In this document: piece by piece, positions 1 to 64,000 of the stretch | How the letters are laid out: each line of letters starts with the position of its first letter | Position numbering within the stretch: the stretch's first letter is position 1 | DNA from: Capsaspora owczarzaki ATCC 30864 | Taxonomy: Eukaryota > Opisthokonta > Filasterea | DNA: 64,000 bases | Assembly: GCF_000151315.2 (NCBI RefSeq) | Contig: NW_011887308.1 | Coordinates: forward strand, 249,649-313,648 | Direction: 5' to 3' | The notes under the pieces: model-generated | Database searches by the model: none | What the model was told of the DNA's origin: nothing | The model's input: the letters and a program-made list of their open reading frames with translations, nothing else | Position numbers and translations under genes: made by a program

Positions 1-528
1 GCAGATGTCAATACTACTAACATGACACGAGAACTGGAGCTGCAGCGACTCGCAACGCGATCGCCACTCTTCAACCAGCTCATCCTGAATGTCTACTCAC
101 CTGGCAAGGGCATTCGCCCACATGTCGATTTGCTACAGTTCGACGATCTGGTAGTTTCTCTGTCGCTGGGCGCTCCCACCGTCATGACATTCAAGCCGAT
201 TTCAGGAGATGCTTCGCTCGAGCTGTGGCAGCAACATTGGGCTCGCGAGCGGGCTGCCGGCCACCTTGTACCGCCAGAACGGTCTGGCACCCCAGCGTCT
301 GTCGAAGCATTTTGCAACACGTTTCCTCACATGCCAGAAGAGACAGCGGTGGACGTGTGGCTGGCACCTGGCGATTTGGTCGTGCTTGTGGGACCTGCGC
401 GCTGGCGCTGGACGCACGAGATTGCATTCCGCGATGCTGATCCCCTCGAAAGCGGAGAGCTTCTACCTCGTGGCTTTCGAACTTCTATAACTCTGCGAGC
501 ACTGCGCGATTGGACCGGGCAAAACTAG
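1..528 (+). CDS. AlkB-like 2OG-Fe(II) dioxygenase, 3' part
   Basis: The frame is open from base 1, so the 5' part lies outside the window. The first ATG inside is at base 22. The visible 175 residues contain the double-stranded beta-helix core of AlkB homologues: NVYSPGKGI followed by HVD (iron ligands His and Asp), then SLSLGAPTVMTF, the distal His in WTHEI, and the 2-oxoglutarate-binding arginine region GFRTSITLR near the C-terminus. The order and the SLSLG motif are closest to the ALKBH8/ALKBH6 group, which acts on tRNA wobble uridine or is uncharacterised. The substrate cannot be read from this fragment. It is convergent with tropomodulin, with 157 bases between the stops. Confidence 0.85.
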   Translation, partial: ADVNTTNMTRELELQRLATRSPLFNQLILNVYSPGKGIRPHVDLLQFDDLVVSLSLGAPTVMTFKPISGDASLELWQQHWARERAAGHLVPPERSGTPASVEAFCNTFPHMPEETAVDVWLAPGDLVVLVGPARWRWTHEIAFRDADPLESGELLPRGFRTSITLRALRDWTGQN

Positions 529-685
529 AAACTAGAACAGGATTGCTGGTTTTGGTGGCCACGTATCGAGACGAGTATGTTGCGATGGATTGATTTAATG
601 AATGACTCATGAGCACGAGAAGCATGGCAAGCGTCTGCTTCACGATTGTAACTGAAAACAAACAAAAGCCAAGTTCCTTCTTGTG

Positions 686-2638
686 TTACTTCTTGCCGGC
701 GGCAACACGACGCTTGCGAGCTGTCACAATGTCAAAACCAAGTCAACAAGTTAGTCTCGACAGCGCAAAGCATCCCTACTGAAGCACAGCAAGAGATAGT
801 CTGAATGACAAAACCAAGCACAGCACATGACGACTTGCCTGCTTCGCTGTTTCGCGATGCCACCTTCTCGATGCTGTTGCGAGCGGCAACGCTGCGGCAT
901 GAGAGAGAAAGCTTGCGAATGGTGTCATTGCCATCAATCAAACGAGCAATTTCCATTTCGTAGCTGTCGCCAATGCTGTTCGTCTGCGACAGTGAAAGTG
1001 GAAGCGGCAAAAAAGAAAAAGAAAAAGAAGAAGTTAGAAGTGAGAAAAGAAATTGGCCCCCACTTGCACCAACAGATCAGATCAATGAAGACACACCTGG
1101 TTGGTCAGCTTGAGCTCGATCAAGGTCTTGTTGTCCACAATCGCCGCAATCATTTGCTTGATCACTTTGCCCGAGATTTGGTTGGTTTCGAGGTGCAGCA
1201 CTTGAATGGTCGAGTTGGTCTTGAGCGAGTCAATCAGATCCTGAGCAGCACACCCACACACGACACAAACGCACAGAGGAAGGAAACGAGAGTGTGAGCA
1301 ACCACGCGGCCACTTTGCAGAAATTGGAAACCAAAGCAAGCTTTACGTGAGCAACAGCATCCGAAACGTGCGCATTGGACATCTTGACGTCAATGATATG
1401 CGTGTTGCCACCAAGAGCTCGGGCAAACGCGGCAGCACGCTCCACCGTCAGGTCGGGATGGTTGTTGAGGTTGATGGCGGTGAGCGTCGAATCGTTGGAC
1501 TCGACACGCTTCAGGGTCTGGTCCAAGTCGACGGAATTGACGCCGTCATCGCGCGGACGATCGACTTGAGTTGCTGTGTGGAGAACACGCATAGGGGGCA
1601 TCAGACGAGCGCGAGGCAGAGGAAATTGAAGAATGTGAGCAAACAACAAAAGAGAAGGAGGCAACGAAACGATAGCACAGAGCTGACCAACGTACCAACC
1701 ACAACAGAGGGCATGCCGATGCCGCTGTTGCTGTTGCTGTTGCCACTGCTACGGCTGCCAGCAGGGCCAGCTGCAACAATCGGACGGACAACACGGCCGC
1801 GCTCACGATCCTCTTCATTCAGCTCCTCGGCCATTTTGAGCAAATCCGCCTCGGACTGGCCGGTGAGCGCGACAAGGAGCTCGTCATCGGCATCAATCGC
1901 GGCGCGTGCCTTGGATGCAGCCGCGGATTCAGTGGCAACCGGTGGCTGCTTGCTGAATGCCGGCGACGACGTTGTGGATGAAGTAGCGGACTTGGTGGGT
2001 GTGCGATACGGGATTTTCTCTAAAGTGAAGATCCGAGAGTTCCACAGACAACACGCAAATGACAGGAAGAGAGAGGGGGGGGGGAAAAAAAGGGTCAAAG
2101 TCAGCATTCGAAACAAGCGGCCAGATTTCTCAGTTCAATGAGTGTTGAGGAATTTCCCTTCTCGCTCGTTTCTCTGCAATCCCTTGATCATTTTCGCTCT
2201 CTGAGATCTCGTTAGCACGCGATGACGGCTCGAGACAGCAAATCTGAGGGTTGACGAATTTGTCACTTTCAGAGTGTTTCTCTGTGGATCTTTTGTTGGA
2301 GATCAAACTCTCGCTCCATGCGTCGTCCGGTGTACAGCATGAGATCCGACCGCGCAATCTCCTGAACTTCAAAAAAATTCGAGCCGCCGTGATCGTGATC
2401 ACGAATCCTTCCAGCGATCACAGGAGTGCCGAGCAAATTCGTCAACCAATCTTTTGTCTCGTTCTCGAATTTCAGACGTCGCTGTGCTGTGCTCGGATCG
2501 AGCGACTGAGTGATTGAGTGACTAAGTGAGTGGCCAAGTGAGTGAGTGCGGGTTACCCTTCACGTCGGGCGTGCTCTCGGCTTGCGAAAGCATGAATTTC
2601 TTGAGTTGGTCGGGATTGTAGCTCGACGAATCGACGCC

Positions 2639-2689
<51 letters not shown>

Positions 2690-3080
2690 CGCTGCAGTTG
2701 GACGACGTGGCGCAGACGATGACGACGATGATGAAGCGCCGCGCGGATGGGAGGGCGCGGACTCGTCCTGCCCAAGTATGCAGCACAACGGGATTGTGAG
2801 GAATTGAAGAAAAAAAAAAAAAACAGGAGGAGTAACGAGATTGATTCGACTAGAATCGCTTGACGTTACTGCCGCATTCACGGCGCTTGACTCTTTTTTG
2901 ACTCTTTGTTTTTTTGTCAAACCTTTGCTTTCTCATTCTCTCCAATTTGGTCCTGCAACGCAGTGTTCTGTCGATCACGATCCAGCGTCCCAGTCCTGGT
3001 TTGTTGTCGCTCACCTTCAGTTCGTCGGCGAGCTGGTTGAGCTCTTCCTCAGTGAGACCTTCGAAATCTTCGTCCGACAT
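686..3080 (-). CDS. Tropomodulin, actin pointed-end capping protein
   Basis: Model: join(686..720,839..983,1097..1240,1347..1573,1696..2019,2557..2767,3015..3080), 383 residues, all junctions in frame. The N-terminus has the tropomodulin-type motif LTEEELNQLADEL. The C-terminal half is the leucine-rich-repeat fold: INLNNHPDLTVERAAAFA, then HLETNQISGKVIKQM, then YEMEIARLI and a basic tail RKRRVAAGKK. Tropomodulins cap slow-growing actin filament ends, with tropomyosin in animals. The protein is about the usual length (near 350-360) plus a serine run encoded by an (ACG)n microsatellite. The last intron (721-838) needs a GC donor, and the donor fits the GC-AG consensus GCAAGT exactly. It is divergent from the NDUFB10-like gene. 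Confidence 0.88.
2640..2687. repeat. (ACG)n trinucleotide tract coding poly-Ser
   Basis: About 16 perfect ACG units lie inside the second tropomodulin exon. On the minus strand they read as a run of serine codons between the first actin-binding segment and the rest of the protein. The length is likely polymorphic. Confidence 0.9.
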
Positions 3081-4029
3081 TCTGAAATTCTCAAACGTTT
3101 GTCTTTTTGTTCAGAAATGAGTGCGTTTGCCACCAATTGGGACACAAAAATCCAATTCATGCTCACTTGCTGGCACATCAATATCGACTACATTTTTCAT
3201 TCGAGCTCACTGGACCAAGAGGAAGGAGCTCGGAGCTCGGAAACCGAATCGAGGTCTGAAATTGCGAGAGCTTCGGTTTAATACTTGAGCGACCTTTCAT
3301 TGCATTGAACTGCATTACAAATCCAACATCCGTCGTTCGTACTTGTATCGAGTCAAAGTGGATTTGAATCGCGATTCATAATTCACTCAGTCCTCCTCTA
3401 TTTGATTCTATTGCAAAGGTGACTGAATACAAGCCACGCTACGCTCCAGTGCTGTGTGTGTGTGTGGGTTTGGTGGTCTCCCCTTTTCCACACTCATTCG
3501 GTGGAAGTCACAAGGACGACGGCGTTTCTCCGCAAGCACAGACCTGCTCAGCGCCAGCAACAAACACAAAAAAGCAGAGGAAAGAGGACCACAAGGGATC
3601 CAGAACAAAAAAAGAAAAAAAAAAAAAAAAGGGAACGGAGATCTCGTCCTTCCATCGTGACTGAGGGCTGCCCGTCTGCAGAGACAGTGCGACGGGTGGT
3701 GATTGCTGCATCACTGCCTCTTGAAGCACGAAACGGGACCCCAGGGGCGGAGGCGGGGGGGGGGGCGCAGAGGAAGAAGGAAGGGAACGGTCCGCCACAA
3801 TACACCAACTCTAACTGCATCGCCCTTTCTAGCATCGTTCCACTCACCTGGTCTTGCTGTCATCCTCGTTGTATGCTTGACAACAGATTGCTTTAGATCA
3901 GGCAGTACAAGAATCAAGCCGAAAGTAAAACAAGCCAAGGAACAGACCAACACAACCCGCTTCGTCAAGCCATTTCGAGCTGATTTTGCAAAAGGCCCCT
4001 GTACACAACAACAACAACAACAAACCAGA
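3081..4029. other. Intergenic between tropomodulin and NDUFB10-like gene
   Basis: This divergent promoter region has several homopolymers (A runs near 3610-3630, a G9 run near 3757) and a CAACAACAA tract directly before the NDUFB10-like start. No open frame here has codon content like the neighbouring genes. Confidence 0.6.
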
Positions 4030-4353
4030 ATGGCGACCCGATTCACAACATACGAGCACCCAACGTTCGACACGTCGTCCGTGGACTGGACGGATCCCGT
4101 CTCGGTGGCGGAGGGCAAGGAGCGCTTTGTTCGCGAGCGCCTCATCCTCACAGAAGTCACCGCCATCTTCCGAGAGCAGACCTCGGCATGCTATCGCCGT
4201 GAGGGTGTCAACCACCTCGAAAACTGCAAAGACGTCGTCGAGGCCTACCAGCGACACTTGGACCGGTACTCCAACCCCCGCAAGCCTCTCGACAATCCCT
4301 TCCGACGCATCACCGAGCTGCGACTCCAGCAACAAGCGGCCAAGGACGAGTAA
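4030..4353 (+). CDS. NDUFB10: NADH dehydrogenase 1 beta subcomplex subunit 10-like
   Basis: A single exon encodes 107 residues. The core ACYRREGVNHLENC with following DVVEAYQRHLDRY matches the PDSW/NDUFB10 family, whose conserved cysteine segment reads AC-x-x-REG-x-N-x-x-x-x-C. The subunit sits on the intermembrane-space face of the membrane arm of mitochondrial complex I. The protein is shorter than the human one (172 residues) and keeps only one such cysteine pair, close to plant and fungal lengths. The start follows a CAA-rich leader. No cleavable presequence is evident, as expected for this family. Confidence 0.8.
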   Translation: MATRFTTYEHPTFDTSSVDWTDPVSVAEGKERFVRERLILTEVTAIFREQTSACYRREGVNHLENCKDVVEAYQRHLDRYSNPRKPLDNPFRRITELRLQQQAAKDE

Positions 4354-5264
4354 CAACAACAAAAACAAGTCAAAGCAACAAATAGCAGAAGCGCGCAAGA
4401 AGAGGGTGTTTATTTTGTCTTCTTTTTGGGTTGGTTTGTCGTTTGTTGCATTGTCCAAATGTGCCTGTGTTTTCAAAGCATGTGAATTGTGAATGATGTT
4501 TGAACGTTGGCACAATCTCGTTCGTATCACGACGGCAGTAGGGGGTGGAGGACCAACGGAGCCATGAATGAGGGGAAGCAGCGGAAGCAGCGGTGCGTTT
4601 TTTTGTTTTTTTCAAGCGGCCAGATGAGAATTTGTCCTCCTTGTCAATGGAGGATGTTTCGTCGATTGTTGGAGGATGATTCGTCGATTGTCGAGCCAGA
4701 CTGCCGATTCGTTGAGCCAGAGCGATGATTCGTTGAGCCACCATGCAAATGACAATTCGTTCACTGATCAGGTGCATTGGCAGCTGTCTGGCATTTCCTT
4801 CTGTTTCACTGACCAAATTCGCACATCCACATGAACAATCATAGTTTATGGAAGGTTGCATTGTCCATCACAAATCCACGCCTTGTACGTTCAATCTTTG
4901 ATCACGAGTGTTCAATTACCATTGCAGAACACCGTACCCCCTTCCGTCCGTTCGTCACCGCAATACTCGATCATACACGCACTGTATTCTGGATCATTAT
5001 GGGCAAGTTTCGGAATTGGAGGACAACAATCACTTCTCAAAAGCGAAACAAATCTGTTTCACTTCAGTCCATTTCGTTGCTTTCTCACATGGTAACTGCT
5101 GCGAAGGCCTATTCATGGGTCTCTCCCACTCTACTCTATCGTGCACTCTGCCACCCGCAAGACACAGTGCCGCGATTCATTGTTGATACTTTCACCGACT
5201 CTTTCCATCGAAACTGGGGTCGAACGACTCGATCAGTTCTTGGCGATTCTTGGCGAATTTTGGC

Positions 5265-5300
<36 letters not shown>

Positions 5301-5564
5301 TTGGTTTGGAATCTTCTCCCTGCTCCTGTCTGTCGCCTCTCCACCCTCCCCGCTCGCATGCCGCTGCAATGCAAATGATCCCTTGCCCCTGCAATTGAGC
5401 CGCTGCGCATTGAAGCCCCGAACCAGCGGCGAACGAGCGCATGGCTTTTTTTTTTATCTTTTTTTTTTATCTTTTTCTTTTCTTTGTCTTCTTTTTTCAT
5501 TTTTATTTTCTCAACCGGCTCCTGTCGTTTCAGCGCCCCTCCGTCTACTACGTTGAGTGATACT
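4354..5564. other. Intergenic with relic and T-rich stretches
   Basis: Apart from the relic at 4606-4830 I see no gene. A T29 run lies at about 5270-5298 and further T-rich stretches at 5440-5510. Open frames here are AT-rich read-through of these tracts. Confidence 0.5.
4606..4830 (+). pseudogene. Relic resembling the 3' end of the NTPase-nuclease gene
   Basis: The segment carries repeated GATGATTCGTC and GAGCCAG words and then ACTGATCAG plus a CTGTCTG-rich stretch. They occur in the same order as the last codons (Ser/Asp-rich tail) and 3' flank of the gene ending at 8588. It looks like the decayed end of an older tandem paralogue; only the tail part is recognisable. Similarity was judged by eye and is moderate. 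Confidence 0.4.
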
Positions 5565-5639
5565 ATGAGCGCGAATAGAGAAGTATGGTGGCATGGCCGG
5601 CTCGCACCCGTCGCTTCAGACTGTCGTGTTGGCTGTTCC

Positions 5640-5674
<35 letters not shown>

Positions 5675-6323
5675 CCCTTTCTTCCTTTCTGCTTCTCCCT
5701 TCTCCCGCTCTCCCCGCCTGCCGTCCCTCAGTTCCTTGTGACACGCCCTCGGTGTAATTTAGTCAACAAAACTAAAGCATCGATTTTGACTTTGATGGCG
5801 GCAAGGAAAGGAGGTTCTGACCAGTTGTTTCACTTTTGCTTTTTTTTTTCTTTGGATAGGCAGCGAATCCAGCTCAAGCACCGTTCAGGTAATGAATGTG
5901 ATTGCCCTACTCGTCACACTGTAGTTGTCTTTGTCCTGACTTGACTAACTTTGCTTTTATTGCATTTGGACAGGGAACAGCTGAGCGCGTTGGCCGCATG
6001 TCTTGGCGTCTCAGTCGATTTGGCGCCAATTTCAGAACTTACCACCCAGCTTGCCCAACGCGCCAAGCTCAAGCAGCTTTTGAATGGTCAACAAGCGGGC
6101 ACTGATGCTCCAACTGACAAGCAGAAAACCGATGCCGCAGCTGCACTCCTGGAGTTGGAATTATCTCTCAGCTGTGCCAAGCTGGTGGTCCGCAATTTGT
6201 TGGGAGCTAGGTTGCTTGGGGCGCTGAATGACGAGCTTAACTCCAAGCTAGCTACCGACCAAAGTGTCCAGCAAGTCGAACAGCTGCGACGGCAGCTTGC
6301 TGCAACGAACATCACTGGTATGT

Positions 6324-6381
<58 letters not shown>

Positions 6382-8588
6382 CTCATTCCTCGGTTTGCTT
6401 GCTGTCGATAGGCCCCTCGTATCCCACCGATGTTCGCGAGCTGAAGCGTGCCCCGGACCAGCAACGAGCCCGGGAAGATTGGCCTGAGGCTGTCGACCCT
6501 GTCTACCCACGCCACAACACGACCAAAGAGATTCTGACCGAAATTCACGAATCGTTTTTTGGCACTCGCTTGGCTCGCGACCGATTCAGATTTTTGCAAG
6601 TCGCCACCATGAGCGGTATGGGCAAAACAACCTACGGCGCGAACATTATCACGCACCTCCTCAAGGCTCTCGAGAATCCGGCAGCGGATCTCGGCTTTCC
6701 AGAGAAGCACAGGTCATTGTTGATTAATCTGCTCACCCATTGTACGCAGACCGTCTTCATTGATTTCAACGGTCGAGGCGACGGTCTCGCATCTGCAGAT
6801 GACTTTGGCACCGACGTCTGGCTTGCCAAACGTCTTGCTGCTCGCGGCCTGCTGGACTTGCCCATCAAGAGAGTTCGTGATTTGCTGAGTCGGATGAGCG
6901 ACCTCGACGTCAAATCGGTCATCCGCGAGCTCTGGCGACGCTTGCGCGAGCGCCAGCAGATTCCCGACGATGAACACGCTCTTTTGATCATCCACATCGA
7001 TGAATATCAGCTCGCCCACCGCTTCCTGTGTGAACATGAAAACAAGACCTCGCAAGCCGCCAGCCGCGCGCTTGCTGATGCCTTCAATGAAATACTCGCA
7101 TGCAACATGGGCTCAGATGAGAACACTGTGGTGGTACTTTTGACAGCCACTTCAACCGCCGGTTTGACCCAGCACCCGCTCACGACTCATAGGATGAAAA
7201 TGGTGTATCTGGAGCCGCTCCCGCTTTCTACTGCCCTAGACCTACTTGAGACGAAATGGTTGGCATCTTCAAGCCAGCTCCACCCATCGTGGCGGGACAA
7301 CGTCCAGTTTTGCCAGTTTGTTCAAGATGTCGGCGGTGCTCCGACTCTCCTCCAAGACCTTTCGTGGCATACTCAGCTCGGAGCAGCGCCCGGGAAGGAC
7401 AACGTCAAAACTGTCCTTTGGCAGCTTGCAGGATCGCTGCAACCCCGAACTACAAGCAACATCGAAGCGTTTGCAAAGTCCACAGACAACATCCTTCAGC
7501 TGGCTGATCTCACGCTGACCCAGCAGTCTGTTCCGGCATCGACAGCTATTGATCAGGTGACGATTGAAAGGCTCGCATTCGAAGGGATTCTGACTCTGGC
7601 TCCAGGCGCTGTTGGCGAGGTCGTGGTCGGTTGTCCTATTCCGTTCATGAACTACCTGCTCAACCAGAACTTTGCAACGACTTGCGGGCATGCAGTGCAT
7701 TTGTTTCAGATCCCTTTCGAGTCTGTTGGAGACGGGGATATTTTCGAAACCGCTGCGCACTTGTCGTTGACGGCACATCTCCGCTTGCTCGTTCAAACTG
7801 GTCAGGATCGCAATGTCGCCAGCCTTCTGCGCATCAAAAACCTTACCGACCTTCGCGGTTTTGCTCAGGCTACCGCACTTCTCCACGCCTTCTCCCCGTC
7901 TGCTTCTTACGTGCCGATCATCGAGGACACGCAGATTCTGTCCAACAGCAATTCGACCTTCGAGTTCTTCACTCGTCGGGTTCAAGGAAGAAGCCCCTGG
8001 TCCCTCAAGCAAGAGGATTTCGGCTCGATGGCCTCCTGTGTTGACACCCCAGCAAGCCGCATTCCGGTAGTTCAGACGCTGAAAAACACTTATGGAGTCG
8101 ACATGTGGGTCTTGCTTCCCGCTGAGCACAAATTGTACGCAAAGACGAAACCCGTGTTGCTTCTCTTCCAATTCAAGCATCGTCAAGCCGTGAGTCGAGA
8201 CAAATTTTTCAGAGATACCCATGACACGATCCAAACGACTCTGAAACAGGTGACCGCAGGTGTTACAGACTCGCAGACCGGCGAGACCTGCGACGTACTG
8301 ATGGTCGTGATGGTATCTGGAACCGCGAGTCAAAGCCTGAAAGAAGCCACTCGTCTTGCGGCAGATCGGAAATGGGCCAAAGAACTGGCAACATTCAACG
8401 AGCAACCCGACCCTCGTGTGATTGTTCTCATGGGCGAGGATGTGCGCCGAATTGTGCCTTTCATGTGGTCGCGCTTTCCCGACACGGGTGACTGGGTCGT
8501 GCCGAACGAGGACGATTCGTCCAGCCAGGATTCGAGTATGGCGGATGGTTCGTCAAGCCAGACTGATGATTCTTCCACTGATCAGTAG
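5565..8588 (+). CDS. P-loop NTPase with nuclease-like C-terminus, Crinkler-RHS type
   Basis: Model: join(5565..5582,5860..5888,5974..6317,6412..8588), 855 residues. The short first exon (MSANRE) is chosen because its GTATGG donor and later phases fit; it is the least certain part. The third intron holds a (GT)n tract. The N-terminal 125 residues are helical and unassigned. The Walker A motif is MSGMGKTT (near 6610), and Walker B is LLIIHIDEYQ (near 6980). The C-terminal part has VDMWV followed by LLLFQFKH (near 8100-8180), a D...QxK pattern of restriction-endonuclease-like folds. NTPase plus such a nuclease is the architecture of Crinkler-RHS-type proteins, thought to act in nuclei in host interaction or genome conflict. 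A Ser/Asp/Gln-rich tail ends the protein. The gene looks intact. Confidence 0.65.
5646..5674. repeat. Poly-T tract in first intron of the NTPase gene
   Basis: An uninterrupted run of about 29 T lies inside the proposed intron 5583-5859, followed by a pyrimidine-rich stretch. Such runs recur in introns across the window. Confidence 0.85.
6325..6376. repeat. (GT)n microsatellite in intron
   Basis: About 26 GT units fill most of the 94-nt intron 6318-6411 of the NTPase gene, beginning just after the GTATG donor. Confidence 0.95.
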
Positions 8589-8934
8589 CATTTGGACCTG
8601 TCTGTTTCTTGCTGTCTGTCTTTCAGTTCACGAAGCTCTTTGCTCGTGCTCTTTTTGCAAATCTATGATGTGTTAGACAGCTCGACTGTTCCAACGACAA
8701 CATCTTTCCGTCATTGCATTGTTTCAACTTGTTTCGAACAAGTTCTTTTTGTTTCAATCAGTTTTGGAACACGGTTTTTGTTGTTTGAGACTTTTGGGTG
8801 TTTGTATTCAAGGCCAGAAAAAAAAAATCAAACAAAAACACCACAACTTGAACAAACTGCATTGAAAAAAAAAAAACCAACTTAACCATGCACCATAGTT
8901 TTTTTTTTTCGTTGTGTGTGACTGTGTTTTTGTT
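8589..8934. other. Convergent 3' region between NTPase and bZIP genes
   Basis: T-rich and A-rich 3' untranslated sequence of two convergent genes. No open frame of interest. Confidence 0.6.
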
Positions 8935-9994
8935 TTACGCCGTGGAAGGGGTCGACACGGCTCGCGAAAGAACCATACGCTTGAGCTCTTCGATTTCGTC
9001 TTCGAGGAAGGCCACGCGAGCACGAAGCTGCTGGTTCTCCTCAGAGAGGGCATCGGCCATGAGGCCAGTCATGTCCTCCTTGAGCTTCTTGGCATCGCGG
9101 CAGCGCTTGGCGGCCTCGTTGTTCTTGCGGCGACGCTCCAGATACTTTTCAGTGCGCTGGGTGGCGGGGGCAACAGCAACGCGTGGCTTGCGGGCAGGAG
9201 TCGTGGGCGAAGCACCTGCAGCAATGGCGGCAGCGGCAGCGGCGGCAGCAACGGCAGCCACAGAGCCAGGGGCGGGACCCTTCACCAGGGCTGCCTGTTT
9301 CTCGTACAGGCTCAGGTCAAAGGTCTGAGAGCTCAGCATGGAGGTCGACGACATGTTGGTAGAGCTCTCCTCAATCTCGGCAAACGAGCGACGAGCGCTC
9401 AGACGTGGCGAAGAGGCAAAGCTCGAAGAGCTGGGGGACGCTGGCAAAGCAGCCACGACGGGCGGGATGACTTCGTGCTGCAGCATGGCGTCGAGCGAGT
9501 CAAACGCATGCTCCAAGTACTGCAAGTCGGCCATCTGCTGCTGCTGCTGCTGATGCTGATCGGCAGTGTGAGCAGCGGCGACAGCGTCAAAGGACGAGGC
9601 AAGGGGAGAAGCCATGGGACGACCCTTCTTGAGCACGGGCTCGGCAGTCAGGTCAACAAAGCAGGCGGGCAACGGGTTGGCAGCATCTGCCAAGTGGGAG
9701 TGGACACTGGCGCCCATAATGTCGGGGGTCGCGAGGAGCAGCTTGAGGTCAACTTGGGTGTTTTCCAGCATGAGATGCGAAAGGGTGTCCACCCCGTCAA
9801 TGCTAAATGCACAACTCGGTGTCGCGGACCTGGAAATCGGAGTGGTCTTGCGCGTCGAGGTCGGGGACAGGGGCGACCACGGGCGCAAGACCATGCATGC
9901 TAGGGTGAGCGGCGACACTGGCGGCGGCATGAGCAGCTTGGGTGGCGCCAGCGACGTGCGAGGACGGGTTTGCGGCGGTAGCAAAGGACAACAT
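8935..9994 (-). CDS. bZIP transcription factor, PAR/CEBP-like basic region
   Basis: The C-terminal 70 residues are a clear bZIP: basic region ERRRKNNEAAKRCRDAKK (NxxAAxxCR type, close to the PAR family NxxAAxRSR) and a zipper LMADALSEENQQLRARV onward. A Gln run and Ala runs precede it, consistent with an activation region. The only upstream ATG in good context is at 9994. Its frame is open for 63 codons (to 9803) and must then shift to the bZIP frame. Either an 88-nt weak intron (about 9768-9855, CAG|gtccgc to ctcaag|CTG) or one extra T in a TTT run near 9807 would do this. The bZIP frame itself has no ATG before about 9891. Confidence 0.8.
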
Positions 9995-10895
9995 GATTGC
10001 GAAAATGGGGTGCTTGCTTCGGGAACGGTCGAAGACGACAAAAGACTGAAGGAGGAAGAAGACGGTAAAAGAGACGTGGAAACGCGCGGTTGGAAAGAAA
10101 ATATCAGGCGTTACACACGACGGATTGAGAAAGCAAGTCCGTCAAGTAAAAAAAAAAGAATCAAAGAAAAACAGAAGATGAAAAATGTACAAGTTTCTGA
10201 GAAACAGTGTTAAAATGAGAAAACAAGCCAAAAAACGGAAAGGACGAGCGTCTTGAAACGGGGTCCCTTTTTGGATTTTGGATGGATGCTATTCTTCGGA
10301 CAACTGAGTGTCTGGTTGGGAAGGTCGATGTGTGGGCTGGGCGGCTTGAAGGAAGACAAGCGTGGGGCACACAAAGAAAGGGGAGGTCGGGACGAACGAA
10401 CGAACGAGAAGGCGTCGTGCGGCTCTTTTTTTGTTTTTGTTTTTGGGAGGGCAAAGGGGGGCCTGGGGACGCGGGGAACAACCTGAGGAAAGGCGCAGGG
10501 GGGCAGTTGGGAAGCTGCTGAAGGTCAGTTGAGGCGATTGGAAAAAAAAAGAAGAGTGAGGAACGAGTGAGTTTTGGATTTGGAAATTGAAATAGCCAAA
10601 CGAGAAGCGCGAGAGAGTGAGGGAGAGAGAGAGAGAGGGGGAGGGAGCGACGGAGGGCAGAGGAAGCGACAGGTCGGTTGTGTAATAGACGGGAGGAAGA
10701 AGCGGGGCGTTACGTGATCAGCGGAAGCGAGAGAGAAAGTGAGCAAGAGAAAACGAACGATGAGGTAATTCAAGAAAAAAAAAAAAGAAAAAAAAAAAAG
10801 GACGGAATAAGGCAACCATGACGTCAGGCTGTTACGCAATGAGGTTGTTGATTGTCGTGTTCATTCGACGCCACACAAACCAGCTCATCGACAGC

Positions 10896-10967
<72 letters not shown>

Positions 10968-11207
10968 GCTGTTGGTTGTGCCGTATTGTATGCAACAAGA
11001 ACGACAACAAAAGCCGAGTAAGCAGCCGCTGAAACAGCGTTGGATGACGCGACTTCCATCGAAACTCCAAACGTTTTGTCGAGCCATCTGCTGCTTCGTT
11101 GTCGCTCATGGCGCTCAGCTCAGTATTCAAACGATCGAGCAAATAACAACAATAATACTTGCTTATGATTTATTAAACTTTTTTTTTTGGGGGGGATCAC
11201 TCGTCGC
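9995..11207. other. Long intergenic region with purine-rich and (GT)n sequence
   Basis: This holds the promoter side of the bZIP gene. It has A-rich and GA-rich stretches (10140-10190, 10560-10800) and a long (GT)n tract. No protein-like frame was found apart from microsatellite translations. Confidence 0.6.
10897..10966. repeat. (GT)n microsatellite
   Basis: About 35 uninterrupted GT units, the longest dinucleotide repeat in the window, lying in intergenic DNA. Confidence 0.95.
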
Positions 11208-11492
11208 ATGCTCGTTGCTGTGCTGCTGATTGCAGCCGGATTGCTCGCCCTTGCGCTCGTGCTGCTGCTGCCTGCCGCTGCCAAGGCCGTCCCGCTCCAC
11301 TCGACTACGACTGCCAGTCAAGCAAGCGCCACTAAGAGCAGCCAGCGTCCTGGTGGTGGCGTCGTCGGACAAGAGGACCAACTCGCAGCCAATCCGTGGC
11401 TCCACTCGCTGCGACGGCGCGCGAGCATTGACCTGCCGCACCGCCTCGTTGATCGCGCGACCGGCAACCCGAACAAGCCACTGCTGACTTGA
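11208..11492 (+). CDS. Possible small single-pass membrane protein
   Basis: A 94-codon ATG-started frame. Residues 3-27 are a continuous Leu/Ala/Val helix (LLIAAGLLALALVLLL core) that could be a signal anchor. The remainder is hydrophilic and ends in an Arg-rich stretch. Codon use is GC-ending, like the neighbouring genes. The antisense frame is also open but has no ATG. Only 170 bases separate its stop from PIGQ. I recognise no family; a leader of PIGQ or chance are alternatives. Confidence 0.3.
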   Translation: MLVAVLLIAAGLLALALVLLLPAAAKAVPLHSTTTASQASATKSSQRPGGGVVGQEDQLAANPWLHSLRRRASIDLPHRLVDRATGNPNKPLLT

Positions 11493-11662
11493 TTGTTCAG
11501 CTTGGCGCAAGACACCAAAACAAAAGTCGGGTGCTCAAAACACACCACTCCCCTCGCTTGTCAACGTCCGTTTCAGATTCGTCTCAGGTTTTGTTTCGCT
11601 CAGAATTCACCAGCAGCATCATCATCACCGTACCTGAGATTCTGAAGCCACCAAAAAGGATT

Positions 11663-14091
11663 ATGCTGAAATCGACTGGCCCGCAACCCAAGTTGGTGTA
11701 CCTGCCATGGGACGGTGCTATGCGTAGAGGAATTCTGGTCGGATGGATGGACGCAGAGGAACGTCAGGCTGTCATTGCGTACACTGCTCTCGATCCGGGT
11801 CTGCCGTCGCCAATGGACTTGGCAGAGATGCAACGCCAGCTGCTGACTGCCGATCCGGGAGTACGCGCGCCAAGCACGCCGCTGAGCGTTCTCGGCCGCG
11901 CGTTTTGCCGCCAATGTGAAGCGGCAGCTCCGTTCTCGCACAACTCCTTGTCTGGCGCCACCGGGATGACCTTGGCACTGGCACAGTGTACAGATTGCTC
12001 AGCCAACTCTGCCGCCATTCGCTCACCATTGACTGGCTTGCTCCCAGCACAGTGGCCCGAGGCGCAATTTGGCACCCAGCCAGCACGCCTCATCTTCTTT
12101 ACTCGACCAACCGCCAAGCAGTATTATTCAGCAACACCGCTCGAGCTCTCTGCACACGCCACGTCATCATCGGAACTAGCTGCACGTGCCTCGCCAGTCG
12201 ACGACGCGCTGTGTTGGATGAATCTATCGGCAGGCTTGTCGCCCGTTGATGGCGCACTCATTCTACCCTCCTCGGTCCAACTAGAACCGCGTGCCGTCGC
12301 CGAGCAGCGGCCATCGCTTAGTTGGAGGGCCTTTCTGGCCTTCCTATTCCTCGTGGAGTGGATTTGCAAGCCGATACAGGCGGTCTTGCAGCAGCCGATT
12401 GGTATTCCGCGGATTTATGCAGCTCCGCTTTGTTCCATTTCATCGACCGGTAATTGCATGTCATCCTTGTGACAGTGGTGATTGTTTTTTAAAACACGGA
12501 ACATCCCCTTTCTCAACCGCCGTGTCTTGTCTAGGCTTTCAGCTCAACGTGCGGATTCAACAGCTGCGCTCCTTTCGAGCCGCCATGCAAAGCCTTCCTC
12601 TTGCGTGGCACAAGAGCCACGCCACTTCGTCTCATTTCATCCGGTGAGAGATTTCTTCTTTTGTTCTGCCATGCCTTTGGATTCGACTCGGCCAAAACGT
12701 CTCACCTTCTGAGCTAGGCAATTCAACACGCTCTGGCTCTTCCTCAACGATGTCATTTTCGGAGTGCATTTCGGTTGGGCTCTCATTGCAAACATGCCCG
12801 CAGTACTTGTTGTGCTCGACCACTGGATGCAGGTACAACGCGCCAGAGCTTCCAACTGTTCTCGTGGCTTTGAAGCAAACAAACAACCCCCCAAACAAAC
12901 AAACAAACAAACAAACAAAAACACAACCAAACTCACCCCTATCTTCGTTGAACTAGAACTTTTTGCACGACTCCATGATTGCTCGCGTGCATTGGCTGAT
13001 GGGCGAGCCAGCAGGCATCAAGATGAACGAACCTCTTGCCACGACACTCGGCAGCGCCATGCTGCAGCTGATCGAGGTGTGGTCTGTGTGGCTGCACCTG
13101 CTCCGGCCGTACTTGCCGCTGGTGCTCTACGCAATCGCCTTTTCTGGGCTTATTGGAGGCTCGATGGTCTTGTCCCTGGTCTTGGACTTGATTGGGCTGC
13201 TCTCGTTGCATCTCAAGATCTCGTACGTTGTTTTGGCCCGCATCTATCGCTGGCAGCTCACTGTGCTGGCGTCGTTGTGGCGTTTATTCCGCGGTACGTT
13301 TTGGCAACTGCGTGTTGAATATTCAATTGGTTCGTTGCAAGGTTTTTTTTTGTTTTGCCAACGTTTTGCTTGGACATTTGCTCAGGCTTGAAAAGCAACG
13401 CTTTGCGCAATCGCATCGACTCGAACGAGTTTTCTGTCGAGCAACTTTTGCTCGGAACGGGCGGCTTTACCATCTTGCTGCTGCTGTTTCCAACACCAGC
13501 AATGTTTTACTTGTACACTCTCTTGGTAAGAAACGGGGCCTGTTCGTTTTCTTTGCGAGCACCAAAAATCTCATTTGGAACCTGAACTTGGCTTGCAGCT
13601 TCAATCTTCCATCGTGCTCCTCCACCTGATTCTCAGCACCCTGATCGAAGCGTTGAATAGCTTCCCGTTGTTTACATTGATGCTTTTTACGAAGGACACG
13701 ATGCGAATACCAGGCAAGGGACAACAAAACAAAAAGCCCTCATTACTGTGCTCGCGGTTGATCCAAAATTGCTCACCATCTTTTTCTCTGCTCTCACAGG
13801 CGGCGTGTATTTTGAGATTGCCGATGCAAAGTTTGCCCAGTCCCCTCTTGAACTGAAGGTACAGCAGCGGCTTTTGTGAATGGCAGGTCGGCGCGTGAAC
13901 TCGAAACTCACCTTTTTTTTTTTTTTTTGTCTTTTCAGCACAAACCGCTAGCGTTCTCGTCTGTTTTCGTCGAGTATGGCCACACCATTGCCGACGTGCT
14001 TGCTCGCTACCGCCCATCCTTCGTTCTGCGTAGTTTGCTACGTGGAGATGCCATTCTTTCACTACAAACCCGGGCAAACCATTACGCTTGA
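11663..14091 (+). CDS. PIGQ: PIG-Q/Gpi1 subunit of GPI N-acetylglucosaminyltransferase
   Basis: Model: join(11663..12449,12535..12643,12718..12832,12957..13293,13386..13525,13599..13713,13800..13858,13939..14091), 604 residues, in frame throughout. The C-terminal half matches Gpi1/PIG-Q: WLMGEPAGIKMN, then several hydrophobic segments, SSLWRLFRG-like SLWRLFRG, LRNRIDSNEFSVEQLLLGT and EALNSFPLF. PIG-Q belongs to the ER-membrane complex that transfers GlcNAc to phosphatidylinositol, the first GPI-anchor step. The N-terminal 260 residues are weakly conserved, as in other species. The sixth intron (13714-13799) uses a GC donor (CAG|GCAAGG), forced by the frame. The start aligns well with human PIGQ (MLKS.. 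and a GILVGWM segment). Confidence 0.88.
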
Positions 14092-14276
14092 CAAAAGCTC
14101 AACTTGTTTGTGCTTTTTCGAGATAACGCGTCCGCACAGAAGCAAACACAGGTTGCTCACTACCGCGATTTGGATGTTGTATGTTTTTAAACTTTATTAC
14201 ACGAACCAAAAAAGCGGCTTGACATGAAGCACAACACACTTTTTGTGTTTTTTTTAAAGGTCGACCCGTCGGGTTG

Positions 14277-15186
14277 TTACCAGTCCTTGGCAATGTCGAA
14301 CGACCACTGCCAGTCGAGGTGGGAGACCTTGTCGTCGTCGATGAACTTGCTCTTGACAGTGTAGTGGCCGCGAGCGAGCATGCCAGAGGGCGCCTCCTCA
14401 ACCTGCGAGGTGTAGACGTAGGGCTCGGCGTTGGGGCCATAGCTGCCAACCATGACGGACGAGTTGTCGACTGTGTTGCAACAGGGGTTGGAGGAGCAGA
14501 GAGTGAGAAAAAAAGGAAAAATAAGAAAAGCCGAGTTGTTGGCTTCCAAAAAAGCGCCAACAACAACAACAAGGCAAGAATCCTCACCCTTGATGCCCTT
14601 GCGGTAGACGGCCTGGACGTAACGGAGACCAGCAACGAGCTTGTTGACGGTGAATCCAATCTTGATGCGGTACTCGCATCCCTCCTTGATGGTGAAGGGC
14701 GCGTCCTTAAGCTTGTTGAGATCGCCAGTCAGGTCGAGAGCGACGTCCGAGCGATCGGCAACAACGAGCGAGAGCTTTTGCACGACGACGGGCTTGCCTG
14801 TGGGGAAGGAAGGAAGGAAGGCACAAGATTGAAGTGTGAGTCAAACAACATTGGCAAAAAAAAAAAAAAAATCGAAAAAAAAACCATAGAAAAATCGAAA
14901 AATCCAAACGAAAATAGGAACTGTAATGTTGTTTGTATTGAAAAAAAAAAAGTTTTTTTTTTTTGTAATGTTCGTAGTCGGAATGAAACTGCGATCGAGT
15001 CATGTTGCAAAAGTGCACCACGAACGAGATGAAGACAAAGTGAAACCGAAAGTGAAAGTGTGGGAGAAACAACGACAAAACACAAGCACACACAGCACTG
15101 GAACGGGGCAGGAGGTCGAAGGGGAAAAAGAGAAAAAAAAGAAAAAAAAAAGAAAAAAAAAAAGAAAAAAAAAGAAAAAAAAAAGA

Positions 15187-15217
<31 letters not shown>

Positions 15218-15685
15218 GAGGAAAAAAATGCATTCTTTCGAATTGGCAAGTTTTCGTTTGCAAAACGAGAGCGACGCACATGCGATGGATGAGTCACGGC
15301 AGCAGCAACAGCAACACAAGCAGCCGCGGCATGAAGCGACTCGCGCTCGGAAGCAATGAACAAAAACGAAGCAGAAACAACCACAAAAAAAAAAAAAAAA
15401 GCATTGCGTTTTCCTCTTTTTTTTTTTTTTGCGTTTTCAATCTTGTTTTTTTTTTTTTTTTTGTGCCAACTCAACCAGCTGAGCAGACGCAACCATCCGC
15501 AAACGACACCCAACTGTGACGTTGTGACGCTTGACTGCCCGAGTTTCGTTCCATCACCAAATCGAAGAACATCAACAACCGAACAAAAAGAAAACGACAA
15601 AGGAAAAGAAAAAAAAAGTTGTGCCTTTTTTTTTTTTTTTTTTTTTTGTGGGAAATCAATTCAAATTCAATACAAAGTCAATACG

Positions 15686-15717
<32 letters not shown>

Positions 15718-15907
15718 TCTTCTATTGTTTCTATTGTTGGATTCGTTTACCTGTGGCAGAAGCACCGCCGCTGCCCTTGAGCAGCGACTCCTTCCACTTC
15801 TTGAGGGACTCGTCGTTGGCGTCGAGGTTCTTAAGGGTGTCGAGATCGACGGCCTTGGGCGCCTTGTAGCCGGGGGTCTCTTCGACTTCAATGTCCTCGT
15901 CAGCCAT
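14277..15907 (-). CDS. Rho GDP-dissociation inhibitor
   Basis: Model: join(14277..14470,14588..14797,15751..15907), 186 residues. The N-terminal arm is acidic (MADEDIEVEETPGYKAP). The immunoglobulin-like fold follows: LSLVVADRSDVALDLTGDL, EGCEYRIKIGFTVN, GLRYVQAVYRKGIK, MVGSYGPNAEPYVY and the C-terminal HLDWQWSFDIAKDW. These are RhoGDI hallmarks. The protein extracts prenylated Rho GTPases from membranes and keeps them GDP-bound in the cytosol. Length is near the family norm (about 200). The first intron (14798-15750) is roughly ten times longer than the local norm and consists largely of A and T homopolymers. Confidence 0.93.
14860..15735. repeat. Homopolymer-rich low-complexity intron sequence
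   Basis: Inside the first RhoGDI intron. Repeated A5-A7 blocks separated by single G (about 15125-15225), A15 and T15-T20 runs, and (T)n acceptor-side tracts. Long Lys- or Phe-rich open frames here are products of these runs and not genes. Confidence 0.85.
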
Positions 15908-16125
15908 TTTGTATTGTAACAACAGGGAAAAAAAAAAAATAAGACTGGAATATTTTTATTCGGATTGTTTTTGATCTGAAATGAAAACAAAGAGAGAGAG
16001 AGAGAGAGAGAGATCACACAGAGGCAACATGCATGTGCGGATCATCAAACACGGTACAGCAGAGCACAGGGCAGGAGATGGAGCAAAAAGAACGAAGAAA
16101 AAAAGCCCCAAATTCACAAAATTAC

Positions 16126-17173
16126 TCATGCCAGAGACCGCTCGTGAGGCTCCCGCTTGCCTGCAGCAGCTGTCGCAGTAGTAGCAGCAGCAGTAGCTGC
16201 AGCGGCAGCAGCGCGGAAAACAACCTCGGTCTGGCCGTCTTGCTGGGCTGCAAAGCGCGCCGCAACAAACAAAAAGTCGCTGAGGCGGTTGAGATACTTG
16301 CCGACCGATTTCTCGCCGGCACCGCTCTGCAACAGAGGCACGACTGCGCGTTCTGCACGGCGGCAGATCGAGCGCGCTAGGTGCAGGTGCGAGCTGGCCA
16401 ATCCGCCCGAGGGGAGAATGAAATTGGTCAATCTTGGCAAGAGGCTGTCGTAGAGATCGATGGCGTGCTCCAGTGCTCTGTGCAAAGTCCAAGCCATGGT
16501 TGGAAACGTCGTTGTGAGTGTGACACGCCTCCAAACACCAGCTTCATCATTATTCACGCTCGAGCAGAACGCCTTACGCCAATCGGACACCTTCAGCGTC
16601 GAAAGCCGTGCTCGCAAGCTGCAGGTTGAGACAATGGCCCAACAATGAATGAGCAACGAAAAGAGCAAACAACGTTTGACTCAAAGCAACGACAACAAAC
16701 AACCACCACTGAGTTCTCAGACGGATTACCATGCGCGCTCGCTTCGCCGCCTCTTCCGGATCTTCCTCGTCATCACCAGCAGCGGCAACGCCTTGGTCTG
16801 CAGGCGTCGTGTCTGACTCGTCTTGGGGTGCCTTCCACGTTCGCGGGGTTCCAATCGACGACCCAATCTCGAGCAGTGCGCACTGAATGTCTTCGATCAG
16901 CGGCACGAGTTGGCCCTTCCTTGACTCTGCGCCCGATCCAGTCACTGCTGTAGTACAAGTAGCAGCAGCACTATCAGTAGTCCCAGTACTACCCGTGGAC
17001 GGCACTACGCAATAGGCGCGCGCGAGTCCCAGCGCAGAGTTGAGCTCGTCCACGTCGCCCAGCGCGTTGAAGATGGCGTGCGCTTTGGTACGTCGCTCGC
17101 CCGTGTACAAGCTGGACGTCCCTTGGTCGCCCGTCTTGGTGTAGATGTTTGACTTTTTGATCTCCTTGGCCAT
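16126..17173 (-). CDS. MMAB: Cob(I)alamin adenosyltransferase, PduO type
   Basis: Model: join(16126..16475,16591..16618,16730..17173), 273 residues. The N-terminal signature [20 protein letters not shown] is the ATP-binding motif of PduO-type ATP:cob(I)alamin adenosyltransferases. FILPSGG, then [10 protein letters not shown] and the [12 protein letters not shown] helix complete the family core. The enzyme makes adenosylcobalamin for methylmalonyl-CoA mutase in mitochondria. Two low-complexity insertions (Thr/Ser/Gly-rich, and an acidic DDEEDPEEA loop) interrupt the helical bundle relative to human MMAB. No clear targeting peptide precedes the motif. The middle exon is only 28 nt. The gene shares a 293-bp divergent promoter with the metallo-beta-lactamase gene. 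Confidence 0.92.
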
Positions 17174-17466
17174 TCTCGTCTTGTCACAACGCTTCCAATG
17201 GCTAAGAACGCGCGAGCTGTCAAAATGGATTCAAGCACAAAATGAGAACTGCTCAGAGCCTCACCCCCTTTCCTCAAAACCACCATCTCGCCTCCTCCAA
17301 AACCTCACCACAACCCCTATTTATACTGTACACGTTGTACAACTCTCAAAATGCCTTGTTCTGTTTGAATACTGCCTCGTTGGCCCAAAAACCAGTCAAC
17401 TTTTGTTCGTTTTTGTACAGGTCATCATTCAGTTCCATCCACACATTCATATTTGACACTGTAGCG
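17174..17466. promoter_or_regulatory. Divergent promoter between MMAB and MBL genes
   Basis: 293 bases separate two start codons pointing apart, so both promoters must lie here or inside the genes. No TATA box in clear position was seen; the sequence is C/T-rich toward the MBL gene. Confidence 0.5.
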
Positions 17467-19006
17467 ATGGCTGCCAATTCGAATCAGATCGTCGTCGAGG
17501 AGGTCATCTTTCTAGGAACAGGTACTCGATGCATTTGAGCTCTTTGATCTCTGAGCTCTTTGAGCGACTGGAGCTGAACGGGGAGTGTAGCGTTTCGTTG
17601 TTCACAGTGTAACTCTGACGCAATGGTGTCCTCACAAACCATCGACCGTCCCGCAGGTACCTCGGGCCAAATTCCAAGCGTGTCATGCTTGTCTGTGCCG
17701 CGTCCTACATGCGCGGCGTGCGTCGACTCGGTCAAGCCAAACAGCCGCAATCGCCGAAGAAACACGTCGCTCTTGGTCCGCGCACGCGTCGCACCAAAGT
17801 CGCCGCGTCAGGACGTCAGGACACACTCCAACGGGAATGGGACGAGTGTGAACGGCGACGCAGTGCACACTGTGGATCCAAACTTGAGTGCAGCCGCAGC
17901 GAAAAGCCACGTTCGCAACATTGTCATTGACGTCGGCAAGTCCTTCTACGAAGGAGCCATTCGATGGTTTCTCGACTATGGCATCACAGACATCCATGCG
18001 GTTGTGCTGACACACGAGCACGCGGATGCCGTTTTGCGCCTGGACGATCTCCGCGACTGGACAATGTATCGCGACGATCAACCTTCGCTGCCCGTGTTTC
18101 TCGATCCTCCGACAATGGCGGCCGTCTCCAGGCTCTTCCCGTACATGGTTGACGAGACCAAGGCCACAGGTATGGCGCTGTAGCCTTGTGCCACTTTTTT
18201 TTGTCGGCATTGGATAAATGATGCTTTGTCCGTTGCTGTTTTGCTCTAATTTTTGGCGCACGTGCCGTCCTCCTTCCTGCTCTGACATCACAGGCAGCGG
18301 CCTCGTACCAAAGATCAAATTCTGCGTGTTCGATCCAACGCAACCCTTCAATGTGCTCGGCGTCGAGTTTGCTCCGTTTGTTGTGCCCCACGGCAAGAAC
18401 TGCACCTCGCTCGGATTTCGTTTCTCCAATGTCACCTACCTGTCGGACGTGTCAGACCTGGACGAGAAGGCGTACGAGTGGATTGATGGAAGCGACATTT
18501 TCATTGTCGATACGCTCAAAGAGGTGTCCCATGTGAGCCACTTTGGCTTGGACGAGGCGCTGGCCGCCAGCGAGCGGATTCGTCCAGCACCCCGTCAGGT
18601 GTATCTCACGGGTATGTGCCACTTGATGGAGCACCATTCGTCCAATAAGAAACTGGCCAAGCTTTATGCGTCGGGCAGCATCGGCATGCCGGTCGAATGC
18701 GCCTACGACGGGTTGCGCTTGGACGTGCGCGACAAGAGTCCCACCAGCCTTGTCGCCGCGGAACGCATCACAGCGAGCATTCGGCAGCAGCAGCTTCGCC
18801 CCACCGTTGCCGCTGTCAAGCAGGCTGCGTCCAAGGCACAGGCAGAGGCGGCGTCCGTTGCCACCGCAGCCCAGCCTGCAGACGCTGGCCGCCCGATCTG
18901 GGCTGACGCGCACGGCCGTGTGCAAGCGGCTTTGACTGCTGAGCTGCAATCGCGATCTGCCGAAGTCTCTACCGCCGACCTGATTGCCATGTCTGAGAAG
19001 CCATAG
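17467..19006 (+). CDS. PhnP-like metallo-beta-lactamase fold hydrolase
   Basis: Model: join(17467..17521,17657..18169,18294..19006), 426 residues. The order of motifs is that of the eukaryotic PhnP-like group: FLGTGTSGQIPSVSC with a CxxC pair, NRRRNTSLLVR, IVIDVGKSFYE, then the metal-binding VVLTHEHADA (HxHxD, lacking a second His after D as in this group), LDDLRDWT, PHGKNCTSLGFRF, LSDVSDL and a distal TGMCHLMEHH. Members are predicted phosphodiesterases of unknown substrate in fungi and plants. An Ala-rich C-terminal extension of about 80 residues is unusual. Both introns interrupt after a G in phase 1. Confidence 0.88.
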
Positions 19007-19206
19007 TTGGCGAGTGTAGGCAATATAAATGTACTTTTATTTTCACGCGAGCTCGCACCAATCCACATTCTAGCCGTCGATTGGCAAGGAGATGAACAAG
19101 GCTCGACGCAATAGGTTTTGCTTTATGATATCTTTGACGAGAAAACTACATGTTTGTTTGTACAACACACGGAAAATCATTCACAACGACAACAGACCAC
19201 ACACAT

Positions 19207-21247
19207 TTACACACGGTCAGTCACTACAACCCAATCTTCGGCGTTGGCAGACGGAGGAGTCGGTGCAGTGGCTGCGGGAGCTTCCGGGACGGGAGTGGGA
19301 GGGGATGGAGGCGCTCGAGCAGGCGCGGCAGCGGAGACGGCACGGGCCGCGTTGGTGGCGCGCAGCACACCAACGGGGCTCGACACGGGCTGCTGGGAGA
19401 TGGTGGCTGCAGCCTTGATAATCTCGTCGCGGAACTCTGGCGTCCGGACTGCCAGGGAAGCGAGGAGCGAGTCGAGCTTGGACAGATCGGGGCGGGACTC
19501 CTCCAGCTGGAACAGGATGGGGGTGATGCCAAACAGCTCGAGAGCGCGGGCCATGCGACCCTTGGAGTTTTGCGCGCTGAACGACACTAAGACGATCTGC
19601 ACGTCGGGGCACACCTCCTTGCGGTACTTGGCAAACAGCTGCGGAAAGTAAGTGCTCGTGCCATCCGTGTGCCTGTACTTGACATTTTCAATCTCGTCCG
19701 AGGTGACAATGAAGAGGCGGACTTGCTTCTTCTCCGTGTAGAAGGGCATCAGGGCGCAGGCGGGGGCGGTCAGACCCTGCGCCTTGACCGTGCGGGCAAG
19801 CACAAGCACATCGTCCACGCTCTTGGGCTGGCGGTCGGGCACCATTTCCTTGTCGCTAAAGAAGACGAGATGCGCCTTGGTCAGCTTGGCGACAATCGAG
19901 CTGATGATGGTGGAGACGCGGATGGCCACGTCCATCGAGAAGGACGCATCGCCGAGGCACACGAGCGGGCTGGGCAGGGGCAGCTGGATGTCCAGCATCT
20001 TCTCGGCCAACGGAATGAGCTTGGCGTAGAGGGGAGAGCCACGCATGGTCAGGTACAGCAGGCGATCCATCAGCTTGCCATAGTTCATGTTCACCAGCGT
20101 CTCGCCGGCATCGACACGGCTGGCAATGGTCGCATCGACGGCATCGCAGCCGAGCTCCTCGTGGTACCAGATGACCTGGTCGAGCGGCGAGTACGCGCTG
20201 ATGGCGACCTTGGCGTCCTCGTCCAGCACCAGCGCGCCCTTGCTCTCCGCCACCAGCTTGCGCACGTAGCTGTACGGGACGTGGTGCTCGTTGATCAGCA
20301 CACCGAGGCCCTTCTGGTCAACGTTGCCGTGCATGGCGATGGCCGAGTTGGGGAAGTCTGACGCTGGCTTGCCAAAGGCCACGGGCAAAAACCAATCCAC
20401 GGCCATGCCAGTCACAGGGTTGACGTGGGCCAAGTCGGCCAGCTCCTTCCAGGGGCGGGTGGGCATCTGCAGACCATAGAAGGTCAGGTCGGCAGCTCCA
20501 ATCTTGTCCGCCCACACGCGCACACGCCGCGCCAGAGCGCCCGACATGCTGCCCGCCGGAACTGCCTCTGCACGCAAATCCGCGAGCTGGCGATTGATAG
20601 TGACGAGTGTGGCGCTGCGGGGCTTGACCGCGTTCTGTTCCTGGAGCTTTCGCAAGCGCTTCTCGAGCACACGGATGCGGCGAGCAGAGTCGAGCACAGT
20701 GGCGGCCTTCAACACCTCGGGCAACCCGAACAGTCCAGCGCCGCTAAAGTTCAGCGGCAGCGCGGTGGTGGTGGTGGTGGCTGTGGTAGACGCGGAGGTG
20801 CCGGCAGTCTCCTTCTCGTTGGAAGACTCCGCGACCGGCGCTGGAGTGGCAGACAGCAGTCCGTCGGCAAAGGCAAAGTCGTGCCGGGCCCAAGCGGCAG
20901 CGAGAATGCGGGACTTGATGGACGATGCCAGCTCAAACTTGCCCTTGATCAGGGCATGCAAAAGCGCAATGTACAAGGGTCGCTGCTCCGTTTGTGCCTC
21001 AATGTGTCGCGCGACGGTGACCTGCGCGGCAGTCGTGTTGGTAAAGAGCAGCGTCAGCGACTCGACAGTCGAGTGAGCATTCTTGTCGGTCGAGGATGAA
21101 GCAGCAGCAGCAGCAGCAGCAGCAGGAGCAGCAACCGGGTTGGCAGCAGCGGCATACTGTGGGAGATCAAAGTAATCCTGAGGAATCTGCTCATTGTTGT
21201 TGTTTGAGTTGGCTGGGTTGTAGTGTGTCAAATCCACAACATTCGAG

Positions 21248-21288
<41 letters not shown>

Positions 21289-21714
21289 GCGCGCGCGGTT
21301 GTTCTGAGCAGCGTTGTTGTTCTGCTGCTCGGCATTGTCATCGCCAGACGCCTCCAAGAACGCGCGGGCGTCCTCGTATCGATTGCCATGCATTTCAAGG
21401 ACAGCGAGCAGGACGCCAGAGTCCACAAAGCGGCCAAAGTGGGTCTTGAGCTGCGACAATCCGCGGCGCTGAATGTCAGTCAGGTTGGCAACAAGCTGTG
21501 CCTCCTCGGCAGCCGCAGCCGCCATTCGCTGACGCTCCTCCGGGTTTTGCTCCTGACGCTCACGAGACGCATGCTGAGCAGCAGCAGCAGCAGCAGCAGC
21601 AGAACGTCGACCGCCAGCATGTCGGCCGCCGCGACCTCGACCTCCTCGACCTCGACCGCGTCCATTGTTGTTCGGTCGTCGCCCGCCACGACCACGAGCT
21701 TGATTGTTCTCCAT
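19207..21714 (-). CDS. RGG-box, CUE-like and VWA-like domain protein
   Basis: One exon, 835 residues. Residues 1-40 are an RGG/RG-rich box (RNA binding). After an Ala-rich stretch, about residues 85-125 resemble a CUE/UBA helix bundle (LSQLKTHFGRFVDSGVLLA and EDARAFLEAS). A poly-Asn tract encoded by (TTG)n follows. The second half contains a von Willebrand A-like fold with a MIDAS-like motif LGDASFSMDVA near residue 586 and downstream HLVFFSDKEM and RLFIVTSDEIE strands. The C-terminus is Pro/Ala-rich. The combination suggests an RNA-associated protein that recognises ubiquitin or a peptide through metal-dependent adhesion; this is inference. I recognise no named orthologue. Confidence 0.75.
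21249..21290. repeat. (TTG)n tract coding poly-Asn
   Basis: About 14 TTG units, read as AAC (Asn) on the minus strand, in the linker between the CUE-like and VWA-like parts of the gene above. Confidence 0.9.
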
Positions 21715-22313
21715 TGTTGTTTTGATGCTATGAAATAAGATTACTCTGCAAATGAGAATGTAGTACTAACGCGGAATGATTTTGCCTTCAAAGCCTAAAC
21801 GCCAAGAAAGACAAGTTGAAGTTAAAAGAATAAGACTGAGAAAAAAAAAAAAAAAGTACTGATTCAGCATAAAATCGTAAAAGTTCGGCCTTTGTAAAAT
21901 GACGAAATCGATTGATTGTGTCATGGCAGAGTAGCGACATCAGAACAAAATAAAAAAAAAGCGAAGAGAAGAAAATGGCGGGAAGCAGCCAAGAAATAAA
22001 GTAGAGGAGGAAGGGAGAGGAGAAGAGAGAGGGGGAAAAGAGATACCAGATAGGCGAGCTATTGAGTGAGTGAGTGAGTGAGTGAATGAGTGAATGATTC
22101 AATAGAAGGTGGAGTTTGTCATGATTCAATAGAAGGTGGAGTTTGTCATGACGTGGCAGTATGACATGACAAGATGTCAACGACGTTGAGCGTGCACATC
22201 ATCTCAGTCGATCCAACACTATTGCCAGTACGGAATGAGCTGTGCCTATGGAGGCGATTGGAGCAATGACGATGTACTGTACTCAGAGTGGCAACAATCA
22301 ACCTTCAGCCACA
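21715..22313. other. Intergenic with short tandem repeats
   Basis: 5' side of the VWA gene and 3' side of the sulfurtransferase gene. It holds TGAG repeats (22068-22092) and a 27-28 bp unit repeated twice. No gene seen. Confidence 0.6.
22094..22150. repeat. Tandem duplication of a 28-bp unit
   Basis: Two adjacent identical copies of a unit beginning GATTCAATAGAAGGTGG and ending TTGTCAT, directly after the TGAG repeat. Confidence 0.8.
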
Positions 22314-23965
22314 CTACTTTTTGGCACACTCAATAAGCGCACCAGGCTGCGACGCGTACTCTGTCCAGGAGCCCTGTGGGTTTTGGGGAACAATTGAAAA
22401 AGGAGCAACACACACAAGCAAATATCAGTCATCCGAGCAGCAAACAGCAACGACACACACGAACAATCATCAAATTGAGCATCACCGCAAACTGACATCA
22501 TAAACGGCCGCGCTCTTGTTCCCAAGCTGGAAGGCAGCAAGCGCAATGACACACGCAGTGACACCCGAGCCGCAAGAAGCGACCAGTGGGCGAAGAGGAT
22601 CGACGTTGGCGCGGGCAAAGACCTGACGCAATTCGTCATCCGAGAGCAGGCATTGCGTCTTGGGGTCGAGCAAATCGGTGAATGGGATGTTGCGACTTCC
22701 AGGCATGTGACCACCGGCGAGGCCTAGGGGCAAGCAGATGGAGCGCAACAACAGTGAGTCAGGAAGGATGATCTGTTATGAAGCACTGCGAAAAAAAAAA
22801 TCCTCACCTGGACGAGGTTCGGGCACTGTGCCTTGGAAACGCGGCGAACTGCGAGCATCAACAATCTGGAGTCCATTGTCCTTGCTCACTTGCTTGTCAC
22901 GAACAAGCTTGTCGACGAACGGAAAGTCGCGCATGAGGTTGGGGCTCAGCTTGGCGATGAATTGGGAAGGGGTCTGTCAACGCGTTTGCAATCAAAAGTT
23001 AAGGTTGCTAGACATTCAGGATTCGACAGCACCATGCCGTAAGACACATGAAATCATACAACAGAGGCGGGTTTGGTTGTTTCCAGAGGGAGGTTGGCCT
23101 GCTTCCAGGCCACCAAGCCGCCATTCAACACGGACACGTTTTCGTGGCCGAAGGTCTGTGACCAACAGCAACCCCGCAAGTCAGACCAAGGCAATGATAC
23201 GTCAACAAGAGCATGTGCAGTCACGCAATAATCTTACACGGAAGGTCATCCAGACCCGCGGAGCCGAGAAAATGCCTTGGCTGTCGTACACGACAACGTG
23301 CGTCTTGTTGTTGACGCCAAGTGCGCTTCCAGCATGTTGCGCAAACTGCTCCGCACTTGGCAGCATGTGTGGGTACGGCGATTTCGACGTGACCGCGTCG
23401 ATATCAAAGAACTGAGCGCCTGGGATGCGTGCAAAACGTCAAGCAGAAACAAAACAAAAGCAGAAACAACAACAAACAAGCAAAGCAACATCCGATCCAA
23501 CATCGGGAGGCACAGTGGTGTCAAGGAACGAAATAACTCTGATATGAAAATCGAATCTTGGCTGCTGAGCAACCCAAAAAACCCAAAAAAAAACAAACAA
23601 ACGAAACAATCACAACAAGATACGATTTTGCAACCCAGCAGATTGAATTGGCAGGCAAGCAAACGAAATGGACAGTATGAGATCCGATATGAATCTGCTC
23701 AAACTCCTTGCGACCACTGCGGTTGGCGGCGGGCATGTGCCACGAGCAATCGATGACCTGCGACGAGATCAGTGATCAGTCAGTATGCTGGTACAGTACG
23801 AAGAGCAGCCGGGAGACCATTGTCCCCTCTCCCCCCTTTTTTGACTCGTAATCCCGAAATCAAATCCTGTTGAAACGCAACTCGTAGGGCTGCAGATGCA
23901 GGGTACGCGGCAGACTGGCGGATGAGCTCGTGCAGCGCACCAGCCGAAATCACTGGCTTGACCAT
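22314..23965 (-). CDS. MPST: 3-mercaptopyruvate sulfurtransferase
   Basis: Model: join(22314..22373,22497..22723,22808..22973,23060..23155,23238..23411,23674..23757,23846..23965), 308 residues. Two rhodanese domains: the N-terminal one with VIDCSWHMPAANRSGRKEFE, VVVYDSQGIFSAPRVWMTF and VSVLNGGLVAWK; the C-terminal one with IVDARSSPRF, GHMPGSRNIPF and the active loop CGSGVTAC. The GVT loop is typical of mercaptopyruvate over thiosulfate as donor. The enzyme moves sulfane sulfur to thiols or cyanide, in cytosol or mitochondria. The first donor (gtcaaa) is weak; an alternative at gttgcg would remove 16 residues. The second junction gives HIGSHTFFDID, the same length as the usual HIPGAxFFDID. It is divergent from the CSB-like gene. 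Confidence 0.92.
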
Positions 23966-24141
23966 TAGGCAAACACGAAGGGAAAGAAGACTGCCTTCTT
24001 CTCCACCTCAACTAGATCTATAACATAGTGTTCACTCGTATTACTCTTGCACTTATTATTATATTGAATTCCACACTCTCAGACATTCATTCAGACTCTG
24101 AGCTCAGTCATCAACTTTTTTTCCGTTTCGCTTCTGCTTGA
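23966..24141. promoter_or_regulatory. Short divergent promoter, MPST and CSB-like gene
   Basis: Only 176 bases lie between the two start codons. The sequence is AT-rich (ACTTATTATTATATTGAATTCC near 24050) compared with the flanking GC-rich coding DNA, so a shared core promoter is likely. Confidence 0.5.
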
Positions 24142-27100
24142 ATGGCTCAGTCGTCTGGGCCGCGGGCGTCGTCGTCGTCGGCTTCAGACCCAACCTCAGC
24201 GACGGCGATGATGATGATGACTGGCACGCACTCTATTCCGGGCGCAGGTGCTGGATCTGGGTCTGCAAGGGCGCCGCATGGGTACAGCAGCAGCAGCAGC
24301 AGCAACGCCTTCTCACTCGCCGATGCTGGCAAGCGTGGCACTGCCGCCTCGACCCATGCAGACGATGCAGACGCAGGCGACATCATGGATGCAGCGCTTG
24401 CCTCTGCGCTTGGCGTGTCCGTGTACGACCAGACTGCGCTCGAGCGCGGCGTGCAGATGCAGCTCGACTCTGCGTTGGCGCAGATGCAGATGGACAAGCA
24501 AGCGCACGCAACCAGCAAGTCAACCAGCAGCAGCAAGTCAAGCAATTCCAAGAGCAAGTCCAAGTCGATCGTGTCAAAACGAGCGCATTCGAGCAAGATG
24601 GACGACGACGACGATGGCAATGTCGACGTGATGGTCGTCGTCGATGATGGTGACGAAGAAGCGGACGTCGTCGCTCAACCATCGTCGGCGTCGGCCGCAT
24701 CCGAAGGTGCTGCGTCACGATTCGCAGCTGTGATTGCAGGACAGAAATCATTCCAGCCATCGCAGCTGCCATCTGACGGTCGCCGGCTTGGCATGGCGTT
24801 GGAATCGTCGTCCTCAAGCACGAGCTCGTCAAGAGCTGCGGCTCCTCCTGCTGCTGTTGGACAGCTCCCGCGGAATGCAACGGGTGTGCAGTCCAGCGAG
24901 CTGCAGCGCCGCCAGCAAACGCTCAGCACCATTAAAGACCGAGACTTTGGAGAGCGAGCCGGGCTTGTCTTGCCGCAATCCAGGGCTGCGGCCGCCTCAA
25001 TCGCTTCTTCAGAACAACCCGTTTCCAAACGCCCTCGGCTTGAACCAGAGGCTGCTGGTGCGATTGATAACACCGACCCCACTCTCGGTGACTCCTCCTC
25101 AGGTTTGTCAACGCCCTTGCCAATACCCGCCCCAGCTCACCGCGCACCATCGCCGACCGCCGCAGAGTGGGCTGCGTGGTCGTCTTTTGCCGCGCCCCCT
25201 CCGACGCGACGTGCGGCTGCAGCTGCATCTGCTCGAATGCAAAAGTCTTCCTCTGCGGCAGAGCAACCACCAACTCGACATTACCGCTTGCACGACGACA
25301 GCAACGATTCTCCTTCTCTTCCCAATCCGAAGCGCAATCGCCAATCGCGTTCGGCTGCTGTCAAGAGCGAGTCGGATGACAGCGACGTCGAGTGGATTGA
25401 ACCCACGAACGAGAAATCCAACTCGTCCTTTGCCGCGGACGACAGTTCTGACGAAGACGACGTCTCGAACTTGGAGGCAAACTCGTCGTCCATGTCGCTG
25501 GAATCAGAGGTCAACGATCTGCGCAGCGTTGCTTCGCCAAAGCGAGGGAGAGGTCGCCCTCGAAAGCAGCGAGTCGCGTCCGACTCTGACGACGACGAGG
25601 AAGAAGCAGAAGGGCGTCTGCGAACGTCGGAAGGCACTCGACTCAACCGCGAGCAACAGCACGACGATGGCGACGAGGCCTTTTATCAGGCAAGATTGCG
25701 ACGCTGGCGTCAAGCACGCCACAATGCTCGTCGCCAAACACTGCGCGCTCTCAACCAAACGATGCAACAACATCGCCGGCACGCAGCAGCAGCTCAGCAT
25801 GACCCAGTTACTGGCCAAACCATCCCTCCGCCAGCAAACGATCCCGAATTCGACACCCCACTGGACGACGACAGTGACCTGGACGACAATGACGATGCTG
25901 ATTCGGAGGGCGAGGACTTTCGGCAGGGCGGCGAGGAGGACTTTGTCCTGGACGAAGACTTTCGTGTTCCTGGCGAAATCTGGTCCAAGTTGTACCGCTA
26001 CCAACGTACCGCGGTCGCGTGGCTGTGGGAGCTGCACTGCCAAAACGTCGGAGGCATTGTTGGCGACGAGATGGGACTGGGAAAGACGATCGAAGTGATT
26101 GCCTTCCTTGCCGGCTTGCGGTACAGCAACCTGGGTGTGTACACGCCGCGTGCATCGCCGTATGACGCGCTCCAGCCGGGGGCTCGCCGTCGTGCTCAGG
26201 TGGCGCGCTCTTCTAGGCAAGTCCAACCCCTGCGCGCCGCCCTCATCATCTGCCCCGCCACCTTGATGCAGCAGTGGGTGCAGGAAATTCATCGCTGGTG
26301 GCCGCCGTTCCGTGTGGCCATCTTGCACGAGTCCGGTGCGTCCAACAGCTCCAAGCAGGATCTCGTTCGGCGCGTGCTGACCAAAGGCCACATTCTTGTC
26401 ACAACCTACGGCAGCATCCGCGTCAACCAAGCACTGTTGCTTGCGCAGCCGTGGGACTATGTCGTTCTGGACGAAGGCCACAAAATCCGCAATCCTGACG
26501 CGGAGATTACCATGGTTTGCAAGCAGTTTTCCACGCCACACCGCATCATCATGTCTGGCTCGCCCATCCAGAACAACCTGAAGGAGCTGTGGTCTCTGTT
26601 TGACTTTGTCTTCCCCGGCCGGTTGGGCACGCTCCCCATCTTTCTTGCGCAGTTTGCCATTCCGATCGACCAAGGAGGGTATGCCAACGCCACTTCTGTG
26701 CAAGTCCAAACGGCGTACAAGTGCGCTTGCGTGCTCCGAGATGCCATTGGGCCGTACCTGTTGAGACGGCTCAAGAGCGAGGTCAAAATTGATTTGCCCG
26801 ACAAGAGCGAGCAAGTCTTGTTCTGCAAGCTGACGCCTTTTCAGCAGCGCATCTACCGCAAATTCCTCGATTCGGCCGAAGTGGAGGCCATTCTCGAGGG
26901 GTCGCGCAACGTGCTGTACGGTGTTGATATTCTGCGCAAGATTTGCAACCATCCACACCTCGTCACGCGGCGCAAGCGCGCATTGGACGGCACTAACAGC
27001 AAGTCGTCGATGGACTCGTCGCCTGGAGGCAAGAGTGCCAAGAATGGCCGCAACAACAGGCAGGCTGCCGACGCGCCATCCGGTGGCTACGAGAGCGACA

Positions 27101-28872
27101 ACGACTATGGTGTCGACCTGCACGAAGAAGGCGAGGAGGACGAGGAACAACGAGGCACGCTGAGATTTGCGCCCTCCCAGCGCTCTTCTCATGCGCCCAC
27201 GACCCACTGGGAGCTGGACACGAGCAGCCCGGACTACGGGCGGAAGGACTTGAGTGGCAAGCTCGTGGTGATTGACTCGCTGCTTCGGATGTGGCACGCG
27301 CAGGGCCATCGTGTGTTGCTCTTTGCCCAAACGCGGCAGACGCTGGATATTATCGAACGGTGGGTGCGGTCGACTGCCTACCGCTACCGGCGCATGGACG
27401 GAACAACCCCGATTCGCTCTCGGCAGCAGATGGTGGATGAGTTTAACACGAACGAGTCGCTCTTTCTGTTTCTGCTGACGACTAAAGTCGGAGGTCTGGG
27501 CGTCAATTTGACTGGCGCCGATCGCGTCGTCATCTTCGATCCCGACTGGAATCCGTCAACAGACACACAGGCTCGAGAACGCGCTTGGCGCATTGGTCAG
27601 AAGCGCCAAGTGACCGTGTATCGGCTACTGACGGCTGGCACCATTGAGGAGAAAATTTACCATCGGCAGATTTTCAAGCAATTCCTGACCAATCGTGTGC
27701 TGAGCGATCCGCGGCAACGTCGATTTTTCAAGTCTCGGGATCTCTACGACCTGTTCACCATGGGGTTTGACAACCACGATGACGAGACCGAAACGGGAGC
27801 GCTTTTCAGCGGGACTGGCTCGGAGGTTCGCGTCGTGGATCGCGGCGGTGGTTTGGATGCCCAAGACGAGGCCGAACTGGCTGCTGTGGATTTCAGCACC
27901 GCACGTCACAGCAATGCAGCTGCAGCAGCAGCAGCAGCTGCGGGAGTGAAGACGTCGTCCGTGCAGGCGGATCGCTCTTCTGCCTCGGCGGCCGCATCTG
28001 GTGCTGAATTGGAAGGGCACGTCATTGCCAACCTTGCCCGCGCCAGCGAGTTTCAGCCCAATTCTGTGGATGATTTTGGCGTCGGTGGCAGCAATGGCAA
28101 CACACGCAGCAGCAGCAGCAGCAGTGCTGGTCCTTCTGGAGAATCTGCCGCTGCTGCTTCTCCCGCTCGCCGCAGCGGTGGTGGCGGTGGTGGCGGGGAT
28201 GACGCCGTTCTCGCCGCTCTGCTCAAAAAGCATGTGCACAGCGCCTTGCACCACGAGAACATTATGGAAGCTGGCCACGCCGATCACAAGCTTGTCGAGG
28301 CGGAGGCCAGTCGCGTTGCAAAACAGGCGATTGAGGCACTGCAAAAGTCCCGCACTGCACTCCGCAACAATGCCATCAACATGCCCACCTGGACCGGCCG
28401 ATCTGGCTTTCAAGCGTCCGCCGCGTCGTCTTCGTCTTTGTCCTCTTCTTCTTCTTCCGCTGCCCCCGCCCCAAGGTTTGGAACCAAAAAGTCCATGTCA
28501 ACCATCATGGCCACTACCCAGGTCGTGAGTGCGCCGAGCAGCGGCACAAGCTCGCCCGTCGAGGACGAGACTACTTTGCCGACAAGTTTGTCGCGGGGCG
28601 CCGTGTCGTTTGCTGCGCGATCCGCGTCTGATCTCTCCTCCGCCACTATGCTCAACAAATCCGCTCAGGAGACGCGCATCCGCATGGCCGATGACTTGTT
28701 GGAATACTTTTACAGCCACGAGCGGTGCGTCACGAGCTCGGCCATCGTAGCCGTGTTTGGACCCAAGATCCCGCAAAAGGACTCGGCTTTGTTCAAGGCC
28801 ATTCTCAAGGAGCTTGCAGTCCTGAAGAAGCGAGGTGCCACTACCGTTTGGGAGCTTCGACCGGCGTTCTGA
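24142..28872 (+). CDS. ERCC6: CSB/ERCC6/Rad26-like SNF2 family ATPase
   Basis: One exon, 1576 residues, the largest protein here. The first 600 residues are Ser- and acid-rich with a basic GRGRPRK AT-hook-like motif. The ATPase core holds [13 protein letters not shown], Walker A DEMGLGKT (about residue 641), DEGHKIRNP (about 776), [22 protein letters not shown] and the CSB-specific [16 protein letters not shown]. Helicase C motifs include [10 protein letters not shown] and [11 protein letters not shown]. The end has a winged-helix/ubiquitin-binding-like segment with [16 protein letters not shown] and WELRPAF, as in CSB. CSB remodels chromatin and recruits repair factors at stalled RNA polymerase II in transcription-coupled repair. 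An intronless gene of this size is unusual here. Confidence 0.93.
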
Positions 28873-28935
28873 GGCTGGTGTTGTTGTTCTTTTGCGCGGC
28901 ACATTTATTTATTTTTGTAATTTTGCGAATCAACA

Positions 28936-28941
28936 AATAAA
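28936..28941 (+). terminator. Poly(A) signal AATAAA
   Basis: A canonical AATAAA hexamer lies 64 bases after the stop of the CSB-like gene, in a T-rich 3' region; a plausible cleavage and polyadenylation signal. Confidence 0.5.
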
Positions 28942-29063
28942 AGAAGGTTTGATAAAGTACTGGTGTATTCTATTGTTACTTTGGCAAGGGGGGGGTGCTT
29001 GGAAATGAAGCAATGTGCACAGCTTGAATCTGGCGGTTGTTGATGAAAAAAAAAAAAAAACAA

Positions 29064-30131
29064 TCATGCTGGCTGCGGTAAGGGCAAAGACACTCCAGTT
29101 GCCGTTGCTGAGCTGTCATCAGTCGGCCCAAGTGGTGCCAGAGGCCTGGCCTGAGTGTTCTTGGAAGCAAAGAAAGTGTACGAGAGGGTGATGGTGTCGA
29201 TGCCAAGCATGGCGGGATCCTTGTCAAACTCGGGGTCAATGAAGAAGAACACGGGCATGTCCACCTGCTCGTGCGGGCCGAGGCGTTGCTCTTCAAAGCA
29301 GAAGCACTGGATCTTGTTAAAGTACACGCCTGCCTCGTAGGGCAGGACGTTGTAGGTCGAAATGCCCACAATCGGCTTGTCGGTCGGATTGGTCGCGCTG
29401 TAGAATGCGAGCGCGGGTTCGCCTGGAATGACCTGGATCTCTCGCTGCACTGGATGGAACTTCCACTGCATGGATGCAGCTGTGTCTGCGTTAAACTGGA
29501 TCTTGATGATGCGCTCCTTGACGGGGGTGAAGCGTTCTGCGCGCGCAACGGCAGACTCGCCATCGTCATCCTCGCCTCCGCCGTGGGTATCCGTGCGCAC
29601 ATAGCCGCCATATCCCGTCGCCATGCAGAACATCCGGTAGAGCGGCACTGCGGCGTACGCCAAACCGGCCGTCAGCAGCCCGACCGCAGCGACATACATG
29701 CCCATGCTCTTGTTCCGCCGGCGGTTTTCCTCGTGAGCTGCATTGCCTGTGTGTCTTCGCTGGCCTTGCTTGGACTGCGACGATGAGGAGGAGGAGGAGG
29801 AGGACGATGAGGAGGATGAAGACGATGAGGACGAGCTTCCGCCTGCTTGATCGCCGCCTTGAGGCTGAGTGGAATAAGCTCGCGTGCGCAGAGCAGCTCG
29901 ACCTGGAGCGGACACGAGTAAGCTTGCAGAGTAGCCAAGCATGGTGGCAGCAGTGGAGACGCATCGGCGGTGCTCCAGGCAGCGTGCGGTCATCCTCGTG
30001 CTTGCGGCGACTGGCGTTTGCACAAGGATGGCGCCGTGATTCAATGCAGATCGTGCTGTTAGGTGTGTACTGGTTAGCATGGAAGCGAGCGGTCGGCCAA
30101 GCGGGCTCGCCTGCCGCACCAGCATTGCCAT
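29064..30131 (-). CDS. COX11: Cytochrome c oxidase assembly protein COX11
   Basis: One exon, 355 residues from the ATG at 30131. A long Arg/Ser/Ala-rich presequence (mitochondrial targeting) leads to a poly-Ser tract, then EENRRRNKSMGMYVAAVGLL beginning the membrane helix, AAVPLYRMFC, and the intermembrane-space beta-fold. The copper-binding motif CFCFEEQ is intact, as are QVDMPVFFFIDP and DTITLSYTFF. COX11 delivers copper to the CuB site of COX1. A CCCAG acceptor-like sequence just before the start leaves room for an upstream leader exon. Its promoter lies only 170 bases from the TTC19-like stop, and both genes serve respiratory-chain assembly. Confidence 0.95.
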   Translation of the reverse strand: MAMLVRQASPLGRPLASMLTSTHLTARSALNHGAILVQTPVAASTRMTARCLEHRRCVSTAATMLGYSASLLVSAPGRAALRTRAYSTQPQGGDQAGGSSSSSSSSSSSSSSSSSSSSQSKQGQRRHTGNAAHEENRRRNKSMGMYVAAVGLLTAGLAYAAVPLYRMFCMATGYGGYVRTDTHGGGEDDDGESAVARAERFTPVKERIIKIQFNADTAASMQWKFHPVQREIQVIPGEPALAFYSATNPTDKPIVGISTYNVLPYEAGVYFNKIQCFCFEEQRLGPHEQVDMPVFFFIDPEFDKDPAMLGIDTITLSYTFFASKNTQARPLAPLGPTDDSSATATGVSLPLPQPA

Positions 30132-30301
30132 TGTTTGCTGGGGAAACAAGAGTTAAGACTGAACCGAGTCTGAGCAAAGATGAGAATAGACATGTACTTT
30201 GGTTTTATGGTGATGAATACTAAATGCTGTGAAATGGCGTTGGTATGCAAGGAGGTACTGGATTGGATCCACCGCAATTCAAACCACCGTCAAAACCATC
30301 A

Positions 30302-31693
30302 TCAATTTGTGGGAGGTCGCTGGAGCCACGGCAGTTGTCCGCGGAGCGTCGGGTGCTGCTTGAGCATGGGGAAGATGCTGCCACGAAGGGTAGTCCGCTC
30401 ATAGTCGTTGGGTGCAGCATTGTCCGCTTCGATGAGCATCGCGACAATCGCCGGTGAAAGCCCCTCGAGTGCAAGCTGAACGGTGGCCAGATTGAAGAGC
30501 GCCACATGCAGCATACGACGGCCAGCCGGCTGGCGCGCAAATTCGAGCGCAGCCAGAGCTGTACGCTTGGCGGCAACGTCGTCGCGCAACTCGTGCTGAA
30601 CCGTGGTGATGGTGGCCAAAATGGCGCCAACCTGCTCGTGATTGGGACCCATTTTGCGGCGGACAATGCGAAGCGACTCTTGCAGGAGCTCCAGGGCGGG
30701 TTCGTTCACGCCATTCTGTGCGTAAAAGCGCCCCAAATGTTCCAAGGCCATTGCGAGCAGAGGATAGTTGAAGTTTTCCAGGCTCATGTCTGCATCTGGC
30801 CCATCAATCCCCCATCGTGTATGCACGGCTTTGGTTGCTTTGGTGGCTGGAGGAGGAGGAGGAGGAGAAGAAGAAGAAGAAGAAGAAGGTGATGGGGTCA
30901 TGGCGGTGCGGTTGTCATCGAGCTTTGCATCCGCTTGGTGAGCTTGCTGGTAGGCTTCCCGGCGCTGCTGCCGCAACACTTCCTCTGCAAGATGCTCGCG
31001 TTGAGCACCCATGGTTGCAGCGGCCCAGTGGTATCCGACTTCTGCCAACTCTGGTTTGGATTGCATCTCGTAGATGGTAGCGAGTTTGATGGAGATTTCA
31101 ATCATCTCATCGCTGGTGGGAGGCACGCCACGAGCAATGCGCGCTCGCATGGTTATGCGAAAGTAGCGTTCGGCATCATCCAAGTTGTGCAGCAGCAGAT
31201 GCAGGTTGGCCAGGGTGTCAGTAATGTACGGATAACCAACCGCCTCGGCATTGGTCAGCTTTTCGGCGTCCTGAAGGAGGGAGAGGGCACGCTGGGGGTC
31301 GCCGGCGTTTTGGGCCAGCTTGGACTTGAGTACAAGCGAGCGTGCAGTGGCTGTCAGGCCATCCGTTGGGCCATAAAAGTGCTTGTAGAGCTCGAGTGCA
31401 CCTGCAGCGGTCGCCACTCCCAAGATGCCTGCGATGGCCACGCGGCCAGACTTGCTTGAAAAGACTGAGGACGATGTCGATGATGATGATGATGATGCTG
31501 ACGACGACGACGAGTACCTGCGGTGGTGGTGATGAGCAGTGGGTGTGGGCAAGACGCTAGTAGATGTGTTCGTCCTGGCGCCGAGATGAATGTGTCGACA
31601 GCCTAGAAGGTGCGGACGTAGGAGAGAAACGTTGGCTTGCATCAATGCTTGACGGTGCAGCAGAGGCAGCACGTGTGACGAGAGCGACGCCAT
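30302..31693 (-). CDS. TTC19: TTC19-like mitochondrial TPR protein
   Basis: 463 residues from the ATG at 31693. A presequence-like N-terminus rich in Arg, His and Ser is followed by a Ser run and a hydrophobic segment VAIAGILGVATAAGAL. TPR-like helices follow: YITDTLANLHLLLHNLDDAE, EMIEISIKLATIYEMQSKPE and ALEHLGRFYAQNGVNEPALE. This order and the membrane-anchored layout match TTC19, an inner-membrane protein that clears Rieske fragments during complex III assembly. The middle carries a Ser/Pro-rich insertion coded by a trinucleotide repeat. Frame continues upstream to 31846 but through a GGGAAT repeat, so the internal ATG is preferred. Confidence 0.75.
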   Translation of the reverse strand: MASLSSHVLPLLHRQALMQANVSLLRPHLLGCRHIHLGARTNTSTSVLPTPTAHHHHRRYSSSSSASSSSSSTSSSVFSSKSGRVAIAGILGVATAAGALELYKHFYGPTDGLTATARSLVLKSKLAQNAGDPQRALSLLQDAEKLTNAEAVGYPYITDTLANLHLLLHNLDDAERYFRITMRARIARGVPPTSDEMIEISIKLATIYEMQSKPELAEVGYHWAAATMGAQREHLAEEVLRQQRREAYQQAHQADAKLDDNRTAMTPSPSSSSSSSPPPPPPATKATKAVHTRWGIDGPDADMSLENFNYPLLAMALEHLGRFYAQNGVNEPALELLQESLRIVRRKMGPNHEQVGAILATITTVQHELRDDVAAKRTALAALEFARQPAGRRMLHVALFNLATVQLALEGLSPAIVAMLIEADNAAPNDYERTTLRGSIFPMLKQHPTLRGQLPWLQRPPTN

Positions 31694-31729
31694 GACTTTA
31701 AGAGCTGTGCTCGTGCGAGTGAGAATAGG

Positions 31730-31778
31730 AATGGGAATGGGAATGGGAATGGGAATGGGAATGGGAATGGGAATGAGA
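31730..31778. repeat. (GGGAAT)n hexanucleotide repeat
   Basis: About eight GGGAAT units followed by GAGAAT variants, 40 bases upstream of the TTC19-like start codon, probably in its 5' leader. If translated it would give alternating Ile-Pro. Confidence 0.9.
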
Positions 31779-31999
31779 ATGAGAATGAGAATGAGCGTGA
31801 GACTCTGAGGAGAAGAGTGTTCCGTTCGACCAACGCTCTTGAGCAAGCTTCAGGAATGCCACGACAACCAGACCAATCCAAAGCAGCGGGAGTGCGCGAT
31901 AAATCCTACCAAAGAGTTGCAGTAAAATCGTTGGTGAGTGCTAGTGATCGTCATACGCGCTCGACCTCCTCGCAAAAGGTCGAGGACAAACCCAAGCGA

Positions 32000-32588
32000 T
32001 CAGCATGACAATCTAAGAGTATCAACTTGAACAAAAAAAAATCACAAGCGAGGCAGAACGCAAAAACGTACGATTCTGGGATGATGGCAAGAATGGCAAT
32101 TGTACCAATGATCAGGGCAGCGACGCCCAATGCAAGTCTTCCCGAGCCCTGCGATGAGGCTTCAGCGATCTGTGTGTCCGACTCGGATGTTGAAGCGAGA
32201 CGCTGTCAAATGTTGTGTTGCAGGAGTTGAGAATCAGAAATTCTGAGACGAACAAAACGAAAACAACAAATAATCCAGCGAAACATGATACTTTTCTTTC
32301 GTTTTTATAATTCTTATTGCGGGCACTTACATTGGATCGAACGCCTTCAGCGAGGAGCAGCGAGGCGAGCGCGGCTGCAGCGTGGATGTCCGCGACCGAG
32401 ACGAGGAGATTGTCGGGCCCGTTGACGACCTCGACGACGACGTCTGCCGGAGTGAGATTGAGCGAGTCCGAGTTGCTGCTGTTGTTGTTGTTGTTGGTGT
32501 TGCTGGCGGGAGTGGAGGCAGAGTGGTGGCGAGCGAGGATGTTGGCGAGACCGGCTTCAGAGACAAACACGACGAGCTGCTGGCGCAT
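32000..32588 (-). CDS. Small tail-anchored membrane protein, unknown
   Basis: Model: join(32000..32012,32072..32202,32331..32588), 133 residues, in frame with good donors (GTAAGT, GTACGT). The N-terminal region has VVFVSEAGLANILA and VVVEVVNGPDNLLV, predicted alpha/beta, with a poly-Asn/Ser insertion between. A hydrophobic helix ALGVAALIIGTIAILAII lies eight residues from the C-terminus, so a tail anchor is likely. The last exon is only 13 nt. A CT-repeat precedes the start, which leaves an upstream exon possible. I recognise no family. Confidence 0.55.
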
Positions 32589-33074
32589 ACAGAGAGAGAG
32601 AGAGAGCAACGAAAAAATGAAAGAGTGGTTGAGATGTCCATGTCAAAGTAGGATTAATAGGAATGGTGTTGGGTGGAGCAAGTTGACTGAGACAACCCAT
32701 TTGTCGATGAATTTCTCAGCAGTTGAGCGCGATTCAGCTTTTTGTCTTGCTATTGGGGGGCTCCGTTCCCCCGCACCACTGCACAGTCGAGGCCCCCATT
32801 GCTCTGGAGTAGTGCAGCTACAGTAGTGGTTTATTTGTTGGATGGGTCTCTGGGCAGCGGTCGTAACAGCAGAAGCACAAATGCTCGCGCTACATTTCGT
32901 TTGTGAACTGAACATTGGCCGGTGCACAGTAGCTACGCCACCGTTCAAGCGCAATTCTCATTCATATAGCAATGCTTCAACTAGCACAAGTTGTATGTGA
33001 CTCGAAAACCAGTCCCATCTCAACTTGGCTCAAAGTCCACTCTTCTTTCTTTTTTGCTTCTTCACTCTCTCATC
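32589..33074. other. Divergent intergenic region
   Basis: Lies between the tail-anchored protein gene and the Dabb gene. It begins with an (AG)n tract at 32590-32605. No gene seen. Confidence 0.55.
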
Positions 33075-34051
33075 ATGGCCTCGACCGGCAACTCTACTGT
33101 TTGGCATATTGTTGCCTTCAAAGTAAAGACACATAACGCAAATTCAAAACCCATCACCAAGTCTTCTCAGATTCTCAGATTCTCAGATTCTCCTGCTCTT
33201 CGCCCCGTTCCCTCCCCTCTGCCGTTCCCTCGACACTGTCACCCAACAATCAAACATCTGTTTTTTTGCACTCGAAATGCTTTAACCTCTAGGTCAACCC
33301 GACTGCCTCGGCGCAGCAAGTGCTCGACATGATGGAGGGTCTGCGCGGACTGCGCTCGCTGCCCGGCGTTCTGCAGCTCGAGGTCGGCGTCCACGACCCC
33401 CGCATGTACGAGGGCTACGTCGACCGCAGCAAAGGTAACCTACCAAAGTAGCACTACTTGAAGTGTTACTGGTGGCCATCCATACGGTTGGTGTCCACCA
33501 CCAAGCCGACAACTCACCGTGCCGTCCGACGTATACTGCTCAGGTTACACTCACGCGCTGGTCGTCGAGCTCGCGTCGCCCGAGGCACTCGTCAACTACG
33601 CCAAGTCGCCCGAGCACCAGGCTGTGGTGGTAAACCTCCTGCGTCCAGGTGAGATTTTTTACATTCAATGCAAATCTGAATCCATTGGAACAACCAAGAC
33701 TTTGTGTCTTGGCCTTGTTGGAGGGCAAGATTGAAGCAAGCCAGCGACCAAGAGCAACAGTTGCTTCCGAAGCAAACAAAAAAAAGCTCTTGATTCAACG
33801 CTGTTGGATATGGACGACATGGTTGATATTGGAGATTTCCTGAGTGATGAACAATGAACAACCTCACCGTTCCGTCGTCCCTTGGACTCCCGTTATTAAC
33901 AGTCTGCGAGCTTGACACCATCACGGCCGTGGACTACGTTGCCCGCAAGCACGTCAAGAGCCCGATCTGGTGCCACTCTCCTCACCTCATCTCGGTGGTT
34001 GCCGCAGCCGCCGCGCTCGCCGTCGGCTTCGCCCTCGGTCGCTCTCGCTAA
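33075..34051 (+). CDS. Dabb (stress-responsive A/B barrel) protein with C-terminal anchor
   Basis: Model: join(33075..33122,33293..33434,33544..33648,33903..34051), 147 residues. The dimeric alpha/beta barrel signature is complete: VWHIVAFKVNPTAS, MMEGLRGLRSLPGVLQLEVG, GYTHALVVELASPEAL, HQAVVVNLLRP and ITAVDYV. These domains are typically homodimers of about 100 residues induced by stress in plants, or enzymes of polyketide pathways in fungi. Here a C-terminal hydrophobic segment (LISVVAAAAALAVGFALG) followed by RSR suggests a tail anchor, which is unusual for the family. Substrate unknown. Confidence 0.85.
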
Positions 34052-34302
34052 ACCCAACATTGAAAAGGTTGTTCAATGCATGACAATGTCCCAACCCCTC
34101 TCTTGTTTTGCTTCAATTCCGGTGCACGACTAATACAAAACGCCGAAACGCTCGCTCAGCCAATTTTTCCAATGTCCTGTTGATACTGGCTGTTTCCATT
34201 GTCCCTCCAGGAATCAACCCCTTGATACTATAGTGCCATTTTTTCGCTTGTTCTACCATTCCTATTTTTTTCTTTTCCGCTCAGATCCTAACGCTCAGCA
34301 AC

Positions 34303-36343
<2,041 letters not shown>

Positions 36344-37100
36344 AACGAGTTGTATTTGATGATTTTTCATGTTGTCTCTCTTCCCCCTAGTAAAGCACTA
36401 CTACTACAACTCCAAAACCTCATTTATTCATCCCATGCTTACTCTGCCATCCACCTTGTCCATTTTGGATGGATGGATTGCAACTTAACATTCATTCTAT
36501 CTTTTTGCATTGTAAGTCGCTCTTCATTCAATCCCCAGCCCCACCCCTGAGTCATCCCATCACCCCGACAATCCTGCCATCCAATCTCGATCTTGCAAGA
36601 ATCCCCCTTTTGTGTGTCTCCGCTTTGTACTGTGCTCGCGAGACCACCACCGTCAGGCCGTTTGCAGAATGACTGGGCTTGCATTAGGGCAGCGGGTCCA
36701 TCGCTCTCGTCCCTCTCTCGCGTCCCTTCCCTTGCAGATCAGACCAGGCTGCATGACAGTCTTACTGAAGCCCTATTCATCTGATACGAAGACGCCGTCG
36801 GAATCGAAGGCGGGGGGTCGCTTTGCTATACAACGTTGTGCCACGGAGACGCACCTGATCACAGCACAACGCCCTCGTCTGACTCTGTGACTCGGGAACC
36901 TCCACAGTGAGAAGAAGACATAATTCAGTGACTCAGAGTTCACTCATTCAGGCATTGGTTTGGTTGCAACAGTTTTGCCGCGGTTCCGCTGATCGTCCAA
37001 GCCTAACACCACACGAATACGAAGCCAGTACTGTGCACAAAGTCAAGCAAGAACCAACCCCCACATTCGTTAGCCAGCCCTTTGGAGTAATTCACAAGCG
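36344..37100. other. Intergenic between DIM1 and zinc transporter
   Basis: Mixed C/T-rich sequence. No protein-like frame and no repeat of note. Confidence 0.6.
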
Positions 37101-40090
37101 ATGAGTGCGGGCGTCGGACCAAGCGGTGTCGGTCCAGGCGGCCTCTCCACGACCATTGCCCATTCCAACTCGATTCTTGATGCTGCGGCCGTTGTGCTGC
37201 TCTTCGCCAAGGTCACGTATGCCTCGGCCGTATTTATGTTCTCAGACTATGTGCACGTCGTTCCGCCGGCCGTCCTGATTCTTCTCGTGAGCGCGATCGC
37301 CTCCGTTGTCTTTTTCGTCCTCCAGCGACCGTTCTCGTCCAACAAAAAGTCACTAACATGGCGACAGGTAACCAAATTCATGATTGATCTCCTTCTTTGG
37401 TGTCTGGGAGTGGTGACACAATCATGTGGGTGTGGAAGTTGGAGAGCGATTGATTGTTTTTTTGCTGATTTTTTTGTTCGTTTGGGTTTTTCTCAATTTC
37501 GGCTTTGTTCTCAGTTGGTGCGAGTCGCCATTTACTCAGTTGCCGGAATCGCTTCATTGGGCTTCTGGGCGCATGCCATCAAATACTGCGGACCTCTTCG
37601 GTAAAAGCATTGAATCTATCATAGTTGTTGACAGCCTTTTTGGTTTCTCATTGTCGTTTTGCTTTCTCTCTCAGAGCAATTTTGCTTTCCAACTTGGGCG
37701 ATGCTTTGATTGGAGGAATCGGCTCGTCGTTGTTCAAACGCGGAAGCAAGGGAGGCTCAACCACTTCGTCTGGAACTTGGCTGATTGCTGTCGGTATCAT
37801 TGTTTTGCTCCTGTTCGATTCTGGCTCAAGCGGCTTGGTAAGCATATCTGACATAGCCGTGCGCTGGCTGGGTTGTCAAAAAGCAAGTCCCCTAATACTC
37901 ACGCTCTTTTCCGCAATCAACAAAACTTTTGTTGCTCAAAATAGCGAACTCTCGAAGTGGCAAGCCACCACGACGGAGAGGCTGGCGCCGAGGAGCATCA
38001 CACTCCCGAAGATGGCGCACATATCAAGCACCATCTGCAGTTTCCTTCGTCTCTGTCCGGCATCTCGGACAACACGGTCGGCATCTTCCTGCTTTTGATC
38101 GCAGCCGTGCTGAGCGCCTTCCGCAAAAACGCTGGACGAAAGCTCTCTGTTGAGGTCGGAGGTGCAAAGCGGCTGCAGGCCATTTCCTCGTTGTTCATCA
38201 CCGGTCTCAGTCTGCCGTGGGCACTGTGGTCTCTTGGAGACGTTCCTGAGGTTGGTGCTGAACTTTTTTTTCAATGCCAAACTCCAACGTATTTTTCCAC
38301 TCACTCGACGCTCTATCTTTGCATGACACCCTTGGGAATAGGACTTTGCCATCCTGTCGGTCGGCACCCTGCTGCCATGCGCCTACATGGCCGGCATTAT
38401 TCTCGTGGCTGATTTTTACGCCGAGTCCTACGCGTTCTCGCGCATGGACAGTCTGATTGCCGCCAAGCGAGGGTATCTCGCTGCCTTCCTCGGCGCTCTG
38501 TTTTACGGATTTGTTTGGCCCACCCACGCGGCTCCTACCATGGCCGTGCTTGCCGCCTTTGCCATTATTTCTCTTGGTACGACGCTTTGCCGTCTCTTTG
38601 TGTTTTTCGTCATTCTTGTTTGGTTTTTTTTATCGTCCCGCTCATTCCAATTCTTGTCATTTTAGGATTGCAAGTACTCTCGAATTCAGACACCAAGGAT
38701 GCCCGCGATGGACAATTGCTCGGGTTTAGCTCGGGCTTGCCCATGTACAGCTCGTTTGGCGCCCAGAACGACACCTCCGGCATTCAACATTTGACGCTCC
38801 GTCAGGTGCTGCGCCAAGTGCTCGAGAGCAAGGACTCTCGCCAGCTCTTCTACTTTTTGTGCTTGAATCTCATCTTCATGTCGGTCGAGTTCCTGTACGG
38901 CTACTGGACGAACAGTCTTGGTCTCATGACGGACGGCTTCCACATGCTTTTCGATTGTATCGCTTTGGCTGTGGGTCTTTATGCTGCTGTCATCTCCAAG
39001 TGGAAGGGCACGCGGACCTTTTCATATGGGTATGCATTTTTTGGGAGTTTTCCAAATTTGTTTGTTTGTGTGTGTTTTTTGGTTGTTTTTGTCTTTAACC
39101 GCATCACTCACTTTTCCCTGCTTGTCTCTCAGGTTTGGTCGCGTGGAAATCCTCTCGGGCTTTGTCAACGGCGTCTTTCTCGTGTTCATCTCCATCTTTG
39201 TCTTCTCTGAGGCGGTCGAGCGCGTGTTGACGCCGCCTGAAGTCACGACCGACCGCTTGTTGCTGGTGTCTGTTTTTGGTCTCTGCGTCAATCTGGTCGG
39301 CATGTTTGCCTTCTCGCACGCACATTCTCACGGCGGCGCTCCGTGCGATCACGGGCACGCCCACGGAGGCAACGACCATGGACACGCGCACGGCGGCGGC
39401 GAGCCGGAAGAGCCGAAGGGCAACGCCAACATGGAGGGAGTGTTTCTGCACGTTCTCGCCGACACCCTGGGCAGTGTGGGTGTCATCATTTCATCGCTTC
39501 TCATCCAGTTCTTTGGCTGGCACATGGCCGATCCTGTGTGCTCGCTATTCATCAGCGTCTTGATCTTCCTCTCTGTCATTCCCCTGCTCAAGAACTCCTC
39601 GCGCCACCTTTTGCAGCAAACGCCGCCCGATATGGAGCACGCGTTGCAGAGCGCCTTGCAGCGTGTATTGCAGCTCGACGGCGTTCTTGGCATCCGCGAT
39701 CCCCACTTTTGGAACCACGCGCCCAGTGTCATGGTTGGCACTGTGCACGTACACATTGCCGCGCAAGCAAGCGAGGGCCGCGTCATGGCCGGGGTTGCGC
39801 AGCTGCTCCGCGGCGCAGGCATTACCGAACTCTGCGTCCAGATTGAAAAGGACTACTTTTACACCTTTGCGGGTGTCCGACCTGTGTGGTATGCCACCAG
39901 TGGTCAAAAGCCACAGCTCGTGTTGCAGCAACAGCAGTACCAGCCCGCATTGACAAGCGCGAGCGGGCAGCAAACCCCAAACTCAATGTCACATCCCGCC
40001 TCGCCGTCCGTCAAAAAGTCGCAATCCCAGCAATGGGCCTCCGCCCTCCCCTCCAGCGGCGGTGGTTCGCACATTATTAATTTGAGTTGA
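37101..40090 (+). CDS. SLC30A5: ZnT5-like cation diffusion facilitator zinc transporter
   Basis: Model: join(37101..37367,37515..37600,37675..37837,37945..38250,38342..38576,38666..39029,39133..40090), 792 residues. The N-terminal half has many hydrophobic helices, the extra membrane block found in ZnT5/Msc2. The C-terminal half is a CDF: LCLNLIFMSVEFLYGYW with NSLGLMTDGFHMLFDC (HxxxD site on TM2), a His-rich loop (HAHSHGG, DHGHAHGG, DHGHAHGG) and LHVLADTLGSVGVIIS with the second HxxxD site. A cytoplasmic domain follows. ZnT5 with ZnT6 loads zinc into early secretory enzymes such as alkaline phosphatase. Length matches human ZnT5 (765). Confidence 0.92.
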
Positions 40091-40357
40091 TGTTTTTCTT
40101 TTGGTTTTGTGGTGTGTTGTGAAAGTGTCTTCAAAGAACGAGTTATTCCGAGTCAGAATTCGGATCCAATCATCGCGCAATGATCCTTATCGTGGTCATC
40201 CTTTGTGCCGAGTCCCGTTGCAACAACAATCACCCTTCTATCACCACATAGCAGTGCGAAGGTCGCCTGTCCAACAGAATCGAAGCGCGCAGCAAGTAAA
40301 CCAAGGATTAAGTGTATTGTGTTTTGTGCAAGAGGTTTGGTTTGTCGCTCGACGCCA

Positions 40358-40873
40358 TTATGATCGCTTCTCGGGCAGCGTGACAAACGGAGGCTCTGTG
40401 AACAGCAGCGGGTTTTGCGGCAGTGGTGAGCACAATGACTGCAGACTTCCATTGAAAACTCCAAAGAAGGATTTTCCATTGGATTTTCCATTGAGTTTTG
40501 CATTGCTTTTTTTTTTTTTTTTTTTGGGTTTGCTTTACCAAGGAAAGGCTTGATGTGACGCGACGAGTCTGGGCTCGAGATGAGGACCATCAGCGGGCCT
40601 GTTCGCAACAAAGTGGATCATCCAAGTCCATTCAAGTGAGCGCAAGCAGAGATCAGAGAGCAGCAGAGAGGAAGAAAAAGCTGCGATCTCGTGGAGCTCG
40701 CGTCGAACTCGCTGCACTGATGCCCAGGGAGCGCGGCACTCAAGCATGACGCAGACAGACAGGAGAACGAGAGTGAGAGTGCGAGAGGGAGGGAGGGACT
40801 GACCGAGGGTGCCGAACAGGACGGAGAGCGAGATGACGGGCTGCTCGACAATGGCTCGCTTGAGAAAGTTCAT
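40358..40873 (-). CDS. Tiny NDUFA3/NI9M-like complex I subunit
   Basis: Model: join(40358..40395,40539..40598,40804..40873), 55 residues; all junctions are in frame and the stop comes naturally. The protein is a short N-terminal basic stretch (MNFLKRAIVEQP), one membrane helix (VISLSVLFGTLGPLMVLI), and a polar tail ending PPFVTLPEKRS. The EQPV...LGPL pattern resembles the single-pass NDUFA3/NI9M family of complex I accessory subunits (human 84 residues). Similarity is limited by length, so the family call is tentative. Confidence 0.5.
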
Positions 40874-41279
40874 AGTGAAGTATGAATGAACAAGGACTGG
40901 GATTTGGAGATCTGAGGAAAATGGGAGGGTTGCATCGTTACTAAGATTGAGAGGAAAAATACAATATGGGGCAACGGTGGAGAAAATCCCCAAACGGAGC
41001 ACAGCAGAATCTCACAGATGGAGCAAAAGTCAAAGAAATCGTTGTTCAACAACAAAAAGAACGCATACACACAATGAATTACAACAACCAAACATCAAGC
41101 AAACACAACAACAAGCAACAAAATGAAGAGCGAGAGAGGGAGGAATAGAAGACCAAACCAAGAAACGAAGGATGAGATTGGGGCTGCGAGTGCAAGCAGC
41201 AAAGTGCAAGAGACAATGTTATTGCTGTCGAGATGCAAAGAAGGAACCCTGGTGCACCGAATGTGGTTGCTTCGCTGCA
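40874..41279. other. Intergenic
   Basis: 5' region of the NDUFA3-like gene and 3' region of the bHLH fusion gene. CAA-rich and GAGA-rich stretches; no gene seen. Confidence 0.6.
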
Positions 41280-44200
41280 TCAAGACGCCGCTACCTGGTC
41301 AGCCATCGCTTCTTCCTCGGACGGCTTGGTGCCCGCACCAGCCTCTTGGCCTGGAACAACCATCGGTGCAAGCGGGTTCGGGACTGGCGCAGAAGAGGCA
41401 GAGGCCAACACATGCGCCGGAAGAACAGAAGGAACGAGCGGCGAGTCAAAAGCGGGATTAGCATGGGTGGATGGCGCAATGGCGGCATGAGCGGTGCCTG
41501 GCGGCAAAATGATGGTCGTGCCATTCACATTCGCAACCACTGCGGACGACGAGAAACTGTTGAGGGAAGCCAGCATGGCTGGAAGCTCGCTCATAATCCG
41601 TCGTCGAGCGCCGAAAGCGTGCACTCCAATCGAGTTCAAGTCGGCATCCGTCTAGCAAGCACAACAACAATAACAACAACAAGAGAGGCACCAGAAACAA
41701 AGGATGCAATCGGGCAGAGCAGAAAAGGGTGAGCGTTTGCGACGATCGCAGAGAATCCCGTTTGAAACCACGACACATACCATGTCCCTCAGGACGTTAA
41801 AGTTAATCTTCTCTTTGACGAATAAAGTAATGTACTCGGTCAATTCGATGGCTTCGAGCCAGGATGATACGACTGTGGACAAAGACAACAAGACAAAAAT
41901 CGTCAGCGGAATGTCATTGTTTGAGTTTCACTTCAACAAAACTCGCATCCTTCCCACTCCTCCTCCTCCTCTTCCGCCCGCTCAGCCAACAACAACTGAA
42001 TAAACATCCAAGAAGGGGTGGGGGGGGGCATGCGACAAACTGACCTTCGACGGAATTCGGAACCGTCTTGATCGGCTTGTGGGACGTGTACTCGCTCAAG
42101 CTCAAACGCGTTGGAATCAGCGAGCCCACATCGTACCGTGTATAGGTGCCGTTGGACGAGAAGAGATAGGCCTTGCCGTTGTCCCAGAGAATGGGCCAGC
42201 GAACGTTGCGCATGGTCGCCGCACAACCACACGCGGCCAGCATGTCGTTCCAGCGGCCGTCTGCAATCAGACGGGGATAGCCCTCGTCCGCGGCATCTGT
42301 GGCAATGTCAAAGCGAGAGTAAAACCCGCCGTGGAAGAAGTAGATTTTGCCGTTGCCCCAATTCACCGCACTGTCGATTTTCGGGAATCGAAGGGATGGC
42401 CACATCTCTGCGATCGATCGTGGGTAGTCGGGCAACGCGCAGTTCTTTTGCACATCGTATGCGGTGCACATTGTGTCGTGGAAGATCATGCACTGGGTGT
42501 TGTTGTTCCACATGATGGCGGCATCGATGCCCGTGGTCGGCAACCCAGGCCAGCGCCCGTTCATCATGCTTGCGGGGTATCCCGTGTCCTCGCGATCAAA
42601 GACGTACAAGCGGTTGTTATAAGCCTGTTGTTAGAGGCGTGCGGGGGGGGAAGTTAAGTGAGAGAAGTGAGTTTTTCAAAGGTGCGATGGCGAGAAAATG
42701 AATGCAAGCAATCTCTTACCAGCATTGGCACAATTCCGCCCTTGGCAGAAGCTGGACGAGCGAATCAGAAGGAATGATGCATGAGCATTTCACCCATCGG
42801 GCAATACATCAAACGGCAAGGATGTACAAAGCCTTACCATCGTCCGTGGGAAGCACGTCCGTGAGATTTCCTCCGCTCTCGCTCTGCATGAAGAGAGGCG
42901 GATCGGACACCAGCATATTCAAGTGATCCAATTCGGCCAAGCGTCGATTGAGACGGGATGCTTCTTCGACCAGTTGGCTGGCACGTTCCAACAAAAAAAA
43001 AAAAAGGTTCCAGTGAGCATCAAGCGTTGCAGCTCTCCCAACAAACATCTCCTCAGAAGGCACGTACATGTTGGAGTTGGCAAGCAAATCAATGCAATCG
43101 AACGCGCGCATCAGCACGTAGTTGCGGAAGGGCTTGAGTGGTGGTGGTTCGAACGAAACATGACGCTTGACGACCTCCTCCAGCAAGCTGAAGCATTTGT
43201 TGAGGTCGTCGCGACGGCGCGCCTCGTAGTTGTTGTGTCGGAGTCGGATTCTGAGCAGCAGCAGCAGCAGCAGCAGCAGCAGTGTGCAACGTTGAAAAGT
43301 GAGCGCAAGGCAACATTTCACACCGACAACAACGAACAACGAGCAACGAACAACGAACAACGAACAACAAACATACGCACCGCTCTCTCCGGTCGTTGGC
43401 ACTCTCCACGGCGTGGCGCTTGCGATTGGCGTATGGCGGGGCCGCGTTGGTGGTGCGGTCGGAGCCGGCGTCGTCCTCGTCGTCCTCCTGATCGCTCTCG
43501 GACGGCTTGGGCGACGCGCTTGGGGTGGCTGAGGCCGACTTGCTCCTGCGCACATGGTACACAGCGATTGTTTTGCCCTTGTTTCTGTTGCCGGTTGGAG
43601 TGACTGGCAGACTCGCAGCGCCAGAGGCAGATGCGCCTGTTGCTGCTCCCGCTCCAGCACCAGCGAGATGCGGGAACTGCTGCGCGACGCGAGGGAAGGC
43701 AGCAGAGGCGGGATCGTTCAGCACAACAACCATCTCGCTGCTCATGGCAGGGTGTGCGCTCGGCAATTGCACGGCCGTCATGATGCCATCCATCCCAGTG
43801 GATGACGAGCCTGGACCACCGGCAGCACTGCCTCGACTGGCTGCACTGTGGATGAGCTGCTGTTGTTGTTGCTGCTGGTGCTGTTTCGCGGCCGAGGCGA
43901 TGAGCGCGTTGGACGACGGCATGACGAGCCCGGCTCCGCGAGCAGAGGCAGTCGCAGCGGCAGTCGCAGCGACGTGATGCTGGGCAGCGGCAGCGGCCTG
44001 TGCAGCCATGGCAGCCGCGTGGATGGACGAGGCCATGCCGGGCGTCACTGGGCTGCCTGGGCTCCCAATGCCGCTGCCGTACGGCGGAATCGCATAGTAC
44101 GGCGTCGACGGCATAAAGTGCTGCGGCTGCAGCATCATCCCATACGCACCAGCCACGCCGGGACCACCACCAGCAGCGGCAGCAGCAGCGGCAGCAGCAG

Positions 44201-44311
44201 CGGCAGCTTGAGCTGAAGCAGTCGGTCCGAGGCCAGCGCCGTGCAGCCCCAGCCCGTGCATTGCCTGTCCAGCGAGGCCAGAGCCGTTGATGTTCATGCC
44301 GAGACTACCTC

Positions 44312-44342
<31 letters not shown>

Positions 44343-44387
44343 GCCGGAAGAAGAAGTCGCAGACGAAGCGTCGCGGTTCTGTTGCAT
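41280..44387 (-). CDS. bHLH-zipper, hemopexin-propeller and SAM domain fusion protein
   Basis: Model: join(41280..41651,41781..41872,42045..42624,42720..42751,42838..42977,43068..43250,43381..44387), 801 residues; all six junctions keep frame. Residues 1-300 are Ala/Gly/Gln-rich. About 328-395 form a bHLH: basic RLRHNNYEARRRDDLNKCF, loop, and KPFRNYVLMRAFDCIDLL; 397-440 is a Leu-spaced helix (zipper). About 445-640 contain four hemopexin-type blades, e.g. IDAAIMWNNNTQCMIFHD, IDSAVNWGNGKIYFFHGGF and YPRSIAEMWPSL. About 650-715 is a SAM domain (WLEAIELTEYITLFVKE and DADLNSIGVHAFGARRRIM). A DNA-binding factor with protein-interaction modules is the simplest reading. Hemopexin domains are usually extracellular, so the joining is odd. 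Confidence 0.85.
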
Positions 44388-44692
44388 TTGGGATTACAAA
44401 AAAAAATCCAATACAAAATCCAATACAAAATCCAATAAAATAATAAAATAAAATAATAAAATAAAATAATAAAATAAAATAATGGAAAAAGGCAGCGGTT
44501 TTGTTAACAAAGAAGAAGAGAAAAAAAAAAACAAAAGCGGCACGAACGAAGGGTCGAAAACAGGAAGAGGCAGAAACGGGGATGGAATGGGAGAGGAGAA
44601 TTGAAAAGGGGGAGAGAGGCAAGGTGAAGAGGGGGAGGAGGGGGTGAGGCAAGAAAGAGCGAAAAGGATCAAAAGAAGAGGGAAACCACAAG

Positions 44693-44731
<39 letters not shown>

Positions 44732-45066
44732 GTTAACAAAGTGAGTATGAAAATCAAAACCACAAACAACAATCATACGAAAAACAAGGTCAACAAAAGA
44801 AGAGAAAAAAAAATGGCAATCAAAAAACCGCACAGTGTAGTGGCGCGACGGGTCAAGCCCGAATGACATGGTTTGGTGCTGTTCCAAAGGGGGAAGGGGG
44901 TACGAGTTGCACAGCAAAAGGATCAAACGAAGGAAGTGGTTGCAATAGGCAAAGGAAAGAGGAAAAAACGAGGATCAGATGCTGAGAAAAGTGGGGAAGA
45001 ACGAGAAAACTGGGGAAAAAAAAAAAAAAAAAATCAAGAGTGACATTTGCCCTAAAATCAAAAATC

Positions 45067-45097
<31 letters not shown>

Positions 45098-45277
45098 GTT
45101 TTTGTGGCTTACACACAAAGGGACAGACTGGCTGACTGTGAGCGCCGAGTACTGCACGAGAGAGTTTGGTGATGAAGAAAATGAATTGCTTTGGAAAGAC
45201 AGCAGCGCGAATTTCCACACACACACACACAGCGCAACAGCAAGCAAAACAGCAGAAGAATCATGCACACAAAGCCT
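44388..45277. other. Intergenic with homopolymers
   Basis: Contains an AATAA-type repeat (44401-44482), an A30-class run near 44696-44727 and A-runs near 45016-45033 and 45068-45092. No gene seen; open frames are Lys/Phe runs. Confidence 0.7.
44401..44482. repeat. AT-rich tandem repeat
   Basis: Three CCAATACAAAAT-like units are followed by repeated AATAAAATAATAAAATA words, in the 5' leader side of the bHLH fusion gene. Confidence 0.8.
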
Positions 45278-45456
45278 TCACTTGGTCAAATGCTGCTGGA
45301 TCCAGGCCAGCGAATGCACGAAAAAGTCGCATTCGGCTTCAACATCGGCAATGCCGTGGCCATTCTCGGGATAGCTCAGAAGCCTGCACACACAAAAACA
45401 AACGCAAGTCAATATCAAACAAACCGATCGCTCCTAAAACCACCACCACCACCACC

Positions 45457-45503
<47 letters not shown>

Positions 45504-48009
45504 GACCAACGCACTTGCTGGGTACACCGCGGGCCTTCAGCGCAAAGTACAGCCCGGTGCCTTGGGATGGTGGGACGCGACGATCGGACGCGCCAAGCAC
45601 GACGAGCGTCGGGGCCTTGATGGCATCGACGTGATAGATGGGAGACGCCTTGAGCATGAGCTCGGCAGACTGGGCGCTGAGCTCGAAGAGACTCTTGGGG
45701 TCGGCACCGGCAAACTTGACTGCCGCTTCAACGACCATGTCGTCGTCTTGGTGCGCCGGGTTGTACACACGCGCAACGCCGCTCTCGGAGAAGCACCAAT
45801 CGGCAATGTCCGTGTTGGCGACCATCAGCGGGAGACTGACGACAGGATTGCGGATGGCACAGACCTTGTAGACGTCCGGGAACTGGCCGGTCATGTGGAT
45901 GGAGAGGAAGCCGCCGTGCGAGCCGCCAAAAGCAATGACCTTAGACGCGTCGCCAAAGCCGCGGGCGAGAGCCGTGCGGGTGGCAAGGTGCACATCGTCA
46001 ACATCCATGCGCCCGATCGCACCGAGCAGCGTGTTGATGCTGCTCTGGCCGTAGCCGACAGAGCCGCGGTAGTTGACGAGGACAAGATTGTAACCTAGCT
46101 CGGTAAATGCCGTGAACGATGGAGTGCACTCGAGCGGGAAGACGCTGTGAGGGCCGCCGTGAGGGTACGAGACCAGCGGCCGCTTGGCCAGGGCCTCAGC
46201 CGACTCGTTGGCGGCCGAGACAATCACAGCCTCCCACGGAACGCTGGTCGCATTGTCCACAAAGCGGAGCATGTGCACTTGGACGGGAACACGCGCGGGC
46301 TTGTCGGCAGTGATGCACGTCCACTTGGACGAGAAGGATGCGCCGACTTGCGCGGGATCGATGCGCGTGAGCCAGAGCGCCGGGGCGAGCGAAGGCGTGC
46401 TGAACGCGGCGAGAATCAAGTTGTGGGTGGCGTCAACAGCAAGGACTTGCCAGCTGCCTTCCGTCAGCGGCTCTTCGGCAGCTTGGCCGCGGTAGAGGCC
46501 ACGAGCGGCAACAGTCAGCGGAATAACGGCGCCGGACTGCGTGTCAATGGCCACAATGTGGCGCGTCGAGCCGATGGCCGTGTCCGTCACAATGTAACGA
46601 CCGCCTGCGAGCAGACCGCGCTCAGGCAGCTGGTTGACCCAAATGCCGGTAAAGCCGAGCGCCTCCCACGAGCCACGAGCGGGATCGTCCAGCAAGCTTT
46701 GGCCCGAGCTGGCATCCAGAGCCGGGACTTGCTTGTCCTTCCACTGGGCGACCCCGGCCGGGATGTGAACAGCATCAACAAGCAGCGAGTTAGCGGGCTG
46801 CCAGGCATTCCATGCGTCCGCAGACTCGAACGCTGGGATTTTGACCGAGCGCATGCGCGAGCACGCATTGTGCGCCGAGCCAATGTCATTCTCCAGGTAG
46901 ACAACGCTGCTGGTCGAGGGCACAAAGCGAGGCGAGCGCGCATTAAAGCCTCGGTTGTGAAGCAGCTTGACCGAGCCAACATCCAAGGCAGCTCCAGCGC
47001 CAGTCACAATCGGCACGGCCGCCAGAATGGCATCGCGGTTGTTGCAAAAGCGCAGACCCAGGCGGCGGCCATTGTAGCCAGCCTCCGAGTACGCGACAAA
47101 GACAAGAATGCCGTGGAATTTGCGCCCGTCGCCGAGGTCGGTCACGGATCCGGCGTGCTGCACCAGCAGCGCGTCTGCAGGCGTGTACAGCGGACCGTAG
47201 CCCGGAATGGGTCGCATGCAGCCATCGAGCACAGTGATGGACGGCACGCCCGACTCAGCCGCCAGCGGGAACTCGACAATGCACGGCACAGGACGACCTT
47301 TTCCGCTGTAGCCTTCGCCCCAATCTTCGACGAGCTCGTACTTGTTCAGCGACGACGCAGCGGTTGCAGTAGCAGTCGCTGCGGATGCAGAGCCAGACTT
47401 GGCCGTCGTGGTCGTCGGTGCGGAGGATTCCCACAGCGAAACGAGTTTCTGAGACGCTTCGGCGAGATACAGAATGGACGACTCGTCGTTGGACCACGAA
47501 ATGGCGCCAATGCCGTCGTCTGGCCGGAAGACTGCCTCGTGCTTGCCATCGGACGAGACCGTGTACACCATGCGATCGGCCTCCCAGAGCTCGAGGAACT
47601 GGACTGCCTTGGCGGCGGCACCGGCAGAGGCAGGGCCGAGCGACTTTGGCGCAGCCTTGCGCACGACAAGCATCCTGCGCCCGCTCGGCGACACTGAGAT
47701 CAGGGACATGTCGCTGACATCCACGGGGAAGGGCGCCGACCAGACGGCAGCAGCAGGTTGAGCAGGTTGAGCAGGTTGAGCAGGTTGAGCGAGGCCGGAC
47801 GGGACGCAGAAGGAGCGGAGGAACTGGCGCTGCTGCTTGCGCTCGAGGTCGCGCTGCTTGGCGACAGTCGTGACGGTGATGGCCGGTGCATCGGATCCTG
47901 AAGTCGAGGACGAGGTCGAGGAAGTGGAGAGGAAGCCCTGCGGATACGTGACCGAGGACGAGGCGATTCGAGCAAAGACGCTCCGAACCTGCTCAGAAGT
48001 GCACGTCAT
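45278..48009 (-). CDS. APEH: Acylaminoacyl-peptidase (S9C prolyl oligopeptidase family)
   Basis: Model: join(45278..45383,45515..48009), 866 residues. The N-terminal half is a beta-propeller with little motif conservation. The C-terminal alpha/beta-hydrolase has VSYPHGGPHSVFPLE, the nucleophile motif FGGSHGGF, aspartate in VVLGASDRRVPP and the histidine NGHG in the last exon, so the Ser-Asp-His triad is complete. APEH removes N-acylated residues from short peptides and oxidised proteins in the cytosol. Human APEH has 732 residues; the excess comes from a Gln-Pro-Ala repeat (AQPAQP) and Ser/Ala-rich insertions in the propeller. The only intron carries adjoining GTG and GTT trinucleotide repeats. 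Confidence 0.93.
45437..45503. repeat. Adjoining (CAC/CCA)n and (CAA)n tracts
   Basis: About 11 CAC units pass directly into about 11 CAA units inside the intron 45384-45514 of the acylaminoacyl-peptidase gene. Confidence 0.9.
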
Positions 48010-48612
48010 AGTCGGAAGACCTATGTGAATTGTGGATATGAGTGAGTTGAGTGAAGTGAAGTAAAGTGAAGTGAAGTGAGTGTGAGGTCGTTGTGGATTG
48101 TTATGTTACTGAGATTGATTATGAGGAGTGAGTTTGAGGCAATCTTGACAAATTTGAGAATCTCAGTCAATGAGTGGGTGAATGAATGATTGAGTGAATG
48201 AATGAATGTTTGTGTGAATGAGTGTGCTGGGGCTTGTTTACTGACCTGAGTATGAAGAGCGAGCTTTGAGATTGGAGAAATGCAATCTGACAAATTCTGA
48301 GCCGATTTGAGAATCTCAAACTCGTTGAACGCGCGCGCTTTGTTCAGGTGCGTTTCACTGATCTTGAATTCAACCCTCATCCAAAGTCGCTTTTGATGCA
48401 GCCGTCTGAGAGTCGTTGTTCGCTTCGTCTGATTCAAAGCGTTCGTTTCAGTGCTCGCTCGAATCCAATCCTGTTGATCTGAGACGTTTCTTCGGTTGGT
48501 TTATCGTATGTAGCACTGCCCCCGCTCTCAGTCTATCCTTTCATATTATTTACTGCTCGCTTTCTCAGATTCTTGTTCAATCTTTTTTTTTTTTTTTTTT
48601 GCTTTTTGGCCA
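48010..48612. other. Divergent promoter region, APEH and UTP21
   Basis: Contains GAGTGAGTGAA-like short repeats (48040-48230) and a T19 run just before the UTP21 start. No gene seen. Confidence 0.6.
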
Positions 48613-51174
48613 ATGGCGCACCATAGATCGACGTCCGCGGCGTTCCAGCCGTTCCGCGCGCTCGGGCTCGTGTCCAACCACGTCCCCTTCGCGGTGCAGC
48701 ACTTGGGCGGTGCTGCTGGAGCTGTTGGCGGCGGCACTGGCTCGGCTGGCGGCGACCACTTTGTCACGACATGTGTAGGGCGCGGATTCCACGTGTACAA
48801 CTGCGACCGCCTGCGCCTCGTCATGGCCAGCGACCAGATCCCCCACGGCGCCCCGGCACCATCGTCAGCAGCAGGATTGCGACGACGGGCGCGTGGCCAG
48901 CGGCGCAGGAGGGCGGCCGGTGGTGCAGGAGGAGCAGCCGCGGGAGGCGCTTCGAGCCGCAGCCTCGTGGAACGGCAGCAGCAGCGAGACCTCGCAGATC
49001 AGGTCGACGAGGACGAGGACCAAGCCGAAGATCAAGATCAACGAGAAGATGGAGACGAAGACGAAGGCGAGGATCACGAGATGGACATTGACAGCGAGGA
49101 CGACGAGCAAGAAGACCAGGACGAAGACGAGGAAGACGAGGAAGACGCAGACGCGGCTGCTGCGCTGATCATCCGATGCATTGCGTCGCACAGATCAACA
49201 ACCATCACAACGCTGGGCAACGAAGTCATCATCTGGCAACGAGGAAAGATTGTGCAGCGCGTCGGTCACTTGCACCCAAGGCGAGTGACGGTCGCTGGGG
49301 CGCGCACACTCAACGAAATTCACTCGATGGTGCTGCTCGGAGACCTCGTCGTCACCTGCTGCGACGGCAACCTCCTCAAGGCATGGTCGCTGTCGACGCT
49401 CGAAGTCCTTAGCGAGCTGGAACTGCCATCGCAATCCTTCCACGTCTCGGCCGTCGTGCATCCCAGCACCTACCTCAACAAGTTGCTCCTCGGCAGTCGC
49501 CAGGGTGGCTTGCAATTGTGGAACATTCGCACGCAGACGCTAGTGTACTCGTTCAAGGGCTGGGGCTCGCCGGTCACCTATCTCGCGCAATCCCCCGCCG
49601 TGGATGTTGTCGCAATCGGCCTTGAAAACGCCTCCATCGTACTGCACAATCTCAAGACGGACGCCGTGCTCATGCGATTCACCCAAGATGGGCCAGTCAC
49701 GTGCATTTCCTTCCGAACAGGTACGAATGAGCAGCAGTGTTTGAGATGTGTTTTTGAACAATTTGGAAATCAGGGGGCTAACTTTGCAGCTGTCTCCTTC
49801 TCCTCTTCTCCTCCTATTTCTCCTGTCTCCTCCTGTTTCTCCTGTCTCCTCCAACAGGCAATGTCCCAATCATGTCGTCGTGCGGAACGGATGGCAACAT
49901 TGCCCTGTGGGACCTGGAGCACCGACGCCTCGCCAACATTGTCAAGGACGCGCACGAGTCGGCAATCGCTCGTGCCGAGTTCCTGCAGTCGCAGCCAATC
50001 CTTCTGTCTGCGGGTGCCGACAATTCCGTCAAGGTAAGATTTTGTTGGTTGGGGGGGGGGAACTGACCAACTTGATCCATCAGCCCAAATTGCTCAACGC
50101 CGCTGCATGCTCGTGACCGGTGTAGATGTGGATTTTCGACCAAACAGACGGATCAGCCCGCTTGCTGCGATCGCGTGAAGGACACTCTGCACCACCAACA
50201 CGCGTTCGCTTCTACGGCTCGCCAGGAACGGCCACTGCTGGACATTTGCTGCTGTCTGCTGGTTTGGATCGCACTCTGCGCTTGTTTTCAACCATCGCAG
50301 ATGCTCAAAGCACTGAACTGTCGCAAGGCCATCTCAAAAGCAAGACCGCCCGCTTTAACGTCAAGATTGAGTCGCTGCGCTTCCCTCCCATCGTCGACTT
50401 TGCGGCCGAGGATGCCCGTCAGCGCGACTGGGACAATGTGGCCACCTGCCATCTCGGCAGCAGTGTGATTCACACCTGGCGCACCGAGACCAAGTCTGTT
50501 GGCAAGCACGCCATCAAGCCGTCTGTTCAAGGCGCGACTGTTCAGGTAGAGGGTTTTTTGAAAGGTGGCAAAAAGCGTCGAGTTTTTGGCTTTGATTTCT
50601 CACATCACGATGGTTGCTTTCTGTTGGTAGTGCATCACGGTGTCGGCATGCGGTAACTTTATTCTCGCTGGTCTCTCGGCCGGCGTGGTTGATATTCACA
50701 ACATCCAGTCGGGTCTGCACCGCGGCACACTTGGCGCCAAGGGCTCTCCACACGATGGCACCGTCACTGGCGTGGCCATCGATGCTGTGAACGAAGTTGT
50801 GGTGACTTGTGGCCTGGATGGCTTTGTTAAGGTAAGCAGTGTGTGCTTGGATTTGGGGTTGGGGTGTTGAGCGAAACGGGCGAAATGATTTTTGCAGCTC
50901 ACCGCCGTGCACAACAGTTCTGGAACTTTCAAAATCGTCGCTTGATTGCGTCTCATGAGCTGGACGTGCCACTGACTCAGTTGGTGCTCCATCGCGAGAG
51001 TGGGATGGTCGCCGTGGTTGGTGACGATTTTTCGGTCCGATTGTTTGACGTGGATTCTCGCAAACTTGTCCGCTTGTTTGCAGGCCATGCCGCCCGCATT
51101 ACCGATTTGGTGAGCTTTGGCGTGTAGTTGCCGCGACTGCCTGCTAGTTTCAGCATTTGACTTTTGTTGGGCGT

Positions 51175-51240
<66 letters not shown>

Positions 51241-52453
51241 GCTTTAACCTTGGTTTTGCAGACTTTTAAAACGGACGGGCGATGGCTCGCCCCGTCCTCC
51301 ATGGAAACCACCATCCGAATCTGGGAATTGCCCACTGGATGCCTGGTCGAATGTTCAAGTGCGAAAATGCCCCCACCAGCGTGACGTTTGCACCAATGGA
51401 GAGTATCTGGCCACCACGCACGTCGCAGTGTTGGTGGCTTCCTCTGGGACGTTGTTATTGTGGGAAGCTCAAAGTGCCGGATTCTTTTTGGTGGCTCTAT
51501 ATTATTTGTTCGGGGTTGTTCTTTTCCAGGGCCAACCGAACTCTGTTCTCGACTGTATCGCTGCGTGCAATCGCTCCTGATCAGCCGTTGACTGCCATGC
51601 CTCTGCCTGTCAGTGGAGAAGAGCAGCTTGTTTCAGGTAAACCTGTGCTGTTGACGGAGGTGTGTTTTGTGCATATGAAATCCTTGGAGCATCGTATTCA
51701 CCACCAATCTGTGTCTGACAGCTGACGCAGAAGACTCGAGCGCTGCATACCTCAACGCCGAAGATGGCAGCTTCAAATCCGCAGACCAGCTCTCAGCGGA
51801 ACTCATCACGATGTCCGCACTGCCGAAGGCACGTTGGTTCAACCTGACCAACCTCGATCTCATTCGTGAGCGAAACAAGCCCAAGGAGGCGCCCAAGGCG
51901 CCTGTGGCTGCTCCCTTCTTCCTTCCTACCATCGCAGGAACCGAGGACAAGTTTGCAATTCGTCTGGAGAGTGACGGTGACGAGAACAATCGCTCAACGT
52001 CGCAATCCCGCATTTTAAACTTTGCCGACATGGATGTGCTATCACCTTTCGCCCGCCTCTTGTTGAACTGTGGCGAGACTGACGACTGTAAGAGAGCCGG
52101 AGTACCTGTTGCTGAGTACTTGAAAAAGAGTCATGCTCACTGCCCGCCTTGTTTCGTTTTTCTCGTGCGCGAACAGTCGAACCGGCGCTCGCCCTTTTGA
52201 TCGAATTCCCTCCAGTGGCAGTCGACCTCGAAATCCGTGGCTTGTACAGTGGCAGCGACGCAATCGTGTCGGGCCTCAGCAACCGTGCTGGCGACGTGAC
52301 GCTGTTGCAGCAGTTTGGCAAGATGCTCGTTCACGGGCTGCGAAAACGGACACACTTTGAGCTCTTGCAAGCCTTTTTGAACGTATTTTTGAAGGTAAGG
52401 TGACAAGCGAGATGGATTGAAGAGATATGGATCTCGGACTGATTTTTTTTTTT

Positions 52454-52489
<36 letters not shown>

Positions 52490-52659
52490 TGTGCTCTGGG
52501 GGTGGTCAGGTTCATGAGGAGGCATTTGCAAACCAAGAGCTGCTTCGACCGCTGGCCCGCGAGCTGCAAAGCGCTGTGGAAAGCACCTGGACGGACTTCC
52601 AGGACTCGTTCCAGCATAGCTTGTGCATGATTCAGTTCATGAAAAACGCTTCATTGTAG
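48613..52659 (+). CDS. WDR36: UTP21/WDR36 small-subunit processome WD40 protein
   Basis: Exons: 48613..49720, 49858..50033, 50126..50545, 50631..50831, 50918..51109, 51262..51462, 51530..51636, 51722..52087, 52177..52394, 52510..52659, about 1046 residues. Tandem WD40 propellers and the Utp21 C-terminal domain are recognisable: FWNFQNRRLIASHELD, VLHRESGMVAVVGDDFSVRLFD, ERNKPKEAPKAPVAAPFF, SFQHSLCMIQFMK. Utp21 joins the U3 snoRNP in early 18S rRNA processing. An acidic insertion lies in the first propeller. The sixth exon breaks frame: one G appears missing near 51353 and one C near 51394, and its donor reads GGAAGC where GTAAGC is expected. With those bases the whole frame closes, so sequence error is likelier than a pseudogene. 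Confidence 0.88.
51176..51239. repeat. Poly-T tract of about 64 bases
   Basis: The longest homopolymer of the window, in the acceptor-side of intron 51110-51261 of UTP21, directly upstream of the exon that shows frame breaks. Confidence 0.9.
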
Positions 52660-52800
52660 CCTCGTTGTTGGAAAACCCAGGTTACAAAGGCAATATGAAC
52701 ATTAAATGACTAGCTTGGAATCGAAGTAATCACACCCACACAAATCCACACGTGGTTCAACAACAATGACGTTCAACAAAAATAAGCAATCCTCGGATGG

Positions 52801-55800
52801 TTAAACATCCAGAGCAACGTAGACCGTTTCGGCAGCCTCCTCCCGTTTGACCATAGAGTACACCTCCTCTGCCGGGGGACTGGCGGCAGAGCTTCCCTTG
52901 ATGGTTGCATACTCGGACGTTTCGTTCACGTCAATTCCGAGGGCGCGAGGAGCAACGCCGTGTTCGATCGTGTGCGCGGAGAGCGGAACGTGAGGGGACT
53001 GCACTGGCTTTGGCACGCGTTTCGCAGCAGGCGTCGGTTCTGGGGCAGCAACCACGGGTTTGGGAGGCGCAACAGGCTTGGGTGCCTTGGAAACGGCAGG
53101 CTTTGGCGCCGTGGAAACGGCAGGCTTGGGAAGCGGGGCAGGAGGGGCCGCGGGGCTGCTGCCGGTGGTGTCGGCGGCGCCGCGCACGCTACCATCTGCG
53201 CTGACAGGCCCGTATGCGTGGGAAGCGAGTTGGGCAGGGCGAACACCGCGCATGGATGACGCAGACTTGCCGGCTGGTTGGTCGTTTGCTGTCAATGGCG
53301 CAAACGAGCTGTTCGAGTGCATCATGTAGTCTGCGGCAGGGCACTCTGGAGCACTGGCTTCGTACAATGGGTTGGTTACGTTGCCTGTGTCAAGGTCACA
53401 AATGAATGCAGTGAGAAACTGTGGCACGGACACCTCAAAAAGATGCAAACTGCTTTCTTCTTACCTGGCTCGGGCTGTTTGGATTGCCGACGTTTGCGAC
53501 GCAGCAAAACCAGCACTAGAATAATAATAACAAGCACACCGCAAGCAACTCCAACGGCTATTCCAACAGCGGGCGACGAGTCGCTGGAAGCGGCTGCAGT
53601 ACAAGTGTTGGTGGCAGAATTTGGAACCTCGCCCTTCGGGCAAGCAGCCACGCACTGACGCGATGCCTTCGAAGCGAAAGTGCCGCTTGGGCAACGAGTC
53701 ACGCATGACTGAGTTGAATTGTCGGCATAGCCTACAGGGCAAGGGGAGACGCAAGACCAGGTGGCATTGTACGCAAACTCGACAGAGCAGGTCGAGGCGC
53801 AACTGTGTGTCGATGAATCGGCCCAAGAGTTGGCTGGGCACGACACGACGCATGATCCGCTTGAAGAATCTGCAAAGAGACCCCCCGCACATTCCGCCAC
53901 ACACGTCCAATTTGAATTCTGCCTGAAAAGTCCAGAGGAGCAGCTGGAAGCACAAGTGCCAGCAGATGAATCGGCCCAAGAGTTGGTTGGGCAATTTTCA
54001 ACACACTGTCGAGTGCTGTCATCTTTGAAGCGTCCACCAGTGCAGCTCGTCGAGCATCTTCCAGTCAAAGAGTCCGCCCACGAGTTGGCGGGGCAGTTTG
54101 TCACACAACTGTGGGATGCATCATCTTTAAAGGTGCCACTAGTGCAGCTCGCAGAGCACGATGGCGGAGTCCGCAGACCGTCACCGTAGGTCCCACCAGG
54201 ACAAGTCTGGACACAAACCTTGCTTGTTGGCTCGGCATAGTACCCGCCTGTGCAAGTTGATACGCAAACACGAGGCAAACTCAAGGGGTTTCCGTATGTT
54301 CCATCGGGGCAGGGCGAGACGCAGCTGCGAGAAGCATCACCAAAATAGTTGGGAGCAGGACAGCTTTCAACACAAAGGTGGTTGACCGAATCGGCATAGT
54401 ACCCGCCTGTGCAAGCTGACACGCAAACACGAGGCAAACTCAAGGGGTTTCCGTACGTTCCATCGGGGCAGGGTGTGACACAGCTGCGAGAAGCATCACC
54501 AAAATAGTTGGGAGCAGGACAACTTTCAACACAAAGGTGGTTGATCGAATCGCCATAATACGGGCTTGGGCATTGGTCAACGCAAACTCTTGCGCTCGGC
54601 GATGCATTCGCTGGCGCAAAATTAGTGCAAGTTGAAACACACGCACGATTTTGGTGCGTGTCTCCATAGGTGTTCGCAGGACAGGAATCGCCACAGGTGC
54701 CGTCAGGCTTGCCCCAGTTTGGTTCAGGGCAGGTCGAGACGCACGATGTTCCAGACAAGTAGGATCCGGAGGCACACGATTGGCATGCATTCACATTGGA
54801 TGGACTACAAGTAGCGCACTCCAAGGAGCATGCAACCGAGAATGCGCGCGAGGAGCTCGATGATGTCAGGCCCGCTCCGTTGACAGCGCGAACTTGGAAA
54901 GAATAGGTTCCCACATCCAAGGTCGAGACTTGATTGGAAATGCAAGTCGTCCATGCGCCACTCGACGAAAACTGGCACTCGTAGTGGTCAATGTCGGACT
55001 GAGCGTCGGTCGCCGTAGTGAAAGTCCATGAGACCGAGTTCGTCCGAAAAACCTGATTTTGGGTCGGTGAAGTGATGGAGGGCGTGGAAGGTGCGCTGAC
55101 GTCCACGCAGATGGCGTGCAGGAAGAACTGGTCGTTGTTGCAACTGTCGTCGTAGGTGTCGCAAGCGACATGATTAAGAATGTCGCTGTTATACGTAGCA
55201 GCCTGATTGTTTAACATGAGGCAGTTGGACGGATTTTGGTCGTAATAAAAACCCGATTCATGCATTGCCACGCCAAACTTGATTTTGTAATTGGAAGTGT
55301 CCGGGCAAGCAACGCTATCAGCGCCTGATGTTCCTGTCTTCGACACGAAATCTCCTGAGCTCAAGGTTACTGCTGCGGATGGCATGCAGAGGAGGTAGAT
55401 GAACGAATACTCATCGCCCCCACTTCCGCCACAATGCCTTGTTGAGCAGCTAGAAGTTGAACAAGATTGCTGGCCCAGATCGCAGACCTTGTTGTTGTAG
55501 AGACAGTTGGTGTCACGCAGTCCGTCGCTCATGTAGAATGAAAACCCATACGCAATGACGGTGCCGGTAGGACAGGCGGCGGGTTGCGCCCCAGCACCAT
55601 AAGCTGTCCGCTGCGTCAACCCGGTGATGGCAGCGCCCGCGCGACAAACAATGATGATGTACTGTTTGGTAGTACTCTGTGAGCATTCCGAACTCGAGCA
55701 ACTGGTGGCGCCAACTGAAATGCCATAATAATAAGCAACGTGCAGCAATAAGTGCGCAAAAAATTAGTCACTCACTATTGCACGGCCCGTTATTGTCTGC

Positions 55801-56682
55801 GAAGCATGATGGTAAATCGTCTTGATCAGTCGACCACCTAGTTTCCAAAAAGGAATGAGCCCTCTATGTTGCCTCGAACAAACAAGCGACTCGAGACTCG
55901 ACTTACGACCATTTGAAGCCCCAAATGATGCTTTTGCCAGCCGGACATGTTGCGATGGCGAGGTTGTTCGCCAATCCAGTTCCTCCAGCTCTCACGATTT
56001 CATCCGCCGCGGTTGGTAAAAATGAAGCACCTGCATTGTTGACAATCCATCGTAAGTTATTGAGCGATGAGCTGAGCAAATCATACGCTCCACGACTGAT
56101 CCCCTTCATTCACTCTCGTCCTTCGCGTCCCCTCATTGAACTCATCTCCATCATTAAATTAAATACATTTCCATCTCCCAACACTCTGCACTCAACTCTC
56201 AATCCCACGACTCGGATTCAAACAAAATGGAAATCCATCACAAAACAGAAAAAGAAAGGAAAAAAAAAAAAGGAGGATTGACCAAATGAAGCCGTGGGAT
56301 GCTGAGCAGTTGCCTGGCTGCCGCACCCCCATGCCCGCGCAGGACGACGACCAAGCTGAGCGTGCCCAATGCAGCTCTGCAACACATGCAACAGGACAAC
56401 GCCGGGTGCAAGGGGATGCACAGAGCGCGATGGGAGCAAAGGTGATTCGCAATAACAGGACAATAAACACAAAAAAAAAAAAAAAACCAAGGAGGGTTTG
56501 CTCAATCAAAAAAACAACCATGAAAACGCACCACGATACGCAGCGTCGACGGACGGCACTGCGGCAGCGAGGGCGAGCAGCAGCAGGGAGAAGACGATCA
56601 GCGCCGTCGGATGGCGCAGCGCGGGGGGCGGCAGTGGCATCGCACGCCGCGAGACAGACCCAGCAACGAGGCCCGCACGCAT
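52801..56682 (-). CDS. Type I receptor A: Cys-rich ectodomain, tail with tyrosine motifs
   Basis: Model: join(52801..53384,53465..55714,55776..55837,55907..56030,56532..56682), 1056 residues, all in frame. Exon 1 ends in a signal peptide (ALIVFSLLLLALAAAV). Next come GASFLPTAADE, SWSTDQDDLPSCFADNN and two CP-x-G/AYGF-type modules, then an Ig/FN3-like unit (HYECQFSSSGAWTTC and FQVRAVNGAG), then about 13 small Cys-rich repeats of furin/GFR type (CPANSWADSS). A membrane helix is at about 826-850, then RRKRRQ. The tail begins with NPLY (867-870) and ends with SEYATI (Y1021), VYSMV (Y1038) and ETVYVALDV (Y1051): ITIM/ITAM-like sites for SH2 or PTB domains. It is paralogous to receptor B. Ligand unknown. 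Confidence 0.85.
54241..54558. repeat. Near-identical 159-bp tandem duplication in receptor A
   Basis: Two adjacent 159-base units (54241-54399 and 54400-54558) differ at only a handful of bases. Each encodes a 53-residue piece with PNYFGDASRSCV and CPDGTYGNPLSLPRVCVS. This is a recent in-frame duplication inside the Cys-rich ectodomain. Confidence 0.85.
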
Positions 56683-57351
56683 CAATTGAAAAAAAAAAAA
56701 AAAAGCTGAGTAAAGTCAAAAAAGCAGAAAAAAAAAGTAGAAAAAGAAAAGAAAAAAAAAAGACAAGGAAAATTTAAAAAACTGAGCTTTCCTTGAATGA
56801 ATTTAGGAAATGCAGATTCTCAGAAAGCGGGATTAAAGGACACAACTCCATGCAATTTGGTATCATAGCGACCAGAAGCAGGGTCGGTGCGGGGGAAGAG
56901 CTGAGTCACACGGAAAGAAACAAAACCAAGCAATTGTGTTTTCCAGTGGTTTTTCGGTTTTCCCCCTTCACGCCCGCTTTCCTCCCGGCTTGTCGCTAGG
57001 GAGAGAGCCCAGAGAGCATCCACTGCAAAGTTCATTTGAGACATCGATAGACAATGATTGGGCGTGGAAGGAGCGAACGGGGGTGGAGGAGGAGGGCGGC
57101 GTTCGCTCAGCATGGGTCGGGAACACAATTGAGAGATCGCGGGTTCTCTCTCTTTCCTAACGACATGACTATTCATGAGTCAGTCCTGTTGCTATCGTTG
57201 GCATGATGGGAAGACAAAAAACGAGAACGAACAACGTATTGAACAGAGAAGAGAAAACATCCAACAGCAAACAAGCTAACAGCATGAGAACATCCAATGA
57301 AGCACAGCTAACAACAACCAATCTCACAACACAACCAAAGAAGCAAGCAGT
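56683..57351. other. Intergenic between receptors A and B
   Basis: Promoter side of receptor A, starting with A-rich runs (56689-56760). No gene seen. Confidence 0.6.
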
Positions 57352-59933
57352 CTAAATGTCGATATCGGCATAAACAGTCTCCTTTCTGGCACCAGCAGCA
57401 GCATTTCGGCGCGCAACGGTCGAATAAATGCCGTCTGATACTGCCAACACGGGTCCGTCACGCTGAATCGAAGCGTACTCGGAACAAACCTCCATCTGAT
57501 GCCGCGTCGCCACTTGAGGAATATTCAGCTCGGCTGGAGGCAACCGCGGGCGAGTGGCTGCCGGAACAGGGGCTGCTGGCGATGTCTCGGAATCATGAGC
57601 GGCGGATTCATAGTCAGGCGCTGGAGCCGCAGGGCCGGATTCAAAAACTGGATTGAAAATGGTGTTTGCTGATGCGAGCAAATCCAAAAACATCCAACCA
57701 AAAGTCAGCCGAGAACAAGCACAGTAAATAAAACGACAGCCGACAAAGCCTCTGCGATACCTTTTGACTGCGAAGACACGGGTGTACGAGCACGACGACG
57801 ACGTGTCAGTAGAACTGCAAGTACCAGAATTAGGACAAGCAGGACAGCCCCACCAGCCGCACCACCAGCGATGGCAGCAGTGTTGGCTGAGCTGCTCGGA
57901 GAAGACGTGGAGGATGACAACACACAAGAGCGTGATGCTTGCTTTGGCTGGTAATTTTCAGGACAGGACGCGACGCACTGGCCCAGGATCATGTAGAATC
58001 CCGCGGCGCAAAAGGTACACTGATCCACGTTGGTCGCGACACAAGTTTCGCAGCTGGCGTTGCATGCAATGGTAAAGTCGTAGCCTGCGCTGGACTGAAT
58101 CAAACCTGCCCCGTTCACAGCGCGCACCCGGAGGGAATAGGCGCCCAGCTCCAGGGTAAACACTTGATTCTTCGCGCAGGTCGACCAGCTGCCGCTTGGT
58201 GAGAATTGGCACTCGTAATGGTCAATCTCAGACTCGGCATCTGTAGAATTGACAAAAGTGACAGTCACATCTTGACTTTGGACGGAAGTCGAGACAGACC
58301 CAGGCGCAGTCGGGGGAGTCACATCGACGCAAATGCCTTGAAGGAAAAACAAGTCGTTTGTGCAATCGTTGTTTTGGTAGGTACTGCATGCGGCAGTTTG
58401 CAGCACGGACGAATTAAAGGTCGCCAGCTTGTTGTTGGAGTCAACACACTGGGGTAAACGACCTGGTAGGTTTTTGGCGCTGGTTTGCATCGCAACGCCA
58501 AACATCAGGCGGGTGTTGGTTGTAGCACATTGAAGCGATCTTGAGGCTTTGGCTGCAGCTGCTACGATGTCGGTTGAGCTTATGGTCACGTCAGTCGCAG
58601 GCTGGCAGATCAAGTAAATGAAAGAAGACTCGTTGCCTTGATCGCCAGACGAGCACGCCCTTGTGTTGCAGGCCGTTGTTGCACAAGATTTCGCGCCGGG
58701 AGTGCAAGCGTCGCTATTGCGGCGCATGCACGCCTGCCCATTGTGCGAATCGCTCGTAAAGAGCGAAAAGCCGTACGCAATAACCGTGTCGCTGGGGCAG
58801 CTCACGCTTTGTGCGCCCGGGCCAAATTGGGTGACCTGGCTTAGGCCAGCAACAGGAGCGTCTCGGCAGACAATCACAACGTACTGCTTCGTCGTGCCCG
58901 AGGAAGTAGCGCACGCTTGACTGGAGCAGTTCGGTGCACCGCCTGCGAAATGAGTAATCATGGCGGCAAAAAGTGAGCTCTAGCTGCAGTGAGCGCAATC
59001 CATCATCAACGACTCACTAGTGCATGCAGCATTGTTGCCTTGAAAGCAGTTTGGCAAGCTTGCTTGGTTTGTCGACCATCTGTGTGAAATCCATCGTCAG
59101 CATCAGCAATGGTTGTCAGGGGCTTGTACAACCATTTGATCCGACTTACGCCCATTTGAAGCCCCACGCCACGACTTTTCCTGTCGGACACGAAGCCGTA
59201 GCGCCTGTGCCTGTGCCCTTGGCAATAACGACCTCGTCCCCCGCGGTTGGTAGAAACGACGCTCCTGCAATACAGTAATAGCAGCCAACATTGAGTCAAA
59301 TCCGAAATTCGATTCTCTTCCTTTCCTTTTCTTCTTGTTGTGTACTTTTTCACCGTGTTGTTCTGATTCCGCAGCAACGCGTGTGTGTGCTCGCCTTTTG
59401 TGTAAATGTCACCAACACAATCGCCGCACATCCCATCTTGCATGTCTGCGCAACCCCCTCTTCTTTGACTTTCGTTTTGACTCTGTTTGTAAGCCATTGA
59501 AATCCATCCAAAACGAGACGAGAAAGCGGGTTTTCTTTGGTTCCAGTAAAAATTCTTTGTCGCATTTTCTCACGCCTGCGACAGTTATTACGCGGCTGCT
59601 CCTACAGCGCAAAGGCGGCACTTTTGCTCAACTGACAGTCCAGCACCAGTCTGATACTGACGAGCGTTCGCAGTGACCCATTGCGTTTGCGTTTCCAGCC
59701 CAGATTCGTCAAACGAAAAGTGCCTAAATTTGTTTCCCCAGTCTCCTTGCTCTCGCGCTCTCTCTCTCCGCTGTCAGACCCCATTGGAGTGCGCAGTGAT
59801 GATGAGGATGTGCAGCGTTGGGACACCAGTCCAGGGACGTACCGCGGAACTTGGCGTGGCTCGGACCAGCGAGACTGGCGACAACAAGCAGCAATGTAAA
59901 AAACGCAAGTGGAGATTTGCTTTGATGCTGCAT
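57352..59933 (-). CDS. Type I receptor B: paralogue of A with short stalk
   Basis: Model: join(57352..57668,57761..58942,59018..59079,59150..59264,59843..59933), 588 residues, in frame. Signal peptide LAFFTLLLVVASLAG, then GASFLPTAGDE, WSTNQASLPNCFQGNN, TTKQYVVIVCRDA, VIAYGFSLFTSD and an Ig/FN3-like unit with HYECQFSPSGSWSTC and VRAVNGAGL. Only one Cys-rich unit (CETCVATNVDQC) precedes the membrane helix at about 442-467. The tail holds NPVF (489-492), SEYASI (Y548), GIYSTV (Y565) and ETVYADIDI (Y583). The first four exons share the splice phases of receptor A (1,2,1,1), which supports tandem duplication followed by loss or gain of the Cys-rich stalk. Function is inferred: phosphotyrosine-dependent signalling. 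Confidence 0.85.
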
Positions 59934-60229
59934 TGGATCGCGTGGTAAAGGACTGCATCTAGAAATGTGTAATTGTGGTAGCACAAGTGCATGTAAAGTT
60001 ATAAAATACGAGTGCAAAGTACAAAGACTTGCCGCGTTTTGCTGAGCTGAACAAGACAAAAAGCCAAATCTCAAGTCATGCTCTGCACAAGACCAAAGTC
60101 GCTTGAGAGCGTCATGAAAGTAAACATGTATGTACATTGGGATGAAAACTATGTGGAAACGAACAACATGGACAAATAAGACCGAAGGCGGTACCGTGCC
60201 TTCAAAAAAACATTTCGTGTTTTGCTCTG

Positions 60230-62498
60230 CTAGGATAGCGAAGCGTAGACTACCGTGCCGGCTTCGTGCGGTGCAGCATACTGCGGATAGTCTACACGTG
60301 CTCCTATCAGGCTCGCGTATGTTGTCGCCGGTGGCCCCGAAGGTCGCTTCTGGAGCTCATCGTATTCACCGTCGCCCTGCGAGTGTAATTCCCTGGGAAC
60401 GGCATACACCGAAGAGTCTGAACTCGTTGAAAGCTGGCTCTTGTTGAGCGGCGAGACCGAGCTGAAGCTCGACGACGACGAGGGACGGCCCAGTTGAGAG
60501 GCAAACAGAGGATTGACGACAGAAGGAGCTGTGCCTGGAGCGCAGAACGGACAAGGGTTAGGCACGAGCTTTTGAAGCGCGAAAAACATCCAACAAACAC
60601 AAACAAGCACACAAACAGGGCGTACCACTGTTGGGATTATGGTGGTCCAATGGAGCACGCTTTGCTCGCCGGCGACGAATCACCACGAGGGCAATGACAA
60701 TCAAGGCGACAACTACAGCGGCAATGGCGCCGGCAATAGCTGCAATCGGCGACGAAGAGCTTTGAGAGCCCGTGATCGGGTTGTTGGAATGTGCAGTGGG
60801 AGTCAGGCTTCCTTTTGCCGTGGAAGTAGTAGAGCGTACAGGGGTTGTGCTGACCACGGGGGTTGTGCTGACCACGGGAGTTGTGCTGACCACGGGGGTT
60901 GTGCTGACCACGGGAGTTGTGCTGACCACGGGAGTTGTGCTAACCACAGGAGTCGTGCTGATTGCAGGAGTTGTGCTGACGACGGGAGTTGTGCTGACCA
61001 CGGGAGTTGTGCTGACCACGGGAGTTGTGCTGACCGCTGGCGTCGTGCTGACCACGGGAGTTGTGCTGACCACGGGAGTTGTGCTGATCACAGGAGTTGT
61101 GCTGACCGCAGGCGTCGTGCTGACGGGAGTCGTGCTTGGAATCATCACTGCATTGCATGTTCAAAGGTGATTGTGAGTCGCTACATCACGTGGTCCTTTG
61201 CAATCTCGCACCCAGCAACACTCACAACAAGACGGAATGGTCGACCAAGAAGCGGAGGAGGCCGACGCAGAGCACGAGAGCGATTTGCTTGGAGCGTCAT
61301 CCGAGAATCGGTACCCGGATTGGCATGAAACGGTGGCAGTGAGTTGGTTGGTGCTGAACGAGACGTCTGCATTCGGAATGTTCAACGTGGGGCACTGCAT
61401 TCAAACGAAGAGGCGTGAGAAAGCGGACAACAATCGATCGGTGCATCGTTGTGGAAGGCTCACCTGAAGGCAGGATGAAAGCGCGTCTCCAGACGACGTC
61501 AGCCATTTACCGTTCGACTGCGAGTCCGCCGAGCAGGTCACTGTCGAGGACTGGACATTTGTGTTGGCAATAACGTAGCCAGCATCGCAGGTTTGCGTCG
61601 CGACGCCGTTTATAGCCGCAGCGGTGCTTGGGCTAAACGTTGCGTGGGTAAGCGAGGGCGCCGAGCAATATGCTGAGAATGATCAGGAGAACCGCTGTGA
61701 GCCACGCCCAGGCATTTGCTATGAAAGGTCATACGAAAAGCAGCCTTCTTACAATTCCACGAGGAACAAGTCGGTTTGGTCCCCCATCCCGTCGTCGATT
61801 CGGTGCAACTCAAAGTCTGACTGTAGAAACCGACCGAAATGCGGTACCCGAGGTTGCATGCAACGGTCGATGAAAAGGCTGACATGGTGCTCGTGTAGGT
61901 AACGGCGGCGTTGGTAACATTATAGTACAAACAGTATCCGCCATTCACGCAGACCGAATTCCAGTAGCCGTTGTTTGATGCGTCCGCCCGACACTGCGTG
62001 GTGCAGCTCGTCTGGGAAGTATCTGAACTGCACCGAAAGCCTTCCGCACAGTTGAGGTTTGCGGTAGACCAGGCCGTTCGTCCACTCGGTGTGGAAGAGC
62101 CCAGAGTGCCGTACTGAATCGATGACGGACAGGATACGTTCTGTGCAAGAGAGAGAGCAGGGAGAAGCAAATATCAGTGTCACCGGCTACCACAAGCACG
62201 CTTCACTGCGAATCGATTGACAAACCGGAGTGCAGCTGATGCTTGCGCAGCTCGAGGTCGAGCCAGTCGTGCCAGAACAACAACCTGTGACGCATCTTCT
62301 GCAGTCATCGCTATCATAGCAGGTCATGGAGCCCACAGGACAAGACGACGGGCAAGACGAGGCCGTATTGGCAACATAATTGACGTAAAGGTAGTCGCCA
62401 TCGCTGTCGCGGATCAAGCAAAACGTGTCGCTCAACGCGGTCGGTGCTTGCAAAGCGACCAGTCCAAGCAGGGAAAAGAGCAGTACGATCGGCCGCAT
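60230..62498 (-). CDS. Type I receptor C: CCP/sushi ectodomain, mucin-like stalk, tyrosine-motif tail
   Basis: Model: join(60230..60534,60626..61147,61226..61394,61464..61672,61753..62140,62226..62498), 621 residues, in frame. Signal peptide IVLLFSLLGLVALQAP, a Cys-rich N-terminal segment (CPSSCPVGSMTC), then CCP/sushi-like modules (CPSSIQYGTLG ... CAEGFRC; CDAGYVIAN; CPTLNIPNADVSF ... VSCQSGYRF). A Thr/Pro-rich stalk of repeated VVSTTP follows, then a membrane helix at about 480-503 and RRRRAKR. The tail has NPLF (528-531), SVYAVP, GEYDEL, TTYASL (Y593), PQYAAP (Y606) and VVYASL (Y617). The ectodomain is unrelated to A and B, but the tail plan is the same. Two more in-frame ATGs upstream exist; 62498 is chosen because the signal peptide follows at once. 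Confidence 0.82.
60835..61135. repeat. 18-bp minisatellite coding the receptor C stalk
   Basis: About 16 units of an 18-base motif (GTGCTGACCACGGGAGTT and variants), each coding STTPVV or close variants on the minus strand. Thr/Ser/Pro density suggests an O-glycosylated, length-variable stalk. Confidence 0.92.
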
Positions 62499-63248
62499 TG
62501 CTTCGAGCGCCTTTCTACAGCAGTGCAATTGACGAGCAAGATGGCTTTGGAAGGATAGATCTGCGCCACACAAGGACATGAGACAAGGCGTTTCCAAAGT
62601 GAGCCACACGAAAAAGCCGCAGATTACGAGTTGAGCTTGAGTTTGGTTTCTATTCGTGCTTTTTGTCGAGATTTGGTGAGACCGTGACACCAGAGGGAGC
62701 TAGTGGAAGGGTGAGCAGCGGCGAGCTAGAGAACGCCGAGATCAAGTTCGATTGTTTTTCAAGGCGATGATGATGCTGATGATGGGAGTTTTTTCCATCC
62801 ATTCTTTCGCTCGCTGTTTTGATCTACACGAGTACTCGTTATTAAGTGCCTCCCAATTGCCGGGTTTCACCATTCCAAACTGGAAAAGAGGCGGCAAATT
62901 GGAGAAATTGGCAACAAAAAAAAAAAAAAAAAAAAAAAGCACGAGTTTGAAACGTGACGCAACGCCGAAACACGAAAAATCCCGATCGCTCAGGCTGTTC
63001 CTGCTCGTGCAACACGACAGAGTGGATCAAAATGGCGAGTGGAGCATCTAACGACGAACAGAAGCAGGGGAGGGAAAGGCGTGGCTGGGATGACCATTCC
63101 AAAAAAAAAAAAAAAAAAAAAAAAAAAACGCTGCAGATCAAAAAAGAACGAAATTATAAATAAATAATGAATAATAAAATGGAAAAAAATAAAAAGTAAT
63201 TCGAGGAGTTGTGATGTGACACAAATCTGAAAAAGGCAAGACAGTAGA
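62499..63248. other. Intergenic upstream of receptor C
   Basis: Promoter side of receptor C. It holds A20-class (62916-62938) and A26-class (63101-63128) runs. No gene seen. Confidence 0.6.
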
Positions 63249-64000
63249 GAGAACCCTCCTACAATGGGACATAATGCATTTCCAGTCATTTTGATTTTTG
63301 TCGCCCTCCTACAACGGGACAGAGGCGTTCTTGGGCTCTGAGTCTTGTTCTGCTACCCCCTCCTTGCGGATATCCACTAAATAGCATCTGATGAACCCAC
63401 TGGGCACACCGGGCGGAGTCGTCAGTCCGCGGAACGAGCGGGCCTTCGACCTGCTGCGGGAGGCTAGACAGGCCAAGGACGCCGACTCTCCTCGCTTTTT
63501 CAAGGCCGCCGTGCTGAAAACCTACTTTACACCTTGTGCTGACATCAGTGGACCAGGTGGCGCGGGAGCCAAGGAGACGAAACCGACCATCAGGCAGCTG
63601 GAGGCGATTTTCGAGGTCCCGCGATCTACTGTCGGCAAATGGATCGCGCATCACCGCCATCAAGCCGATCTCTTCGCCCGTTCTACCCTCGATCAGGCAG
63701 TTGATCTAGTTCAGGATGACGCCATCTCGGGGGACCGCAGCGTCTTCCTCCGGTCGGAGGAGCTCAAGATCGTTAACTACCTTTTTGTTCGGAGCGCATT
63801 TGCTCACGTCGCCCTCACCAAACCCAATACAATCGAACTCTTCATGCGCCTGTCTCAAGTTCCACGACCAGATGGAAAGCCTCGCCGCCAGTTCGGTCCC
63901 AACGGCCCGAGCGAGTCGTTTTTGGAGCGGTTTTTCGCCGAGTTTTCCGACGAACTCCGCTGGATCACTGCACACTCGATCGAAACCATTCGTACGGCCG
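63249..64000 (+). mobile_element. 5' part of a pogo-like DNA transposon
   Basis: The transposase-like frame at 63391 is preceded by two direct copies of an 18-base motif, CCCTCCTACAATGGGACA at about 63255 and the same with one C/T change at about 63304. These may be terminal or subterminal repeats. The 3' end lies outside the window, so the matching inverted repeat cannot be tested. Confidence 0.45.
63391..64000 (+). CDS. Transposase-like protein, N-terminal part
   Basis: An ATG-started frame stays open for 203 codons to the window edge; an in-frame TAG lies nine bases upstream, so the start is well placed. After 60 residues comes a helix-turn-helix segment IRQLEAIFEVPRSTVGKWI of psq/CENP-B type, then a second region with GPSESFLERFFAEFSDEL, similar in position and pattern to the CENP-B-like domain of pogo/Tigger transposases (W/FxxxFxxxHPEL). 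The DDE catalytic region would lie beyond the window. Codon use is GC-rich, and no intron is needed. Other Tc1/mariner relatives or a domesticated gene are possible. Confidence 0.5.
   Translation, partial: MNPLGTPGGVVSPRNERAFDLLREARQAKDADSPRFFKAAVLKTYFTPCADISGPGGAGAKETKPTIRQLEAIFEVPRSTVGKWIAHHRHQADLFARSTLDQAVDLVQDDAISGDRSVFLRSEELKIVNYLFVRSAFAHVALTKPNTIELFMRLSQVPRPDGKPRRQFGPNGPSESFLERFFAEFSDELRWITAHSIETIRTA

Follow-up and report, generated by a model that had tools for sequence, protein, structure and literature searches.

Kinase-less receptors with ITIM/ITSM-type tails in Capsaspora owczarzaki: sequence hints at paired receptors sharing ectodomains with tyrosine kinases

Three neighbouring genes of Capsaspora owczarzaki (A, B and C) encode single-pass receptors whose tails occupy an exon of their own, and each tail contains a spaced ITIM/ITSM-type tyrosine pair. 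Judged from sequence comparison, A and B are related to receptor tyrosine kinases (RTKs) but have no kinase, C is a distant relative at most, and A is a mosaic by descent. Our preferred reading, to which we assign a probability of roughly 0.55, is that such genes form receptor pairs in which one partner has a kinase and the other an SH2-docking tail, through which SHP-2 would most likely damp the kinase arm.

Gene models and tail exons

The three genes lie on the minus strand of the window (the 64 kb of C. owczarzaki DNA analysed), from 62498 down to 52801, exactly the stretch delimited by the initial annotation. Models were built from GT-AG introns and open frames, and splice sites are predictions.

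52801..56682, minus strand: gene A, 1056 aa; exons 56682-56532, 56030-55907, 55837-55776, 55714-53465, 53384-52801 (predicted splice sites)
53638..56032, minus strand: ectodomain cassette of A; three-repeat head, FN3-like domain, Cys-rich CPxG repeats
53502..53567, minus strand: membrane helix of A, then RRKRR
52801..53384, minus strand: tail exon of A; NPLY 53362-53373, SEYATI 52900-52917, EVYSMV 52849-52866, TVYVAL 52810-52827
57352..59933, minus strand: gene B, 588 aa, layout as in A; exons 59933-59843, 59264-59150, 59079-59018, 58942-57761, 57668-57352
57807..57878, minus strand: membrane helix of B, then TRRRR
57352..57668, minus strand: tail exon of B; NPVF 57643-57654, SEYASI 57466-57483, GIYSTV 57415-57432, TVYADI 57361-57378
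60230..62498, minus strand: gene C, 621 aa, sushi-type ectodomain; exons 62498-62226, 62140-61753, 61672-61464, 61394-61226, 61147-60626, 60534-60230
61038..61085, minus strand: segment of the mucin-like stalk (STTPV) of C
60678..60743, minus strand: membrane helix of C, then RRRRAKR
60230..60534, minus strand: tail exon of C; NPLF 60503-60514, GEYDEL 60353-60370, TTYASL 60308-60325, PQYAAP 60269-60286, VVYASL 60236-60253

Each product was predicted to consist of a signal peptide, an ectodomain, a single membrane helix and a basic stop-transfer, and the open frames of the models bear out the initial description of three same-strand receptors with these modules. A and B have a common exon layout (intron phases 1, 2, 1, 1); five introns split gene C (phases 0, 1, 0, 1, 1), and its first donor (GTTTGT) is the weakest. 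The last intron of all three genes is in phase 1 and directly follows the stop-transfer. A phase-1 intron before a separate tail exon was present in 3/3 of these genes versus 0/17 other receptors tested, in agreement with the modular tail proposed earlier. A regular expression describing a run of hydrophobic residues with basic residues behind it, applied to the open segments longer than 120 aa on either strand of the window, matched only at the A, B and C loci; the same pattern revealed no further receptor of this kind in the approximately 20 kb past gene C.

Tyrosine motifs and their conservation

The tails carry NPLY, NPVF or NPLF 16-24 residues from the helix and have a tyrosine array at the C-terminus. 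NPx[YF] occurred three times versus 0.08 expected from shuffled tails, NPLY proper being found only in A. The ITIM consensus S/I/V/LxYxxI/V/L was observed once in each tail (3 versus 0.62 expected, shuffle p = 0.022), and Yxx[LIVMF] accounted for 4/6 tyrosines in A (p = 0.007), 3/4 in B (p = 0.017) and 3/6 in C (p = 0.056). With a spacing window of 20-40 residues, one ITIM/ITSM-type pair was detected per tail, with 24-35 residues between the motifs; shuffle p-values were 0.0002-0.0004 each, for a residue class picked after viewing the tails and partly on general background. With the printed ITIM and ITSM consensus merged, and L allowed at ITSM +3, pairs were present in 0/219 open segments of other DNA. 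Under the strict ITSM consensus, TxYxxV/I, TVYADI of B fits, while TVYVAL of A and TTYASL of C end in L, which is allowed only by the less strict version of the motif in PMC6930881.

The ITIM-like motifs of the initial annotation were above chance, and its motif list held overall, except that QYAAP of C has no hydrophobic residue at +3 and GEYDEL of C had been left out. Its ITAM-like reading of A-C was dropped, the required spacing (YxxL/I x6-8 YxxL/I) having 0 matches in these tails.

Seven tails were pooled for comparison (A, B, C, D, KL_C1, C29a and C29b; D is partly masked and was scored only up to the mask). The tails of C1_3476, 99.4% identical to that of C29b, and of the later-found C1:3498572 were left out, and C1:3502512, whose tail is masked, was uncounted. 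ITAM spacing was found five times in the related tails (KL_C1 1, C29a 2, C29b 2) versus 0.03 expected over all seven. The ITIM/ITSM-type pair was absent from D, KL_C1, C29a and C29b. YxN and YxxP sites were abundant in the related tails (14 versus 2.9 and 13 versus 6.0 expected, respectively), whereas A-C had no YxN site and YxxP at chance level (2 versus 1.9). Acidic residues preceding the pooled tyrosines were in excess (37/63 versus 24.7 expected, p = 0.00085).

A lack of conservation of the tyrosine motifs in paralogues had been named beforehand as grounds for refuting the initial reading, and the outcome was mixed: A and B can be aligned at all three of their C-terminal tyrosines, but the sushi tails have diverged. 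Among three of the latter, tyrosines were kept at 8/13, 7/13 and 5/15 places, and were no better conserved than other residues in 2/3 comparisons. The sushi receptors KL_C1 and C29a differ little in the ectodomain (dS 0.085), yet their tails are 34% identical and saturated; the tails of KL_C1 and C29b are under purifying selection (dN/dS 0.29). Tails are very different between families. Since the tail of B, as genome query, matched only B and did not even recover A, this search is too insensitive for mapping the tail family.

Kinship with receptor tyrosine kinases

The ectodomains were described earlier as differing, which is correct for A and B versus C; A and B themselves form one family (47% identical). 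C contains two Pfam sushi stretches within a 134-aa piece, plus the STTPV stalk, and the whole C protein matched no Pfam family at E<=1. The receptor architecture had been recognized initially, but kinship with RTKs was overlooked: A and B, and C more remotely, belong to RTK ectodomain families. A 331-aa query from A recovered loci on contigs C2 (92% identity) and C18 (88%), both of which continue into a tyrosine-kinase domain, and B (47%). At the DNA level A shares its cassette with these RTK genes, and the likeness extends through introns 2 and 3, which are 91% and 80% identical to those of RTK_C2. The ectodomains of A and RTK_C2 have diverged under purifying selection (dN 0.123, dS 0.317).

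Relative identities shift along gene A. In the head, A and RTK_C2 share 95.9% DNA identity, versus 89.1% between the two sister RTKs. In the Cys repeats the order is reversed (77.3% for A versus RTK_C2, 94.8% for RTK versus RTK), as it is in the helix (46.9% versus 91.7%), where A is closer to B (60.3%). The membrane helix and tail of A are not RTK-like. A rooted tree test of the head (p-AU 0.607, 0.426 and 0.397) was not significant and gave no choice between trees or donors, so the mosaic claim rests on these shifting identities. AlphaFold2 models of the exon-4 head of A had a mean pLDDT of 31.1 alone and 33.7 with B, and were unusable.

The C2 and C18 RTKs have their ectodomain family in common with A and B, and the C10 and C11 RTKs share the Cys repeats. 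Like A-C, all four have a near-helix motif (NPNF), with tyrosines located between helix and kinase; A and B differ from them in having no kinase and a separate tail exon. No kinase family was found in A, B or C, and tblastn detected 0 kinase remnants in the window and in seven stretches around kinase-less loci, while all 3 RTK controls matched.

A near-identical ectodomain on a differently signalling partner was found for A, not for B (47%) or C (32-35%; C was rejected as an RTK twin at this identity), and again at C1:3498572, a kinase-less sushi receptor whose ectodomain is 98.0% and 96.0% identical to those of two RTKs in tandem with it. Because A shares an RTK head and such pairs recur in the genome, the likeness to paired immune receptors is stronger than the initial annotation, which proposed it, could know. 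Kinase-less members were found for 2/4 ectodomain types searched. Two other RTK ectodomains, used as genome queries, showed no kinase-less sibling: L002 matched itself alone, and the matches of L001 were confined to its own region of the contig and to one locus on C4 that, read by eye, is adhesion-GPCR-like. Further sushi loci were noted at C8:1354737-1365751 and C8:1266743. Among the matches listed, 134/545 candidate kinase loci were scored, Ser/Thr kinases among them.

A candidate pairing mechanism and its alternatives

In animals, SHP-2 reads spaced ITIM/ITSM-type pairs. The genome encodes an SHP-2 orthologue (C13:292400-295600), whose tandem SH2 region has PTPN11 as best match (E 8.4e-89) and whose phosphatase domain matches at E 7e-59; the SH2 sites proposed initially thus have potential readers. 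The SHP-2 query also matches human PLC-gamma and RasGAP, and other tandem-SH2 proteins, read by eye, are PLC-gamma-like (C2:2309600-2312700) and RasGAP-like (C13:112700-116000). The PTB profiles PF00640 and PF08416 had no match in this genome, nor in the control genomes, and the PTB sites of the initial annotation are putative.

We propose that A arose in tandem with B as its sister and that gene conversion or exon exchange then replaced the ectodomain of A with that of an RTK, so that A and the RTK probably meet the same ligand. This ligand would cluster A with its RTK twin; the RTK or a Src-type kinase would phosphorylate the kinase-less tail; the phosphorylated pair would dock proteins with two SH2 domains in tandem, of which the SHP-2 orthologue is the likeliest, and these would then tune the kinase arm, most likely by damping it. 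The near-membrane NPx[YF] may serve endocytosis. The full version, in which pre-animal inhibitory pairs of an RTK and an opposing kinase-less receptor with a gene-converted ectodomain recruit SHP-2 through the ITIM/ITSM-type pair in a lineage that split off before animals arose, is put forward only tentatively.

KIR, LILR and SIRP are vertebrate paired receptors. Systems of this type resemble the present one in their near-identical ectodomains, different signalling tails, sequence exchange and ITIM-type sites on one partner. The other partner is an ITAM-adaptor receptor there and an RTK with its own kinase here; the ectodomains here are moreover non-Ig, the host is single-celled and the opposite function is putative. 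According to PMC12447643, gene conversion maintains the ectodomain likeness of CD300A/C. PMC8631942 gives the ITIM and ITSM consensus used here and IVYASL as the BTLA ITIM, and PMC6930881 the PD-1 motif TEYATI. With two spaced motifs per tail, EYATI of A resembles the latter and VYASL of C the former, a comparison of motifs only and likely short-motif convergence. PD-1 and BTLA recruit SHP-1/SHP-2; recruitment of the SHP-2 orthologue by A-C is putative. A precedent for tail phosphorylation and SH2 docking in a protist RTK is Monosiga RTKB2, which likewise has tyrosines in its tail: according to PMC3584944, its RM2 domain, when phosphorylated, was bound by the SH2 domain of a Src-type kinase. 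RTKB2 differs in having its own kinase and other motifs.

A less probable reading, but the most serious competitor, is that the kinase-less partners boost signalling, being trans-phosphorylated by the RTK twin as an extra docking platform for SHP-2, PLC-gamma or RasGAP. ErbB3 acts in this manner. Kinship and tail data fit this equally, as do the encoded PLC-gamma-like and RasGAP-like proteins and the YxN and YxxP sites of the related tails; A-C, however, show no such enrichment, and their pairs are of the ITIM/ITSM class. It is rather unlikely that the receptors serve endocytosis or sorting, with NPxY/F and YxxPhi as adaptor signals requiring no phosphorylation. Every YxxPhi motif of the tails fits, as does the position of NPx[YF], but acidic residues are in excess before the pooled tail tyrosines, and sister tails are rich in YxN and YxxP sites, for which sorting has no need; both findings are compatible with sorting in A-C. 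Even less probable are decoys or degenerate RTKs, copied ectodomains that lost the kinase and kept an arbitrary tail: the missing kinase and the great differences among families agree with this, but kinase remnants are absent, frames are open, tails are non-random, A, B and C have a tail exon in common and the KL_C1 and C29b tails are under purifying selection. Finally, that the tail exons are part of other transcripts is highly improbable given GT-AG sites, kept phase, an open frame and an identical split in three genes. Exon skipping is reported for Capsaspora kinase genes in PMC3870316.

We found no paper on RTK/kinase-less pairs in the literature searched, which lay outside the main publications on the kinome, genome and phosphoproteome of Capsaspora. 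Transfection and genome editing of Capsaspora are published (PMC6001378, PMC9170242). With swapped-head pairs, paired ITIM-type motifs in the tails and SHP-2 together in a unicellular holozoan, direct tests of how tyrosine-based inhibition originated come within reach. Inhibitory and activating receptors that are paired and exchange ectodomains are usually credited to the vertebrate immune system. If the proposed pairing is true, the paired-receptor principle of immunity, and perhaps ITAM-type spacing too, predates animals or arose twice. The sharing of heads between kinase-less receptors and RTKs is a hint that receptors paired for on and off signals existed before animals did, and such pairs would give part of the protist RTK expansion a use.

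Structure of the receptor gene cluster

Three complete-looking receptor genes, A, B and C (spliced models, with splice sites predicted), lie on the minus strand from 62498 to 52801. Their neighbours in the window are ordinary.

A, minus strand, kinase-less single-pass receptor, 1056 aa, tail of 206 residues (spliced model)
B, minus strand, kinase-less single-pass receptor, 588 aa, tail of 120 residues (spliced model)
C, minus strand, kinase-less single-pass receptor, 621 aa, tail of 118 residues (spliced model)
24142-28869, SNF2-type helicase
45418-48009, acylamino-acid-releasing peptidase
38981-40087, cation efflux protein
29067-30149, Cox11 assembly protein

Each receptor begins with a hydrophobic leader at the N-terminus; a Cys-rich ectodomain, a single helix, a basic stop-transfer and the tail follow. 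Exon layout and intron phases were identical between A and B. In all three genes, a phase-1 intron precedes a last exon encoding the tail alone; the other receptors read in the genome (12 receptor tyrosine kinases, RTKs, and five without a kinase, D, KL_C1, C29a, C29b and C1_3476) all carry helix and tail in a single open frame (17 out of 17). The initial annotation described the tail as the constant element of the cluster, which gene structure supports in addition to the motifs.

Kinship with receptor tyrosine kinases

The window corresponds to C17:249649-313648 of the assembly searched (27.46 Mb, 29 contigs), which contained at least 176 PF07714 matches, Ser/Thr kinases included, and at least 34 SH2 matches. 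A 331-aa query from the A ectodomain found five places genome-wide: A itself, loci on contigs C2 (92%) and C18 (88%), B (47%), and D (40%). At C2 and C18, the ectodomain leads through a helix and NPNF into a tyrosine-kinase domain; the chains nearest to their joined kinase query were MuSK, ROR2, DDR, and TRK. Loci on C10 and C11 have both the Cys repeats and the kinase in common with C2/C18. Judged by sequence, A and B are kinase-less relatives of RTKs. D (C17:17771), a very long kinase-less receptor, has many VYDNL-type sites in a partly masked tail; its locus (L018, C17:11000-20999, minus strand; A/B family) showed about ten YxxL/V/M sites (VYDNL, VYEQL, MYANL). The head of A (54828-55712) consists of three tandem Cys-bearing repeats, with a weak sequence match in the PDB to the C-terminal domain of perforin-like protein 1 (E 0.0037), a possible fold lead. 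A Cys-rich CPxG-type ectodomain was also observed at L044 (C4:1968300-1972300), followed by an apparent adhesion-GPCR membrane part (by eye).

The C ectodomain matched five other loci at 32-35%, namely RTKs on C12, C5, C8, and C3 and a kinase-less receptor on C1; Pfam recognized two sushi stretches within a piece of C, whereas this C1 relative had six. A sushi query gave 46 matches genome-wide. The loci read through at C1:3507005 (KL_C1), C29:2313 and C29:7212 (C29a and C29b), and C1:3476543 (C1_3476) had no kinase and tyrosine-rich tails, and the sushi loci on C8, C12, and C3 were RTKs. The KL_C1 ectodomain was 86-88% identical to those of the C8 and C12 RTKs. Between KL_C1 and C29a, ectodomains were 97.0% identical (dS 0.085) and tails 33.7% (dS saturated); KL_C1 and C29b tails were 53.9% identical, with a dN/dS of 0.29. 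In a C1 tandem of two RTKs (3488528 and 3493567) and a kinase-less receptor (3498572), ectodomains were 98.0% and 96.0% identical, and the likeness stops at the helix. A kinase search of the window and of seven stretches from kinase-less loci found no remnant (RTK controls matched, 3/3). Two further RTK ectodomains had no kinase-less sibling in the search; the pairing of RTKs with kinase-less receptors thus recurs in this genome but is not universal. The ends of C29 (10,071 bases) were 99.7-100% identical to C1:3502400-3504700 (L039), where they flank a masked stretch; C29 appears to be either the part absent from the middle of the C1 receptor array or another haplotype of that array.

A and the C2 RTK are alike in DNA from exon 2 of A (56032) to 53638, about 24 codons short of the helix. 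Since this likeness covers introns 2 and 3 (91% and 80% identical), it reflects copying at the DNA level. A was closer to C2 than C2 to C18 in the head (95.9% versus 89.1%) and the FN3-like part (94.1% versus 91.5%), with the order reversed in the Cys repeats (77.3% versus 94.8%); at the helix the values were 46.9% and 91.7%, and A was closer to B (60.3% over 63 nt). Two-against-one sites numbered 55 (A+C2), 11 (A+C18), and 14 (C2+C18) in the head, and 19, 33, and 209, respectively, in the repeats. Most simply, A would have arisen as a tandem sister of B, after which RTK sequence replaced its ectodomain. The donor was not picked out by a rooted test restricted to the head, in which B and D were included (p-AU 0.607, 0.426, 0.397).

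Tyrosine motifs of the tails

Motif statistics were pooled over seven kinase-less tails (63 tyrosines, 20000 shuffles). A hydrophobic +3 residue followed 31 tyrosines (10.1 expected; 0/20000 shuffles), and an acidic residue stood at -1 to -4 of 37 (24.7 expected, p 0.00085). Tail by tail, Yxx[LIVMF] reached significance in A, B, D, and C29a; C (0.056) and C29b (0.08) were marginal, and KL_C1 (0.45) showed no significant excess. YxN and YxxP sites were enriched in related tails, not in A-C.

The tyrosines of A-C had been annotated as ITIM/ITAM-like. The ITIM half held: each tail has one ITIM/ITSM-type pair (A, SEYATI-TVYVAL, 30 apart; B, SEYASI-TVYADI, 35 apart; C, TTYASL-VVYASL, 24 apart), found in 0/219 background segments. 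The ITAM half did not, as ITAM spacing was absent from A-C, and also from D. None of the remaining four tails, and neither of two RTK juxtamembrane pieces, has the pair, which therefore marks the window cluster. Excerpts of PMC8631942 give the consensus as S/I/V/LxYxxI/V/L (ITIM) and TxYxxV/I (ITSM), with alanine frequent at pY+1 and IVYASL as the BTLA motif; the PD-1 motif is TEYATI (PMC6930881, in excerpt). The window tails appear to match this class closely. Conservation in paralogues was mixed: A and B keep all three tyrosines in a C-terminal part 41% identical, and diverged sushi tails kept 8/13, 7/13, and 5/15, above average only in the first comparison, which counts against a strong motif reading.

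Candidate readers and proposed mechanism

A locus on C13 (L047, C13:292400-295600) encodes two SH2 domains (best match PTPN11, E 8.4e-89; PTPN6, 3.2e-64) and a tyrosine phosphatase with HCSAGIGRTG; owing to this combination, it is, on sequence grounds, the SHP-2 orthologue. Frames downstream in L047 contain YGNI, YENL, and YENI sites. By eye, further tandem-SH2 loci looked like PLC-gamma and RasGAP. PTB domain searches gave no match in this genome, nor in the control genomes.

Most likely, a ligand common to a kinase-less receptor and its RTK twin would draw both together, phosphorylation of the tail would follow, either in trans or through a Src-type kinase, and tandem-SH2 proteins, SHP-2 foremost, would dock on it and tune the kinase arm. 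The direction of this tuning, damping versus boosting, is the weakest step. The motifs could also be YxxPhi sorting signals, a reading compatible with the motif grammar of the tails, which alone does not decide against it.

The closest working parallel is that of vertebrate paired receptors with gene-converted ectodomains (CD300A/C; PMC12447643, in excerpt), from which the present case differs in that the partner is an RTK. For this reason, and because ligand, recruitment, and output are at present only proposed, membership of that class is not claimed. A literature search found no paper joining choanoflagellate, ITIM, ITAM, and transmembrane; its scope did not extend to the main Capsaspora papers, which may mention kinase-less receptors. 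Capsaspora with PTPN11 returned only a drug-repurposing study.

Among the matches listed (exon-wise kinase and SH2 matches), no tandem SH2 adjoined a tyrosine kinase, which leaves no evident Syk-type reader of ITAMs among them. ITAM spacing itself was observed five times in KL_C1, C29a, and C29b, versus 0.03 expected (e.g., YDTL-x6-YATL); the corresponding loci, L032 (C1:3504500-3513499) and L037 and L038 (C29), are kinase-less sushi receptors. ITAM-like spacing thus occurs in the tails of a single-celled holozoan.
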